DNA of 64,000 nt from Cinnamomum chago (Eukaryota > Streptophyta > Magnoliopsida > Laurales > Lauraceae): NCBI GenBank assembly GCA_038049695.1, contig CP142458.1, forward strand, positions 62,033,501 to 62,097,500, given 5' to 3'. This document shows, in pieces, positions 1 through 64,000 of the stretch (positions within the stretch are counted from its first letter, which is position 1; each line of letters begins with the position of its first letter). Made by a program: the position numbers and the translations under genes. The notes under the pieces are model-generated. The model had not been told where the DNA came from, did no database searches, and saw only the letters and a program-made list of their open reading frames with translations.

Positions 1-2575
1 ATCAAGTATACAAATTTATGCGGAAATATATATATATATATATATATATACAATGTTTTGTACAAACCTGAACAATGCAATTTAACAAAATTTCTTTTAC
101 ACTATTTAACACATCCAATTGCATATTTAAATACAATGCAAGGATGATAATTACAAAACGTTTCAAAAACAAGGTCCATTTTGTTTTCATTCATCAATAT
201 CATATCAAATGATATCGCATCATTTCCACTCAACTAATCCTCCTGGTGAAACCGGAGTGGTCTCATCCGTTGATGCTGTAGCCTGGGTAGGATCGGCACG
301 AGTAACTGGGCCTGTAATGCCATTAATAACACTGTGAATTCGATAATTCGGCAATGTAAAAATAGATACATGATTGTACAGGCTAAATTACACATTTAAT
401 ATGCCTAAATTGAAATATTAGACAATTGCAGACACAATTCGGAATCGATAAGAGTCATTTATAATGTTGGCAAACTATAATAGCATTCCATATCACATCT
501 TCCTAAAAAGGAATGAATCATATCTTCGACATGGAAGGAATCATCTTCTCTGCCGTGAAGGAAGAAAATACAAATAACATTTATTGAAGAATTTATCAGT
601 GCTTGAGCCAGGGACTACGGACAACACCACGGAGCTCCGGAATACTCCCAAATCATCCACTACAGTAAAAACAGCTTATAAAGAGCAATAATCAATAGCT
701 ATGTAGTGCCAAACTTGAGAGTAAACACAATGTACACATTTAATCCGTTTCACATGTAATTCAACGAATTCAATTTAACAATTAATCCAATCTGGATTCT
801 AAATCAATAATGAACCCTATCCGGGTTTGATTCAACATATAATGCCATTTAAGACAATTAAAGGAATAACCTTAACAATTCAAATTACTTTACTTTAATT
901 CCACCGACCATTTAGGTGAAATCTTCGGTTATTTAATGTATGTGTTATTCTCGATGGACACCACATTTTTATATACATTTGTATATTAAAGTCCCCTTAA
1001 TTAACACTTATGAAGATATAAACAGTATCAATAGCCTTGATATGATCAATAAGCTCTTTCCCTAAAATTCGGAAATTCAATCTGAAATTTTATTAGTTTT
1101 GATTAACCCTTGATCCATTTCAGTTCCAAATCCAGGGACACTAACTCCTGGAATTTCAAATGTATTTCACGTATAATTGATTAACCATTTGGTCAATCGA
1201 ACTTCGTTATTTGGTTAATTGAACATAAGTTCGGTTATATACCACAAATCATGGAACTTCCTAAGCTACGAAAGGTAATTCACCCTTTAATTGGGTTGAA
1301 AAGACCTTTATTATTTTCTTTAGGTTTGCTCAAGTGGATTTATATTCGCTCGAGCGGACCTCATCCAGAGAGTCGGTCGCTCGAGCCGCCCCTCTTATGC
1401 ACTCAAGCGATGTCAGATAGAGATGGGTTCGCTCATCGGACTCTTGTTTGCTCGAGCGATCACTTCAAAATTCCTAATCTGGAAATTCTAAACTAATCTT
1501 TTCACATGTCAAATCCTTCACAACCTGCAATAAAAAATTCCGGAACCTCCTGTTCCCTTCTCAAATACCATTTCACATAAGCATAACACTTCTCATCCAC
1601 CATTTAATCAATTCCAAGACCATCAAATTGATCCACAAATCAAATCAAATCAATTCCACAAACACATATCAATTATAAAGAAACCAAAACTGAAACTTAT
1701 ATCTATACAAAAATAAACAATAGTTTCTTTACTTCTAAAACAGCATATTATCATAAGTACTGCTTATACTTGCCTTAATTTCGAGTTTTAAATATAAACT
1801 CTTTTCCTTTCAAGCTTTATTTGACACAAATGACTCAAATTCCAAACCCTAACATCATAAAAACAACCAAAATATATTTAATTTGTTGTTTAAGATGGAA
1901 AAGGGTTTATACAATTTGTTTAGAACTGAAACTACACTTGATACTTACGTGTAACTCAACAAAGAGAAAATCACAACTTTTCCCTTAACTCTATATCCAA
2001 ATAAACTTGAAGAAGATGATGGAGAAGATGATACAAATGAAATCCCTTCTTTAAATCACTAAGTTAGCTTCACTTTAAGCTTTTGAGAGAGAATAAATGA
2101 AGAAGAAGAAAGAAAACCTGAACCTAGGGTTCTTGCTGGAAGGGTCGACTGAATGACTTTGGGTTTCATTTGAAACCTTATAACATGAATTTTTGCATAT
2201 TAACCCGCTTCATTATACTTATTTCTATTTTAAGTCAAATCAAGACTCATTGACCCATTTCAAGTCAAATGAAATTGAATATATTATGAAAGTTGATGTA
2301 CTCGTCGAGATACACATGATGGTACCAAGTTTCACCGTATCTGACAAAATATACGAAAATTTGTATTTGTGGAAAAGTCCCCAATTCCATCAAATTGAGT
2401 CTACAATCAATTCAACATTTTCTAAAACTATTTCATTATACTTAATTCATTCTCTTGAGACTAATTTGATTCATTTTGATCACTAACCACATTTAACTTG
2501 ATTAATTATGCTTAATTTGCATTAATCTTGCTTAACTAGAGTTAATCTTGATTAACTCGGACAGGGTGTAACATT
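1..2575 (-). repeat. Ty3/gypsy-type LTR, reverse orientation, cut by window edge
   Basis: Read on the minus strand, the segment starts at 2575 with TGTTACACCCTG, the same start as the LTRs at 3622 and 13103. It keeps the same order of landmarks: a CGACGAGTAC block, a cluster of CTCGAG palindromes (near 1349, 1379, 1451), a block resembling GGATTAGAAGAGTGG near 230, and a TTCCGC block near 20. It is clearly diverged from the other two LTRs, so it belongs to a related but separate copy. By comparison with them, roughly 180 bases of its 3' end lie beyond the left edge. Whether it is solo or part of a larger element cannot be seen. Confidence 0.75.
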
Positions 2576-3621
2576 TTTCTTTTCTAATCTTGTAATTTAG
2601 TATAGGAAAACTTTCACCTGTGCACTAACATGTGGACTGTCCTAGGGGTGGGACCTACCTCTGATTTTCAAAGACTATGGATTACACGTGTTTTGGATGC
2701 CCGGTGCACATGCACACAGTGCACATGTGAATATTTTTCAATTTGGATAGCCTGGAAATATTAATTTCCATATTTCTATAGTTTTGTTGCCCAAGGAATA
2801 TCCGAAGTTGTATCATACAAAATTGCACAACATGCAATTGAGAATCCAACAGCTTTGAAGATTGGGGTTCATGTGAAAGATGCAGAAGAATTCAAGCACA
2901 TTCATAAAAATGCAGAGAATGTGTATCTACTATCCTACTATTCAATTTCTTCAAACATGAGCTTGTCCTAAAACTATAGATTACTCAAAACCAGTAGAAA
3001 GGCACTCCAAATGAAACAAGTTACAGAAAGATCATACAAGGAAGCAAACCAAGGGGCTAAAAAGGTATGACTTACCAGTGTTTATTATACCTGCCCAACA
3101 AGGCAGTGTTCTTTGTTTTTCATGGCAACTACAGAACAGGTTCATCGTCCACAACTGGAAGAATCATTGATGCATTCAGATGAGCATAACCATCTAATTA
3201 ATAACCTGCAACCAGATGACCTGGTCCGCAATTAACATTTAACAAGATCAAGAAACCGAGAATATATTGAACAATCAATAGCATGTGCATGATTTTCCAG
3301 AGGAAGCTTCTCTTGAATATGGTAAACTTTCTGCAAGCATGACTTGATGTTGATGGGTCCAATCAACAAAACCTCAAAGATGAAAATGATGTGGTTTTTG
3401 CTGCGGACCATTGTTTATGTGAAAATTTTAAAAAGGCTACATTCCTATAAAATTCACCGTACTTCTACAAACAGAATTTCTTCAAATTATATATGAGAAA
3501 AAAGTAATTGAAAAGAGAATAATTCAATTCTATACATTCAAACTAACCATTATCTCTTCTAACAAACCATTCCCACTATCTATAGGGTCTCTAACACCCA
3601 TCACAAAATGGCGATGAGATC
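2576..3621. repeat. Tandem unit A, left part (non-coding, downstream side of zinc-finger copy A)
   Basis: This block aligns by eye with 19266-20840 (unit B), 24820-27390 (unit C) and, in part, 35128-35770 (unit D). Shared landmarks include TGTGGACTGTCCTAGG, CCCAAGGAATA, GTTGTATCATACAAAA and GGCGATGAGATC. A TTGCAG followed by GTTATTAATTAG, read on the minus strand near 3200, matches a conserved acceptor-like site downstream of gene D, so this part may hold the old last exon and 3' UTR. No coding sequence is evident. The gypsy element begins directly after it. Confidence 0.7.
3617..3621. repeat. Left target-site duplication of the gypsy element (AGATC)
   Basis: AGATC lies directly before the 5' LTR and is repeated directly after the 3' LTR. 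The uninterrupted sequence GATGAGATCATTGCGG is found in unit B near 20829, with the five bases present once. Confidence 0.93.
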
Positions 3622-6299
3622 TGTTACACCCTGACCAAAATTAACCCTGATTAGTACTAATTAAGTGTGTTTTTGCTAAATTAATTATGTTTGATTGCTA
3701 ATTATGACAATTAGTGATTATTAGTCTTTATAGACTGAGTTAGTTGAGTTTTTAACCCTGGATAGGTGAGTTGGAGTAGAGTTGACTCGATTAGGTAGAG
3801 TCAAGGGCTTTTTTGCATTTTGCATCATTTGCATGTCATCTCAACATCATCGCGTGTATTTCGACGAGTACGTTGATTTTCGTATCAAGCATTTCTCCAT
3901 TTGACTAACCATTGAACTAGTGGGCCCTCATTTGACCCAAAATGAGAATGTACTATTTGAGTGGACCTTCTTGCAAAAAGAAAAATGTCATCCTCACCCG
4001 CTTTAAATACAACCTTGTCCCTTCCTTTTCATTTCCTTTTCAACCATCAAGAAGAGTTAGTGCATGTGCCTTGGGAGCTAGGGTGACCTCATCATCATCT
4101 TCGTCATTTTCCCTTCTTCTTTGTTGACAAGAAATCACCTCTACCATCTCCCATCTTCTCCAAATTAGAAATCCTTGAAAGAGGTAAACTTCAAACACCT
4201 TTGATTTGTTTCTTTGAATTGGAATAGAGTCAAGAGACTCATGATTGTGCATACATGCATGTTCATCCCATTTTCCATGTGTTTATGTGACATTAGGGTT
4301 TGTTATTTGGGGATTTGGGGCTCCTTGAAACAAGTGTCTGAGAAGGGTTTTGTAAAGCTCATTAGAGGCAAGTATAAGCTTAATTTGGATTTACATCATG
4401 TTAGTTTCATTGATTCAAAGGAAACTCTTATTCAATGCTTTTATTTCTTAATAAATGGATGGACTGGAATTGGTTTTATGGTTTATATTTGATGGAATTG
4501 GATGGTGGGGATTGTATGTATTGTAAGGGGAGCAAGGAGGCTCCATGACTGCAGGTCTGATGTTAAAAGAAGTGTAGGAAGGAAAGGAGGGGAAATACCA
4601 TCAGAAATTTCGAATTGGAATTCTGGAGCGGGCGCTCGAGCGGACCCACCCACTGGAATTTCCGGAATGGAATTCTATAGTGGGCGCTCGAGCGCGCTAG
4701 GGGCCGCTCAAGCGTGCAACCCCTCTAGACACCTCCGCTCAAGCGGATCTGAAGCCAAAATTTTTGGGCCTTTTGGGCCCAATTAAAGGGAGTATTAACG
4801 CTCCTAGCCTATATTAACCCTCCTTATTCCTTTATTAAGTGGATTATGGTGCACACATTAATTCCATAGGAAATTAGGAATTCTCGAGACCTTATTACCT
4901 TAAAATGGAACCGTTAACCATAGTAATTGGTCTAATGGATATTTATTAGTCTAATGCTATGCCATGAAGGTTAGTTGGAAATTCAACGTACTTCTCATAA
5001 ATAGTGACACCTAATGAGGTAGTAATATGCTGATCTTCCTAACCTACTTTGTATTGGACGGTGAAAGACTAAAAACAATAATCTAGTGTTGGTTAGTAAA
5101 AATATCTAGATTTCCTTAAATTATTGCATTTCATGTTGGAGTATAATTTCATTCTTGATATCAAATCCTACTTAGTAGATTGATAATATTGTCAGTATTC
5201 ATTGAGGTCCAATTGTTTTAACCAATTAGTAACTTTTGTATTGTATATCCGATTTGGCAGTTATTGGAAATGAGGATTGTGTAAGTAATTAAGTATATAT
5301 GATTATTATTCGATGTGATTATGATTAAATGAAAACAAACTTACTCAAATCGATTTTTATTGGAATATTATTTGATTCAATCGAGTCGGCACTACTTAGC
5401 TTCACCCTGTGATACCCGACGGGGTTGAACTTGGTCTATTTATTCGAGACTATTGCAGTAAGTCATCTGGAGCACCGGAACTCCAGACCCGGGTAGCCAA
5501 TTAGCTTTTGGCCGTGCCGCTGGTGACATCCCAACTAGATTTGCTCTCTTTTGAGAGAATGAGGTTAAGGTAGTAGCCAAATTAGTATGTTTTCATTATA
5601 TTTGACTCACAAGCATAAATGATTCGATTTTCGCATAATTTGCTTAGTTGATACGCATGATTGACATCTATCAATTTAATTGCCATTAATTTAATTTGAA
5701 GCATTATGTACTTCCTTATTAATGCCTATACTTGCTAGATCGTCGTATTGAGATACTACTCTTGATGTCACAGTCGCATGTGCAGCTCTTGGCCTGAAGA
5801 GGCCCCGGAGGGAGCGGAGGTTACCCAAGAGGTACCTCCAGGATTAGAAGAGTGGTCAAAACAAGGGCTAGCTTAGATTCTTCTTTTTCGGAGCGCGATT
5901 TGTCCATTTTGGAGATGTTACAGTTAGTGTGACTAGCCCCTTTTTGTGTGGGTCACACTTAGTTTATTCTTTTGATCATACTTTGGTATAGTTGTATAGG
6001 GTTCTTTTATTGTTCCCTCTTTTGTAAATCAATGTTTATACTTGTATAATTCTTTTGTACCAAACTTAAATGTTTAATTGGACTGAATGGGAAATGATAC
6101 CTTCTGTTAATGAATTACAGCTTCCGCTGTGTTTAAATGTCATTCATATGTTTTAGTGAGCTAGACTCACATGTGGAATAGTTGCTTTTCTCTCCTTCGT
6201 GTGTTGTATGTGTCTCGAGACAGGTACAGCATCATGGGAGTACGTGTCTCACCTCGGGGATTACCCTACCCCAAGGTGATTCGGGACCAGGATGTGACA
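3622..6299 (+). repeat. 5' LTR of the gypsy element
   Basis: It begins TGTTACACC and ends GATGTGACA, so it has TG...CA termini. It matches 13103-15783 along its length, with scattered substitutions and an indel near 5790 (extra GAGGCCCCGGAGGGAGCGG here). It contains repeated CTCGAG palindromes near 4635 and 4687. Small open frames inside it appear in both LTRs simply because the LTRs are copies. Confidence 0.95.
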
Positions 6300-6309
6300 T
6301 ACGTCAGTA

Positions 6310-6322
6310 TGGTATGGGAGCC
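6310..6322 (+). other. Primer-binding site, initiator-Met-like
   Basis: TGGTATGGGAGCC lies about 10 bases inside the 5' LTR end and resembles the usual plant site TGGTATCAGAGCC. The untranslated leader then runs to about 6604 and includes a run of C near 6590. Confidence 0.7.
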
Positions 6323-6604
6323 CTGAAAGTCTTACTAAAAGGCTTAGAAACATAATTAGAAACGTTGTGAGGATACGTTAGCATCGTTAGAGAGTATAGG
6401 TTAGTCAGGGCTAGTTTGTCATTAGTTGTAAGTAATTGTGTTCCTAGTTAGTATTGTGCAAAGTGAGTTAGAGTATAGTCCTAACCCTCACAATTGTTTT
6501 GCAGATCAATGCATCCAGCTCTGAAAGCGGACACAACGGTGGAAACAATAGTCTCAAAATGATGACTCGTTTGTTGTATTGGAAAATGACCCCCCCCCCC
6601 CTCG

Positions 6605-7510
6605 ATGGAAGCTCGAATGATGATGTTGATGGAACAAATGGCCAAGACGAATGAGCACCTAGCAACATTGATTGCCAGGCAAGGTCAAACTCAGCCAACT
6701 CCGAGAACCCAAGTGGTTATCCAGTCTAAGGAACATGATCCAAATACCTTATACGAAAAGTTCAGAAAAAGTGGAGCGACCGAATTCCACGGAAAAGAAG
6801 ACGCAATCCAGGTTCATGAATGGTTAGAGCACATAGGTGACGTGTTCAAGACAGTGGTGTGCGACACCAAACAGAGAGTGGTACTCACTACCTCGATGTT
6901 CCGAGGCGTTGCTAAAGATTGGTGGAAAAGCATTCGAGACACTTATAAAGTTATGCCTAACACCACAATCTAGGAGACCTTTCAATAGGAATTCTGCCGC
7001 AAATTCATACCGGCTCATTTGTACCAGAAAAAGGAAGAGAAATTTATCAAGTAGAACTAGATGACAGTAGAGACATTTGTACACACTTTTATTCAATTGT
7101 CCAAATTTGCCAAAGATTTGGTTAACACAGAAGAGAAGAAAGTCAAGAGATTTGTTGGAGGATTTCATCCGATGTATGAAGAGCATGTAGTGATGTACAA
7201 AAGGCCTGAGACCTTTTAGGAGACGGTAGATCGAGCTTACGTTGTAGAAGAGATGGCCATCAAGAAGAGGAATGCAGACCCAAAAAGGAGTATGTCCCAT
7301 TCTAGAAGAGGTTTTCAGCATAAGAAGCAGAAGGGTGTAGCCGGTGGGCCTAACGCGCCCAAGTGTGGAACTTGTGGAAAGGGGCATCCTACGAAGAGGT
7401 GTTGGAGAAACACCGGTGCATGCGTTCAATGTGGGTCCATGGAGCACCGAGCAGTAGTCTGTCCCAAGAACAGAGGTGGTTATGGAACACCCCAGCAGCA
7501 ACCTCCTTAA
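6605..7510 (+). pseudogene. gag region of the gypsy element (fossil)
   Basis: The segment encodes a retrotransposon gag-like domain (near 6605-7250) and, near 7360-7480, two CCHC zinc knuckles, the second reading CVQCGSMEHRAVVC. It belongs to the element at 3622-15783 and precedes the protease. The region is broken; it is listed only as a fossil part. Confidence 0.85.
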
Positions 7511-7689
7511 GCAACCAACTAGGCCAGCACTTCCAGCCCCACCTCAGAGGCTGGCATTATTAGCACCACCTCCAAGACCCCAACAGCAGCAACGACAACA
7601 GCCAGGAAGGCCAGGACAACAAATTCAACAAGCCAGGCAGTTGCCACAGCAAGTTGGGAGACTTTTTGCAACGAATCGAGAGCAGGCAG

Positions 7690-10615
7690 AAGCAGCTGGC
7701 AATGTAGTAGAAGGTACTGTTTTGATATGTGCTAGAGACGCGAAGACTTTATTCGATTCGTGGTCTACACATTCATTTGTGGCGCCCCATTTTGCTAGTA
7801 AACTTCAGCAACGACCAAAGTTGCTACCATTCGTGTTGATGGTGACTACCCCAGTGGGTAAACGAGTAGCTTGCGATAACTACTACCCCAAGTGTAGTGT
7901 ACAGATTGGAGATCTGCTGATGCTAGCAGACTTGATAATTCTTTCGATGCAAGACTTTGACGTCATCCTTGGAATGGATTGACTCGCGAGATACCGAGCT
8001 TGTGTGGATTGCTTCCACTAAACTATCACCTTTAAGGTAGAGAAGCCTGAGTCGGATGTGATATTCGAGGGTGAATGGAGAGAAAGGCCTAAATCCGGAC
8101 TCGTGTCAGCGTCAGATGCTATCAAGCTTCTAAAGAGTGGCTGTGAAGGCTACTTTGCTTTTATCTCTGAGAAGAAATCCCGCGTAAAGCTAGAAGATAT
8201 TCATGTGGGGTGTGAATTTTCAGATGTGTTTTCGAATGAGGTTCCAAGATTTCCTCTGCCCAGAGAAGTAGACTTTTATATCGATTTGATGCCGGGCAAC
8301 TCTCCGATTTCAAAGGCACCATACAGAATGGCCCCAACAGAACTCATAGAATTGAATGAACAGTTGCAAGACTTGCTAGACAAGGGACTTATAAGTCCTA
8401 GTGTTTCACCTTGGGGAGCTCCAGTATTGTTCGTAAGGGAGAAGGGTGGTTCTCTTCGCATATGCATAGACTATAGGCAGATCAACCAAGTAACGATCAA
8501 GAACAAGTATCCGTTGCCTCGCATTGACGAACTGTTTGACCAGCTTCAAGAAGTAGCGTATTTCTCAAAGATCGATCTCAGATCCGGATCCCATCAGTTG
8601 AGAGTCCGTGAGCAAGATATTGAGAAGACAGCGTTCAGAACGAGATACGGTCACTATGAATTTCTTGTGATGCCTTTTGGCTTGACCAATGCACCGGCAG
8701 TGTTTATGGCATTGATGAATAGGATCTTCGCTCCCTACCTCGATCAGTTTATCGTTGTCTTCATTGATGATATTCTGGTATATTCCAAGTCTATAGAAGA
8801 GCATGCAGATCATCTCAGATCATCGCTTCAGCTTTTGAGGATGCACCAGCTGTATGCTAAGCTCGATAAGTGTGATTTTTGGCTTGAACAAGTAGCCTTT
8901 TTAGGGCATATCATCACCCGAGATGGCCTAAGAGTAGATGCAACCAAAGTAGAAGCAGTGATAAATTGGCAAAGTCCGAGAACAGTGGCAGCGATTCGAA
9001 GCTTTCTGGGTCTAGCAGGATACTACCGCAGATTCGTCAAGGATTTCTCAAAGATCTCAGCCCCGTTGACTAAATTGTCCACGATAGATATGACATTCAT
9101 TTGGACTAAGGAATATGAAGCCAATTTTCAGACTTTAAAGGAGAAGTTGACGACCGCCCCAGTTTTGTCTCTACCTGAAGGTACAAGAGGTTTTGTGATA
9201 TATTCACATGCATCTAGAGTTGGATTGGGGTGTCTTTATGAAAAATGGAAAGATTATAGTCTATGGGTCAAGAAAATTGAAGAATCATGAGAAGAATTAT
9301 GCCACCCACGATCTTGAGTTAGCAGCTATTGTGTTTGCACTAAAGCTTTGGAGATATTATTTTTATGGAAACCAATTTGAAGTGCATTCCGATCATCTCA
9401 GCTTACAATTTCTATTTTCTCAACAAGATCTCAACATGAGGCAGAGACGGTGGTTAGAATTCGTAAAGGACTATGATTTTCCAATTAAATACATTCCAGG
9501 AAAAGAAAATGTGGTGGCCAACGCTTTGAGTAGGAAGCCGTCACTAGTTGCGGCTATGGGCACACAATGGTGCAAATTTGATGCTTTCGAAGAACTAGAT
9601 GTAGATGTTCGATTGCTTAGTGACTCAGTAATGATGGCAGCCATGTTAGTGTACGAACCAGAGCTAATGTATCGAATTAAGAATGAGCAGTTCGAAGACC
9701 CTAATCTAGCCAAGATAAGAGATCATATTGTAGAGAAGCTTGATTTCCAATTGGTGGACGAGGTCTTGTATTTCAGGAATCGGTTGTGTGTACCAAAGAT
9801 TAAGTAGTTGATACATCCAATTTTGACGGAAGCACGTCAGGCAAGATACGCGATGCACCCTGGAAGTACCAAGATGTACAGAGATCTTAAGAGACGTTTT
9901 TGGTGGAAAAATATGAAGAGAGAAATTACGGAGTTCGTATCCAAATGTTACACTTGCCAGCGTGTAAAGTTTAAGCATAGGCGACCTCCAGGTTTATTGC
10001 ACCCCTTGTCTATCCCTCAGTGGAAATGGGAGCACATATCGATGGACTTCGTTTTAGGTCTACCTTTGACTAGTCGGAAGAACAATGTAATTTGGGTGAT
10101 AGTTGACTGGTTGACGAAATCAGCCCATTTTCTCCCTTTCAAGAAAGCTATGAAGTTCAACGAGATGGCAAAGCTCTTTGTTAAGGAGATAGTTCGATTG
10201 CATGGTATTCCGGTGTCAATAGCCTCCGATAGAGATATGAGGTTTGTTTCTTCATTCTGGCAGTCTTTTCAGCAGTCCATGGGCACTAAACTCAGCTTTA
10301 GCACCGCTTATCATCCACAGACAGATGGACAATCTGAACGCACCATCCAGACCCTAAAAGACATGCTACCAGCTAGCGTTCTTGACTTCGGCGGCGAGTG
10401 GGATGAACATTTGGCCTCAACATGAATAATAGCTTTCATTCGACTATTGGGATGTCGCCTTTTGAAGCTCTCTATGGACGGAGTTGTAGAACTCATGTTT
10501 GTTAGGAAGAAGTCGGCATGAGAAGTTTTCATGGATCTACGATTGTTGCAGATACAGCCGAGAAAGTTCTTTAAGTCAGAGAGAGACTGAAGACTGCACA
10601 ATCTAAATAGAAAAG
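7690..10615 (+). pseudogene. pol region of the gypsy element: protease, RT, RNase H, integrase (fossil)
   Basis: In order: an aspartic-protease-like region near 7740-7980; reverse transcriptase near 8330-8900, with [12 protein letters not shown] and the FIDDILVYS catalytic-core motif; RNase H near 9190-9530, with ATHDLELAAIVFALK; and integrase near 9820-10420, with a zinc-binding HHCC region and TAYHPQTDGQSER. This order is typical of Ty3/gypsy. The region is broken and is interrupted after 10620 by another element. Confidence 0.92.
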
Positions 10616-10620
10616 CTACG

Positions 10621-12601
10621 TGTTGTGAATTTAAATTCAATCTTTTAATGCTGCAAGTGCACAGCTGTCCTTTTGAGACAGTGGCTAATACAGGTCAAAT
10701 CCCACAGGGAGATCTACTGAAATATTTTTTTTTATTAAAATCTAAATTTTTTTTATAATGAAAATAAAAATAAAAATAAATCAAGATTTGAATGAGAGAT
10801 AAAGCTACTATACAAGATGAACGGATAACAATGATGATAAAGGTAGATCAGAGCAACAAAGAGTCTATTAATTAATTTCAATACTCAATCCACATACTAG
10901 TCTTTTGTCTTGCAAATAACTCAGATTAGAAACAACTCAATGTTTCTAATCTGGAAGATATTTTTCTTTTAAAATCCAATTCTTAAACAGAAGAACCCAA
11001 GATCTCCAACACCTAATAAAAATCACTTTGACCATCAGTTAACAAATTAAGCATAAAATATTAAAGGTATAAAAACCTAAGTATATCCTATCAAAAGAAG
11101 ATTAATTGATCAAAAAGAAATTTATTTAAAATATAAAGCAAAAGTTTGCCTGCGGCACGAAGGCAAATCTATTATTCTACTAAACATGCATCATAAGGAC
11201 ATAAAAATTAAATTAAAGACATATAATAAAAATAAAATCACTTAACTTCACTTTGTGCTCCGATCCAAAGAATCTACTCCTCCATTCCAAAAGATGTGAT
11301 TTTCATTAAAAACTTCATGGCAATTACAATTTTCTCTCACACTCTTCTAACTTAGTTCTGGAACAGGGCCCCAGAATACACAAAAATAACTCTTAAATTC
11401 TATTAAGTAGGAAAATAAGAGAAAACGAAGAGAAAACGAAGAGAAAATAATTAGGGACGTCCGAGGGAGGAGTGTGTCTCCCGTATGCTACCTTTTGGTT
11501 CCTTTTATATCTCCGATTATCTTACATATATATTGAATCTAGACACCTTCTTTACAGATTTGATTTATCTTCACTGATAAGGTATATCTCTTATCCTTTT
11601 TGAATTTGAATAAGGTGAAAGCTTTTGAAAAGTTCTAGGTGGCACGGCTAATCTTCAAATGGGGTCCCACAAGGGATGTGTAGCAATTAATTATCAATGG
11701 TGTGGATTTAATTTGCAATCCCGTCTAAAAATAAATATAAAAATCTCCGGACCCATAACTTTATCAATATAGCTCTGATTTGCGCATTCTTGGGATCTGC
11801 AAGTATCTACTCTGAATAAGCTTTCCAACGATAGGTAAATTTCATCGATCCGACGGTCGGATTGAAAGTTATGACAATTTGAAGATGAGTTGTTCTCAGA
11901 AAAAACGAGTTTAACTTTTAAAATTTGATTTGTAATGGATTTTATCTCTGCACAACTTTCATTTTTAAAAGGACATCAGATGTGGATGATTCAAACTCTT
12001 CTTCTTTTGTTCCAATCAAAATTGTACTCTTTAAATTATCCATTAATAATTTCAAATTTGCAATCACTGTGGACCCTACCATGTGGGACATTTCATCTAT
12101 TTGAACAGTGGGGCATATAAGAAGTCTTCTACAGTAGTTAGGACTCTTCAATTGACATAATGAGTAGACCCCTCCTTTGATTGATTTTCATGTGGTTTGT
12201 GTGTGGGATCCACGTGGTGAATTCTTCAATTTACTTCTTTTCAAGCTTCAATTCAGCAATGCAGGGCCAGGATGACTATGTGTGCTTAAAAGTGGGCTCC
12301 GTATCAGAGGTCTGCAATTCTCATTTTTTACACATTCTAATTCAATACATTAAATATTGAAGAGTCCATATTGAAGCGGGACGCATTCGGACTGAGTTCT
12401 ATTTAAACTGGGACTCTTCGGAGAAAATTTGCAAAACAATCTAAGTTTATGCAGAAAATGTATGAAAAGAATGAAAATTCAGGTTCCTAGGTGAAAATGC
12501 ATGAAATGATGAAATTAGATGAATAATGATGCAATTCACCCAATTAAATCCCTAATTCATCATAAAATGATGCGTAAATGTGCAAATTCATGAACTCAAC
12601 A
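10621..12601. mobile_element. Solo-LTR-like insertion nested in the gypsy pol region
   Basis: The segment starts TGTTGTGAAT and ends AACTCAACA, giving short inverted TGTTG/CAACA ends. It is flanked by a 5-bp duplication CTACG (10616-10620 and 12602-12606). Without it, the integrase-region coding sequence on the two sides would be adjacent. It carries no recognisable gag or pol, and at 1981 bp it fits a solo LTR of another family or a non-autonomous LTR-type element. It is younger than the gypsy copy it sits in. Confidence 0.85.
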
Positions 12602-13064
12602 CTACGCGGACAATAGAAGAAAGATACTCAAATTCCAAGTTGGAGATTGGGTGTTTTTGAAGAAATCTCCGATGAAATGCACCATTCGGTTTGGGCAATA
12701 AGGTAAACTCTCCCCAAGATATGTGAGACCGTTCGAGATAAAGAGCCGAATAGGCGATGTGGCGTATAGATTGAAGCTTCCACCCGAATTCGCTGGAGTA
12801 CACGATGTGTTTCACATTTCCATGCTTCGTAAATACATCTGTGATCCGTCTCATGTTATCCAGTATGAAGAAGTTCAAATCAAGCCTGACTCCACATACG
12901 TCGAACGTCCGCTTTGTATTATTGATGAGAAAGAGCAAGTGTTGCGGACGAGGACGATTCATTGGGTGAAACTCCTTCGGGATCATCTTGGACCCTACGA
13001 AGTTATGTGGAAACTCGAGGAACAAGTTGCACGACATTATCCTGAACTCTTCGCCTATGTATGA
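12602..13064 (+). pseudogene. 3' end of gypsy integrase region with chromodomain-like tail (fossil)
   Basis: After the nested insertion, the sequence encodes the usual gypsy integrase C-terminal region, including VFHISMLRKY near 12805-12835, and a tail with IHWVKLLRDHLGPYE that resembles the chromodomain-type end of plant chromoviruses. It ends about 40 bases before the 3' LTR. Confidence 0.8.
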
Positions 13065-13088
13065 TCATTCGGAGGACCGAATGAGTCC

Positions 13089-13101
13089 AAGAGGGGGAGA
13101 A
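13089..13101 (+). other. Polypurine tract of the gypsy element
   Basis: AAGAGGGGGAGAA lies two bases before the start of the 3' LTR, the expected place for plus-strand priming. Confidence 0.8.
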
Positions 13102-13102
13102 A

Positions 13103-15783
13103 TGTTACACCTGACCCGAATTAACCATGATTAGTACTAATTAAGTGTGTTTTAGCTAAATTAATTATGTTTAATTGCTAATTATGGTAATTAGTGATTA
13201 TTAGTCTTTATAGACTGAGTTAGTTGAGTTTTTAACCCTGGATAGGTGAGTTGGAGTAGAGTTAACTCGGTTGGGTAGAGTCAAGGGCTTTTTCATAAAT
13301 ATGAACTTTCGCGCATCATTTGCACGTCATCTCAACACCATCGCGTGTATTTCGACGAGTATGTCGATTTTCGTACTAAGTATTTCACCATTTGACTAAC
13401 CATTGAACTAATAAGCCCTCATTATTTGACACAAAATGAGAATGTACTATTTGAGTGGACCTTCTTGCAAAAAAAAAAAAAAACATTTGTCATCCTCACC
13501 CCCTTTAAATACAACCTTATCCCTTCCTTTTCATTTCCTTTTCATTCTTCTCCTCTCTACTCACTACTTCTTCTTCTTCATTCCTCCTTCTCTCTTTCTC
13601 AACCATTAAGAAGAGTTAGTGCATGTGCCTTGGGAGCTAGGGTGACCTCATCATCATCTTCTTCATTTTCCCTTCTTCTTTGTTGACAAGAAATCACCTC
13701 TACCATCTCCCATCTTCTCCAAATTCGGAATCCTTGCAAGAGGTAAGCTTCAAACACCTTTGATTTGTTTCTTTGCATTGGAATAGAGTTAAGAGACTCA
13801 TGATTGTGCATACATGCATGTTCATCCCATTTTCCATGTGTTTATGTGACATTAGGGTTTGTTATTTGGGGATTTTGGGGCTCCTTGAAACAAGTGTGTG
13901 AGAAAGGTTTTGTAAAGCTCATTAGAGGCAAGTATAAGCTTAATTTGGATTTACATCATGTCTTATTCAATGCTTTTATTTCTTAATAAATGGATGGATT
14001 GGAATTGGTTTTATGGTTTATAATTGATGGAATTGGATGGTGGGGATTGTATGTATTGTAAGGGGAGAAGGGATGCTCCATGACTGCAGGTCTGATGTTA
14101 GAAGAAGTGTAGGAAGGAAAGGAGAGGAAATACCATCAGAAATTCCGAATTGGAATTCTGGAATTTCCGGAATGGAATTTTGCAGTGGGCGCTCGAGCGT
14201 GCTAGGGGCCGCTCGAGCGCGCAACCCCTTTGGACACCTCCGCTTGAGTGGATATGGACTCGCTCGAGCAGACCTGAAGCCAAGAATTTTAGGCATTTTG
14301 GGCCCAATTAAAGGGAGTATTAACACTCATAGCCTCAATTAACCCTCCTTAATCCTTCATTAAGTGGATTATGGTGCACACCTTAATTCCATAGGAAATT
14401 AGGAATTGTCGAGACCTTATGACCTTAAAATGGAACCGTTAACCTTAGTAATTGGTCTAATGGATATTTATTAGTCTAATGCTATGCCATGAAGGTTAGT
14501 TGGAAATTCAACATACTTCTCATGAATAGTGACACCTAATGAGACAGTAATACGTTGATCTTCCCAACCTATTTTGTATTGGACGGTGAAAGACTAAAAA
14601 CAATAATTTAGTGTTTGTTAGTAAAAATATCTTGATTTCCTTAAATTATTGCATTTCATATTAGAGTATAATTTCATTCTTGATATCAAATCATACTTAG
14701 TAGATCGATAATATTGTCAGTATTCATTGAGGTCCAATTGTTACAACCAATTAGTAACTTTTGTATTGTATATCCAATTTGGAAATTATTGGAAATGAGG
14801 ATTGAGTAAATAATTTAGTGTATGTGATTATTATTCGATTTGATTATGATTAAATGAAAACAAACTTACTTAAATCCTATTTTTATTCGAATATTATTTG
14901 ATTCGATCGAGTCAACACTACTTTACTTCGACCTTGTGATACCCGACGGGGTTGAACTTGGTCTATTTATTCGAGACTACTGCAGTAAATCATCTGGAGC
15001 ACAGGAACTCCAGACCCAGGTAGCCATTTTGCCTTTGGTCGGGCCGCTGGTGACATTCCAACTAGATTTGCTCTCTTTTGAGAGGATGAGCTTAAGGTAG
15101 TAGCCAAATTAGTATGTTTTCATTATATTTGACTCACAAGCATAAATGATTCGATTTTCGCATAATTTGCTTAGTTGATACACATCATTGACATCTATCA
15201 ATTTAATTGTCTTTAATTCAATTTGAAGCATTATGTACTTCTTTATTTATGCTTATATTTGCTAGATCGTCGTATTGAGATACTACTCTTGGTGTCACAG
15301 TCGCAGGTGCAGCTCCCAGCCCTGGATTAGAAGAGTGGCCAGAACAAGGGCCAGCTTAGATTCTTATTCTTCGGAGCACGAGTTATCCATTTTGGAGATG
15401 TTACAGTTAGTGTGACTAACCCTTTTTGTGTGGGTCATACTTAGTTTATTCTTTTGAGTATACTTTGGTATAGTTATATAGGGTTCTTTCATTGTTCCCT
15501 CTTTTGCAAATCAATATTTATACTTGTATAATTCTTTTGTACCAAACTTAAATGTTTAATTGAACTGAATGAGAAATGATACATTCTGTTAATGAATTAC
15601 AGCTTCCGCTATGTTTAAATGTCATTCATATGTTTTAGTGAGCTAGACTCACATGTGGAATAGTTGTTTTTCTCTCTTTCGTGTGTTGTATATGGCTCGA
15701 GACAGGTACAACATCACGGGAGAACATGTGTCTCACCTCGGGAATTACCCTATGCCATGGTGATTCTGGACCGGGATGTGACA
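13103..15783 (+). repeat. 3' LTR of the gypsy element
   Basis: It begins TGTTACACC and ends GATGTGACA. It matches the 5' LTR closely but carries an extra pyrimidine-rich stretch near 13545-13605 and lacks a GC-rich stretch near 15320. CTCGAG palindromes occur near 14193, 14213 and 14263. Confidence 0.95.
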
Positions 15784-15788
15784 AGATC
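15784..15788. repeat. Right target-site duplication of the gypsy element (AGATC)
   Basis: The bases directly after the terminal ACA of the 3' LTR read AGATC, matching the left flank. The host sequence then continues as ATTGCGGAAACTTA, as in the unoccupied site in unit B. Confidence 0.93.
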
Positions 15789-16494
15789 ATTGCGGAAACT
15801 TAAGAGATAGGGCCATGACCGGCTTGATTGCAATACTGCCATGGGCCGTGGCTTTGCTACCATGGAATTTTTTTTTAAAAGACTACTGTTCCATAAAACC
15901 CACCATATTGTTGTTAAAACAAAAACTCTTTGATTTATACAAGAGAAGAGAGTAATTGGAAAAAGAATTTTTCAAATATAAACATACAAGCTTTTAGGCT
16001 TTCCACAGTTCATGTATATTTTCACCTTCAAAGACCCAAAATGTCATTATAGTGCAAATTCTATAAATTTGATGAGATTAACAATTAAAGTGCAAATTCT
16101 ATAAATTTGATGAGATTAACATAATTATGAGACGAAACCAAAGTACATGCATATTTGCACCTTCAAAGACCCTAGATGACATTGAAGTGCGAGATCTATA
16201 AAATTGATGAGATTGCCATAATATGAGAGAAGCGAGCAACCATTTGCACTGCATGTATGAGACTAATTAAGATTTTTCAGTCCTAGTGTATGATTACCAT
16301 AAAATGATATTAAGAACATGGTGTTCGCAATATATTCACATCGCCAACAATTAGTCCAAATCACTATATATGAGCAATTTAAAATTTTGAAAGATGCCCT
16401 TAATAATGTAAGTATATTAGCATTCCAAGAAGTTAGCATCAATGATGGTTTCCAAATTATCAACACTCCCATGTTCACCAAAATATCCAAACAG
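15784..16494. repeat. Tandem unit A, middle part (non-coding)
   Basis: This is the continuation of unit A after the gypsy element and matches unit B 20834-21500 and unit C 27390-28040. It has its own internal repeats: blocks reading ATAAATTTGATGAGATTA recur at about 30 to 90 base spacing near 16070, 16105 and 16200. A block near 15880-15990 also resembles the block near 3420-3540, an older duplication inside the unit. No gene is evident. Confidence 0.65.
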
Positions 16495-16530
16495 TTGAGA
16501 AAAAGAGGGAGAGCACAAGCCATCTTCATT
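16495..16530. other. Short inverted segment relative to unit B
   Basis: Up to CCAAACAG the sequence follows unit B, near 21490. The next roughly 36 bases are the reverse complement of a segment found in unit B near 22415-22450 (minus-strand reading GATGAAGATGGC then CTCTTTTTCTCAA). The block in between, present in units B and C, is missing here. This marks a local inversion with deletion at the edge of the foreign insertion in unit A. Confidence 0.65.
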
Positions 16531-16539
16531 TCAAGAAGT

Positions 16540-18045
16540 ATCCCCAAATGCATGTAATCATGAAATTAAATGTTATTCTTTGCAATTATATAAAATTAAG
16601 TCTATAAATGCTCATGAAATAATGACCTAATAAACTAATTTTATGGACTTATCAAAGGTCATCCATCGGGCTAAGGCTAAGACCTGAAAGTAAAAAGAGA
16701 GACCCAAAAACCCACCACTTTGTGCCGAAGGATAAAATACCTAACTGGGAAGAGCCCAAAGTAGATGCGCTGCACTGATCTTCTTTTTAATTAATAGCTG
16801 AGGCATGACGATGCAAGCTTTAGGCTAAAGAGAGAGTTTGGGAGAGACCGATAGTGGCAGTGGAAACAAACAATAAATAATCAAGAGAAACCAGCATTTC
16901 ATTCCTTCAAAAGAAAAGTGGAAAGAAAGTCAAGGACCAGCCCACAGCCCGGGCAAAATCACTAACAAATCACTTGGGAACATCAGAGACCGGAGGAACA
17001 GGCTCGTCAGCAGGGGAGTGACCTTCACCCCCGACCACGCCAGAGGGCGATGCAACTTCGTCGACCTGGGGCTGAGCTTGGGACTCAATAAGCAGCGGCG
17101 GGGGTGAAGCCTTCTTAGACTGAGCTACGTATTTGGCCCAGAGATGGGAATCCTCCTGTACGCCGGCGTCTCCGAGACCTACGTCGTAGCCTCGCTTGAA
17201 CACGAGGACCTTGATCTGCTCGACATGCTGCAAATAAAGTGCTTTGATTTCCTCAAACTGAGCGTCCTTCAACCTCTCTATAGACTCTCTCATCTCCTCT
17301 TCTGCCTCGGCCTGCCTAGAAAGGAGAGCCTCGAGCTTCATCTCGGTCGCAGTAAGGCGGCTCTTAGCCGCGACCGCCTGAGCTTCCGCAATCTTCAAAG
17401 CCTTGGAGGAGGCATCGGCATTGGATTCAGCTAAACGCCGAGCATCCTTTGAATCCGTAAGCTCCTTTTCTAGGTCCTCCACCCGCTTCTGGAATTTCTC
17501 CAAATTACGATCGGAGATAGTGAACCATTTTTGGAGCCCCTGCAAGTAGGGAGAAAGATTGTTAGGAGGACCTCAAATGAAAAAGGTCAAATAATCAGAA
17601 GCCAACCTACCAGAAGGCATTGCTGAACTCCTGTGGACAGGAGCTCATGACTAGGCAAAGCATCGTGCAGGTTCATGTCAGAAGGGCAAAGGGCGGACTT
17701 GCCCACAGTTAGTGCCAAGGACGGGGACCCAGAAATCCCCTCACCCAAAGATGGATTTGGATCTCGGAAGGGTCCGAGCGAATCCTTCCGTCCCGAGGAA
17801 GAACTTGGGGCCAGGGGAGGCAGGCAATCATCCAACCACATGGATAGGGAGTTGGCGTCGTCAGCAGGCTTGGCAGAGTGTTTGCCCTTAGCCTTTCGCA
17901 TGCACAGATCATGATGGAGCTCTGGGGCAGGCCTTTTGCCAAGTGTAGACGAGGGGCCAGAGGGAGGAACCTTGCCAACTCCAGAGGTTGGAAGATCACC
18001 GAGGCTGTCAAAGAGCTTCTTCGATTTGCGCCGCCGAGACACGGC
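16540..18045 (-). mobile_element. Foreign segment inserted in zinc-finger copy A, coiled-coil-coding
   Basis: Unit B and unit A agree up to about 18046 (TTGCATGGGGACATG) and then differ completely, until unit-type sequence returns near 16530. The segment is more GC-rich than its surroundings and codes on the minus strand for a Ser/Pro-rich region, then, after a short intron, a long coiled coil. This layout resembles the C-terminal part of the plant family often named putative gypsy-type transposon protein (Transposase_28); that match is from memory. No terminal repeats or target duplication are obvious, so the ends are approximate. Confidence 0.55.
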
Positions 18046-18735
18046 TTGCATGGGGACATGCTGCTTCTTCCCACCCGTCAAATGAGGCACACTGTTGCAC
18101 TGTTCACCATGGAGGATGGGTTGCTTGCCCGCAACGTTTTGCGGTTTACTCTGCTGCCGGTTTGCAGTCACCCCACCACCGCTGACTTGCTTAGCTGGCT
18201 TTTTAGGGTTGTGAGGCTTGTGAGGAGGTGGATAGGAGGAAGCAGAAGCAGAAGCCTTGTTATTACTGCCTCCAGGTTTCATTGCTATTACTAGTCTCTC
18301 ACCTTTGGCTTTGTGCTTCATCCCCCCTTGAAGAGAGAATTGCTCGCCCTGCCTTCGCATCGCCACGTCCCTCTCATACGCGAGATCCCTCCTGACTTCC
18401 TCTTCGAGCTCGTGCTTTCTCAGGAGGATCTCGGAAGCTATGATCTCTTCTCGAATGCGCTCCTTCTCCATCTCTCTTGGAAGAGCTCCTCTTGAAGGGA
18501 TCATTGGGTTCTGCAACTGACCAGGCCTTCCGAGATTGGGACCAGAATAACCAGCTAGGAATCGAGACAAAGAAGAAGCAGGAAAAATGATATGAAAGCA
18601 TAGAGAAATCAGTATCTGATCTTCCTACAGTGAAGAAATCAAAGAAAAATAAAAAGAAATGAGAGAGAGACCTTGTAGAGCTTGAGCCGAGAAACGGGCA
18701 TGACGATCATCTCCTGCTCTGAACTTGAATTCCAT
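16970..18735 (-). CDS. Chimeric zinc-finger-family protein, copy A, fused to a coiled-coil tail
   Basis: The model has three exons on the minus strand: 18672-18735, 17611-18554 and 16970-17539, about 525 residues. Exon 1 encodes MEFKFRAGDDRHARFSAQALQ. Intron 1 ends at a pyrimidine-rich TTCCTAG acceptor, giving ALQ-AGYSGPNLG. Residues about 55-90 form the charged helix of this family (REEIIASEILLRK). The finger region, near residue 170, is degenerate: the expected C-x2-C pair is lost. From about residue 192 the sequence is foreign (SRRRKSKKLFDSLG onward), followed by a coiled coil in exon 3 near residues 350-440. The donor CTG|GTAGGT and acceptor TTGCAG|GGG keep the frame open across the fusion. 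Exon structure is inferred, and expression is unknown. The first part is host family; the tail is probably transposon-derived. Confidence 0.55.
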
Positions 18736-19265
18736 GGGAATTGAACTGAAATGAGACTAGTCGAGAAATACAATCTAGAAAGTAGAAATGAAGATCTTGA
18801 AATTTGTGGGTGAGAGATAGGGGTGCAGGCCTTTGAGGAAAGTAAAGGAATAGTGGTAACAAAGCAAATGATTTTCATTGGCTCATGCCTTCTTCCTTTT
18901 TGGGAAGAGTCCATTCAGCAAAAATTTCTCGCTGTATCAAATGAAACTACCCAATTTCTTCTCACTAACAAAGCAAATGATTTTCATTGGCTCCTGCCTT
19001 CTTTCTTTTTGGGAAGAGTCCATTCAGCAAAAATTTCTCACAGTATCAAATGAAACTACCCAATTTCTTCTCACTTCCCTCTTAGAAATACCTTTTTCAT
19101 TTTACTGTCGTCTAGCCCAAATCTTAGAATAAGAGAATTAGATGCATTTTCTTTTTACTGGAAATTAGAATCATTGAAATGCGTATATGTCTGTTTAATG
19201 AAATGACTAAATTTTAGTTTAATATAAATTGGCACTACATAAAATTGAGCTGGTATAAAGATATA
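18736..19265 (-). promoter_or_regulatory. Upstream region of zinc-finger copy A
   Basis: This block matches the upstream regions of copies B (23712-24120), C (29892-30150) and D (37701-38090), including GATTTTCATTGGCTC and the AAATTTGTGGGTGAG leader. A segment of about 97 bases (GCAAATGATTTTCATTGGCT through CCAATTTCTTCTCACT) is present twice, near 18866 and 18973. It is the likely promoter and 5' leader; no clear TATA box was placed. Confidence 0.45.
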
Positions 19266-19785
19266 ACTAGCACAATGACTTGTGGACTGTCCTAGGGGTG
19301 GGACCTACCTCTGATTTTCAAAGACTATGATGACACGTGTTTTGGATGCTTGGTGTGCATACGCATTGTGAATAGGTGAATATTTTTCAATTAGAATAAA
19401 CTGAAAATATTAATTTCTATATTTCTATAGTTTTGTAGCCCAAGGAATACACAAAGTTGTATCATACAAAACTACACAAGAAGCAATTGAGAATCCAACG
19501 GCTTTGAAGATTGGGGTTCATGTGAAAGATGCAGAAGAATACGAGCACATTCATAAAAATGCAGAGAATGTGTATCTACTATCCTACTATTCAATTTCTT
19601 CAAACATGAACTAGTCCTAAAACTATAGATTAGTCAAAACCAGCATAAAGGCACACCAAATGAAACATGTTACAGAAAGATCATAAAGGAAGCAAATCAA
19701 TGGGCTAAGAAGCTATGACTAATCAGTATCTAATGATTATTATACCCTGTCCTGTTAGGCAGTGTCCTTTGTTTTTCCCAGCAGC

Positions 19786-20333
19786 TAGGGGTGAGCGTCT
19801 GTCTAACGAACCGAAATTTCGAACCGAACCGAACCGAAATTTTTTATTTGGTTCTGTTATACGGCTAAATTGGTTAGGTTGGGTTAAGATTTACAGCAAA
19901 TTTGGATAATATAGTTCGGTTAGATTTTGGATTTTTTTTCACCAAATTAACCGAATTAACCGGATTTATTAATATACATATAAAAGTTTATATTTTAGAT
20001 ATATAAAATATATAAACTCTTAAGGCTAATAAACTGTTGAATACTTGGCTTTAATATCTTTTTTATTTTGGATATTTAGAATTTGCTAGTTGTCTATATT
20101 TTGAGTTTTTTTATTATAGAAATGTTCCCAATAAATTTGGGCCCCATAACAAAGGCCAACATATGGCCTTTCGACCGAATTGACCGAAATTTAACCCAAA
20201 TATTTTCGGTTCGGTCGAATTCGGTTACAACTCATAATTCGGTTGGTTCGGTTGAGAATTTATTCGACCCAAATATTTCGATTCTTTGAAAATTTCAACC
20301 AAACCGACCGAACCGACTGAATACTCACCCCTA
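19786..20333. mobile_element. hAT-type MITE in unit B
   Basis: The element is 548 bp with terminal inverted repeats TAGGGGTGAG / CTCACCCCTA. It is flanked by an exact 8-bp duplication CCAGCAGC (19778-19785 and 20334-20341). The other units lack it at this site (for example CCCAGAAGCTACAGAAC near 26874). Its subterminal regions are rich in CCGAAC and CGGTT motifs. It has no coding capacity, and 8-bp duplications point to hAT mobilisation. Confidence 0.92.
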
Positions 20334-21776
20334 CCAGCAGCTACAGAACAGATTCATCGTCCACAACTGGAAGAATCATTGATGCATCCAGATGAGCTTA
20401 ACCATCTAATTAGTAACCTGCAACCAGATGACCTGAGCAGCTATTAACATTCAACAAGATCAAGTAACCGCGAATTGAACAATCAATAGCATGTGCATGA
20501 TTTTCCAGAGGAAGCTTCTCTTGAGCATGGTAAACTTTGTGGAAGCATGACTCGATGTTGATGGGTCCAATCAACAAAACCTAAAAGATGGAAGAGCTGA
20601 AAATGATGCTGCTGACCATTGTTTAAGTGAAAATTTTAAAAAGGCTACATTCGTGTAAAATTCACCCTACTTCTACAAACAGAACTTCTTCCAATTGTAT
20701 AAGAGAAAAGAGTAACCGAAAAGAGAATAATTCAATTCTAAACATTCAAACTAACCATTATCTCTTCTAACAAACCATTCCCACTATCTACTCATAGGGT
20801 CTCTAACACCCTCCCATCACAAAATGGCGATGAGATCATTGCGGAAACTTATGAGATAGGGCCATGACTGGCTTGAATGCAAGATAGCTATGGGCCGTGG
20901 CTTTGCTGCCATGAGAATTTTTTTAAAAAGACTACAGCTCCATAAAACCCACCATATTGTTGTTAAAACAAAAACTCTTTGATTTACACAAGAGAAGAGA
21001 GTAACTGGAAAAAGAATGATTCAAATGTAAACATACAAGCTTTTAGGCTTTCCACAGTTCATGTATATTTTCACCTTCAAAGACCCAAAGTGTCATTAAA
21101 GTGCAAATTCTATAAATTTGATGAGATTAACATAATTATGAGACGAAACCAAAGTATATGCATATTTGCACCTTCAAAGACCCTAGATGACATTGAAGTG
21201 CAAGATCTATAAAATTGATGAGATTGCCATAATATGAGAGAAGAAGCGAGCAACCATTTGCACTGCATGTATGAGATTAATTAACATTTCCCAGTTCCAG
21301 TGTATGATTACCATAAAATGATATTAAGAACATGGTATTCGCATCGCCAACAATTAGGTCCAAATCACTATAAATGAGCAATTTAAAATTTTGAAAGATG
21401 CCCTTAATAATGTAAGTATATTAGCATTCCAAGAAGTTAGCATCAATGATGGTTTCCAAATTATCAGCACTCCCATGTTCACCAAAATATCCAAACAGAA
21501 CTATTTGTTAATGTTTTGTTGAGAATATAACTAATTCAATTTGTCGATTTATGAGGGACTTATTAAACGTAAAATTGAAAAAAAATAAGCCAATACCATG
21601 TGACAAACATAGAACTAAAGAATTTAGTAATTCTAGCAAATTAACTGTAATGGGAATTGCAGATTGATTATATGAACTGAAATATTGAATAGCCATGAAT
21701 TTGGCGAATCTAGCATGGGAACTGAGCAAATAGACTTCAACTGAACCAACGTAACAGCCATTGACCACAGTAGACT

Positions 21777-21791
21777 CTGTGTGTGTGTGTG

Positions 21792-21845
<54 letters not shown>
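21777..21845. repeat. GT and GA microsatellite in unit B
   Basis: A short (GT)n run is followed by (GA)n of about 50 bases. The same position in unit C (near 28294-28336) has a shorter GA run, so the repeat predates the unit duplication and has changed length since. Confidence 0.95.
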
Positions 21846-21848
<3 letters not shown>

Positions 21849-22145
21849 CAATTTTAATAATTTTTTGTGCCAAGGATTCTATAAAATACGGATAATTTAA
21901 ACTTCAAAATTATGATTACATACATGAATTATGATTACCATAGCTAATGCCATGAAAATGGCAATCCACCTAAAACCACTTCCACTACTAATTTGTGGAT
22001 GAATGGATGATATATCTAAAAAAGATCAGAAGAAAATCCACAAATCAGAAGATCTGATGAAAATATGCAAAGCAGACCACAATTGTCATGATACTAGAGC
22101 ATCAAAAAAAAAAAAAAAAAACTGCAAACGTGGTGCTTAAACATC

Positions 22146-22343
22146 CTAGTCAAACAAAGATAGAGATTCTATCTCCTTAGCCCAACACTTAGAAGTTCCC
22201 CCTGCAAAGTTGAAGCCAACAGCAAGCACAACGCAAGACGTCTCTCCACCTACTGCTATTTTGTCAGTCTCATCACTTGGAGCCTCCCTTCTTTCAGCCA
22301 TCTCTTCTGTGGATGGTACCCAATCCCTTGTTTGTGATGCCAC
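22146..22343 (-). pseudogene. Terminal-exon remnant of zinc-finger copy B
   Basis: The 65-codon open segment contains VPSTEEMAERREA, which matches VPSTEEVANRMED near the C-terminus of the gene D protein. It lies about 450 bases downstream of the stop of copy B on the same strand, with non-homologous sequence between. It is best read as the original 3' coding end, now stranded behind the shortened coding region, although it could still be spliced in. The unit C equivalent is near 28630-28830. Confidence 0.55.
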
Positions 22344-22724
22344 AATTTCCTCATCTTGCTTTCCAATGCTCTGCTTCCCCTCTTACCACTTTCACTACCT
22401 TCCCATTGACAAGATGAAGATGGCTTTGTGCTCCCCCTCTTTTCTCAACTGTTAGTTTGAGAAAAGGTCTCTCTCAAATTAGAGTAAACAAAGGAAAGAA
22501 ATGTAATTCCAAGATTGAATTAGGGCTGTTGGATGTAAAATGCAAGATGGGCAATGCAAAATCTAATGGATTGGATTGATGTGCTTACATTACATGATAC
22601 TTCAAATAAAAACTTACAACCCACTGGGCTAAGTGCCACTCCCAAACAATCCACTCACTCATATGTTACTATGTAACCAGGAAAACAACCCACACCTATG
22701 CATATTTGGCAAAGTCAAGCCCAA

Positions 22725-22727
<3 letters not shown>

Positions 22728-22771
<44 letters not shown>
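22728..22771. repeat. AT microsatellite
   Basis: A (TA)n run of about 40 bases lies just downstream of the stop codon of copy B. Unit C has only a short ATATATAT at the matching place (near 29232). Confidence 0.95.
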
Positions 22772-22795
22772 CAAAAGCCCAATATTTCTGCATTA

Positions 22796-23711
22796 TTATT
22801 TCTTAACACCAACTTGGGGCTTCCCCTTGGCCTTGTTATTGCCATTGCCATTGCCACCAGGCTTATTTGGTTTTTGTGCCCTCGCTGCAGTTCCCGATGA
22901 CGCCACCACCCTATTCTTGCCCGGCTTAACCTGTACCACCACTTTCACCTTCACATCAGCTCCACCTTTCCCATTTCCCTTATTCGCTGAAGCCTTGTGC
23001 TCTTGCATGGGGACATGCTGCTTCTTCCCACCCATCAAATGAGGCACACTGTTGCACTTGACTTTGCAATGTTCACCATGGAGGATGTGTTGCTTGCCCA
23101 CAATGTTGTGCGGTTTACTCTGCTGCCGGTTGGTAGTCACCCCACCACCGCTGACTTGCTTAGCTGGCATTTTAGGCTTGTAAGGCTTGTGAGGAGGTGG
23201 GTAGGAGGAAGCAGAAGCCTTGTTATTACTGCCTCCAGGTTTCATTGCTATTACTAGTCCCTCCCCTTGGGCTTTGTGCTTCATCCCCGCTTGAAGAGAG
23301 AATTGCTCGCTCTGCCTTCGCAGCGCCACCTCCCTCTCATACGCGAGATCCCTCCTGACTTCCTCTTCGAGCTCGCGCTTTCTCAGGAGGATCTCGGAAG
23401 CTATGATCTCTTCTCGAATGAGCTCCTTCTCCACCTCTCTTGGAAGAGCTCCTCTTGAAGGGATCATTGGGTTCTGCAACTGACCAGGCCTTCCGAGATT
23501 GGGAACAGAATAACCAGCTAGGAATCGAGACAAAGAAGAAGCAGGAAAAATGATATAAAAGCATAGAGAAATCAGGATCTGATCTTCCTACAGTGATGAA
23601 ATCAAATCAAAGAAAGAGAAATGAAAGAAAGAAAGAGAGAGAGAGACCTTGTCGAGCTTGAGCCGGGAAGCGGGCATGGCGATCATCTCCTGCTCTGGAC
23701 CTGAATTCCAT
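22796..23711 (-). CDS. Zinc-finger-family protein, copy B (shortened, open)
   Basis: The two-exon model (23648-23711 and 22796-23517) encodes about 261 residues with no internal stop. Exon 1 starts MEFRSRAGDDRHARFPAQ. The intron ends at TTCCTAG and joins to AGYSVPNLGRPGQL. A charged helix follows near residues 50-90 (IREEIIASEILLRKRELEEE), then a basic Pro-rich linker. Near residues 166-190 there is one degenerate U1-type finger: HCKVKCNS and GGKKQH remain, but the first Cys of the C-x2-C pair is Gly. The last 70 residues are Lys/Gly-rich (end GKPQVGVKK). Compared with gene D the multi-finger part is missing. I infer a nuclear, possibly RNA-binding protein by family resemblance; the finger may not bind zinc. 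Exon boundaries rest on frame and splice signals shared with copies A and C. Confidence 0.65.
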
Positions 23712-24181
23712 GGGAACTGAACTGAAATGAGACGAGTCGAGAAATACAGTAGAAATGAAGATCTTGAAATTTGTGGGTGAGAAATAGGGGTGCAACTGTG
23801 CAAGTGCAGGCATTTGAGGAAAGCAAGGAATAGTGGTACGAAGACCAGGCTGTCTGGAAACGAAGCAAATGATTTTCATTGGCTCCTGCCTTCTTTCTTT
23901 TTGGTAAGAGTACTTTCGGCAAAAATTTCTCACAGTATAAAATGAAACTACCCAATTTCTTCTCACCTTCCTCTTAGAAATACTTTTTCATTTTACTGGA
24001 AATTAGAATCATTGAAATGCGTGTATGTCTGACTAATGAAACATGACTAAATTTTAGTTGAATATGAATAGGCACTATGTAAAATTGAGCTGGGATAAAA
24101 ATATGATTAGAATTTATAAACATGTTATATATTTTACACATCATTTTTTAGTATTTTAAATGTAGAAAAGAGTATAGTTTA
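23712..24181 (-). promoter_or_regulatory. Upstream region of zinc-finger copy B
   Basis: It is homologous to the leaders of copies A, C and D and contains GATTTTCATTGGCTCCTGCC near 23870. It is the likely promoter and 5' leader. No distinct core promoter element could be placed. Confidence 0.4.
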
Positions 24182-24819
24182 TTGGGATATTTATAGGAAA
24201 AACTCCTTTAAATAGGGTAACCACAGTTGAGGATTCTAAACTTTTATAATGACAGCAAGGACCTCCAGCTCAAATCATCTTTTTATTTTATTTTATTTTC
24301 GTTTTGTCATTTCTTTGTTGATGTCAACATAACCTTAATCCCAAGGTAAGGTTATTTTATGTTGATGTCGATAAATCTTCTGTAGACGTCAACAAATTCT
24401 ATGTATAAATGTTTAACCATTGCTGTGCACTGTGGTCACTTGATTGTGCCAACTGGGCGTTTTTGTCAACGTCAACAAATTCTATGTATAAATGCTTAAC
24501 ATGTACAGGGGTCACTTGATTGTGTTAATCGGACGTTTTTGTTGACGTCGATAAAAGTTTATGTTAATATCAACAAATATGACTCATAATAGAATAAGGG
24601 ACTTTAGTTTATGTCGATTTGGGTGCAAAGACCTAGGGAATATTATATATATATATCATGAATAGGGAATATAGTTATGTTGACATCAATAAAGAAAGGA
24701 AAATAGGGGAAAAATAGAGATAATTTGGGCTGGAGGTCCGTGACTGTTATTATAAAAGTTTAGGATCTTCAACTGTGGTTACCCTATTTAAGGAAATTTT
24801 TCTGGTAAATGTCCCAATC
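24182..24819. mobile_element. Long-TIR DNA element between units B and C
   Basis: Inverted ends of about 80 to 90 bases face each other: 24182-24270 (TTGGGATATTTATAGG ... AGGGTAACCACAGTTGAGG) and 24727-24819 (CAACTGTGGTTACCCT ... AATGTCCCAA). The middle holds GT(T/C)GA(C/T)GTC motifs and a two-copy repeat with AATTCTATGTATAAATG at about 88-base spacing. It has no coding capacity. A clear target duplication was not seen; long TIRs favour a Mutator-like origin. It sits exactly at the boundary between units. Confidence 0.75.
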
Positions 24820-24948
24820 TTAAAATTTAGTAAAGGAAAACTTTCACCCGTGCCCGGTGCCCATGTTTACGGACACGTGAACTGTCCTAGAGGCAAACCT
24901 ACCTCTAATTTTCACAAACTATGGATAACAAATGTTTCGGATGCCTGG

Positions 24949-26242
24949 AGGCGGACCTATGTATATGTACATGGGAGCTTCAGGCCCCCACAAACCTGAA
25001 AAAAAGCCCATTAGCTATTTGGGCTGATTGGTCCATCCCCCATGGAATTAAACCAGTCAACCCTGATGGAAAACAAGAACCACTCTCTCTCAACCCCCAA
25101 ATTAGCAACGAATAATTCCTTCTCGCTCCGGCATGCATCGTGGTCGCTCTCTCCTTCTTTGCATAACTTCTAAACAACTTTTAGGTGTTGCAGGGAGCTA
25201 TTTTGTTAGGTACTGCTTAGTATAAAAGTTTTTTTTTTTTATTTGTATTTTAAATGGGTTCTCTTGATTCCAAAAAGATTTTTAAGAGATGGGGAGTTTT
25301 TCAAAAAAACACAATACTTCTAAAAATCCTCATGATTGAAATGGATTCTATGGATGGAATTGGATTTGATTTCTTTCTTTTAAAAAAAAAGAAAAAGAAA
25401 ATATCCAGATTAGAGATGGGGAGACACGTGCATCTAATCCATCATTATTGTTTTTTAGATACCGATGCAAGTTATTGATTGTTCACTAATTTAATTTGAT
25501 TTTGATGCAATATTTGGTTGTTTGTGATTGTTATTTGCGTTATGGGTTTTAGGAAGGAGTTTTAGAATGGGTTTTAGAAAAGTAGTTTCGGTTTAGAATT
25601 GAAAAATAAATGAATAAAGATCGGAAGGTATTTTGGTTCAAAGTTTATTTTCAATCAATGTGCCCAAACAGCAACGGGTCAAATTCATGAAATCCTTTGT
25701 TAGTTATTCTTTTTAATAGACTGCATGTATTTATTTCTAATAGACTTTTCGAAGTTCCCAATCTCCAATTTTTCTACTAGACAAATTAGAAACTTGATTA
25801 AAGAAAATAATGAGAAAAGAGGTATATTGTGCTTTGGTACCTCTTGCAATAAAATTGTTACACATACAATTTGACTAAGAAATAAAAAAGTATCGAATAT
25901 CTTTTTATTCTGGACAGATGATAAAATAGAAGTTAATTATCAAATGGGGTTCCATCATCTATGAATTTTTCAACCTCTAAATTCATCTGACTTTTAATTA
26001 GAATGAAGCTTCCACTCTTCACTTTTTCATGATGCTAGACAAATCCAAGGTACCCTCATAATAACTCTTGTACCACATGTATGGACACAATTTAATTGTT
26101 TGCACATTGCTTTACCTTGAATACAAATGCACAATTGACTTATTTTCTCTTTTGCCATTGGTAGCGTGAACAATAAATTAACAATTGGCTTTTTTAGCTG
26201 TCCATCGTTAGCCCCCCTCAAATAAAAATTCTGGGTCCGCCA
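24949..26242. mobile_element. hAT-like element in unit C, non-autonomous
   Basis: Units A and C agree up to GGATGCC(T)GG and again from CCTGGTGCACATG. The 1294 bp between them start AGGCGGACC and end GGGTCCGCCA, a short imperfect inverted end. The flanks share TGCCTGG (24942-24948 and 26244-26250), which is 7 of 8 bases of a hAT-sized duplication. No transposase is recognisable inside. The end AGTGGCGGACCCAG (minus-strand reading) is a sequence type often seen at plant element ends; a similar AGTGGAGCCGAGATT appears near 47038. Confidence 0.7.
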
Positions 26243-26348
26243 CTGCCTGGTGCACATGCGTACTGTGCACAGTGAATATTGTCCAATCAGAATAGCTTGG
26301 AATTATTATTTTCCATATTTCTATAGTTTTGGTGCCCAAGGAATATCC

Positions 26349-26553
26349 AAAATTGGAATTGAGATCATCTAATGCTTTCCCCCACGGTGACCGTGAGTGG
26401 ACGAATCATAGTCCGCCACGTCACCGTGGGCAGCCCCTGCCCGAATGTATGTCAAGCTGCCCGCGTGCATGGCAGGCTACCAACGGTGATGTGGCAGGCC
26501 TTGATTCGTCCACTCACGGTCACCGTGGGGGAAATCCTCACAGGATCCGGACT
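26349..26553. mobile_element. Hairpin (foldback) element in unit C
   Basis: Inserted between GAATATCC and CCAAAGTTGTATC relative to the other units. It contains a perfect 33-base inverted repeat: 26376-26408 (starts TTTCCCCCACGGTGACCG) and 26502-26534. The pairing continues inward with mismatches (GCCACGTCACCGTGGGC against GCCACATCACCGTTGG), so nearly the whole 160 bases fold into one stem. It is far more GC-rich than its surroundings and codes for nothing. It is probably a MITE; family unknown. Confidence 0.8.
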
Positions 26554-28293
26554 CCCAAAGTTGTATCATACAAAATTGCGCAACATGCAATTGAGAATCC
26601 AACAACTTTGAAGACTTGAGGGTCTTGTGAAAGATGCAGAAGAATTCAAGCAATCATAATAATGCAGAGAATGTATATCTACTATCCTACTAGTCAATTT
26701 CTTCAAACATGAACTTGGCCTAGAACTAAACTATAGTCAAAACCAGCAGAAAGACACCAATTGAAACAGGTTACAGAAATATCATACAAGCAAACCTAGG
26801 GGCTAAAAACGTAAGACCAACCAGTATCCAATGATTATCATGCCTACCTATAAAGGCAATGTTCTTTGCTTTTCCCAGAAGCTACAGAACAGGTTATCGT
26901 CTACAACATGAAGAATCATTCATGCATCCAGATGGGCTTAACAATCTGATTAGTATCCTACAACAAGATGACTTAGGCGTAATTAACATTCAACAAGATC
27001 AAGTAACAAAGAATTGAACAAACAATAGCATGTGCATGATTTTCCAGGGGGAACTTCTCTGGAGCATGGTTCACTTTCTGCAAGCATGACCTGATGTTGA
27101 TGGGTACAATCAACAAAACCTCATGGATGGAAGGGCTGAAACTGATGCAGTTTTTGCTGCTGTCTGCTGACCATTGTTTATGTGAAAATTTTAAAAAGGC
27201 TACATTCCCATAAAATTCACTGTACTTCTACAAACAGAACTTCAATTTGTATACGATAAAAGAGTAAATGAAAAGAGAATAATTCAAAATCTAACATTCA
27301 AACTAACCATTATCTCTTCTAACAAACTATTCCCTATATCTATTCTTTGGGTCTCTCAACACCCTCCCATAAAAAATTGGCGATGAGATCATAGTGGTGA
27401 GGAAACATAAGAGATAGGGCCATGACCGGCTTGATTGCAAGATCTCTATGATACCATGCATAAATTTTAAAAAGACTTCAGTTCTATAAAATTCTACATA
27501 TTGTTGTTAAAACAAAAACTCTCTGATTTATACAAGAGAAGAGAATAATCGGAAAAAGAATAATTCAAACGTAAGCATAAAAAATACTCTTCAGACTTTT
27601 TCCTTTGTGTATGCATAGTTTCACCTTCAAAGACCCAAAGACCCAAAGTGACATTAAAGTGCAATTTCTGTAAATTTGATGAGATTACCAAAATTATGAG
27701 AAGAAACCAAAGTTTATCCATATTCTCACCTTCAAAGACCCTTAATGACATTAAAGTGCAAGATCTATAAATTTGATGAGATTACCATAATATGAGAAGA
27801 AGCCAGCAACCATTTGCACTGCATATAGGAGACTAATTAAAATTTCCCAGTTCCAGTGTATGATTACCATAAAATGATATTAAGAACATAGTGTTCGCAT
27901 TGCCAACAATTACCCGGGACGTCCAAATCACCATAAATGAGCAATTTAAAATTTTGAAAGATGCCCTTAAGTCATTTGCATTCCAAGAAGTTAGTGTCAA
28001 TGATGGTTTCCAAATTATCAGCACTCCCCATGTTCACCAAAATAACCAAACAGAAGTATTTGTTAGTGTTTCGTTGCAAATATATAACTAATTCAAGTAA
28101 ATGTAAAATTGAAAACTAAAGAATCTAGTAATTCTAGCAAATTAACTGTACATGAAGTTTACCACTCTCTGGAAAGAAGATTGATGATATGAACTGAAAT
28201 ATTGAGCAGCCATTAATTTGGTGAATCTAGCATGGGAACTGAGCAAACAGACTTCAACAGAACAAAGTAACAACCATTGACCAGAGTAAACTG

Positions 28294-28336
<43 letters not shown>
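28294..28336. repeat. GA microsatellite in unit C
   Basis: A (GA)n run of about 43 bases at the position matching the GA repeat in unit B. Confidence 0.95.
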
Positions 28337-28339
<3 letters not shown>

Positions 28340-28627
28340 AATTTTAATAGATTTTTTTGTCCCTGGGATTCTATAAAATATGGAAGATTTAAACTTCAAA
28401 ATTATGATTACATACATGAATTATGATTGCCATGAAAATGGCAATCCACCTAAAACCATTTCCACTACTATGAGTGGATGAATGCATGATAGAACTGAAA
28501 GTTTCTGAAGATCATTTGTTTTAACTTAAAAAGATCTGAAGAAAATCTAAAACACAGAAGATTTGATGAAAATATACAAATCAGACCACAATTGTGGTGA
28601 TACTAGAGCAAGTCAAACAAACAAAGA

Positions 28628-28835
28628 TAGAGGTTCTATCTCATTAACCCACTACTAAAAGTTCCCCCCGCAAAGTTGAAGCCAACAGCAAGTACTATTC
28701 ACTGATCTTACTCAGTCCTTCTCTTCCTTTATTTCCGTCAAGCAACGCAAGACGTCTCTCCACCAACTGCTATTTTGTCAGTCTCTTCTGTGGATGGTAC
28801 TCATTCCCTCGTTTGTGATGCCCCCATTACCTCAT
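28628..28835 (-). pseudogene. Terminal-exon remnant of zinc-finger copy C
   Basis: It matches the unit B remnant at 22146-22343 (same TCTTCTGTGGATGGTAC and AAAGTTGAAGCCAACAGC blocks on the plus strand). It differs by an inserted stretch near 28690-28745, which breaks the reading seen in B. It lies downstream of the coding region of copy C and is probably not translated. Confidence 0.45.
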
Positions 28836-29266
28836 CTTACTTTCCAATGCTCTGCTTCCCCTCTACCACTTTCAGTACCTTCCCACTGACAAGATTAAGA
28901 TGGCTTGTGCTCTCCCTCCTTAATAGTTTGAGAAAGGGTCGCTCTCAAATTATTGTACACAAAAAGGAAGCAATGTAATTCCAATATTGAATTAGGGCTG
29001 TTGGATGTAAAATGCAAGAAGGGCAATGCAAAATCTAATGGATTGGATTATTGTACTTACATTACATGATACTTCAAATAAAAAGCTACAACCCATTGGG
29101 CTAATAAGTCCCACCACCTACACATTTTAAGACCTAAACAACAAACAAACAACCCATATACCCATATATGTTGCTTTGTAACCATGAAAATTATAACCCA
29201 CACCTATTCATATCTCAGAAAGTCGAAGGCCATATATATACTTAACAAAAGCCCAATATTTCTGCA

Positions 29267-29891
29267 TCAGTATTTCTTAACACAACCTTGGGGCTTCCCC
29301 TTGGATGCCACAATGACTTTGTTATTGCCACCAGACTTATTTGGTTTTAGTGCCCTCACTGCAGTTCCTGATGACACCACCACCTCATTCTTGTCCTGCT
29401 TAACCTTCACCACCACTCTCACCTTCACATCAGCTCTACTTTCCCCATTCCCCACAGTGTTTTGCGATTTATTCTGCTGCCCGACTTGCTTTGCTGGCTT
29501 TGTAGGCTTGTAAGCCTTCTTAGGAGTTGGAGAGGAGGAAGTAGAAGCCCCCCCTTTAGCTTTGTGCTTTGTGCAATCTTGGAGAGAGAATCGCACGGCC
29601 TGTCTTCGCAGCTCCACCTCCCTCTCATACGTAAGATTCCTCCCGACATCCACTTTGACCTCGCGCTTTCGCAGCAGGAACTCGGAAGCTATCGAGACAA
29701 AGAAGAAGCAGGAAAAGTGATGAAAGCATAGAGAAATCAGTATCTGATCTTTACAGTGAAGAAATTAAAGAAAGAGAAATGAAAGAATGAGAGAGACCTC
29801 GTATAGCTTGAGCGGGGAAACGGGCATATGTGGGAAAAGGCGCAAGAGAGGAAGAAGCGCGATCTTCTCTTGCTCTGAACTTGAATTCCAT
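29267..29891 (-). CDS. Zinc-finger-family protein, copy C (short, fingerless)
   Basis: The two-exon model (29798-29891 and 29267-29688) encodes about 171 residues. Exon 1 encodes 31 residues starting MEFKFRAREDRASSSLAPF. Copies A and B have AGYS...ASEILLRK at the start of exon 2; here a deletion of about 150 bases joins TCTCGAT directly to AGCTTCCGAG. This creates a new AG acceptor that keeps the frame: the junction reads ASEFLLRKREV. The helix follows (NLTYEREVELRRQ), then a basic linker and a Lys/Val-rich tail ending CVKKY. There is no Cys/His finger. It may be a decaying copy that is still open by chance, or a functional short form; the sequence alone does not decide. Confidence 0.5.
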
Positions 29892-30390
29892 GAGATCTGA
29901 AATGGTGAGAGAAGTCGAGAAATACAATCTGGAAATGAAGGTAGGCGAGGAGTTGCCGAAAAGTGAGATGGAGTTGACGAAAGTAGAGAGTATTTGTACA
30001 AGACCAGGCTGCTTGCTAACGAAGGAAACGATATTCATTGGCTCGTACCTTCTGCTTTTTCGAGGAAACCACAATGAACAAAAAAACAAATGGGAAAATT
30101 TGAAAATGGATTTCAAGTTTTGCTCAAATGAGGACAAAAAACCCTTACATTTGAAGCAGGGCTAAAGTTATCCAAAGCAAGGACTAAATTGGGGATTAAA
30201 TCTGGTTTTTAATGCATCGGAACTTTTGGATAATTGAGATCCATTTACATCACTAATTTTATCACAAGAAGTTTAATTAGTATAAAACCATGGAACTTTG
30301 ATGACCCAAAACTAAGGACAATGATCATTTAATTGACTTGATATTAAATATTTCCCTTGTCCACATCCAAGCCTTTTATCGCCATGCATC
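29892..30390 (-). promoter_or_regulatory. Upstream region of zinc-finger copy C
   Basis: The part up to about 30110 matches the leaders of the other copies (CATTGGCTCGTACCTTCTGC). From about 30110 to 30390 the sequence is no longer unit-like and shows nothing recognisable before the hAT-like element at 30391. Confidence 0.4.
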
Positions 30391-30776
30391 TAGGATTGTA
30401 AACAGGTCGGTTCCGGTTCGGATCTGGGTCTGGGTTCATGGTGGACCTGAAACGAGAACCGTTAAGGAGAAGGTGGAATCAGATCCAAAATTGGAATCGT
30501 TTTGGAACCAGTTTCTTGGCACCAGAACTAGAATCATATATGGGACAGGTCTGAATCAAAGCCCGGATCTAGGTAGAGAATGATATTAAAAAAAAATGGT
30601 TTTTAGGAGGGATTTTAAAAAATTGAAGTAATATGTCGGGTCCACGGATCCGAACCAAGGTGGAACTGAACCCAAACCTATTTACTTATTGGGGCTTAAA
30701 TAGTGACCCAGACCTGAATTTTAATGGGTTGGAACCTTCTAGTAATCGGAGAATCGGGGACCCATTGATATCCCCA
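30391..30776. mobile_element. hAT-like MITE between units C and D
   Basis: The 386-bp element starts TAGGATTGTAAACAGGTCGG and ends CCCATTGATATCCCCA, a degenerate inverted pair. It is flanked by an exact 8-bp duplication CATGCATC (30383-30390 and 30777-30784). The interior repeats GGTTCGG and GGGTC motifs. It has no coding capacity. Confidence 0.85.
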
Positions 30777-30807
30777 CATGCATCCCTTGATCATCATGCA
30801 TTCCAAG

Positions 30808-32149
30808 TAGGCCTGTCAATTTGGCCCTGATGCAAGGGGGCCGGCCCGGCCCTCAAAAGCCTATAAAATGACAGCTTGGACAATTTTTTGCAAGCCCTGA
30901 GATTGGAGGGCCGGGCTTGGACAGTTCTAGCACGACCCAGCCCTGGCTCTGGCCCTCCTACTTTTATTTATTTTATCATAGTCACCTAGTAGTAATATGG
31001 GATATGAAGGCAATTTCATACTCACCTACACATACATACATAGTTGGTTCATTTCATCTATATTTAACTATTTTAATTATGTATTATACTTAATACATAA
31101 GCAATAAGTGTTGCACGGTTGCTTCTAGTCCCTAACTTTTAGATTTATTGCTTCTTATTTAGGCCATTTTAATTATTTATATAAATCTTTGTTAGTGCAA
31201 AAGGGGGTGAACTCCTTCCTATTAATAGTGATACACTTTTTCCTGTATAGATTTGCTTGGATGTTAACAAATTCATAAAGATTTGCTTGGATGTTAACAA
31301 ATTCATAAAGACAGTTTGTATGTATATGGAACTTTAAGGATATGGGGTGAACCAAATATTCTTTTAAGGATATGGGGTAAACCAAATATTTTTTTAATTA
31401 GATCATTATAATTCTCAATTCTCAAAAGTCTAAACTAATAGTATTTTTTATTGCATTTATTTTTATGACATAAATCCAAGAATGCGTAATAGTTAGATCA
31501 GTATTTAATTAAAAATAATGTCAATTGATAAAAGGTATGTGAGTGTAAATGGTTTAAAACTTTCAAATATAAGATACTGCTGTAATGATTTCATACATGA
31601 AAATTCATATGAAAGTCATATGAAATGTGCGAAATCGATTATACTCTTTAACCATTTTCCTACTTCATACATGGAAATTCATATGAAAGTCATATGAAAG
31701 GTGCGAAATAGATTATACTCTTCAACCATTTTCCTACTTTAACAAAATAAATAAAATCATATGTGTAGAAACCAACTCACCAAAGCATGTATGATTTTAT
31801 TCGATACAAGAAAGTTTTTAGAGATAACTTATATTCTCCCGATGTTTTCTTAATGGTTCCTTTGCAATTGAGGTTAAACAAGTTAACGATGTTTTCTTAA
31901 TGGCTCCTTTGCAATTAAGGTTAGACAAGACGACGCTCAATCACACTCAGATTTTGGTAACAATGTTAAAAAAAACATAGATTTTTTTTTTTTTTAGGCC
32001 CCGAGCCCTACCCTGAGCCCGGCCTTGGAGGGTAAGGTAAGGGCTAAATAGTGCAGGCCCTCCGAGGCCTTTGGCCAGCTCAGGCCCAGCCCTACGTATA
32101 TTGAGGGTAGAGCTAGGACAACCCCAGGCCCGGCCGTTTGACAGCCCTA
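30808..32149. mobile_element. hAT-like element between units C and D
   Basis: The 1342-bp element starts TAGGCCTGTCAATTTGGCCC and ends GGCCGTTTGACAGCCCTA, an imperfect inverted end of about 19 bases. It is flanked by ATTCCAAG / ATTCCAGG (7 of 8 identical). GGGCCGGGC-rich subterminal regions enclose an AT-rich middle. No transposase is recognisable. Several short tandem duplications lie inside. Confidence 0.85.
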
Positions 32150-32291
32150 ATTCCAGGTGTGCCCCACTTGAGTTGGAGAGATTTTCTAAGTTTAGGCAAA
32201 CGCTATTTTCATCATTTGTCCATAAAAACTAACAATTAAACAAAAGGTATTTTCATCATTTGTCCATAAAAACTTACAATTAAATGAAAGG
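31249..32291. repeat. Cluster of five short tandem duplications
   Basis: Five separate two-copy repeats lie within 1.05 kb: about 31249-31308 (period 30), 31336-31395 (period 30), 31591-31738 (period 74), 31841-31934 (period 47) and 32204-32291 (period 44). The copies are nearly identical. Four are inside the hAT-like element and one is just outside it. Confidence 0.85.
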
Positions 32292-32429
32292 TACCTTCAT
32301 ATTTAGTAAAAATACATAATACAATGGCCTTCTTGAGGTTGTTTGAAAGTAAAGGGAGCTTTCTGTAGAACCTCTTAATCATTCAGCTATCTGAGAGTAA
32401 TTAGATCCGATCTATATTGAGATGTAATT

Positions 32430-34460
32430 GGATCCCCTCATAATAAGGGCTTAGGAAACCTTTTTCTACTATTTCAACCCCGGACCTTTGGGTTAAGGAC
32501 CTCTGGGACCATGAGAAAAGATGGGATAAAAGACTTATCAGAAGTACTTTCTCAGACACAAAGATTTATATAACAAATAATGATAGAGCTGGTAGCAGAG
32601 TGTGGCCCTCCACAAGAAATGGAGAGTTATCTATTAAATCTGCTTTCAAGATCCTTACTACTTCTAATAATAGAAATCAAGCTTCTTCCATTAAATGAAA
32701 GTCCCTTTGCCGTGTATGTCTCCCACAAAGAGTTCTACTTTTTTGGGTGAAAATTCCTTTGAAGGGCAGTCCAGGTACGCAAATTCTTGTTTGATAAGTC
32801 CATTGGTAGCAAGCCTCCAATCCAATATGTGAATTCCATGAGGAATCTATCAAGCATGCGCTTTTCCAATGTAACCATGCTAGAGCCACATGGTTTGGAT
32901 CGAACCTAGGATTTTGTACTCAGGATGCTCTCATTCTAGATATCCTAGTTTGGTGGCAGAACTTTTGTAATCTGTTTGAGGAGGAAAGGAAAGAGGATCC
33001 CTACCAATCCGAATCATGGGCTCTAGCGTTATGGCTGTGGGCCTTGTGGAAAGCAAGAAACGATTTTATTTTCAAAAGAGGAGTGATTAATCCTTCCAAA
33101 ACAATTAACATGGCCAAAAGCATAATTATTGGCCATAATGCTCATGCAAAGAATGGGTATAAGGCTAAATCCTCGAACCTTGACTTCAAATCCCCATTTG
33201 CTAAGGATATTGCTATTGTTATCATGGATGCCGCATTTAGAAGCTCTGATGGTAGATCAGGCTTCGGATTTGCTATCAAGCTTAATGATAAATTTATTTT
33301 TGCAGGATCCCAGGAAGGCCCAATCGTTCCTTCCGCAAAAGAAGGTGAAGTGAGAGTTATTCTAGCGACGCTGATCAAGCTAAAGCGAGCTGGAGATTTC
33401 CAAGTTCCATCTCTTTTCAAATGCGCTTGAAGTGGTGCTGGGTATTAATGGACAATTTGATTGGTCCATAGAGCCCATTTTGCGGGACATCAAGACTCTG
33501 TCTAAGTGCTTTGATTTTTATTCCCCATGGTGATTGAACATGCCCTTTTTTTTTTTTTTTTGAAAAAATAAGTGTATATTTCCAAGTGAGATGTATAGAG
33601 TAGAATGAATAGCAAAACAGCTGGAGGGAACCTCCACCTCAGTTGGGCTTCTCCCAACCAAGGAACACAACCAAGGTGGAACTAGCTGCCAAAATAAGGA
33701 AAACTAGGAGAGTCTAAACCCACAAGCTTGGTCAGCTCAAAGCCACCCAAAACCCCACAACCCCGGAAATCCAAAAGACATAGGAGAAACTACAAAAGAA
33801 GCATAAAGATTGCAACAGCTACATTGTATTAACCTCCACTGCCTTCTGATTTCTGAGACGCGCAACATTGGGTTCGATCTCTAAATTGGATGGAGAATAG
33901 AAATCATGAAAGTACTCACTAGATCGTGGCTATACTTCTTGCTTCATATCTTCGCTTCCAAGCTAAACATCCTCAGTATATCATGGCTGCGTAGAGCTTA
34001 TAGCAGTCGGTCGTATTGCTAAGCTTCCCAAAATCCCTACTAGCTTCATTTTTGTGAGTGGCAGCAGCTTGGATATCATCTTCTTGAACAAGTGTTTCGA
34101 TCTAGTTAGAAATGCCATGGATTTTGAGGAAACCAATAGAGAAACCTTTTCTTGAAATGAAAAGATTCCATTCACATGAAGCATCAATCTGATGGATAGT
34201 GCAGTGATTCCCTGCCAGAGGGAGACCCCATTCAGCTGTGAGTCTCTGCAACCTCAAGATTAAGGTAGGTGGCTCTCCTTCTGATCTAGTACAACAATTC
34301 TCTTAAAGAGTGACCAGCCATGGACAATTGAACATGCTTTGCTACACTATAATTTTGCTCGAGAAATCCGATTTGGCTTAAAGCTTGGAATATAGACTGC
34401 TTATGATCAGGTAGAATTTGGTAAGTCCCATAAAAGCGGACGTGCATTTGATTGGATCAG
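32430..34460 (+). mobile_element. L1-type LINE, 3' fragment of ORF2, decayed
   Basis: The plus strand encodes an ORF2 end: a zf-RVT-like region near 32490-32890 (IPLKGSPGTQILV, HALFQCNHARATWF), then RARNDF-type tail sequence (ALWKARNDFIFKRG near 33035) and an RNase H-like region near 33215-33420 (IVIMDAAFRSSDG; AKEGEVR, where the family usually has an A-E pair). It contains stops and at least one frameshift between 32690 and 33420. The RNase H region is interrupted by another LINE (33544-34326) and resumes after 34337. The 3' end is uncertain; no clear poly(A) tail was found. Confidence 0.75.
33544..34326 (-). mobile_element. 5'-truncated LINE inserted in another LINE
   Basis: Read on the minus strand, the segment ends in a poly(A) of about 18 (plus-strand T run 33546-33562) and has a typical plant LINE 3' region (TGGTTGGGAGAAGCCC near 33650). 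It is flanked by an 11-bp duplication ATTGAACATGC (33533-33543 and 34327-34337). The interrupted LINE continues on both sides. No intact coding region remains; the 68-codon open stretch near 33981-34187 is not recognisable. Confidence 0.85.
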
Positions 34461-35127
34461 ATTTTCAATAGGTGTGCCCACCGTCCGGAAGTTTGTTGGA
34501 AAGCGAGTGAAAAGAAAATACAATTTTCGGAAAGAAAGTAAAAATGAAAAAAGAAAAAGAAAATGACAACTCATTTCGCGAAAAAAAAAAAGAAAAAGAA
34601 TAACAAAGTACCTATCCTAAACAAAAGGGGACTTTCCATGTGTAAATTTCATTTTCATATGATCTCCTGTGTGGAAGGCAAACGAGCCCCTTAATAATCT
34701 TTCAATGAGCTCATTTAATTATGAATTCCTATATATTCAATAAATAAATAAAAACATACCCAAAATAAATAACCGACCAAAACACCATACCCTACTAATG
34801 GCACTAATCCAAACAAGAAAACAAAAACTCCCCATTGCATTAAATACATTAGAGGCAGGTATCTCCTACAGGCTCTAAATTGGGTCAGCCAAAGCACGGA
34901 TGATAACCATTCCTATTAAATGGGCAGCAGGCACAGAAAAATGCTTAGAAAGCCGTCCAAACTCAAACTTTGCTTGGCCCTATATATCAAGTGGGCCAAG
35001 ACTCAGAAGTCATTTTGAGTCTTTGTTTACATCCAATATCAACCACCATCTCCAACAAGTAATTCTGCATGTATGCTTCCCCCATGGAAGCTGAGCTTTC
35101 TTTGTTCTTCTTGTTTCTTTTAATTAG
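34461..35127. other. Intergenic, nothing recognisable
   Basis: AT-rich sequence with A/G-rich low-complexity stretches (near 34500-34610). I see no gene, terminal repeats or paired flanks. Confidence 0.6.
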
Positions 35128-35767
35128 TATAACCTGGAAATATTCATTTCCATGTTTCTACAATTTGGGCGATTGATCAAGGAATATCTAAAGATCTATC
35201 ACAAAAGAATACACAACATGCAACTAAAAATCCAATAGCATAGAAGACTTTGGAGTCAAAAACAGCATTGATTGTGAAAGATGTAGAGGAATTCAAGCAT
35301 TAGTAATAATCGAGAGGATGTATAACTACTATCCACTATTCAGTCTCTTCAAACATAAACTTGTACTAATACCATAGGCTAGTGAAAAACAATAACAATG
35401 CACACCAAATGAAACAGGTTAAAAAGGAAATAAAAAAAAAAAAAGAAGAAAGAAAGAAAAGAAAGAAACAGGTTACAACTTACAACAGAGAGATCATATA
35501 AGGAAGCACACCTATGTGCTAAAGAAGAATGCCTAACCATAAAAACCAGAACTAAGTACAGGATAACTAGTATACCTGCTCAACAATAAGTATGTCCCAG
35601 CAACTACGAAACAGATTCATCATTCAACTGCTAGGATCTTCTCTCTTTTTCTTCTTTTTTTTTTTTTTTTTTTGATCTTATGGGAACCACGGGTGCGCGC
35701 ACATATTGATCATTTTTTTTCAACTGCTAGGATCATTCATGCGGCCAGATATGGCTTAATCATGTAA

Positions 35768-37321
35768 TTAGTAACCTGCAACAGAGAAAATAAACAAGAA
35801 TCGAACAATCGCGTGTGTAAGATTTCCCAAGGAGAAATCTTTTCGAGCACCATCCTCCATTCTGTTAGCCACCTCTTCTGTGGATGGTACTGGTACACCA
35901 TCCATTGTTTCTGATGCCACCACCTGTTCATCTTGATGACTTCCAATGCTTCGTTTCACTTCTATAATTTCTACTACCTTGTTTACATCAGTTTCAGTTT
36001 CCTCATTGCTTCCATAAGTCACTCCAGCATTTGCATCACCAGTATGGTTCACTGAGACCCCTTTGTGATCACTCCCCAGCTCCTTCATGCGAGCCAGATG
36101 CTTCTTCCCACGCAAATGAGACTCCAATATGTGCTCACCGTAGCACTCCACATTGCAAAGTTCACAACGGACGGGAAGCTTTTTTACTGCTTTACTCTGT
36201 TTTTTGGGCACTTGCTGCAGGGACTGGCCAACTTGGAGCTTCTGTAGCTCCTTTGAGCTGGAGGTGGTCATGACTTCGTTCACAAGCTTATTAGACTTGT
36301 CATCTTTGTTCAGAGCTGGTCCCTTCTTGTTGTTGCCACTAGATTTAATATTTTCCTCCATTGTTTTGGCCACCAAATCTGCTCTAATTTCCTCGTTTAC
36401 CTTCGCCAGTAGAGCTTTGAGCTTCTGCATGCAGGAAAGGTGCTTCTTCCCACTCAAATGAGACGCAAGCATGCTCTCACTGTTGCACTGCAGTTTGCAA
36501 TGTTCACAATAATGGATGAGGGGTTGCTTGCTAACAATCTCCTTCGCTTCTTTCGGCACCTGTTGTTCCAATTTCTTCTCTTGCTCATTGCTGGTCACAC
36601 CTTGCTTCTCAAGTGTGTTAGAATTGTCAGCCTTTTTCGAGATCGTAGAGGAGGAAGCAGGTTTACTTGCTATTAGCAGTTCCTCCTCTTTGGCCTTGTG
36701 CTTCTTCCCTTGAAGATGTTCATTTAGACCCCGTTTGCTCGGAGTGCTCTCTTGACACAAAGTGCAAGACCACTCCTCTTTCACATTGTTTGGATTTATC
36801 AACTGTGCAACTTCAGTTTCATTGCTTTCATCAGGTTTACTTGCTTTTATCAGTGCCTCCTCTTTGGCCTTGTGCTTCTTCCCTTGAAGATGTTTATTCA
36901 GATTTTGTTCGCTTGTGGTTCTCACTTGACATAGAGCGCAAGACCACTCCTCTTTCACATTGTTTGGATTTATCAACTGTGAAACTTCAGTTTCATTGCT
37001 TTCATCAGGTTTACTTGCTTTTATCAGTGCCTCCTCTTTGGCCTTGTGCTTCTTCCCTTGAAGATGTTTATTCAGATTTTGTTCGCTTGAGGTTCTCACT
37101 TGACATAGAGCGCAAGACCACTCCTCTTTCACAGTGTTTGGATTGATCAACTCTGCAGCTTCAATTTTATTGCTTTCATCACGTTTACTTGCTATTAGCA
37201 GTTCCTCCTCTTTGGCCATGTGCTCCTTCCCATAAACATGTTCATTCAGAGCCTGTTCGCTCGGTGCTATCACGTGACAAAGATCACAAGACCACTCCAT
37301 TTTCACCATCTTTGGAATCAC
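35768..37321 (-). CDS. Six-finger U1-type C2H2 zinc-finger protein, copy D
   Basis: The 517-residue open frame has six fingers of the form C-x2-C-x12-H-x5-H: residues 12-34, 70-92, 128-150, 186-208, 272-294 and 386-408. The first four are tandem 58-residue repeats (EEWSCALCQV ... LINPNNVK); repeats 2 and 3 differ by only about two bases of 174. Fingers 5 and 6 are more diverged and lie in Lys/Gln-rich linkers. This finger class (zf-met/U1 type) is known for binding double-stranded RNA or RNA-protein complexes in the nucleus, so an RNA-related role is inferred. The family's N-terminal exon is not in this frame; it lies upstream in a decayed form. The C-terminal 25 residues (NLTHAIVRFLFIFSVAGY) look like read-through into an intron: TTCTCTGTTGCAG lies at its end, as downstream of the other copies. 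Start codon and ends are therefore provisional. Confidence 0.75.
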   Translation of the reverse strand: MIPKMVKMEWSCDLCHVIAPSEQALNEHVYGKEHMAKEEELLIASKRDESNKIEAAELINPNTVKEEWSCALCQVRTSSEQNLNKHLQGKKHKAKEEALIKASKPDESNETEVSQLINPNNVKEEWSCALCQVRTTSEQNLNKHLQGKKHKAKEEALIKASKPDESNETEVAQLINPNNVKEEWSCTLCQESTPSKRGLNEHLQGKKHKAKEEELLIASKPASSSTISKKADNSNTLEKQGVTSNEQEKKLEQQVPKEAKEIVSKQPLIHYCEHCKLQCNSESMLASHLSGKKHLSCMQKLKALLAKVNEEIRADLVAKTMEENIKSSGNNKKGPALNKDDKSNKLVNEVMTTSSSKELQKLQVGQSLQQVPKKQSKAVKKLPVRCELCNVECYGEHILESHLRGKKHLARMKELGSDHKGVSVNHTGDANAGVTYGSNEETETDVNKVVEIIEVKRSIGSHQDEQVVASETMDGVPVPSTEEVANRMEDGARKDFSLGNLTHAIVRFLFIFSVAGY

Positions 37322-37700
37322 AAACTCTTCGGCTTCAATGTTATTGCCTCCACCGGTTTCTCTTGCTATTAGTAGTTTCCTCTGTTGCGCTTACGCCCTT
37401 GTGTTTCTTCCCTTTAAGATGACTACTTTTCAGATCCCATTCCCTTGTTACACGCACATTACACAGATCCCAAGACCACTCCTCCTTCGCCTTGTTCTGA
37501 TTTCATCAACTCTGCCGCATCAACTGCAGCTTCAGTTTTAATGCCTCCACCAGGAGGTTTACTTGCTACTTACAGTGAAGAAATCAAAGAGAGAAATGAA
37601 AGAATGAGAGAGATACCGTGTAGAGCTTGAGCCGGGAAACGGGCATATGTGGGAAATGGCGCAAGACAGGATCTCCTCGTGCTCTGAACTTGAATTCCAT
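37322..37700 (-). pseudogene. Decayed N-terminal part of zinc-finger copy D
   Basis: Exon 1 is recognisable from 37700 (MEFKFRARGDP) to a GTATCT donor at about 37616, but relative to copy C it has lost bases, so the later reading (AP-FPTYARFPAQA) is in another frame. Downstream, near 37400-37500, a seventh finger is visible (EEWSWDLCNV ... HLKGKKHKG); its first Cys is Trp and the frame differs from the main open frame. Copy D either uses an internal start or has lost its N-terminus. Confidence 0.55.
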
Positions 37701-38095
37701 GAGAACAGAAATGGTGGGAGTAGTCGAGAAATGCGATCTGAAAATGAAAGTCTTGAGATTTATATAGGCCGATAGGAGTTGCTGAAATGTGAGACGGATT
37801 GCGGGCATTTGAAGAAAGGAAAGAATATTTGCTGTACGAATACCAGGCTGCTTTGTAACAAAGCAAACGATTTTCATTGGTTCGCATCTTCTTCCTTTTT
37901 TGAGAAAACCACAGTGAACTTTCTCATTCCAAACTGAAAGGGAAACCACCCCAATTCCTTCTCCCTTTATTTTCGGAAATAGCTTTTCTTTTTTATTTCT
38001 TCTACCCAAATCTAAGTAAGAGAATTTTCGAGCATACAGCTAAGTTTACTTCAAGACATGGGTGCCACCTAAAATTGAGCTGGGGTAAAATACAA
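37701..38095 (-). promoter_or_regulatory. Upstream region of zinc-finger copy D
   Basis: It matches the leaders of the other copies (GATTTTCATTGGTTCGC near 37870; CTTCCTTTTTT-GAGAAAACC). It is the likely promoter region of copy D. It ends at the 9-bp duplication of the neighbouring element. Confidence 0.4.
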
Positions 38096-38433
38096 GGGGG
38101 TTTGACATTTTAATGCCCCTTAAACACTCAATTTCTAATTTCATAACTAAAATTCCGTAAGTCTCACCTGAGTCGTTTGACTTGGTACACCTTTTTTTTT
38201 TTTTTTACTTTTTTAATCTTGATCCCATGATATTATGGGAATTTAAAAACCCATAATATCATGGGATCAAATGTTAAAAGTTGAAAAGTTACCTGAATAT
38301 CATGAGATCCAGGGTAAAAAAATAAAAAACCAAAAAAGTATATAAGAGTTAAACGACTCTTATGACATTTAAAGATTTTTAGTCATAAAATTGGGAATTG
38401 AGTGTTTAAAGGGCATTGAAATGTCAAATCCTC
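38096..38433. mobile_element. Mutator-type MITE next to unit D
   Basis: The 338-bp element has inverted ends of about 55 bases (GGGTTTGACATTTTAATGCC / GGGCATTGAAATGTCAAATCC). It is flanked by an exact 9-bp duplication AAAATACAA (38087-38095 and 38434-38442). Nine-base duplications with long TIRs point to Mutator-like mobilisation. Inside it, a perfect 21-base inverted repeat with a 10-base loop lies at 38219-38239 and 38250-38270. Confidence 0.88.
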
Positions 38434-38442
38434 AAAATACAA

Positions 38443-39393
38443 TCGGTTTTAATGAAAAAAAGCCTCAAATATCTCTATATCTTGAAAAGCATCATCAAAT
38501 ACATGCAATGCCCAAAAGCATTTTATATTGTAAACTTCATTTTTTTTCTAAACCAAATTGCCCTTCACTTTATCTCTGATAAGTTAAAGACATGATATTT
38601 TCAAGCTAGACACATGATTCGCGAGTGTAAGACATAACAATCACGAGTTCAATATTTACTGTCCATATGTGTGCCCAACTTTATTCGCGAACTCGGGTTT
38701 TCTGCTTTTGTTCATTTCCATTCACCAATCATTCACTTAGATTCTCTATCCTAGTAGATTGATTTATATTTTCTATAAGCTCTAATAATGTCTTCATTAT
38801 GCACGTACTTTTACTATAATTAGTAGAAGATTAGATCAAACCTATAGGAATCCAACGTAACCTCACTTGGAACTTTTAAAGGGATATGAATGTCATGTCA
38901 AACTCAAGAATCTGTGAAGTCGGGATTCAATAATTCCACTGTTACTTTATTTAACAATTAATATACTCACTTTGACCCTAGTTTTAGTATGATTTGTGAA
39001 GAATCTGCTCCAAATTTTAGAAGGCTCTCCGCCACTTTCCTCACTTTTGAGTATGATTTGAACATCAACATGATTAAGTCACAATGTCAAGAATCAACTC
39101 ACAATGTAAAGAAGAGACTCACGAGTTCAATAGTTAAAGTCTTCTCAAATAAGATACATACATGTGCATTAGGTTTTGACTAATAATTCTGAAATTGAAG
39201 CAGTGATTTCTATGAAGATATGAGTTGAACCATTCAATTGTGGATTTGTTTAATAGTGAATGTACCCATTGCGACCCTTTTTTTAGTACAATATGTAGAG
39301 ATTCTGCTAAGAAAAATCAACAATATCATTTTTAGACCAAAAAATATACAAAAAAATTTGCTTATCTCCATTCCTCATTAGTAACCCTACTTT

Positions 39394-39400
<7 letters not shown>
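38443..39400. other. Intergenic, diverged direct repeat only
   Basis: A block near 38920-39010 (AGTTTTAGTATGATTTGTGAAG then AATCTGCT) recurs in diverged form near 39225-39310. Otherwise I see no gene or mobile element. Confidence 0.55.

Positions 39401-39431
<31 letters not shown>
39401..39431. repeat. TA microsatellite
   Basis: A (TA)n run of about 30 bases directly precedes the GC-richer block. Confidence 0.95.
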
Positions 39432-39433
<2 letters not shown>

Positions 39434-40140
39434 AGGAGCTCTCTCCTCAGCTAACGCTGAGGAGATCGTCCGCTCAGCACGTGGGGCTTACAACGTCTAA
39501 GTGTTTCAATGAAAAGAGAGACAATCATGTGGAGCCCAGCGACGAACATTTCATCTCCCGCTCTCATTTGAGGCCAAAATCAAAATCCAAGACAGATTGT
39601 GCGCTCTGCCTCTCATCGTCTCAGCTCTGCGCTCTCTCCTCCATTTCCATTCACCGATTTCCATCTCTGCTGATCGCTGGCGTTGTCTCCTCTCTGTCTC
39701 TCTCTCCATTCTGCAGGCAAGATCTTTCATTCCCCGATTTCCATCACTGGCGCTCTCTCCCCCATTTCCATCGCTGGCGCTGTCTCCTCTCTCTCTCTCT
39801 CTCCATTCTGCAGGCAAGATCGTCGTCCTCGCGCAAGGTTCCTCAGGCGACTCCCCTGGCTCTCTCCCATTCCAGTAGCCCTAGATCCTGAAACCCATTT
39901 TCTCCTGCGAGGCCTCTCCTGCGATCCGCTGTCCGGAAAGCACGATCGGTCTCCTACGATCGATTCCCTCATTTCCATCGCCAGGCACGCCCCTTCTCTT
40001 CGATGTATGCATTTTCTTCCTTCTTTCTCTGTTTTTTTTTTTTTTCCTCTGCTTTTTTCTCTGCCAGCTAGTTTCATCTGGGGTTTCGCAGTGCCTAGGA
40101 TTGAGGGTTGTCTGTGTTTCGACAAGTTTAGGACGGTTCA
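39432..40140 (+). other. GC-richer, CT-rich leader-like block
   Basis: This island stands out from the AT-rich surroundings. It opens with a short palindrome (CTCCTCAGC TAAC GCTGAGGAG near 39444) and is dominated by CTCTCTCC tracts and CGATCG-type motifs. Two copies of a block ending CTCTCCATTCTGCAGGCAAG (near 39700 and 39800) lie about 100 bases apart. It resembles a plant promoter and 5' leader, perhaps captured by a mobile element. Open frames in it look like low-complexity artefacts. No downstream coding exon was identified. Confidence 0.4.
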
Positions 40141-42360
40141 AGAAAAAAAAAACACAGACAAAAAAAACCCCAAAATAGCGATATTTGGAGGTATAGGGAT
40201 ATTTGAGGCTTCTTTTCATAAAAACCCCAAAATATGATAAGAATTTATAAAGAAGTAATATGTTTTACTCGTCATGATATTTGAGGCTTCTTTTTCAAAT
40301 GTGGAAATGATTATAGTTTATATCAAATTGAAGTGTTGGCATTGTGAAGCTCGGATTTTTAATAGCTAAAAAGTCACAGTCAAATAAAGTATAAATATTT
40401 CTTCTTCTTTTTTGTAAGATTATTTTTACAAATCTTAATTAAAAATACTAAAATTTTAACTTTTGGAAGGGTACGGATCAACTCTTTCTCATGGGGTCAT
40501 CTAACTGCATATTCCAATCTTGGTTTTGCCCAAAATCAGAGCCTAATTGTATTCAAATGTAAATTTGATTTTTATTCTGATCACATAACTCAAATTGAAA
40601 TTAATCTAGTCATATAAAAATCTTACTTCCATTCAAACCCAAGTCATTTTTTGTTCGAATCACATAACCCATATTAGATTGTGTTGAGATATTAGACATA
40701 AGTCGAGTTTTCTTAGTTTCTATTATCTTACTTATTTATAATTAATAAGTGATTATCCCTCTATATCTAAGATCAGGCATTATAAAAATTATGTAGATTG
40801 ATAAGCATATGCTTGCATTGTTATGCAACAATCAAGACTACTTGTTAGCATTCAACATATTAGAGAACCAGATAGAAGAATAATCGATTATTCATTAATT
40901 ATAAATAAGTGGGACTAGAGAGCCGAGAGAACCATGTGTATATCCAATATTCTCATCCATTTTAATTTGGATTGTGCAATTTGAATAAAAATTACTCTGA
41001 GAAAAGTCTAATTAGAAGAGATATAAACTGACGTTATGTGAGATACGCGGAAGGACGGCCGTCAAGGCCTTCTTTCTAAAAGTTGCTAGAAGTGAATCAA
41101 GTTCAACACTTTTTTTTATGCTTTTTTCGTAAATTTCTCAAAATTTATAAATATCTCATATATGGAATTATACATGTTAGGTTTCCTAAACCCAACAAAA
41201 CAGATGAGCTCCTGTTGCAGTCTGTACCAATAGCTTTTCCTCATTTACATATGTTGGTTTATTCACCTCCCCAAGTATATAATGATTTACTTGGAAAGGT
41301 CATCATGCATAAATGAGCACAAATAAATGTGATAATATATAATTGTCATGTGCTTACATCATTTACGGGTGCAAATGAGTGCAAATAAATGACCATGTGG
41401 GGTAATTTATCTTTTATGCATGGGATATGAAATGGGATTGACATATGTAAATTTTAAAGATTAATTAAATATTTATGTTTGTAAAACATATTTTATGTTT
41501 GTTTTAAAGTACCATTTTCAAATAAGTTTCTTTTAGGTTTTTCCCAATTTTCGTGAAATCTATGAGGATCTAATATGTGAAACTTTATATTTTGGGGTTT
41601 ATTAGAATATTAAATAGTTTGGATCATGAATTAGGAACTCATAATGCATAGGTTTATAGGTTGGATTTTTTTGTTTTTTTGGTTTTTTGTATTTTTCTTT
41701 TTTTGGGATGGGGTGTAGGTTTGAGATATGAAGCTAAATGCCTTGGTGTTTATTAGTTCAACAAAAAACTTAAACAATTCAAATCTAATTCGAAGTCTTA
41801 TAGGATTGCAAAACGGTTAATATGGATGTAAATCATTTTCCGTGCACCACAAACGTGACATATCAATAACGGTTACTCATGCGAATCGTTTACTATCTAA
41901 ATGAGCAAACAAATTAACAACCCCTTAATGGTTTCACACCGAAAGAGGTGTGAAAATTCTGATGTAAAAATGACTCCATCTACACACGATCTTCATAGCA
42001 AAATTTACAAATATGATGAGCAAATAATTGCAAACCAACGTGATCAAATCTAAATGTTACAAAGGTCGAACTACTTGCTAAGCCTCCCTTGACTCACAGT
42101 TTATTTGTACAAAAAGTAAGTATATCCATTATGACTCTCCATTGTTGCTTTTAATGATCGATCTCAAAATAAAATTTGAAAAAACACTCAACATGACGAC
42201 TTTTTTCCAAAACACCCCCTTTTCATAAATGCTTCTTTTGGGGCTTTCATATAAAAGGCCCACCTTTGATTAGCCTAACCCATTCACAAATATGAAAACC
42301 TTTGATTGAAACTAGTCACATTTTACACTATTTAAGACATTATTTGCTATTGGATCTTAT
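40141..42360. other. Intergenic, nothing recognisable
   Basis: AT-rich sequence with homopolymer and TA-rich patches. I found no gene, paired terminal repeats or RNA gene on either strand. Confidence 0.55.
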
Positions 42361-42361
42361 C

Positions 42362-42480
42362 TAGGGATGTAAACGGGTCAGTTTCGGTCTGGGTCAATGG
42401 CGGACCCAAAACTTTAATGAGAAGATGGAACCAACAGTCCCTCCTATCCACTTCATCTTCTCCGTTGGACCAGGTAGAGG
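42362..42480. repeat. Fragment of a hAT-like MITE
   Basis: TAGGGATGTAAACGGGTCAG followed by GGTCTGGGTC and GGACC motifs matches the left end of the element at 30391 in an apparently better-preserved form. A right end and target duplication were not found, so it is probably truncated. Confidence 0.5.
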
Positions 42481-42899
42481 CAGGAGCTTCCCTCTCTTTT
42501 GTTTCCTTCATGGTTTGGATTCAATTTTACACCATTTATGTGACATGTAAAGCCCCATTCCAATTCTAGCTATGGTTGTGTTTTTAGGGCGGTTTTTTAT
42601 GTGAGGTTTGGGGAATTCTTGTAGCGAGATTCCAGCAAGCTTAGAGAGTGTTTGGAAGTGAATTTGAGTTGCTTTGGAGCCAAGGAAAGTGCCCCATTTG
42701 AATTGCATAGCATGCAATGTGTTGATTTCATGATTCTTTTATTTTTCATTCTATGGGTTGAATCACATGATTTTCAAGCTCTAATAGTTTTTAATATGTT
42801 TAATTATCTTCTTAATGATGTGGGGATTTTCCTTCAACTCAAAAAATAAAAAAAATTAGGAAAACAGTCCCAAAATCCAAGTCCCGTAGCGAACTGTCA

Positions 42900-43585
42900 G
42901 AATTTTGGGTTGAAACCTAGTTTTTCCCGGCGGTGTTAGGTGGGCCCCAAGGTGTTTAATTATAATATGTTTAATTATACATGTTAGGTGGGCCCCAAGG
43001 TGTGATCAAGCCTTATTTTTACCCCGAATTATTCCCCAACAGCTTGGGTTTTCTTCATGAACGATCGACTGTTTGAACGACTGGTTGAACATATTGATTG
43101 TCCACTTCTACAATGACGTGTGGACAACCGGGAGACCTTGTTTGAGGATCTTTGAAGTTCTTAAACGTGTTCTAAGTTCTAACCCATTGTAATTGGTTAT
43201 CCTTTATTTAGGGGACCGAAAACCAAGAAATCGATGGAACCTTGTACCCCAAGTTTGCCCGATACTTATTTTGAGTTGAGACGAATGTGGGGTGATGCTA
43301 TGATCTATTGTACATCCCAGACCATTCCGAAATGTGTTAAAGCAACACATAGTCAAGGGTACGCTGTCCTAGGATCCCCTATTGAACTGCCTTCAAAAGC
43401 ACTAAGAAACGTACCGTCCAAGTGTTTCACCCACAAGGAGGAAGAGAAGTGCTGCACACCCCGACTGGGTGCCTCGACTGGGCACCCCGACCCCCTGGGG
43501 TCCGTTGGATCCCAGGGGAGGCTGGGGTCGGGGCACCCCGACCTTTACAAGGAGGAATGCAAATATGCTGTCCTTTCAACATTAA
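42900..43585. other. Intergenic with a GC-rich palindromic stretch
   Basis: A 21-base block (GTTAGGTGGGCCCCAAGGTG) occurs twice near 42935 and 42984. The stretch 43475-43545 is GC-rich and folds on itself (GGGCACCCCGACCCC against GGGGTCGGGGCACCCC). A 179-codon plus-strand open frame covers 43234-43773, but it runs through the palindrome into the next transposon, so I do not consider it a real gene. Confidence 0.5.
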
Positions 43586-43868
43586 GGGCCCGTTTGGTAA
43601 ATTTACTAATAAAGTCAAGTCAAGTTAAACATCCCATCAAAAACACTTTTTACAAAAATTCCCTCCATCTTTTCCAAAAAAAGTCAAAAAGCAACTACAT
43701 TTACTCACTAAAAGACAAAAAATCTACATTTCCCCATACAAAAAGTCAAAAATATTCCATTCCAAACAACTAAAAACAAAATATCATCATAACTTACTTA
43801 TATTTTATTCATTCTTTTCATTTCACTTCACTCCACTTTATTTTAAAAGTAAATTACCAAACGGGCCC
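43586..43868. mobile_element. Harbinger/Tourist-like MITE
   Basis: The 283-bp element has perfect 15-base inverted ends GGGCCCGTTTGGTAA / TTACCAAACGGGCCC, flanked by the 3-bp duplication TAA (43583-43585 and 43869-43871). The 3-base TTA/TAA target is typical of PIF/Harbinger-type elements. The AT-rich interior has no coding capacity. Confidence 0.88.
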
Positions 43869-43871
43869 TAA

Positions 43872-44500
43872 AGAAAGATGTAAAGATGATTCGTACGTGT
43901 AAGCTATCATGTGGGAAGAGTCACCTCTACTTTTATTTACATGAGTTCTCTTTGCTTCACCTTCTGAGTACAAGTTGTTTACAAATTTTTATACAACCCC
44001 TTCGTTAGATTTAGAAAGTCAAATACAAGGGAAGTTAGAATTTAAAAAAGAGATGAAGGAACTATTGCCTTTAGGAGTTTGCTGGAGACGAAATTAGAGA
44101 AGTCACATCGTAGCTTCCTTCGTCAATCTTTGTAATTCATCAACATTATTTGAAAGAAGGATTAGCAAAGAAGCCTACTTCAAAACAACAGTGGCAATCT
44201 TTACCCTTCTTCCATGGTGAGAGGAACAAATGTTGATTTCCAGAGGCTACCGCCCAAGTCCAGAGAGAACTATTCGCTGCTACCCGACTCTCACATTGCT
44301 GATGGAAGAAAGAGAGTCTTGAAAATGGCAAAGTTTCTGGGCCTTCTTTATGTTGGATCGAAGTTGTCCTGCCGCCCTCTCCAAGTCTTCATTTTATAGC
44401 CTATGAGAAGCCATAACTGTCGAAAATCATGGAGGAGTGGATGTGGTTTTGAAAAGTACCGTTAATGGGAAGCGTAATTGTTCCCCTTTTGCAGGTCCCG
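43872..44500. other. Unassigned sequence
   Basis: I see no recognisable gene or element. Short open frames on both strands near 44146-44400 lack any family signature. Confidence 0.5.
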
Positions 44501-44808
44501 CGGCCATCAAAAGAAGTAATTGGCCAAAGATCGTGGGTGATTGTGGGCAACAGGTAGCTCGGAAATTAGTAGTTCGGCGACCAATGCTTGAAGACTTGTA
44601 GCATCCAGCAGTCATCATCTGGACGAAGATTAGCAGTTGCATCATTGCACTGAGCGGCCATCAAAAGAAGTAATTGGCCAAAGATCGTGGGTGATTGTGG
44701 GCAACAGGTAGCTCGGAAATTAGTAGTTCGGCGACCAATGCTTGAAGACTTGTAGCGTCCAGCAGTCATCATCTGGACGAAGATTAGCAGTTGCATCATT
44801 GCACTGAG
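44501..44808. repeat. 154-bp near-perfect tandem duplication
   Basis: The block starting CGGCCATCAAAAGAAGTAAT at 44501 is repeated at 44655 with a 154-base period. A third start CGGCCA follows at 44809. One base difference was noticed (GCATCCAGC against GCGTCCAGC). Since 154 is not a multiple of three, the minus-strand open frame through it (44566-44985) changes frame between copies and is unlikely to be a conserved protein. The duplication is recent. Confidence 0.92.
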
Positions 44809-45990
44809 CGGCCAGAGCCTTAAATATTGAGGCGACCGGTGAACTTTGTAGACAGTGGCCGTTGGAACACTGTCAGATCCAACAGTCATAAATGTCATTT
44901 TTTCATGAAAATGAGTATTTGCCTTGGGAAATTGTGTTACGTTGATAAATGAATTTTTTGCATGCCAACAAACCCCCACCCCCACCGAAAAGTAGAGTAG
45001 CTTGGCACCTTATTCGTTGCATTTGGTGGAGCGACGATACGACCGAGAAATCTCCAATTTTGCCTACTTTTTATGCACTAAAGGAGATCCGGATATTCTA
45101 CCATCCCATGTCGGACTTGTGTTGCGGAATAAGAAACGCGGATTTCTCTTCCATTGCTCTACACCAATGCACCCGAAGATGTCAATCTAGTTGCCCTGCT
45201 TATCTCGATTGTCATTGATATGCTTTATTCTTTCAAAAACAAAAACATAAAAAATAGCTATCCACGGAGCAATGAGTACAAGAGAGAAGGTGGAGCATAG
45301 CCGAGCCAAGCTGAAAATGATAGGTTCACTTCTGACTTCTGAGTGTGTGAACCATTCCAATCATTAACATCAAATCCGAACTCTTATAGATACGAGATTA
45401 TCATCATCATCAAATTCTTGTCTCATTTATGTTAGGTTAGCTACATGAATTCTATTTTATCTTGGGCAAAATCATTTTAGAGGTTACACTTCTTCAGATC
45501 TAATTTACTACTTTAATCCATATCTTCTTCATCCCCTTTTCCTTGAGGGATCATATAGAGAAATTCTTCCTCACCAGCAATGTTGATCGCCCACATTAAA
45601 CATGTGGAGCCCTCTAAAATGAATCTCCCTCAATTTAATTATATATGATTCCTTCAAATGAATACCTAACACTACAAGACTTGTGGGCTTTTTCTTAAAG
45701 AAACCGTCTCTCATATTAAACAAGCTAAGAAACTGCAGCTCAAAATACTCTTATTCATGTGGCCTGTGTCAAGGCTATAAAAATACCTCACCCCACATTT
45801 GAAAATGGGGCACAGAATCGACTCAATGTAATTGAAACAAATAGAGATTAAAGAGGAGGAGCATGAATCCTTTTTTGCAAAGAAGTACAGATTACACAAT
45901 GCATATTTTTTGTATTGACATTGGTGTGGACACTGCGTGTTGGAAAGTTCTTCTATGTGGGTGTTGTGTGTTTGAATATGTTCCCAAAAA
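44809..45990. other. Intergenic, nothing recognisable
   Basis: No gene, RNA or paired repeats are evident on either strand. Confidence 0.5.
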
Positions 45991-46110
45991 AAAGTCAAAA
46001 AGATTCACTTACCAACAACTAAAGACAAAATACAATCATAATCCATTTATATTTTATTCTCTTTTGATTTGAGGCTTCCTTCACTTCATCCTATATATAA
46101 AAGTTCCCAA
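45991..46110. repeat. Degraded copy of the Harbinger-like MITE
   Basis: AAGTCAAAAAGATTCACTTACC, CCAACAACTAAAGACAAAAT and CATTTATATTTTATTC follow the same order as the interior of the element at 43586-43868. The GGGCCCGTTTGG ends are missing. Confidence 0.65.
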
Positions 46111-46548
46111 ACAACAGGAGCACTGGAATTTTGAATTCGTTCCCTTGGACTGCACCTAGCCCATATTCAAATGCTCTCATCTTCATTTGAGTTTAATTTA
46201 TATTGTCGAGACTCTAAGGAAAAAAAAAGGTCTTTTGATGTTTTGTTAAAACATGTATGAAATAGTCCCCTTTTTTTTTTTTTCCCAATGAGACCATCCC
46301 CACGGTGTTTAAACAAGAGGAGCTGACCCACACCTTACGCCAACAAACCAACCCCGGGTCAACTTGAAGTGGTACACGATAGGCTCTCTTGTATTTGAGG
46401 CTAATGTGGAGTACGGAGTTCCCATGAATCATGAGTTCACTGATGATGATGCCTATCCAGGTATGCAAAATGGGGAAGAGATATTCAAAATAAAATAAAC
46501 AAAAATTAATGACCTCAAAATCTTTCATTGTTTAACTATCATTTTTAA

Positions 46549-46704
46549 CCCCAAGGAATAACTCAGTTGGTTTAGAACTACGGTTTGCACCCGTAGGTTC
46601 TTGGTTCAAAACTGCACTATCAAACTGGGGTCACGGGAGAATTTTACCCGACTTTCTCTCCTGAGCCCGTAGGGATTATTCACACCCATAGGGCTGGAAA
46701 CGCT

Positions 46705-46735
<31 letters not shown>

Positions 46736-46736
46736 G
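46549..46736 (+). mobile_element. tRNA-derived SINE
   Basis: The 188-bp element has a tRNA-like head with an A-box-like AACTCAGTTGGTTTAGAAC and a B-box-like GGTTCAAAACTGC about 40 bases later, then a body and a poly(A) tail of about 25. It is flanked by a 10-bp duplication TCATTTTTAA (46539-46548 and 46737-46746). It is not a functional tRNA gene: the acceptor stem does not close. Confidence 0.88.
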
Positions 46737-46746
46737 TCATTTTTAA

Positions 46747-48046
46747 TATAGAAGATCTTTTCATGTTTTCGGGCGAATAACAAAATAAAATTCAGAGAGT
46801 CATGAGCAGTAGTTTAACAAAATAAAATTCAGAGTCATGAGCAGTAGCTTACCTGGTCAAGGGCACCAAACCCCAACCCACTCACACCACATCTCCTTCT
46901 TAAAATCTGTCTCTGTAAAATTCTTATCTCCGGTATGGGAATATAGGACGATTTGTTTTTTACTCTAGATTGCTCTCCAGAAATGGTTCCCAAGAAAATT
47001 AAATCAAGCATGTAAAGAAAGATTTTGTTGTTAGCAGTGGAGCCGAGATTTTTTTTTGTAGGGGTATCAAGGGATGGCCAATCAATGAAACTTTGTATTT
47101 ATTGGTTTATTACTAATTTATTTTTTGCAACCTTTTTCAATAATAACTGAAAAATGCAATAAATTTGCAAATATCACAACATTTTTCGAGATAATTTCCC
47201 ATAACTTTTTGACAGCAGTTAAAATTAGAAAAATAAGAAGGCCCACCTTAATAAATCTAAACCGCTAAAAAAAATTGTCCTTGTTTTAGCAGCGAGAGTT
47301 GAATTTCACTCCAATTAAAATAGGACCTATGCCGAATTGATCACATGTAAATCCATCCTCTTAGCATTAATTAGTGAAAATCCATTCATCAGGCAGTTCT
47401 AATTATTTGCCCCGTTCTCTCTTCTTCCTTTCTTCCAGTGGGTTGTCCTCAAATCTTACTTCAATAGACGTCAATCTCCCCACAAGATTGAGCATATGAT
47501 CCCCTTCTGTCCACTATCCTCAAATCTTACTCTATTTAGAATTGGTCCAATCATAACATTGAGAATCCATTAGTAATCATATGCTTAATCTTATGATGTG
47601 ACCAATTCCTATAGAGTAATATTTAGGAAAGCCTCAATGAGGTGGAGAGCGTTCATTTTGAACAGTTTAGACTTTCTATAGGTAGGCCACACTGTGGAAG
47701 TCCACTCCCCAAGTGTAAGACACTCATCTGGACTAAAACCTGGAGGAAGGTTGTCTGCTCTTGTTTGTGGTTCTCCGTACATCTCACTTCTTCACCTTCC
47801 ATCCTTCCCCTCTTACTAGATTAGTTTTCTCATAAATAAAAAAACAAAAAAAATTCAAACATGCCTGAAGTATTCCGTGTAAGTTTGAAATTCATAATGA
47901 ACATTCTCTCCTTTCTGTAAGTAAAGTCAACACTTCTCCATAGACAAGCTAGATATGGATGTACAAAGGCATGTACAACTAAGCAACTAAGGTTCAGGGT
48001 TAACTCCCCAGCAAAGAAGTGCAAAGGATGGATAATACGTACGCAA
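46747..48046. other. Intergenic, possible element end only
   Basis: A 25-base duplication (AACAAAATAAAATTCAGAG) occurs near 46778 and 46816. AGTGGAGCCGAGATTTTT near 47037 resembles the end of the hAT-like element at 24949-26242, but no partner end was found. No gene is evident. Confidence 0.5.
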
Positions 48047-48055
48047 TTGAAAATT

Positions 48056-48484
48056 GGGACAATTACCGTAGGGACAATCTTAAAGCTGACAATAGCCCCA
48101 GAACAGCCCAAAAATGTATATTTACCGCAGAGTTGTTCGATCCGTAAGATATCACAGCTAAGGATGTAGGATATCCCACAATCACTTGAACAGTCCGTGT
48201 ATTTATTTTTTTCATTGACTGTGGGACCACCAAACCACCATCCAAACCGTTGGAGGTTTGGTGGTCCCACAGTCAAGTAAAAAAAGAAAAAAAAAATAGA
48301 TTGTTTAAGTCTTCCCGCTTCTGATTGTGCGATATCCTACATCCCTAGGATATTGCAACCTACATCCCTAGCATATCGCAGCCTATGATATCCTACGGAT
48401 CGAATAGCTCTGCGGTAAATATATATTTTTCTGCTTTTCTAGGGTAATTGTCAGCTTTAAGACCGTCCGTACGGTAATTGTCCC
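48056..48484. mobile_element. Long foldback element, 429 bp
   Basis: Both ends carry GGGACAATTACCGTA, inverted, and the pairing continues inward (TCTTAAAGCTGACAAT, TTTACCGCAGAG, CGATCCGTA) almost to the centre. There, GACTGTGGGACCACCAAACC pairs with its exact complement around 48217-48240 and 48252-48275. The flanks are TTGAAAATT / TTGAAAATG (48047-48055, 48485-48493), 8 of 9 identical, fitting a Mutator-type or hAT-type duplication. The 60- to 148-codon open frames on it are structural artefacts. Confidence 0.85.
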
Positions 48485-48540
48485 TTGAAAATGAGTAGGT
48501 ACGCTATTCCATTATTAGTCAGCTGTCACTCAAAGGACAT

Positions 48541-48601
48541 AACCATGGTTTTAAGAGTTCATTTTGGCAACAACCATGGTTTTAAGAGTTCATTTTGGTC
48601 A
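48541..48601. repeat. 31-bp tandem duplication
   Basis: AACCATGGTTTTAAGAGTTC and the following 11 bases are present twice in a row. It is followed by a stretch with ACTCGGCCGAGT-like palindromes near 48645-48690. Confidence 0.9.
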
Positions 48602-49178
48602 CCAACTTGGTGATCATTGAGTCCATTAACACTCAGCCGAATCAGACTCGAGTTGTTCGATGCACATGCAACTCGGCCGAGTCCAAGCAACTCAGTAGGT
48701 ACTGATATGAATCAGCAAGTTTTTTAGGCATGGACATAACAGAGTCTTAGAGCAAAAGGATATTGCAAGCTGATGAAAAAAAAACTTCACGTTTTCGTGA
48801 ATGCTTTATTTGAGATAATATCTACTACAATTTATTTTGGTATTGCTGAAAAGACATGTTGAAAGATTAAATGCATGAAAAATTATACATACTGTGTGGA
48901 ATGTGTATTTACAAGAAGAATTTCAATGGTAAGAAGCAAAAGAATATCGAGGCTAAACCCTACAGAGGTATCTGCAGAGGTTGCATAAACACCGGTAAAA
49001 AGGCACAATATTGGAAAGGAGTTGCTTACAAATGAGAGCATAAGATTGACAGGTCAGGATGGATATTGCCTCTTGAGTGAATTAGTAATCCTTTCAAAGC
49101 TCCCAACAAGATCACAAAATCATGTCAAAGAAACAATGAAAATGAAAGACATACCAGTGGCACCACAGGAGGAGATGC
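48602..49178 (-). other. Downstream region of ALG14
   Basis: This is the likely 3' UTR and 3' flank of ALG14. No clear polyadenylation signal was fixed and no other gene is evident. Confidence 0.4.
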
Positions 49179-52100
49179 CTACATGAGGCAACCAACATAG
49201 TGAGCCTTGGGATATTTCTTTTGTAATTGTGGCCATTGGACAAAAAACTGATCAGCTAGGTTTGACTTGTACAGCAGCAAGCCACTCAAAGAGAGCTTCT
49301 TCACTCTCGCTATACTCTCAACATAAAAGATGTAAGACCATTTAATACCCACTACCTGCAATTTAATCCAAATAAACAAAGTTCAATAATGAGCATTTCA
49401 CTTACAATAAGATATCGAGTTTTTTTTTTTTTTTTCCAGTGCTAATCATTCCTAAGATCACCATATCATATATTATTTCTTCCAAGGATTATTACACTTC
49501 TAACTTTTGCGAACACTAATCTTTGAGAAAAAGAAGCAGCATATCCAACTCAAACAAATCATTCCTTCGATAAAAGAAATAAAAATAAAATAGTAATAAA
49601 TAATGATTACCATGAGCACGAATTAAATGAAAAACTCAAGATTCAACAATCATTCAGAAAAAAAAAAAAATTAGAAAGTAAGAGGGGAAAAGATGTAGAA
49701 AATAGAATTTTACCAAAAAGAAAAAAAAATTGTATATGGTCAGTGCACCGAACAGGGAACTTTAGCCCAACTCACACCAAATAAGGAATCCGTACAAAAA
49801 AATCAACTTTTTTTTTTTACCTTTTTTTTTTGTAGTCGACGTCGACCTTTATTTTCTGTGTTGCTATAACAAGTGAGGGTCGTCGTCGACCCTGAGCATG
49901 CATGTTTCCTCATCTTCTTCCTTCTTCCTGTCTTCCACAAATCCAATCCAATGATGGAGAAATTCACATATTCGCCCCAAGGATTACAAAAAAAAACATT
50001 GATTGTTTGTTGTAAACTTGTAATCAAAGCAATCCTTTGATATTTTGAAGCAATGTCGGGACTGAAGATGAATTTGGGCAAAAGCTTCATTCTTGGGACT
50101 AGTTTGGGTGATGCGCAGGTGCTTTCAGTTGCTAAATATTTGATGTGGTGTTCGCTCCTCCCCTTCATTATACTTGGGGCTTCCTTTTGGGTCTCATGGT
50201 AGAACCGAAGTCTAATTCGGGATTCATTAATTGCCAAGTTTCAAAAGAAGCTCCCTACTTGGAAAAGGCTATACTCTTCATTAAGGGGTAGGGTGACTTT
50301 GATTAAGGCTTGTTTGGTCCAAGTTACCTGTTTATTATTAGTCTTTATCCAGAAAGGTTTGAGACGATTTATTACAAGTTATTGTGGGAAGGAATAAGAG
50401 ATGAGAAAAAAGGGATGCATCTTTTGAAGGTGGAGAAAGTTGTGAAACAGGAAGGCTAGAAACCATGAAGTTGCTAGGTCTGAATCACTCTGTTTGGTGC
50501 TGGTGGAAGTTCGGGGAGGAGGGGGTCGAGCAGAACCAGAAAATTGTCATTGGGGCACATGCATGCAAAACGCCTTAAAATCTCCCTAGGCCCCTAACAT
50601 TGTGATAATTTGGCTCAGCCAAGCTCCATCTCCTCTTCACGTAATCCTTGGGGCGGACATGTGAATTTCTCCATCATTGGATTGGATTTGGGGAAGAGAG
50701 GAAGAAGGAAGAAGATAAGGAAACATGCCTGCTCAAGGTCGATGGCGACCCTCACTTGTAATAGCAAAGGTCGTCGTCGACCCTCAACACAGAAATGAAG
50801 GTCGACGTCGACCACCAAAAAGATGGTAAAAAAAAAATTTTGGTTTTTCTATACGGATTCCCTTTTTGGTATGAGTTGGGCTAAAGTTTCATGTTCAGTG
50901 CACTGGCCACATAAAATCTTTTTTTTTTTTTGTAAAATCCTCTAGAAAAAAAGAGACCTTTTTACCTAAAGCACAACAAAGATTGAAAAAAAAATGATGG
51001 CAACACAAGGAAACACATTAATTTCACATAATGCTGAGTCACAGACCGAAACAAAACACTTGTAAGCCACTTAATAGACGATTGGCATTTGATTCCAACA
51101 AAGTCTATATCAAGCCACTTAGACCATAGAATATTGTTTTCTGCAAAATCTATCCTCATTGCTTATCATTTTACTACCAATTGAAATGGAGTTAATCTGC
51201 ATTTTTATGGAACAAATAATCTGGTTTAGTATTTCCATAATATAACCTTTAGAAGAAATGCAGCTGCACAGAGAGGAATACAAGTCCCAGGTCCATTGCA
51301 AATTACCTGAAAAAATGTGGCAAACACTAGAAACTCATTTGATTATACCAGAAAATGCTTAATTAACTTCAATTATATATATATATATATTAAATGATAA
51401 CTTCAATTCTGAGTTTAATAACTGGAATATAATGCAGGAGTTGGAATGGCAAGAATAATACCACTTGGGGCTTGATTTTAAACACTAGCCAGAGGGCATG
51501 AACTATGGCAACTAGGGTTGTTCCAACTGAGGTTAAATACGACTGACCCACTTCTCGACTTCGATAAATCTTCATGAACTGAGCAACTTCTGTTCTCTCC
51601 TCAGCACTTTCATGCATCTAAAGAAATAAGGGTAGAGCATGTTTCAAGCCTATTGATCAGAAAGTACCCTGACTGATGTTAATATTTAACAATAGCAAGG
51701 TGATGGCAAAATAAAGTAAATATAAATAGAAAGAAATATGTAAGCCTCTAATCTCTATCCTGGAAGTAACTCAGCTATTTAGGGACATGGGTGTGTGAAT
51801 GATAGTGCATGAGTTCAAGTCCCTATGTAGCCAAAAAAAATTGTAGGTTCCCTAGCAACGGAAACTGCAGCTGGAATCTGCAGTCTGCATCCAGCATCCA
51901 TATTATTATGACATGTATTTACATCACTGCCATATATATCATTTGGATCAGAGATATCTACAGGTTTATGCCACTTTGGAGTTGTCTCCAAAAGGACAGC
52001 AAGACCTAGATTTGGAACCCATTAGGTTGGGCTTGAAGGCCATACCATATCTAAATTCTGATTTTTTCCAAGCCCTGGCCAACCACCCATTGATACCCCC

Positions 52101-53605
52101 ACCCATTGGTTATTTGGGTCACAAGACACCCATGTATACTTTAACGTGATTTCACCTCCTAAATTGTAGGCAATCCTTTGCAAACATCTTTCATCAAAAT
52201 TTATAACGTATGTCGTATGAGACCTATTGAACTGATACTTGATGTAATCCATACATGTTTCTGTTGATTGGGATTAAGGCAATATAGTTCAAAATGGGCC
52301 ACGGGGCCCTTACCACATTTCTATGAATTGCCAGTTGAAGTTTGAAATTGTGGTTGACATGTACAGGCTCAAGGTTCATCTGACAGTAAGCATTTTTATT
52401 TGACAAGGCAAATTTGACTGAGAAAGTAAAAAAAAAAGACTCTAAAAGAAATCCATCAAAGTTGATACCAATACTTCCAAAGAATAAAAACTCATCCTTG
52501 TAGATCTTCCTCCGGTAAGTCCATGTCCTAATCAACTATTACTTCTTCCACTCTTCTCCTTTCAGAATGGCTTTGGTAAGATCACCCTACCCACGTTTAA
52601 GGCACTAAGTTGGCCAGTTGCAAACAATAAGATATAAACTCTCAATCATTTAAAGAGAATACTTTGCCATATCAAATATAGGCCTCCGCTGGTCAAATAA
52701 AGAATTGCAGGACCATTCATATATTTTTCTACAGCCTACTGCACTTTGGCTTACTTAATCTCTCCTCAGTTTCATTGGTGTTCACTTCATTGTTTAAGTT
52801 ACAATTAAGAGATCGTCAGCTAGTCTGTTTGGTACAAGTGTCAAGTAAATAGGAGACTGGTGCCACCTGCATTTAGTTTTGAAGGACGGTGGTCACTGGT
52901 CACAAATTGCTTTCTTAGAGAATCAACAGTGGCTCACAGCATTGCTCGAGGCAAACAAATTATTCGGGGTAAAAATTGTAGATTTGCAAAAAGAAATGAG
53001 AGGCCAATCAAAAAAGAAAGTCTACAATGTGATCACGTTTGTCAGTGTAGACCATGGGATCAAAAATATCCTTGTGCATTAGAGTTTCTTTATTTATTTA
53101 CCAAACCCATGAAGTTGCCTGTATAGATAGATGGAATGATAAAAAAAAAAAAAAAAAAATGAGATGGCTAGAAAATGCAACAGTACCATTCAGGTGTGAG
53201 TCTAAAAGCTAATGAAGAGTACCTGATAAGCCAATGATTCTTCCAATACCTGAGCCTTTTGGAGACTCATATTATCTGTTAAAGCAGCAATATAAAATCT
53301 AGGGGTGTACTTGTCCTTCTGAAGCACAGCTACAAGATTAAGCATCTCTGCAGTATGACCTCCTACATTGGTAGAATTAATGATTATGACTACGTTGGCA
53401 ACTACAACCATATCAATGATGGCAATAGCGGTGGTGCAATGAATATACCTGAACCCAGAATGATAAGAGTGCACATGGGTTGTCTTATTAAGGTGCGAAG
53501 GGGTTTGCCACTCCAATATAATACATAAGCAACACGAGCTACGAATATAGAGATGACAAAAAGGATGATGTTTGTGGGACAACATAGGTGGTTGGCATTC
53601 TCCAT
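49179..53605 (-). CDS. ALG14: ALG14, ER membrane subunit of UDP-GlcNAc transferase
   Basis: Five exons on the minus strand: 53449-53605, 53223-53362, 51462-51617, 51247-51306 and 49179-49355. Together they encode about 229 residues, the usual length of plant ALG14. All junctions keep phase and use GT-AG. ALG14 anchors the soluble catalytic partner ALG13 at the ER and the pair adds the second GlcNAc to the dolichol-linked N-glycan precursor. Visible signs: an N-terminal membrane helix (IILFVISIFVARVAYVLYW), the glycine-rich GSGGHTAEM split by intron 1, YTPRFYIAALTDNMS, GQSYLTSVGTTLVAI, NGPGTCIPLC in exon 4 and FYVESIARVKKLSLSG in exon 5, ending HYVGCLM. No stop interrupts it, so it appears intact. 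A second Met lies 7 codons upstream (53626). Introns 2 and 4 are long (about 1.6 and 1.9 kb); intron 4 holds a DNA element. No ALG13 is seen in the window. Confidence 0.92.
49704..50941 (+). mobile_element. Long-TIR, Pack-type element with LINE fragment, in ALG14 intron 4
   Basis: Inverted ends of about 270 bases (roughly 49704-49990 and 50640-50941) share TTTAGCCCAACTCA, the GTCGACGTCGACC motif and CATCATTGGATTGG, each in opposite orientation. The flanks GTAGAAAAT / CTAGAAAAA agree at 7 of 9 bases, suggesting a Mutator-type 9-bp duplication. Between the ends, about 50040-50460, plus-strand sequence resembles LINE reverse transcriptase (GLKMNLGKSFILG, RGRVTLIKACL) with stops. This is a captured or nested LINE piece carried by a DNA element. 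It lies antisense to ALG14 and does not touch its exons. Confidence 0.75.
51762..51840 (+). repeat. tRNA-like SINE fragment in ALG14 intron 2 region
   Basis: GTAACTCAGCTATTTAGGGAC resembles an A box and GAGTTCAAGTCCC a B box at tRNA-like spacing, followed by a short A run. It is too short and lacks paired flanks; it is probably a SINE remnant in ALG14 intron 2. Confidence 0.45.
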
Positions 53606-54799
53606 GGAAAGAAAGAGTATTTTCAAACTGCTATCTCTTCTTGTTTAGCACTCAAGAATATGCCTCTTTCAAAAGGCCTATTTTCACAATTCCCAGTTTG
53701 CTAAAGAGCTCACTGAACAAAGGAAAAACAAATTATTTTTAAAATGAATGCAGTGATTCATGTATATCATTTTATAATGCATTCAATGCTATTTTGTAGT
53801 AAAGTGGGAAATTAATTCTTATCCTGATAAAGGAACATGATAAAATGATAAAGGAACATAGTGGTGGCTTAAGATTAGTTTCCCACTTCACCTTTTCAAA
53901 CAAACATGATAAAGGAAGAATATGTAACATTAGGTCAACTTTACTACTTGCTACAAATCTGCCCTGAAAATAAACTCAGTTTGAATGTTAGCACTTATTT
54001 ACATATTTTTGTTTTGTAAACTTCCAATTATTACTTATCATTTGATTATAAACGAAATAATAAGATTTAGGGCTTTAAAATTTTTTGAACCTTTCTCTCT
54101 CGACATTGTCCATTTTTTTTTTACCCAAAACCCTTCTCATCCATCTCCATCTCCCTCTCCCCTGCAACTCTTCTTCTCTAAATTAGAGGTTCTCACAACT
54201 TCCCTTGTTGTCGCCTTCCTTTTCCATCAGCACTATCAAGACCATCTCTCTGGTAAGTATTATTAGGGTTCCTCTTCTTCTTCTACACCTCTCGCTCTAT
54301 CTTTATCTCTCTTTCGCTCAAGTAGAAAATCAAATCATTCAACTTATGTAGCTGATTTCTCTTGAGTATTTGCCATTTACTGCAAAAGATCGCATAGGTA
54401 AAAAAAAATAAAAAATTAAGCTGATTCCTCGAGATAAAATAAAAAAACTTTAGAATGGTTAGATGTTACTTTTCAGAATAAATAAAAGCTTGCTTTCACC
54501 AGTACATGGGTAATTTCTACAACCCCTTCTTTTAGCATAAAATCAAGGAATGTTATTAAAAACTCTGAGATTTGTAACAATTAGAAATGCCCCAACTTTT
54601 TGACAAATCAAATTACATTTAAAATATTTCTAATGACCTAATTATTCAACACTTAGATAGAGAAGAAATAATGACCACAACCCTGTCTTAAACAAAAACT
54701 ATAGCCATTAATGTCCAACCTACTGTAAGTCTGTAACCCTAGCTACAGTGAACCTTAACAAACTACTACAAATCATCCAAAAAACCCTCAACATCAGAT
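53606..54799. promoter_or_regulatory. ALG14 upstream region with a leader-like block on the plus strand
   Basis: This is the probable ALG14 promoter (minus strand). From about 54060 to 54252 the plus strand has a CT-rich stretch typical of plant 5' leaders, ending in a good donor (CTCTCTG|GTAAGTATT). This suggests a divergent transcript on the plus strand whose first exon is non-coding. The rest, to 54799, is AT-rich without recognisable features. Confidence 0.4.
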
Positions 54800-55367
54800 G
54801 CATGTATGTAACCCACGACCAACTACAGTCATTTACCCCTGATGAGTTTCAATCAATCCCTTCCTTTCTGTTATTGTGATAAGTGCCAAAATTTAGAAAG
54901 TAAAAAAACAAAGATCCACAATGTGCAATACCAATAGAACCTGTGATCCGTGGATGAAGAGAACAATAACGACTGTCAACGGAGATTTCTCAAAAAATCC
55001 TTTCTTCCGGAATCAAACGTCAATCGGGGAGGCTGCTCGTGGATTTCGTAGTTGCCCTACTATTTAAAGGAGATCTTTGGTAAGCATGTATGTAACCCAC
55101 GACCAACTACAGTCATTTACCCCTGATGAGTTTCAATCAATCCCTTCCTTTCTGTTATTGTGATAAGTGCCAAAATTTAGAAAGTAAAAAAACAAAGATC
55201 CACAATGTGCAATACCAATAGAACCTGTGATCCGTGGATGAAGAGAACAATAACGACTGTCAACGGAGATTTCTCAAAAAATCCTTTCTTCCGGAATCAA
55301 ACGTCAATCGGGGAGGCTGCTCGTGGATTTCGTAGTTGCCCTACTATTTAAAGGAGATCTTTGGTAA
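54800..55367. repeat. 284-bp perfect tandem duplication upstream of the LINE
   Basis: The block starting GCATGTATGTAACCC at 54800 is repeated at 55084 with a 284-base period. The second copy ends at TTTGGTAAGC, after which the LINE ORF1 remainder follows. I saw no difference between the copies, so the duplication is very recent or maintained, or an assembly artefact. Confidence 0.93.
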
Positions 55368-55941
55368 GCTCCGAAATGACCTTTCTACCCCCATTAATTC
55401 TCAAAATATTCAGCCCGCCCTTAACACAAGTAAAGATCTAAAGAATGGGCTGCTGGACTCTCGGGCTGACGACCCAAATGGGCTTTCGGACACCTCCATG
55501 GACCCTGTGTTCAATTCAGAAGGAGAAGCTCACGAAAAGGTTGTAAGGCGATGTGGGGATTCTGATGATGAGGATCAGTCGTCCAAAGAGAATGAGGGGG
55601 GGGAGAATTTTTTTGTAGAAGACCAAGCTCTAGCTCTCGTGATGGCGGATCAACCAGAAAATATGCAGGCACTTGATAAGGAACAAGTTTTTCCTGATTA
55701 TGATGACAAAAATTTGATGATCGAGGAGAAATTGGCTGATATTGCTACAGTGTTGGGAATTTCAGTGGAAAGCAGTATAAAGGAACTGAGAAGGTTCATT
55801 CATGAGATGGTGGCAGAGGAGAATGATAAAAGTAAGGCAGATAATCAGAGCAGAAAGAAATCAAAAGCACAATGGGAGTTGGATGAATTGGCATTCTCAG
55901 TTAATTATGATCCGCCAGTAGGGATGGTCAAAATAGTGTGA
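55368..55941 (+). pseudogene. LINE ORF1, C-terminal part
   Basis: An open stretch of about 190 codons without the usual N-terminal RNA-binding (DUF4283) domain or CCHC knuckle; only the acidic, Ser/Asp-rich C-terminal part is left (EDQSSKENEGG; ends DPPVGMVKIV). It ends 11 bases before the ORF2 start, a typical spacing for plant L1 elements. The upstream part is missing through 5' truncation. Confidence 0.65.
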
Positions 55942-55952
55942 AGTTATTAAAA

Positions 55953-58900
55953 TTATGAAGATCATTTCCTAGAATGTCCGTGGTGTGAATTCAGTTTCAA
56001 ATAGGGCAGTGATGAAAGGGACCTTTCAGTCTTATAGGGATGAGTGTATTTATTCAAGAAACAAAAATGGAAAGTGTTGATGATCAGATTGTGCAATCGT
56101 TTTGTCCTTGGAAAAGTTGTCAGTATGCTATTTGTCCTTCAATAGGTGCTTTTGGAGGTATTTTACTGGTGTGGAATGCAGCTTTCTGGCACAAATTGGA
56201 TGAATTTGTAGAGAGATTTACAGTTTCAGTCCTTCTAAAAGATGTGAGATGTGATGCTGAATGGGTAGCTACTTTAGTTTATGGTCCTGGAAATGTCAAT
56301 GAGAAAGTGGATTTCTGGGCAGAACTCAGTCAGGTTGCTGGATTGTGGAACTGCCCATGGATGTTAGGAGGAGATTTCAATGTGATAAGATTTCCCAATA
56401 AAAGGAAAGGAGGTTGTTCCATTTTTCCATCTAAACGGGATTTTAATAATTGGATCAGAACTCATGATCTTTGCGATTTGCCTTTGGGAGGAGCAGAATT
56501 TACTTGGTCCAATTTGCAAGATTGTCCTGTGATGAGCATACTAGATCGATTTTTAGTTTCTACAGAGTGGTTGGATTTATTCCCTGATTGTACTCAACGA
56601 GCATTGGTGCAGCCAACTTCTTTTAGTTGTCCTTTGATGCTTGAAACAGGTATGGAAGATTGGGTTGCTTGGCTTTCAGAAAAGGGGTTTTTTGAAGTTG
56701 TTAGAGAATGTTGGGCCTCAATTTCTCTTAGTGGATGGATGGGCTATCAATTACCTTAAAAGCTTAAATTCCTTAAAAATAAAATGAAAGGCTGGAGAAA
56801 AGATATTTTTTGTAGCATTTTAATAAAGAAGAATCAATTGTTAGATGATATGCAGATGATAGATGCGAAAGAGGAGGATGGCTCATTTGAAGAGGAAGAC
56901 CGGGCTACCAAACATTTCCTTCAAGAGCAGTATAAGAGACTGATCTTTCAGGTGGAGATCAAAATGGAAGCAACGCTCTAGAATAAAATGGCTAGAAGTA
57001 GGAGATCGGAATAAAAAGTTTTTTCATGTTATGGCCACTGTCCGTAGACGTGTTAATCGAATAAATGTTATTGCAACAAGAGGACAGATCTAGGACAAAA
57101 GGCAAGATATAAAAAGGGAAATTGTGGATTTTTTCCAGCAATTATATACCAGTGATGGTCGTTCTAGGCTTAGGATGGATGGAGTTTCTTTAAGGCAGCT
57201 TTCTCTTTCTAGTGCCTCATCTCTTGAGTTTCGATTTAATAAAGAGGAAATTAAGGAAGCACTGTTCAGTCTAGGTGGTGATTGTGCTCCGGGGCCCGAC
57301 GGATTCCCAATATTCTTTTTTCAGCATTTTTGGGATATCTTTGAAGATGATTTATTAGTCTTTTTTAATGAATTCCATGCTAATAGAGCCATCACAGGAG
57401 AGTTAGGTGCTTCTTTTCTAACTTTGATTCCTAAGGAGGGACTTGTTTCAATTAAAGATTACAAGCCCATTAGTCTGATTGGAAGTCTCTACAAGATATT
57501 AGCTAAAGTTCTTGCTAATCGTCTAAGGAAGGTACTTTCTAAAGTAATTTTAGAATTCCAAGGTGCTTTCGTAGAAGGTCGCCAAATTCTTGATAGCATC
57601 CTTACTGCTCATGAGTGTATAGATTCTAGAAATCGGCAGCAACATCCGGGTTTAGTTTGCAAGCTTGATTTTGAAAAGGCATATGACATGGTGGATTGGG
57701 ATTTCCTTCAATACATGAAGGCAAGAATGAGATTTGGTGAGAAATGGAGGAAGTCAATTCATTGTTGCATATCCTCAGCTCATTTTTCTATTTTGGTGAA
57801 TGGCTTTCCAAAAAGTTATTTCAAAAGTTCAAGAGGCCTTCGACAAGGAGATCCTCTATCTCCTATGCTATTTGTTATGGTGGCGGAAGCTTTGCATGCT
57901 TTAATTGAGAAAGCCAAGCAACTAACATTGTCAAAGGTTTTGCTGTGGAGAATGCAAAATTGAGGTAGCACATTTACAGTTTGCAGATGACACCATTTTA
58001 TTTTGTGATGCTTCTTTGGATCATTTGCAAAATTTGAAATGTATTTTGAAATGGTTTGAGTTCCTATCGGGTCTAAAGATTAATTATGATAAATGTGAAT
58101 TGATTGGTGTTCGAACAGAGAACAGTCATGTCGCTTTTTTGGGAGATGTGTTTGGGTGTAAAGTTGGTAAGCTTCCTTCTAAGTATTTGGGGATCCCTTT
58201 ATGTTTGGGATTTCCAAAGAAACATCTTTGAGATTCAGTTGTGGAGCGAATAGAAAAGAAATTAAGTTCTTGGAATGGTAGATATTTGTCCATGGGAGGC
58301 CGTGTTACTCTAATAAAATCAGTTCTATCCAGTATTCCGGTCTATTTTCTTTCTTGCTTTCATTGCCCAAAAGCAATTGTACAAAGAATAGAAAGAATTC
58401 AGAGGGATTTCTTTTGGAATGATTCAATTGGCAAGAAGAAGTATAATTTGGTGCAATGGGAGAATGTGTGTAAACCACTTTCTAAAGGTGGTTTGGGTAT
58501 CCGTCATGATGAAAAAGTTAATAAAGCTTTATTGGGAAAGTGGCTATGGAGGGTGGGTGAACCAGGACAGGGCCTGTGGCTGCAAATTATTATTTGTAAA
58601 TATAAGTTGGGTAATAGTGGTTAGTGTGTTCCAATACAAGCTAACAGGGTCTCTGGTATATGGAAGTCTGTTTTATGTGCTCAGGTGGAGTTTGCACATT
58701 GGATTCGGTACAGGCGATGGTCTTCGAGTCAAATTTTGGCATGATGAATGGTGCGAGGAGCTGGTGTTAGCTAATCAATTCCCAAATCTTTTTTTGTTGG
58801 ATCAAAGACAACAAGGTATTGTTGCTGACAATTTTTTCTAAGGAGACTGGTCAGGTTGTTTGGGACTTTTCTTTTCGAATAAATCTAACTGATATTGAAA

Positions 58901-60020
58901 TCTCTGACTTTGCTAACTTGTTGGGTATGCTCAATAAGATGTATTTATCAGTTGATAAATCTGATGCAAGAATCTGGAAACCAGATGTTAAAGGGAAGTT
59001 TTCAGTTAGGTCTTTTTATAAAGTCGTGGATGATAGAAATGAATCAATGGATGGTTGGAGCTCTTTTTGGGATCCTTCAGTCCCGCCTAGAGTGTTAACT
59101 TTTTGTTGGGTGGCAAGGCAGCATAAGATTTTGGCAATTGATAAGTTGAGAAAAAGAAATCATGTGATAGTAAATGCTTGTCCTATGTGCTTACAAGATG
59201 AGGAAATTGCACATCATCTGCTAATCCATTGCCAGTTTGCTTGTAAATGTTGAAACTTTGTGCTTAATTGCTTTGATATAAAATGGGCTATGCCAGGTTC
59301 GATCGAAGACCTTTTTCTTCATTGGCATTTGGGAAATAAGGATCGGAGGGGTAAAATTCTATGGAAATTAGTTTTATATGCTACACTTTGGAAAAATTGG
59401 TTGGCAAGAAATAAAAGAGTGATCAGAAATGTCAATAAATCTATTGAGGAGATCATTCAATCAATAGTTTGGAATGTTTCAGAGTGGGCTTGTATCAGAA
59501 AGGAGTTTGGAGGAATCTCCGCGGCAGATATTAATCAATCTTGGTATGCGGTTTTAAAAGGGTACTGGCATAGAAAAGCAGTTCATAGAGTTGAATGGAT
59601 ATGCCCTCCTCTTGGAACCTCAAGTTGAATTTCGACGGCAGTTTTGTAAGGAGTACGCATCAAAGAGGTATTGGAGGTGTGATAAGAAATTGGATTGGAT
59701 ATGTTGTTAGAAGCTATTATGGGCCTATGAATGCTCTCGATGCTAATGAAGCTGAAGTGTACGCTCTTCTTATTGGGTGTCGTGAATTGAAAAGATTGGT
59801 GGCTCTTATCCTATTATAGAAGGAGATTCTTTTTCAACAATTCAGCAGGCTTCTAAAAAGGCTAGCTATCCATGGCGGATTGCGGATTGGGTAGAGGAGG
59901 TGCAAGATATTTCTAAAACGATTGGTGCTTCTTTTTATCACATCGTACGGAAGTCTAACTCAATGGCGGATGGTCTTGCTAAGGAAGGACTTTCTCAATC
60001 TTCAATTATTTTTGTTGTGT
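55953..60020 (+). pseudogene. LINE ORF2: endonuclease, reverse transcriptase, zf-RVT, RNase H
   Basis: Endonuclease: an opening resembling MKIISWNVRG near 55953 (the Trp codon is a stop), GGDFNVIRFP near 56370 and a degraded end where the family has SDHCP (here SFSCP near 56625). Reverse transcriptase: GPDGFPIFFFQHFW near 57293, LIPKEG, KPISLIGSLYK, KLDFEKAYDMVDWDF near 57660, RGLRQGDPLSPMLF near 57832 and LQFADDTILFC near 57978. zf-RVT: near 59080-59240 (RVLTFCWVARQHK, CPMCLQDEEIAHH). RNase H: near 59625-59990 (LNFDGSF, EAEVYAL, NSMADGLAKEG). Breaks occur near 56020, 56640, 56990, 57960, 58230, 58620, 59250 and 59810, so it is not functional. Confidence 0.9.
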
Positions 60021-60125
60021 AGTTTGTTTTAGTTGCTTTATTTTTGTTTTTGTGTAATTGTCCTTTGGTCTTTTCTTTGGTTGGTGGAATAAAAAAATAA
60101 CCGTTATATAAAAAAATAGAACCTG

Positions 60126-61223
60126 AAATAAGAAAAGTAAAAAAGAAATTCAAAAAAGATGACAGTGGCCCATACCAATAAATTCCAACTTTAAAATAAA
60201 TTAAATAAAGAAAACACATGATACTCATCCATACAGATAAGTGCAGCCACCCAAAGAGAAAAAAACATCCCATACCAATGTTCAATTAGTCATGGAAATG
60301 GATGACGATTCTCTGGAGATCGTGGAAGGCACCACCATCCTTGATAACAAATTAGCAGACTCAAATTTCTTCAAAGGCAATGCCAATGACTCCGATTCCC
60401 ACTGAAGCCCATGGCTCAATCCTCTTTCTGCTCCCTTCAATCTTTTTATTTAGTTAGGGCTCTCAAGTTGACACATGAGGGATCACAAATGTTATAATTC
60501 TCATTTTTTTTCTTGCAGAGATGGGTAAGAAAGTGGTAAAGTCTGTTACCACTTCCATGAGTTTTTGCCAATTGCATATGCAATATGGATGGATGTATTC
60601 ACGCATGCTCATATCCCTTGACAATTCATCATTTCAATTACATTACTATGCTACATTATTCAATGCCCACACATGCAATGGTCCAGTCCAGACTCCAGAT
60701 AACCACCATGTATTACGAAAACCTCGGTGCAACAAAAGATGTTATATTAACGCTAACCTTCCCAAATAATCTAAGCATCTCTTTTTAGGGTGTTTAAAAA
60801 ATCCCCTTAACTGTTCATTAGTATTTCAGACAATAGGATCCTCTATTTTGATGGTATTGGTAGTTTGATTGGTTTTGTCATCCATCAGGGAGAGCAAAAG
60901 TGTAATCCGAACAAAACTCAATTTTTCAGTAGGTATTGGAATTACCCCAGTGCACAGAAATCAATCAAATTACATATGAGTAAGTAAATCAAGCAAACCC
61001 ATATTGAAACAGGCAGATTGATGCAAATATAAACCCTAGATGACAAAATCTGGAGGATGTTCTCCATAAATTGGAGAAAACGACGAAAGATTCATGAGAA
61101 ATACTACTTCATTCAAAAAGCACGGTTCTTTGATCGCGAGTAAAAGTTAAAGCGTAGTTATGTGATCGATTCAAGGAACAAGATTGAAAATTGGAAGAGC
61201 AGAGCTAGGGTTTATGACGTACC
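60126..61223. other. Host sequence with possible small exons, unassigned
   Basis: Most of this block shows nothing recognisable. A TTCTTGCAG|AGATGGGTAAGAAAGTGG acceptor-plus-start arrangement lies near 60510-60535 and continues as an 82-codon open frame (MGKKVVKSVTTSMSF) that I cannot assign to a family. Confidence 0.3.
60292..60405 (+). CDS. Hypothetical short coding segment, 37 codons
   Basis: An ATG opens an acidic frame (MEMDDDSLEIVEGTTILDN ... NANDSDSH) closed by TGA. It is preceded by TTCAATTAG, a possible splice acceptor, and by the plus-strand leader-like exon about 6 kb upstream, with the LINE lying between. The opposite strand is also open here (LQWESESLALPLKK), so strand is uncertain. 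Base composition is more coding-like than its surroundings. I recognise no family. It could be an exon of a host gene split by the LINE, a small protein or a gene remnant. Confidence 0.25.
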   Translation: MEMDDDSLEIVEGTTILDNKLADSNFFKGNANDSDSH

Positions 61224-61384
61224 TTTTCTGAGAAGTAAGAGAAAGTGATTAGAAGATGTGATCAGTGTGGATGATGAGCAAAGACTGACATTTTTCTTAC
61301 TATATGAAGGATGTGAGGATGTACTGATGATGAGCAAGACTGACTTTTTTCTTACTATATGAAGGATGTGAGGATGTATTTATA
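61224..61384 (-). promoter_or_regulatory. Candidate minus-strand promoter and leader with tandem duplication
   Basis: On the minus strand CTATAAATA (61377-61385) looks like a TATA box. Downstream, a block of about 53 bases (TACATCCTCACATCCTTCAT ... GCTCATCATC) occurs twice, then a possible donor CAGAAAAG|GTACGTC near 61224. A telo-box AAACCCTA follows at 61206-61213, an element common near translation-related plant genes. No coding exon was found for it. Confidence 0.35.
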
Positions 61385-61944
61385 GCCGTTGGATGGATAA
61401 TTTTTTGAAGAATGAGCTGGGTAATCTAGATTGACCCATCATAGACCCAAAAACTGGATCTGAAAGGTTGTGGACTGGACTCTCCTTAAGTCTGATTACT
61501 CAGGTTTGATTACTCAGTATCCGACAAGGATGAAAAACTCATGACTTGCTCGCCAACTCGAACTCAACTTACCCAACTCAGGGAGAAAAAAAGAACTTGG
61601 CCTTTACTTTAGCAGAATTTTAATAATTCATGTCAGGAAGATTTGTAAATTCTATGTGAAGACTACAAGGGCATTTTTCTTTAGCAAAATTTTAATAGTT
61701 TATTTCGGAAAAATTTGTCAATTCTCCAAAAGCTATCCCTTCAATGGAATTCATGAATACTCCTCTTCACTATAACATAAAAAAATGCTTACGAAGTTGG
61801 GTTATTCCTAACTTTTCAAGCCTCTGAAATGTAGAATTCGAACAAAAAAGATAATACATCTAGAAATTCCAAGGGGCATCCATTACATCGTGGGTTTAAT
61901 TTAATCCAACCCATTCACTTTGGATCCCGTTTCACACTGCTTTG
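61385..61944. other. Intergenic, nothing recognisable
   Basis: AT-rich; two similar TTCTCC/TTTAATA stretches near 61610-61640 and 61680-61720 (GCA(A)AATTTTAATA). No gene seen. Confidence 0.5.
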
Positions 61945-62502
61945 TGTTAGAAGTAAGCTAGATTCTAATTTGTTCACTGCTCAATGCAGTTGGTTCACTG
62001 CCCAATGCAGCTATAGGAATTTAATATTGTTCACTACTCTATGCAGACATGTCTCTTGGCTCTGTGTAGCATCATTGGGCATTCTATGTGTCTTTTGGTA
62101 ATTCATGTATTTTCATTTTAACTTGTTTCTTAGGAAATTGTAAGGGATTAATTATTGTTCAATCCGTTTTAAAAGTGGAGTCTATAAGTAGAGTCATGTA
62201 TTCTCTTTCATATAAAGAAGTCAAAGTGAAATCTTAAGGTTCCATACTTGGTCTATCCACTAGTCTTCTTTTCTGTTGTTAAGATCAAGAGGACAAGTTT
62301 CTTCTCTTGAATCTCCATACTTCGTTTTTATAGAGAGAAAGAAGTTTCAGCAGAGCTATTTATGTTCTCACTGTAAGTTCAATATTTCGTTCTGTCGACC
62401 TTAGTATACCGAACATAAACCTGAGTATTTGTTGAAGGAAACCTTAGTATACACAGAATACAAACTTCAGTTCCAACAAAGTTGTAGCAAAGCATTCCAT
62501 CA
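61945..62502 (+). repeat. 5' LTR of the copia element
   Basis: It starts TGTTAGAAGTAAGC and ends CATTCCATCA, just before the primer-binding site. A TATA-like stretch (CTATAAGTAGAG near 62180) fits a pol II promoter. The internal repeat TTCACTGC(T/C)CAATGCAG occurs twice near 61973 and 61994. Confidence 0.8.
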
Positions 62503-62505
62503 AAG

Positions 62506-62518
62506 TGGTATCAGAGCC
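62506..62518 (+). other. Primer-binding site, initiator-Met
   Basis: TGGTATCAGAGCC exactly matches the standard plant copia primer-binding site and lies three bases after the LTR. Confidence 0.92.
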
Positions 62519-62535
62519 TTGTTCAAGGAAATTCA

Positions 62536-63440
62536 ATGGCTTCTAACAACATACTGCAACCACAACTTCCTCGATTCAGTGGAAAGAAATACAATCAATG
62601 GAGTATCCAAATGAATGTGCTGTACGGATTTCAAGTTCTATGGGATATTGTTGAAATTGGTTTCGAAGAACCAACAGATACAAATGCTCTCACCCAACAA
62701 CAATTCAATGAGTTAAAGGAGAATCGCAGGAAGGACAAGAAAGCGTTGTTCTTCAATTTTCAAGCGGTGGATGAATCTTTCTTTGAAAGAATCTCCTCAA
62801 CCACTTCAGCAAAGCTAGCGTGGGACACACTCAACACATCATATAAAGGAGAAGACAGGGTAAAGGCGGTAAGATTACAAACTCTCATATGTGAATTTGA
62901 TTCTCTACAGATGAAAAAATTCCGAATCGATTGATGATTTCTACAATCGAGTCATTTCTCTTGTTAATCAACTAAGAGTAAATGGAGAAAAAATTGAAGA
63001 CCAACAGGTTGTTGAAAAAAATCTCCGAAATATGACCCGGAAGTTTGAATATGTTGTGGCGGCAATTGAAAAATCAAAAGACTTGTTTTCATTGTCTATG
63101 GAAAGCCTAGTGGGATCACTCTAATCCCATGAGCTTCGTATGAAGCAATTTGATTCTTCTCCTCTAGAGCATGCATTTCAATCTCAACTCTCTTTTGGGG
63201 GAGGTGTTAGAGGAAAAAGAGGAGGATACTGCCGTGCAAGAGGAAGTAGTCATGGACGTGGCACATATGAGAAAAATGAAAAAGAATCTGAATCTCATAG
63301 TAACAATGCTCCTACAAAAGGGAGACGTAGAGGATAAGGAAGGGGAAGAGGTCATGGCTCTCCCCATTCTCATATGCAATGCCACTATTGCAAGAAGTAT
63401 GAGCATATGCAAGCATGTTGTAGAAAGAAAATGGATGATG
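62536..63440 (+). pseudogene. copia gag region (fossil)
   Basis: It starts MASNNILQPQLPRFSGKKY and continues as the UBN2/DUF4219-type gag domain of plant copia elements (KLAWDTLNTSYKGEDR). A basic Gly/Arg-rich stretch follows near 63200-63350 and then a CCHC knuckle (CHYCKKYEHMQACC near 63380). It is broken. Confidence 0.85.
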
Positions 63441-63479
63441 AAGGAAAAAATGAATCAAGTTTTATGCATGAAAATGTTC

Positions 63480-64000
63480 AAGGAAGGTGATGAAACTGTC
63501 CTACTTGCTTGCAATGTCAACGAAAATGTTTATGATGATATTTGGTATCTTGCTAGTGGTTGTAGTAACCACATGACTGGCAATAGAGATGTATTTATTA
63601 ATCTTGACAATTCCATTCAATTTGAAGTCAAGATTGGTGATGATAGAAGGCTTCCAGCCAAAGGATGTGGTGATGTCCTCCCTCATACAAAGAAAGGAGA
63701 CCAAAAGAGAATCTCTAATGTCTTATATGTTGCAGGCTTAAATCATAATTTTCTTAGTGTTGGACAACTTCTTCGCAAAGGGCATAATGTTCATTTCAAG
63801 AGTGATCATTGTATAATTAGAGACAAGAACAATTCTCTAATTACAAAGGTACGTATGTCTCCAAATAATATGTTTGGTTTGAACATTCAATATGAATCTT
63901 TGCCATGTTTTAGTGAAATCGTCAAAAATAGCTCATGGCTATGGCATTTCCGTTTTGGTCACTTAAGTTTCAGTTCATTATCTTTGATGTGTAAAAAACA
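63480..64000 (+). pseudogene. copia protease and gag-pre-integrase region (fossil, partial)
   Basis: IWYLASGCSNHMTG near 63540 is the region of the copia aspartic protease. NVLYVAGLNHNFLSVGQL near 63718 and LWHFRFGHLSFSSL near 63942 are the gag-pre-integrase signature. The element continues past the window edge. Confidence 0.85.

What the first reader, a model, noticed from the sequence alone, without database searches (positions are those of the whole stretch)
16970..18735. Zinc-finger copy A is an in-frame chimera with a transposon-like coiled-coil protein
At 18046 the family sequence stops and a foreign Ser/Pro-rich and coiled-coil coding segment begins. The reading frame stays open through the junction and through a GT-AG intron to a normal stop (about 525 residues). 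Copy B at the same point continues into its own Lys/Gly-rich tail. Domain capture by insertion is a known route to new plant genes; here both the parent form (B) and the chimera (A) lie in one window.
Basis: partly seen in the sequence, partly recalled or inferred. Interest (0 to 1): 0.75.

Follow-up and report, generated by a model that had tools for sequence, protein, structure and literature searches.

The report
Decaying gene fused to retrotransposon piece
One copy of a decaying plant gene family has had its tail end replaced by a piece of a retrotransposon's own protein gene, still in the right reading frame; it is a well resolved example of a known kind of accident, and nothing so far shows it to be a working new gene.

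Summary
Copy A reads as a 525-residue ORF over three exons (18735-18672, 18554-17611, 17539-16970, minus strand) and changes identity at 18044/18045. In the 1.06-Gb assembly holding the window, the tail's DNA is a dispersed repeat (33 of 43 matches); the family half matches only chromosome-8 places (9). The tail is the C-terminal half (Ser/Pro linker, coiled coil) of the antisense ORF of a Retand-like retrotransposon, in that ORF's native frame and with its native intron. Corrections: (1) not an insertion: 1550 bp replaced 1503 bp, as a patchwork of 35 bp of inverted local DNA, 125 bp of another repeat's end and 1390 bp of Retand-like DNA, which fits illegitimate repair; (2) A, B and C have no detectable zinc finger, and B is a relaxed sister, not an intact parent; (3) no sign of selection: A/B shared codons have dN 0.057 and dS 0.041; A's tail-branch changes (21 nonsynonymous, 10 synonymous, 0 stop) match neutrality; the frame would stay open by chance about 30% of the time. 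Most likely a drifting fusion ORF. Transcription is untested.

The parts
18672..18735 (-). Exon 1 of chimera A (family-derived, ATG at 18735)
   Evidence: aligns with B exon 1 23711-23648
18555..18671 (-). Intron 1 (GT-AG), shared with B
18045..18554 (-). Family-derived part of exon 2 (N-terminal block and a degenerate finger remnant)
18044..18045 (-). Junction between the gene family and retrotransposon DNA; it splits codon 192
17611..18044 (-). Part of exon 2 derived from a Retand-like antisense ORF (Ser/Pro-rich linker)
17540..17610 (-). Intron 2, native to the antisense ORF: aligned GT donor in 5 of 6 and AG acceptor in 4 of 6 relatives; 9-22 nt shorter in A
16970..17539 (-). Exon 3: coiled coil plus C-terminus and stop, from the antisense ORF (helix over residues 2-115 of the exon, single-sequence model)
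16655..16969 (.). Retand-like DNA 3' of the antisense ORF
   Evidence: 27 of 40 matches to 16495-16969 are of this kind
16530..16654 (.). 125-bp terminus of another high-copy, LTR-like repeat (X), abutting the Retand-like DNA
16495..16529 (.). 35-bp filler: inverted copy of DNA corresponding to B 22448-22414, from inside the stretch that A lost
21499..23001 (.). B counterpart of the stretch lost from A; includes B's Lys/Gly-rich tail (22796-23001) and 3' flank; B is collinear with C from 20334 to 22979
22796..23711 (-). Copy B, sister of A, two exons (23711-23648, 23517-22796)
35768..37390 (-). Copy D, the one in-window copy with recognised zinc fingers (six zf-met stretches)

Best explanation
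Copy A belongs to a clustered gene family and is a degenerate member without an intact zinc finger. After A and B separated, breakage and illegitimate repair removed about 1.5 kb of A's 3' end and left in its place 35 bp of inverted local DNA plus about 1.5 kb of retrotransposon DNA (Retand-like, with the end of another LTR-like repeat against it). By chance the joint fuses A's second exon, in frame, to the Ser/Pro linker and coiled coil of the Retand-like antisense ORF, whose own intron and stop codon came along. If transcribed from the family promoter and spliced at both introns it would give a 525-residue protein: family N-terminal block, linker, a coiled coil of about 115 residues, no zinc finger and no Transposase_28 domain. 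The most likely present state is a neutrally drifting ORF without selected function. Shown: anatomy, source of each piece, native frame and intron, loss of host DNA, neutral-looking substitutions. Inferred: the order of events, the repair route (patch-copying, or insertion followed by deletions), transcription, translation and lack of function.
For: Both flanks collinear with B, and B with C up to 22979. In 43 genome matches only the window itself spans the junction; 33 are the tail part alone, 9 the family part alone, all 9 on C8. 35-bp inverted filler, alignment score 26 against a maximum of 15 in 500 shuffles. X ends at 16654: 34 of 38 X matches end within 3 bases of it (4 run 12-15 bases further), and 7 of 7 copies compared with L039 match it up to that point and not beyond. 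L018 has RVT_1, RT_RNaseH, RVT_3 and rve on one strand and the tail homologue on the other, downstream. L017's upstream antisense ORF is related to 7 of 8 PF04195-positive loci, best E 1.8e-10. dN/dS between copies 0.18-0.50. Neutrality: A/B 189 codons dN 0.057, dS 0.041, differences 10/11/8 by codon position; A tail branch 21 nonsynonymous, 10 synonymous, 0 stop against a neutral 67.6/29.4/3.0%; N-terminal region, A branch 3:1 and B branch 4:0; chance of staying open 0.30 for 525 codons at 2.5% change.
Against: A's tail has no stop while 6 of 6 aligned relatives carry 2-6 in-register stops, and both A/B coding indels are multiples of three; either could reflect constraint, though both are compatible with youth. 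No copy closer than 84% was found, so a donor is not shown. PF04195 did not match the source family's upstream ORFs directly, and the tail matched none of the 8 PF04195-positive loci. The neutrality tests rest on few changes (29, 31 and 8).
Confidence: 0.78

Rival explanations
1. A functional new gene: the chimera is transcribed, spliced at both introns and kept by selection, its captured coiled coil giving the degenerate family protein a dimerisation module.
For: 525-codon frame intact through two introns; tail intact where 6 of 6 aligned relatives are broken; both coding indels in frame.
Against: dN exceeds dS between A and B in the shared half; A's tail branch, 21:10:0, is the neutral expectation; the family block, constrained among paralogs L027-L030 (dN/dS 0.19-0.56), is relaxed in A and B.
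Confidence: 0.12
2. A variant of the best explanation on the route: insertion and decay rather than patch-copying. A Retand-like element landed in A's 3' region, element X landed in it, and two later deletions cut away the rest of both with the host flanks, one deletion happening to end in frame in exon 2.
For: X sits against Retand-like DNA at X's own terminus, as in a nested insertion; no close copy elsewhere (best 84%); two separate illegitimate joints; another LTR retrotransposon of 12.2 kb also landed in A's 3' region.
Against: Needs two large insertions and two deletions within the short time since A/B separation (about 5% divergence). No intermediate is known.
Confidence: 0.45
3. Domain capture by one clean transposition act (Helitron, Pack-MULE or a simple retrotransposon insertion).
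For: The added DNA is of transposon origin.
Against: 1503 bp of host DNA are missing; no shared word of 4 or more bases between the 16-base stretches tested around the two joints, and no terminal inverted repeat seen there by eye; one end is an internal cut in an antisense ORF, the other lies inside X, after inverted host filler.
Confidence: 0.04

Closest known systems
Maize p2/p1 chimeric gene (Goettel and Messing 2009, PMC2686159; abstract and sections 10 and 14 read)
   Same: A chimera beside a tandem gene array, formed by illegitimate repair with loss of DNA and locally templated filler.
   Different: There two paralogs were fused, with 50 bp of filler in an intron, and the gene is expressed with a product identical to P1-wr; here a family exon is fused in frame to a retrotransposon ORF and no expression is known.
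Retand antisense ORFs with TRP28 (Transposase_28) and Smc domains (Vicient 2025, PMC11963269: abstract, passages and part 1 of section 11; review PMC7264820: passages)
   Same: Tail source: an ORF antisense to and downstream of pol, with a coiled coil and, upstream of it, a region related to TRP28 loci.
   Different: Here only the linker and coiled-coil half is present, fused to a host gene; PF04195 did not match the source family's upstream ORFs directly.
Fusion genes in Oryza (Zhou et al. 2022, PMC9199173; abstract and section 10 read)
   Same: Fusion involving a duplicated gene.
   Different: [quoted passage not shown] this one shows no such selection.

Membership tests
Retand lineage (Tat clade, Ty3/gypsy), for the tail's source elements | Additional RNase H between RNase H and integrase (Ogre and Retand; PMC6317226, passage) | tested here: met
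   L018 order RVT_1, RT_RNaseH, RVT_3, rve (rve 30.2 bits, just under its 32.6 cut-off). One copy tested; that RVT_3 here is the additional RNase H is my reading.
Retand lineage (Tat clade, Ty3/gypsy), for the tail's source elements | Antisense ORF between pol and the 3' LTR | tested here: met
   L018: tail homologue on the minus strand, downstream of plus-strand integrase. L020, L021 and L022 show the same layout by eye, without a domain search. The 3' LTR was not looked for.
Retand lineage (Tat clade, Ty3/gypsy), for the tail's source elements | TRP28 (PF04195) domain in the antisense ORF | tested here: inconclusive
   No direct Pfam match in 3 of 3 upstream ORFs (L017, L018, L020), even at E<=10; but L017's ORF matches 7 of 8 and L018's 3 of 8 PF04195-positive loci, L020's none.
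Retand lineage (Tat clade, Ty3/gypsy), for the tail's source elements | Position in a reverse-transcriptase phylogeny | not tested
   No reference RT set was used.
C2H2 (zf-met) zinc-finger protein, for copy A | At least one finger with both Cys and both His | tested here: not met
   No Pfam finger at E<=1 in A, B or C. Against D's finger, B lacks the first Cys and has altered spacing; A also lacks the second.
Transposase_28 protein, for the chimera | PF04195 match | tested here: not met
Product of illegitimate double-strand-break repair | Loss of target DNA, no target-site duplication, locally templated filler | tested here: met
   1503 bp lost, no shared word of 4 or more bases around the joints, 35-bp inverted local filler
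Functional new gene | Purifying selection on the fused frame | tested here: not met
   few changes, so weak constraint is not excluded
Functional new gene | Spliced transcript across 18044/18045, conservation in relatives | not testable with these tools
   No RNA data; no related plant genome held ('It has no relatives here')

The most novel reading that the evidence does not exclude
The chimera is expressed and its captured coiled coil, lacking the TRP28-like half, pairs with intact Retand antisense-ORF proteins and poisons them: a host gene that turned a fragment of the element's own accessory protein into a dominant-negative restriction factor. The genome holds at least 150 PF04195 matches over the cut-off, so related proteins are plentiful, although none of the 8 such loci checked has a tail like A's.
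Probability: 0.03. Interest if true: 0.8.

Novelty: new member of a known kind. Interest (0 to 1): 0.27.

Why it matters
It is a cleanly resolved step in the making of a plant gene-transposon fusion: the unfused sister, the lost stretch, the filler and the source family can all be named in one genome. It also shows how an intact 525-codon chimeric frame with a plausible intron can exist with no sign of selection, a caution for annotations that count such ORFs as new genes. The intron, aligned in relatives, also suggests that Retand-like antisense ORFs are spliced in the element itself.

Tried and rejected
Searches without result: viral contigs and prokaryote genome contigs with the tail, no relative; PDB by sequence, none at E<=0.1; Pfam on the tail, only generic coiled-coil matches under their cut-offs; the tail against 8 PF04195-positive loci of about 3.1 kb, none. 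The exon-3 model is one long helix and was not taken to a fold search, since a lone coiled coil matches widely.

Considered and rejected: a clean insertion with target-site duplication; the 125-bp LTR-like end as the Retand-like element's own LTR, because no match spans both parts (0 of 39 non-self matches, 0 of 39) and X ends against unrelated DNA in the copies compared; an apparent +1/-1 frame difference of A against relatives, which one search showed to come from an insertion in L025; the open frame as proof of function (chance of staying open 0.60, 0.30 and 0.24 at 1, 2.5 and 3% change, substitutions only).

Rows left out: of the 33 tail matches, 6 copies (L017-L021, L025) were aligned for frame and dN/dS; L022, L023, L024 and L026, also fetched, were left out because their matches are partial or split. 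L017 itself lacks part of exon 3. Codons with gaps or stops were dropped from dN/dS. For the tail, differences were polarised only where at least 3 outgroups agreed and none disagreed; for the N-terminal region at least 2, with 4 differences ambiguous. Genome match counts are lower bounds by the tool's own statement.

Full report
Observation. On the minus strand, copy A gives an ORF of exactly 525 codons over three exons, 18735-18672, 18554-17611 and 17539-16970, with a normal stop. It is collinear with copy B from 18045 to 18965 (B 23002-23966) and again at 15784-16494 (B 20833-21498), but 16495-18044 has no collinear counterpart in B. B runs on into its own Lys/Gly-rich tail, and B is collinear with C from 20334 to 22979 (C 26875-29453), so B shows the older arrangement. 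The joint is 18044/18045; 1550 bp of new DNA replace 1503 bp.

The tail is real coding sequence. Exon 3 has strong codon-position bias (p 3.8e-12); the foreign part of exon 2 alone does not (p 0.12), but a matrix trained on exon 3 scores it best in the chimera's frame (-4.9; the other five readings -20 or worse). The longest open stretch, 200 codons, exceeds the 95th percentile of shuffles (159) but not their maximum (259). The exon-3 model is a helix over residues 2-115 (single sequence, pTM 0.38).

Where the tail comes from. The window lies in a 1.06-Gb assembly of 14 contigs. A DNA search with 16970-18735 gave 43 matches: the window itself, 33 places with the foreign part, on ten contigs, and 9 places with the family part, all on C8. 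None of the other 42 spans the joint. Ten stretches around copies of the foreign DNA were fetched. In L018, reverse transcriptase, RNase H, a second RNase H-like domain (RVT_3) and integrase (just under its cut-off) lie on one strand and the tail homologue lies downstream on the other. This is the layout described for Retand elements: an additional RNase H between RNase H and integrase (PMC6317226, passages seen), and antisense ORFs between pol and the 3' LTR, most with a TRP28 (Transposase_28) domain and some with Smc domains (PMC11963269, abstract, passages and section 11 part 1; PMC7264820, passages). Pfam's PF04195 did not match the upstream antisense ORFs of L017, L018 or L020 directly. 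L017's ORF is nevertheless related to 7 of 8 PF04195-positive loci of this genome, best E 1.8e-10, and L018's to 3 of 8; L020's matched none, and neither did the tail itself. PF04195 is abundant here: the 150 matches scored, of 2100 candidates, are all over the cut-off, while 1 of 14 control genomes rang, below the cut-off. I therefore call the source Retand-like; an RT phylogeny was not made.

The frame and the intron are native. Six relatives were aligned with A. The aligned GT donor is present in 5 of 6 and the AG acceptor in 4 of 6; the intron is 9-22 nt shorter in A. Pairwise dN/dS is 0.18-0.27 between A and five of them, 0.50 between A and L017, and 0.19-0.43 among the six, so the antisense ORF was constrained while its elements were active. 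All six relatives carry 2-6 in-register stops; A has none.

The rest of the new segment. 16530-16654 is the terminus of another high-copy repeat, X. In one search, 38 of 40 matches are of this kind (the others being the window and one Retand-like place); 34 of the 38 end within three bases of 16654 and 4 run 12-15 bases further. Of eight X copies fetched, seven were compared with the eighth: all seven share sequence up to that point and none beyond it. A distant relative is the 1981-bp solo LTR at 10621-12601 in the window, with the 5-bp duplication CTACG; the match to it scores 32 against a shuffle maximum of 22. In A, X abuts Retand-like DNA as in a nested insertion. 16495-16529 is an inverted copy of DNA corresponding to B 22448-22414, inside the stretch that A lost (score 26, best of 500 shuffles 15). 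Loss of target DNA, absence of a target-site duplication and locally templated filler are marks of illegitimate break repair, as in the maize p2/p1 chimera (PMC2686159, abstract and sections 10 and 14). Whether the retrotransposon DNA was patch-copied from elsewhere, or arrived by transposition and was later cut down, is open. No copy closer than 84% was found.

The family half. Pfam finds six zf-met stretches in D and no finger in A, B or C at E<=1. Set against D's finger, B has lost the first Cys and part of the spacing, and A has lost the second Cys as well. So A is not a zinc-finger protein. The N-terminal block is constrained among the cluster paralogs L027-L030 (dN/dS 0.19-0.56, 73-75 codons), but between A and B it has dN 0.043 and dS 0 (73 codons); over the aligned region, polarised changes are 3 nonsynonymous to 1 synonymous on A's branch and 4 to 0 on B's, with 4 ambiguous. 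Over 189 shared codons dN is 0.057 and dS 0.041, against 4.7%, 6.8% and 7.8% difference in downstream, upstream and intron DNA. Both copies look relaxed, and B is a sister rather than an intact parent.

Is it a gene? On the tail, the 31 changes that can be placed on A's branch are 21 nonsynonymous, 10 synonymous and 0 stop; neutrality predicts 67.6%, 29.4% and 3.0%, about 21, 9 and 1. L017's branch, as a control, has 23, 5 and 3. The 525-codon frame would stay open by chance with probability 0.60, 0.30 or 0.24 at 1, 2.5 or 3% change, substitutions only. The two coding indels between A and B are both in frame, which is weak evidence for constraint. I conclude that the chimera is real and fairly recent, and most likely a drifting ORF. 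Transcription, translation and conservation in relatives could not be tested.

Known or new. Gene fusions and repair-made chimeras are known in plants (PMC2686159; PMC9199173, abstract and section 10). My literature searches with Retand, Transposase_28 and chimera terms (9 papers listed, none, 8 of 82 listed) showed no title or abstract opening about a fusion of a Retand antisense ORF with a host gene, but they cover only an open-licence library. I rate it a new member of a known kind.

Noticed in passing
3622-15783: A gypsy LTR retrotransposon lies in copy A's own 3' region (5-bp duplication AGATC at 3617-3621 and 15784-15788; LTRs differ by 6.6%). It splits the A repeat unit, whose remainder appears to be 2628-3621.
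   Followed up: partly
10621-12601: A 1981-bp solo LTR with the duplication CTACG is nested in the integrase region of that element.
   Followed up: yes
19786-20333: An insertion with terminal inverted repeats (TAGGGGTGAG...CTCACCCCTA) and the 8-bp direct repeat CCAGCAGC, absent from the paralogous site near 3121; looks like a hAT-type MITE (label from recall).
   Followed up: partly
36658-37305: Copy D contains tandem 174-bp units in its zinc-finger region; the paralog L027 on C8 has a 967-codon open frame and many more matches to this unit, so finger number seems to vary strongly across the cluster while A, B and C have no detectable finger.
   Followed up: partly
54800-55367: A perfect 284-bp tandem duplication (100% identity) just before ORFs that look like a non-LTR retrotransposon (55336-59628, by eye).
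   Followed up: no
18857-19075: 110-bp direct duplication (96% identical) in the 5' flank of copy A, single in B; it may touch the promoter.
   Followed up: no
L017-L021, antisense strand: The GT-AG intron inside Retand-like antisense ORFs is partly conserved across copies, suggesting that these ORFs are spliced in the element itself.
   Followed up: partly
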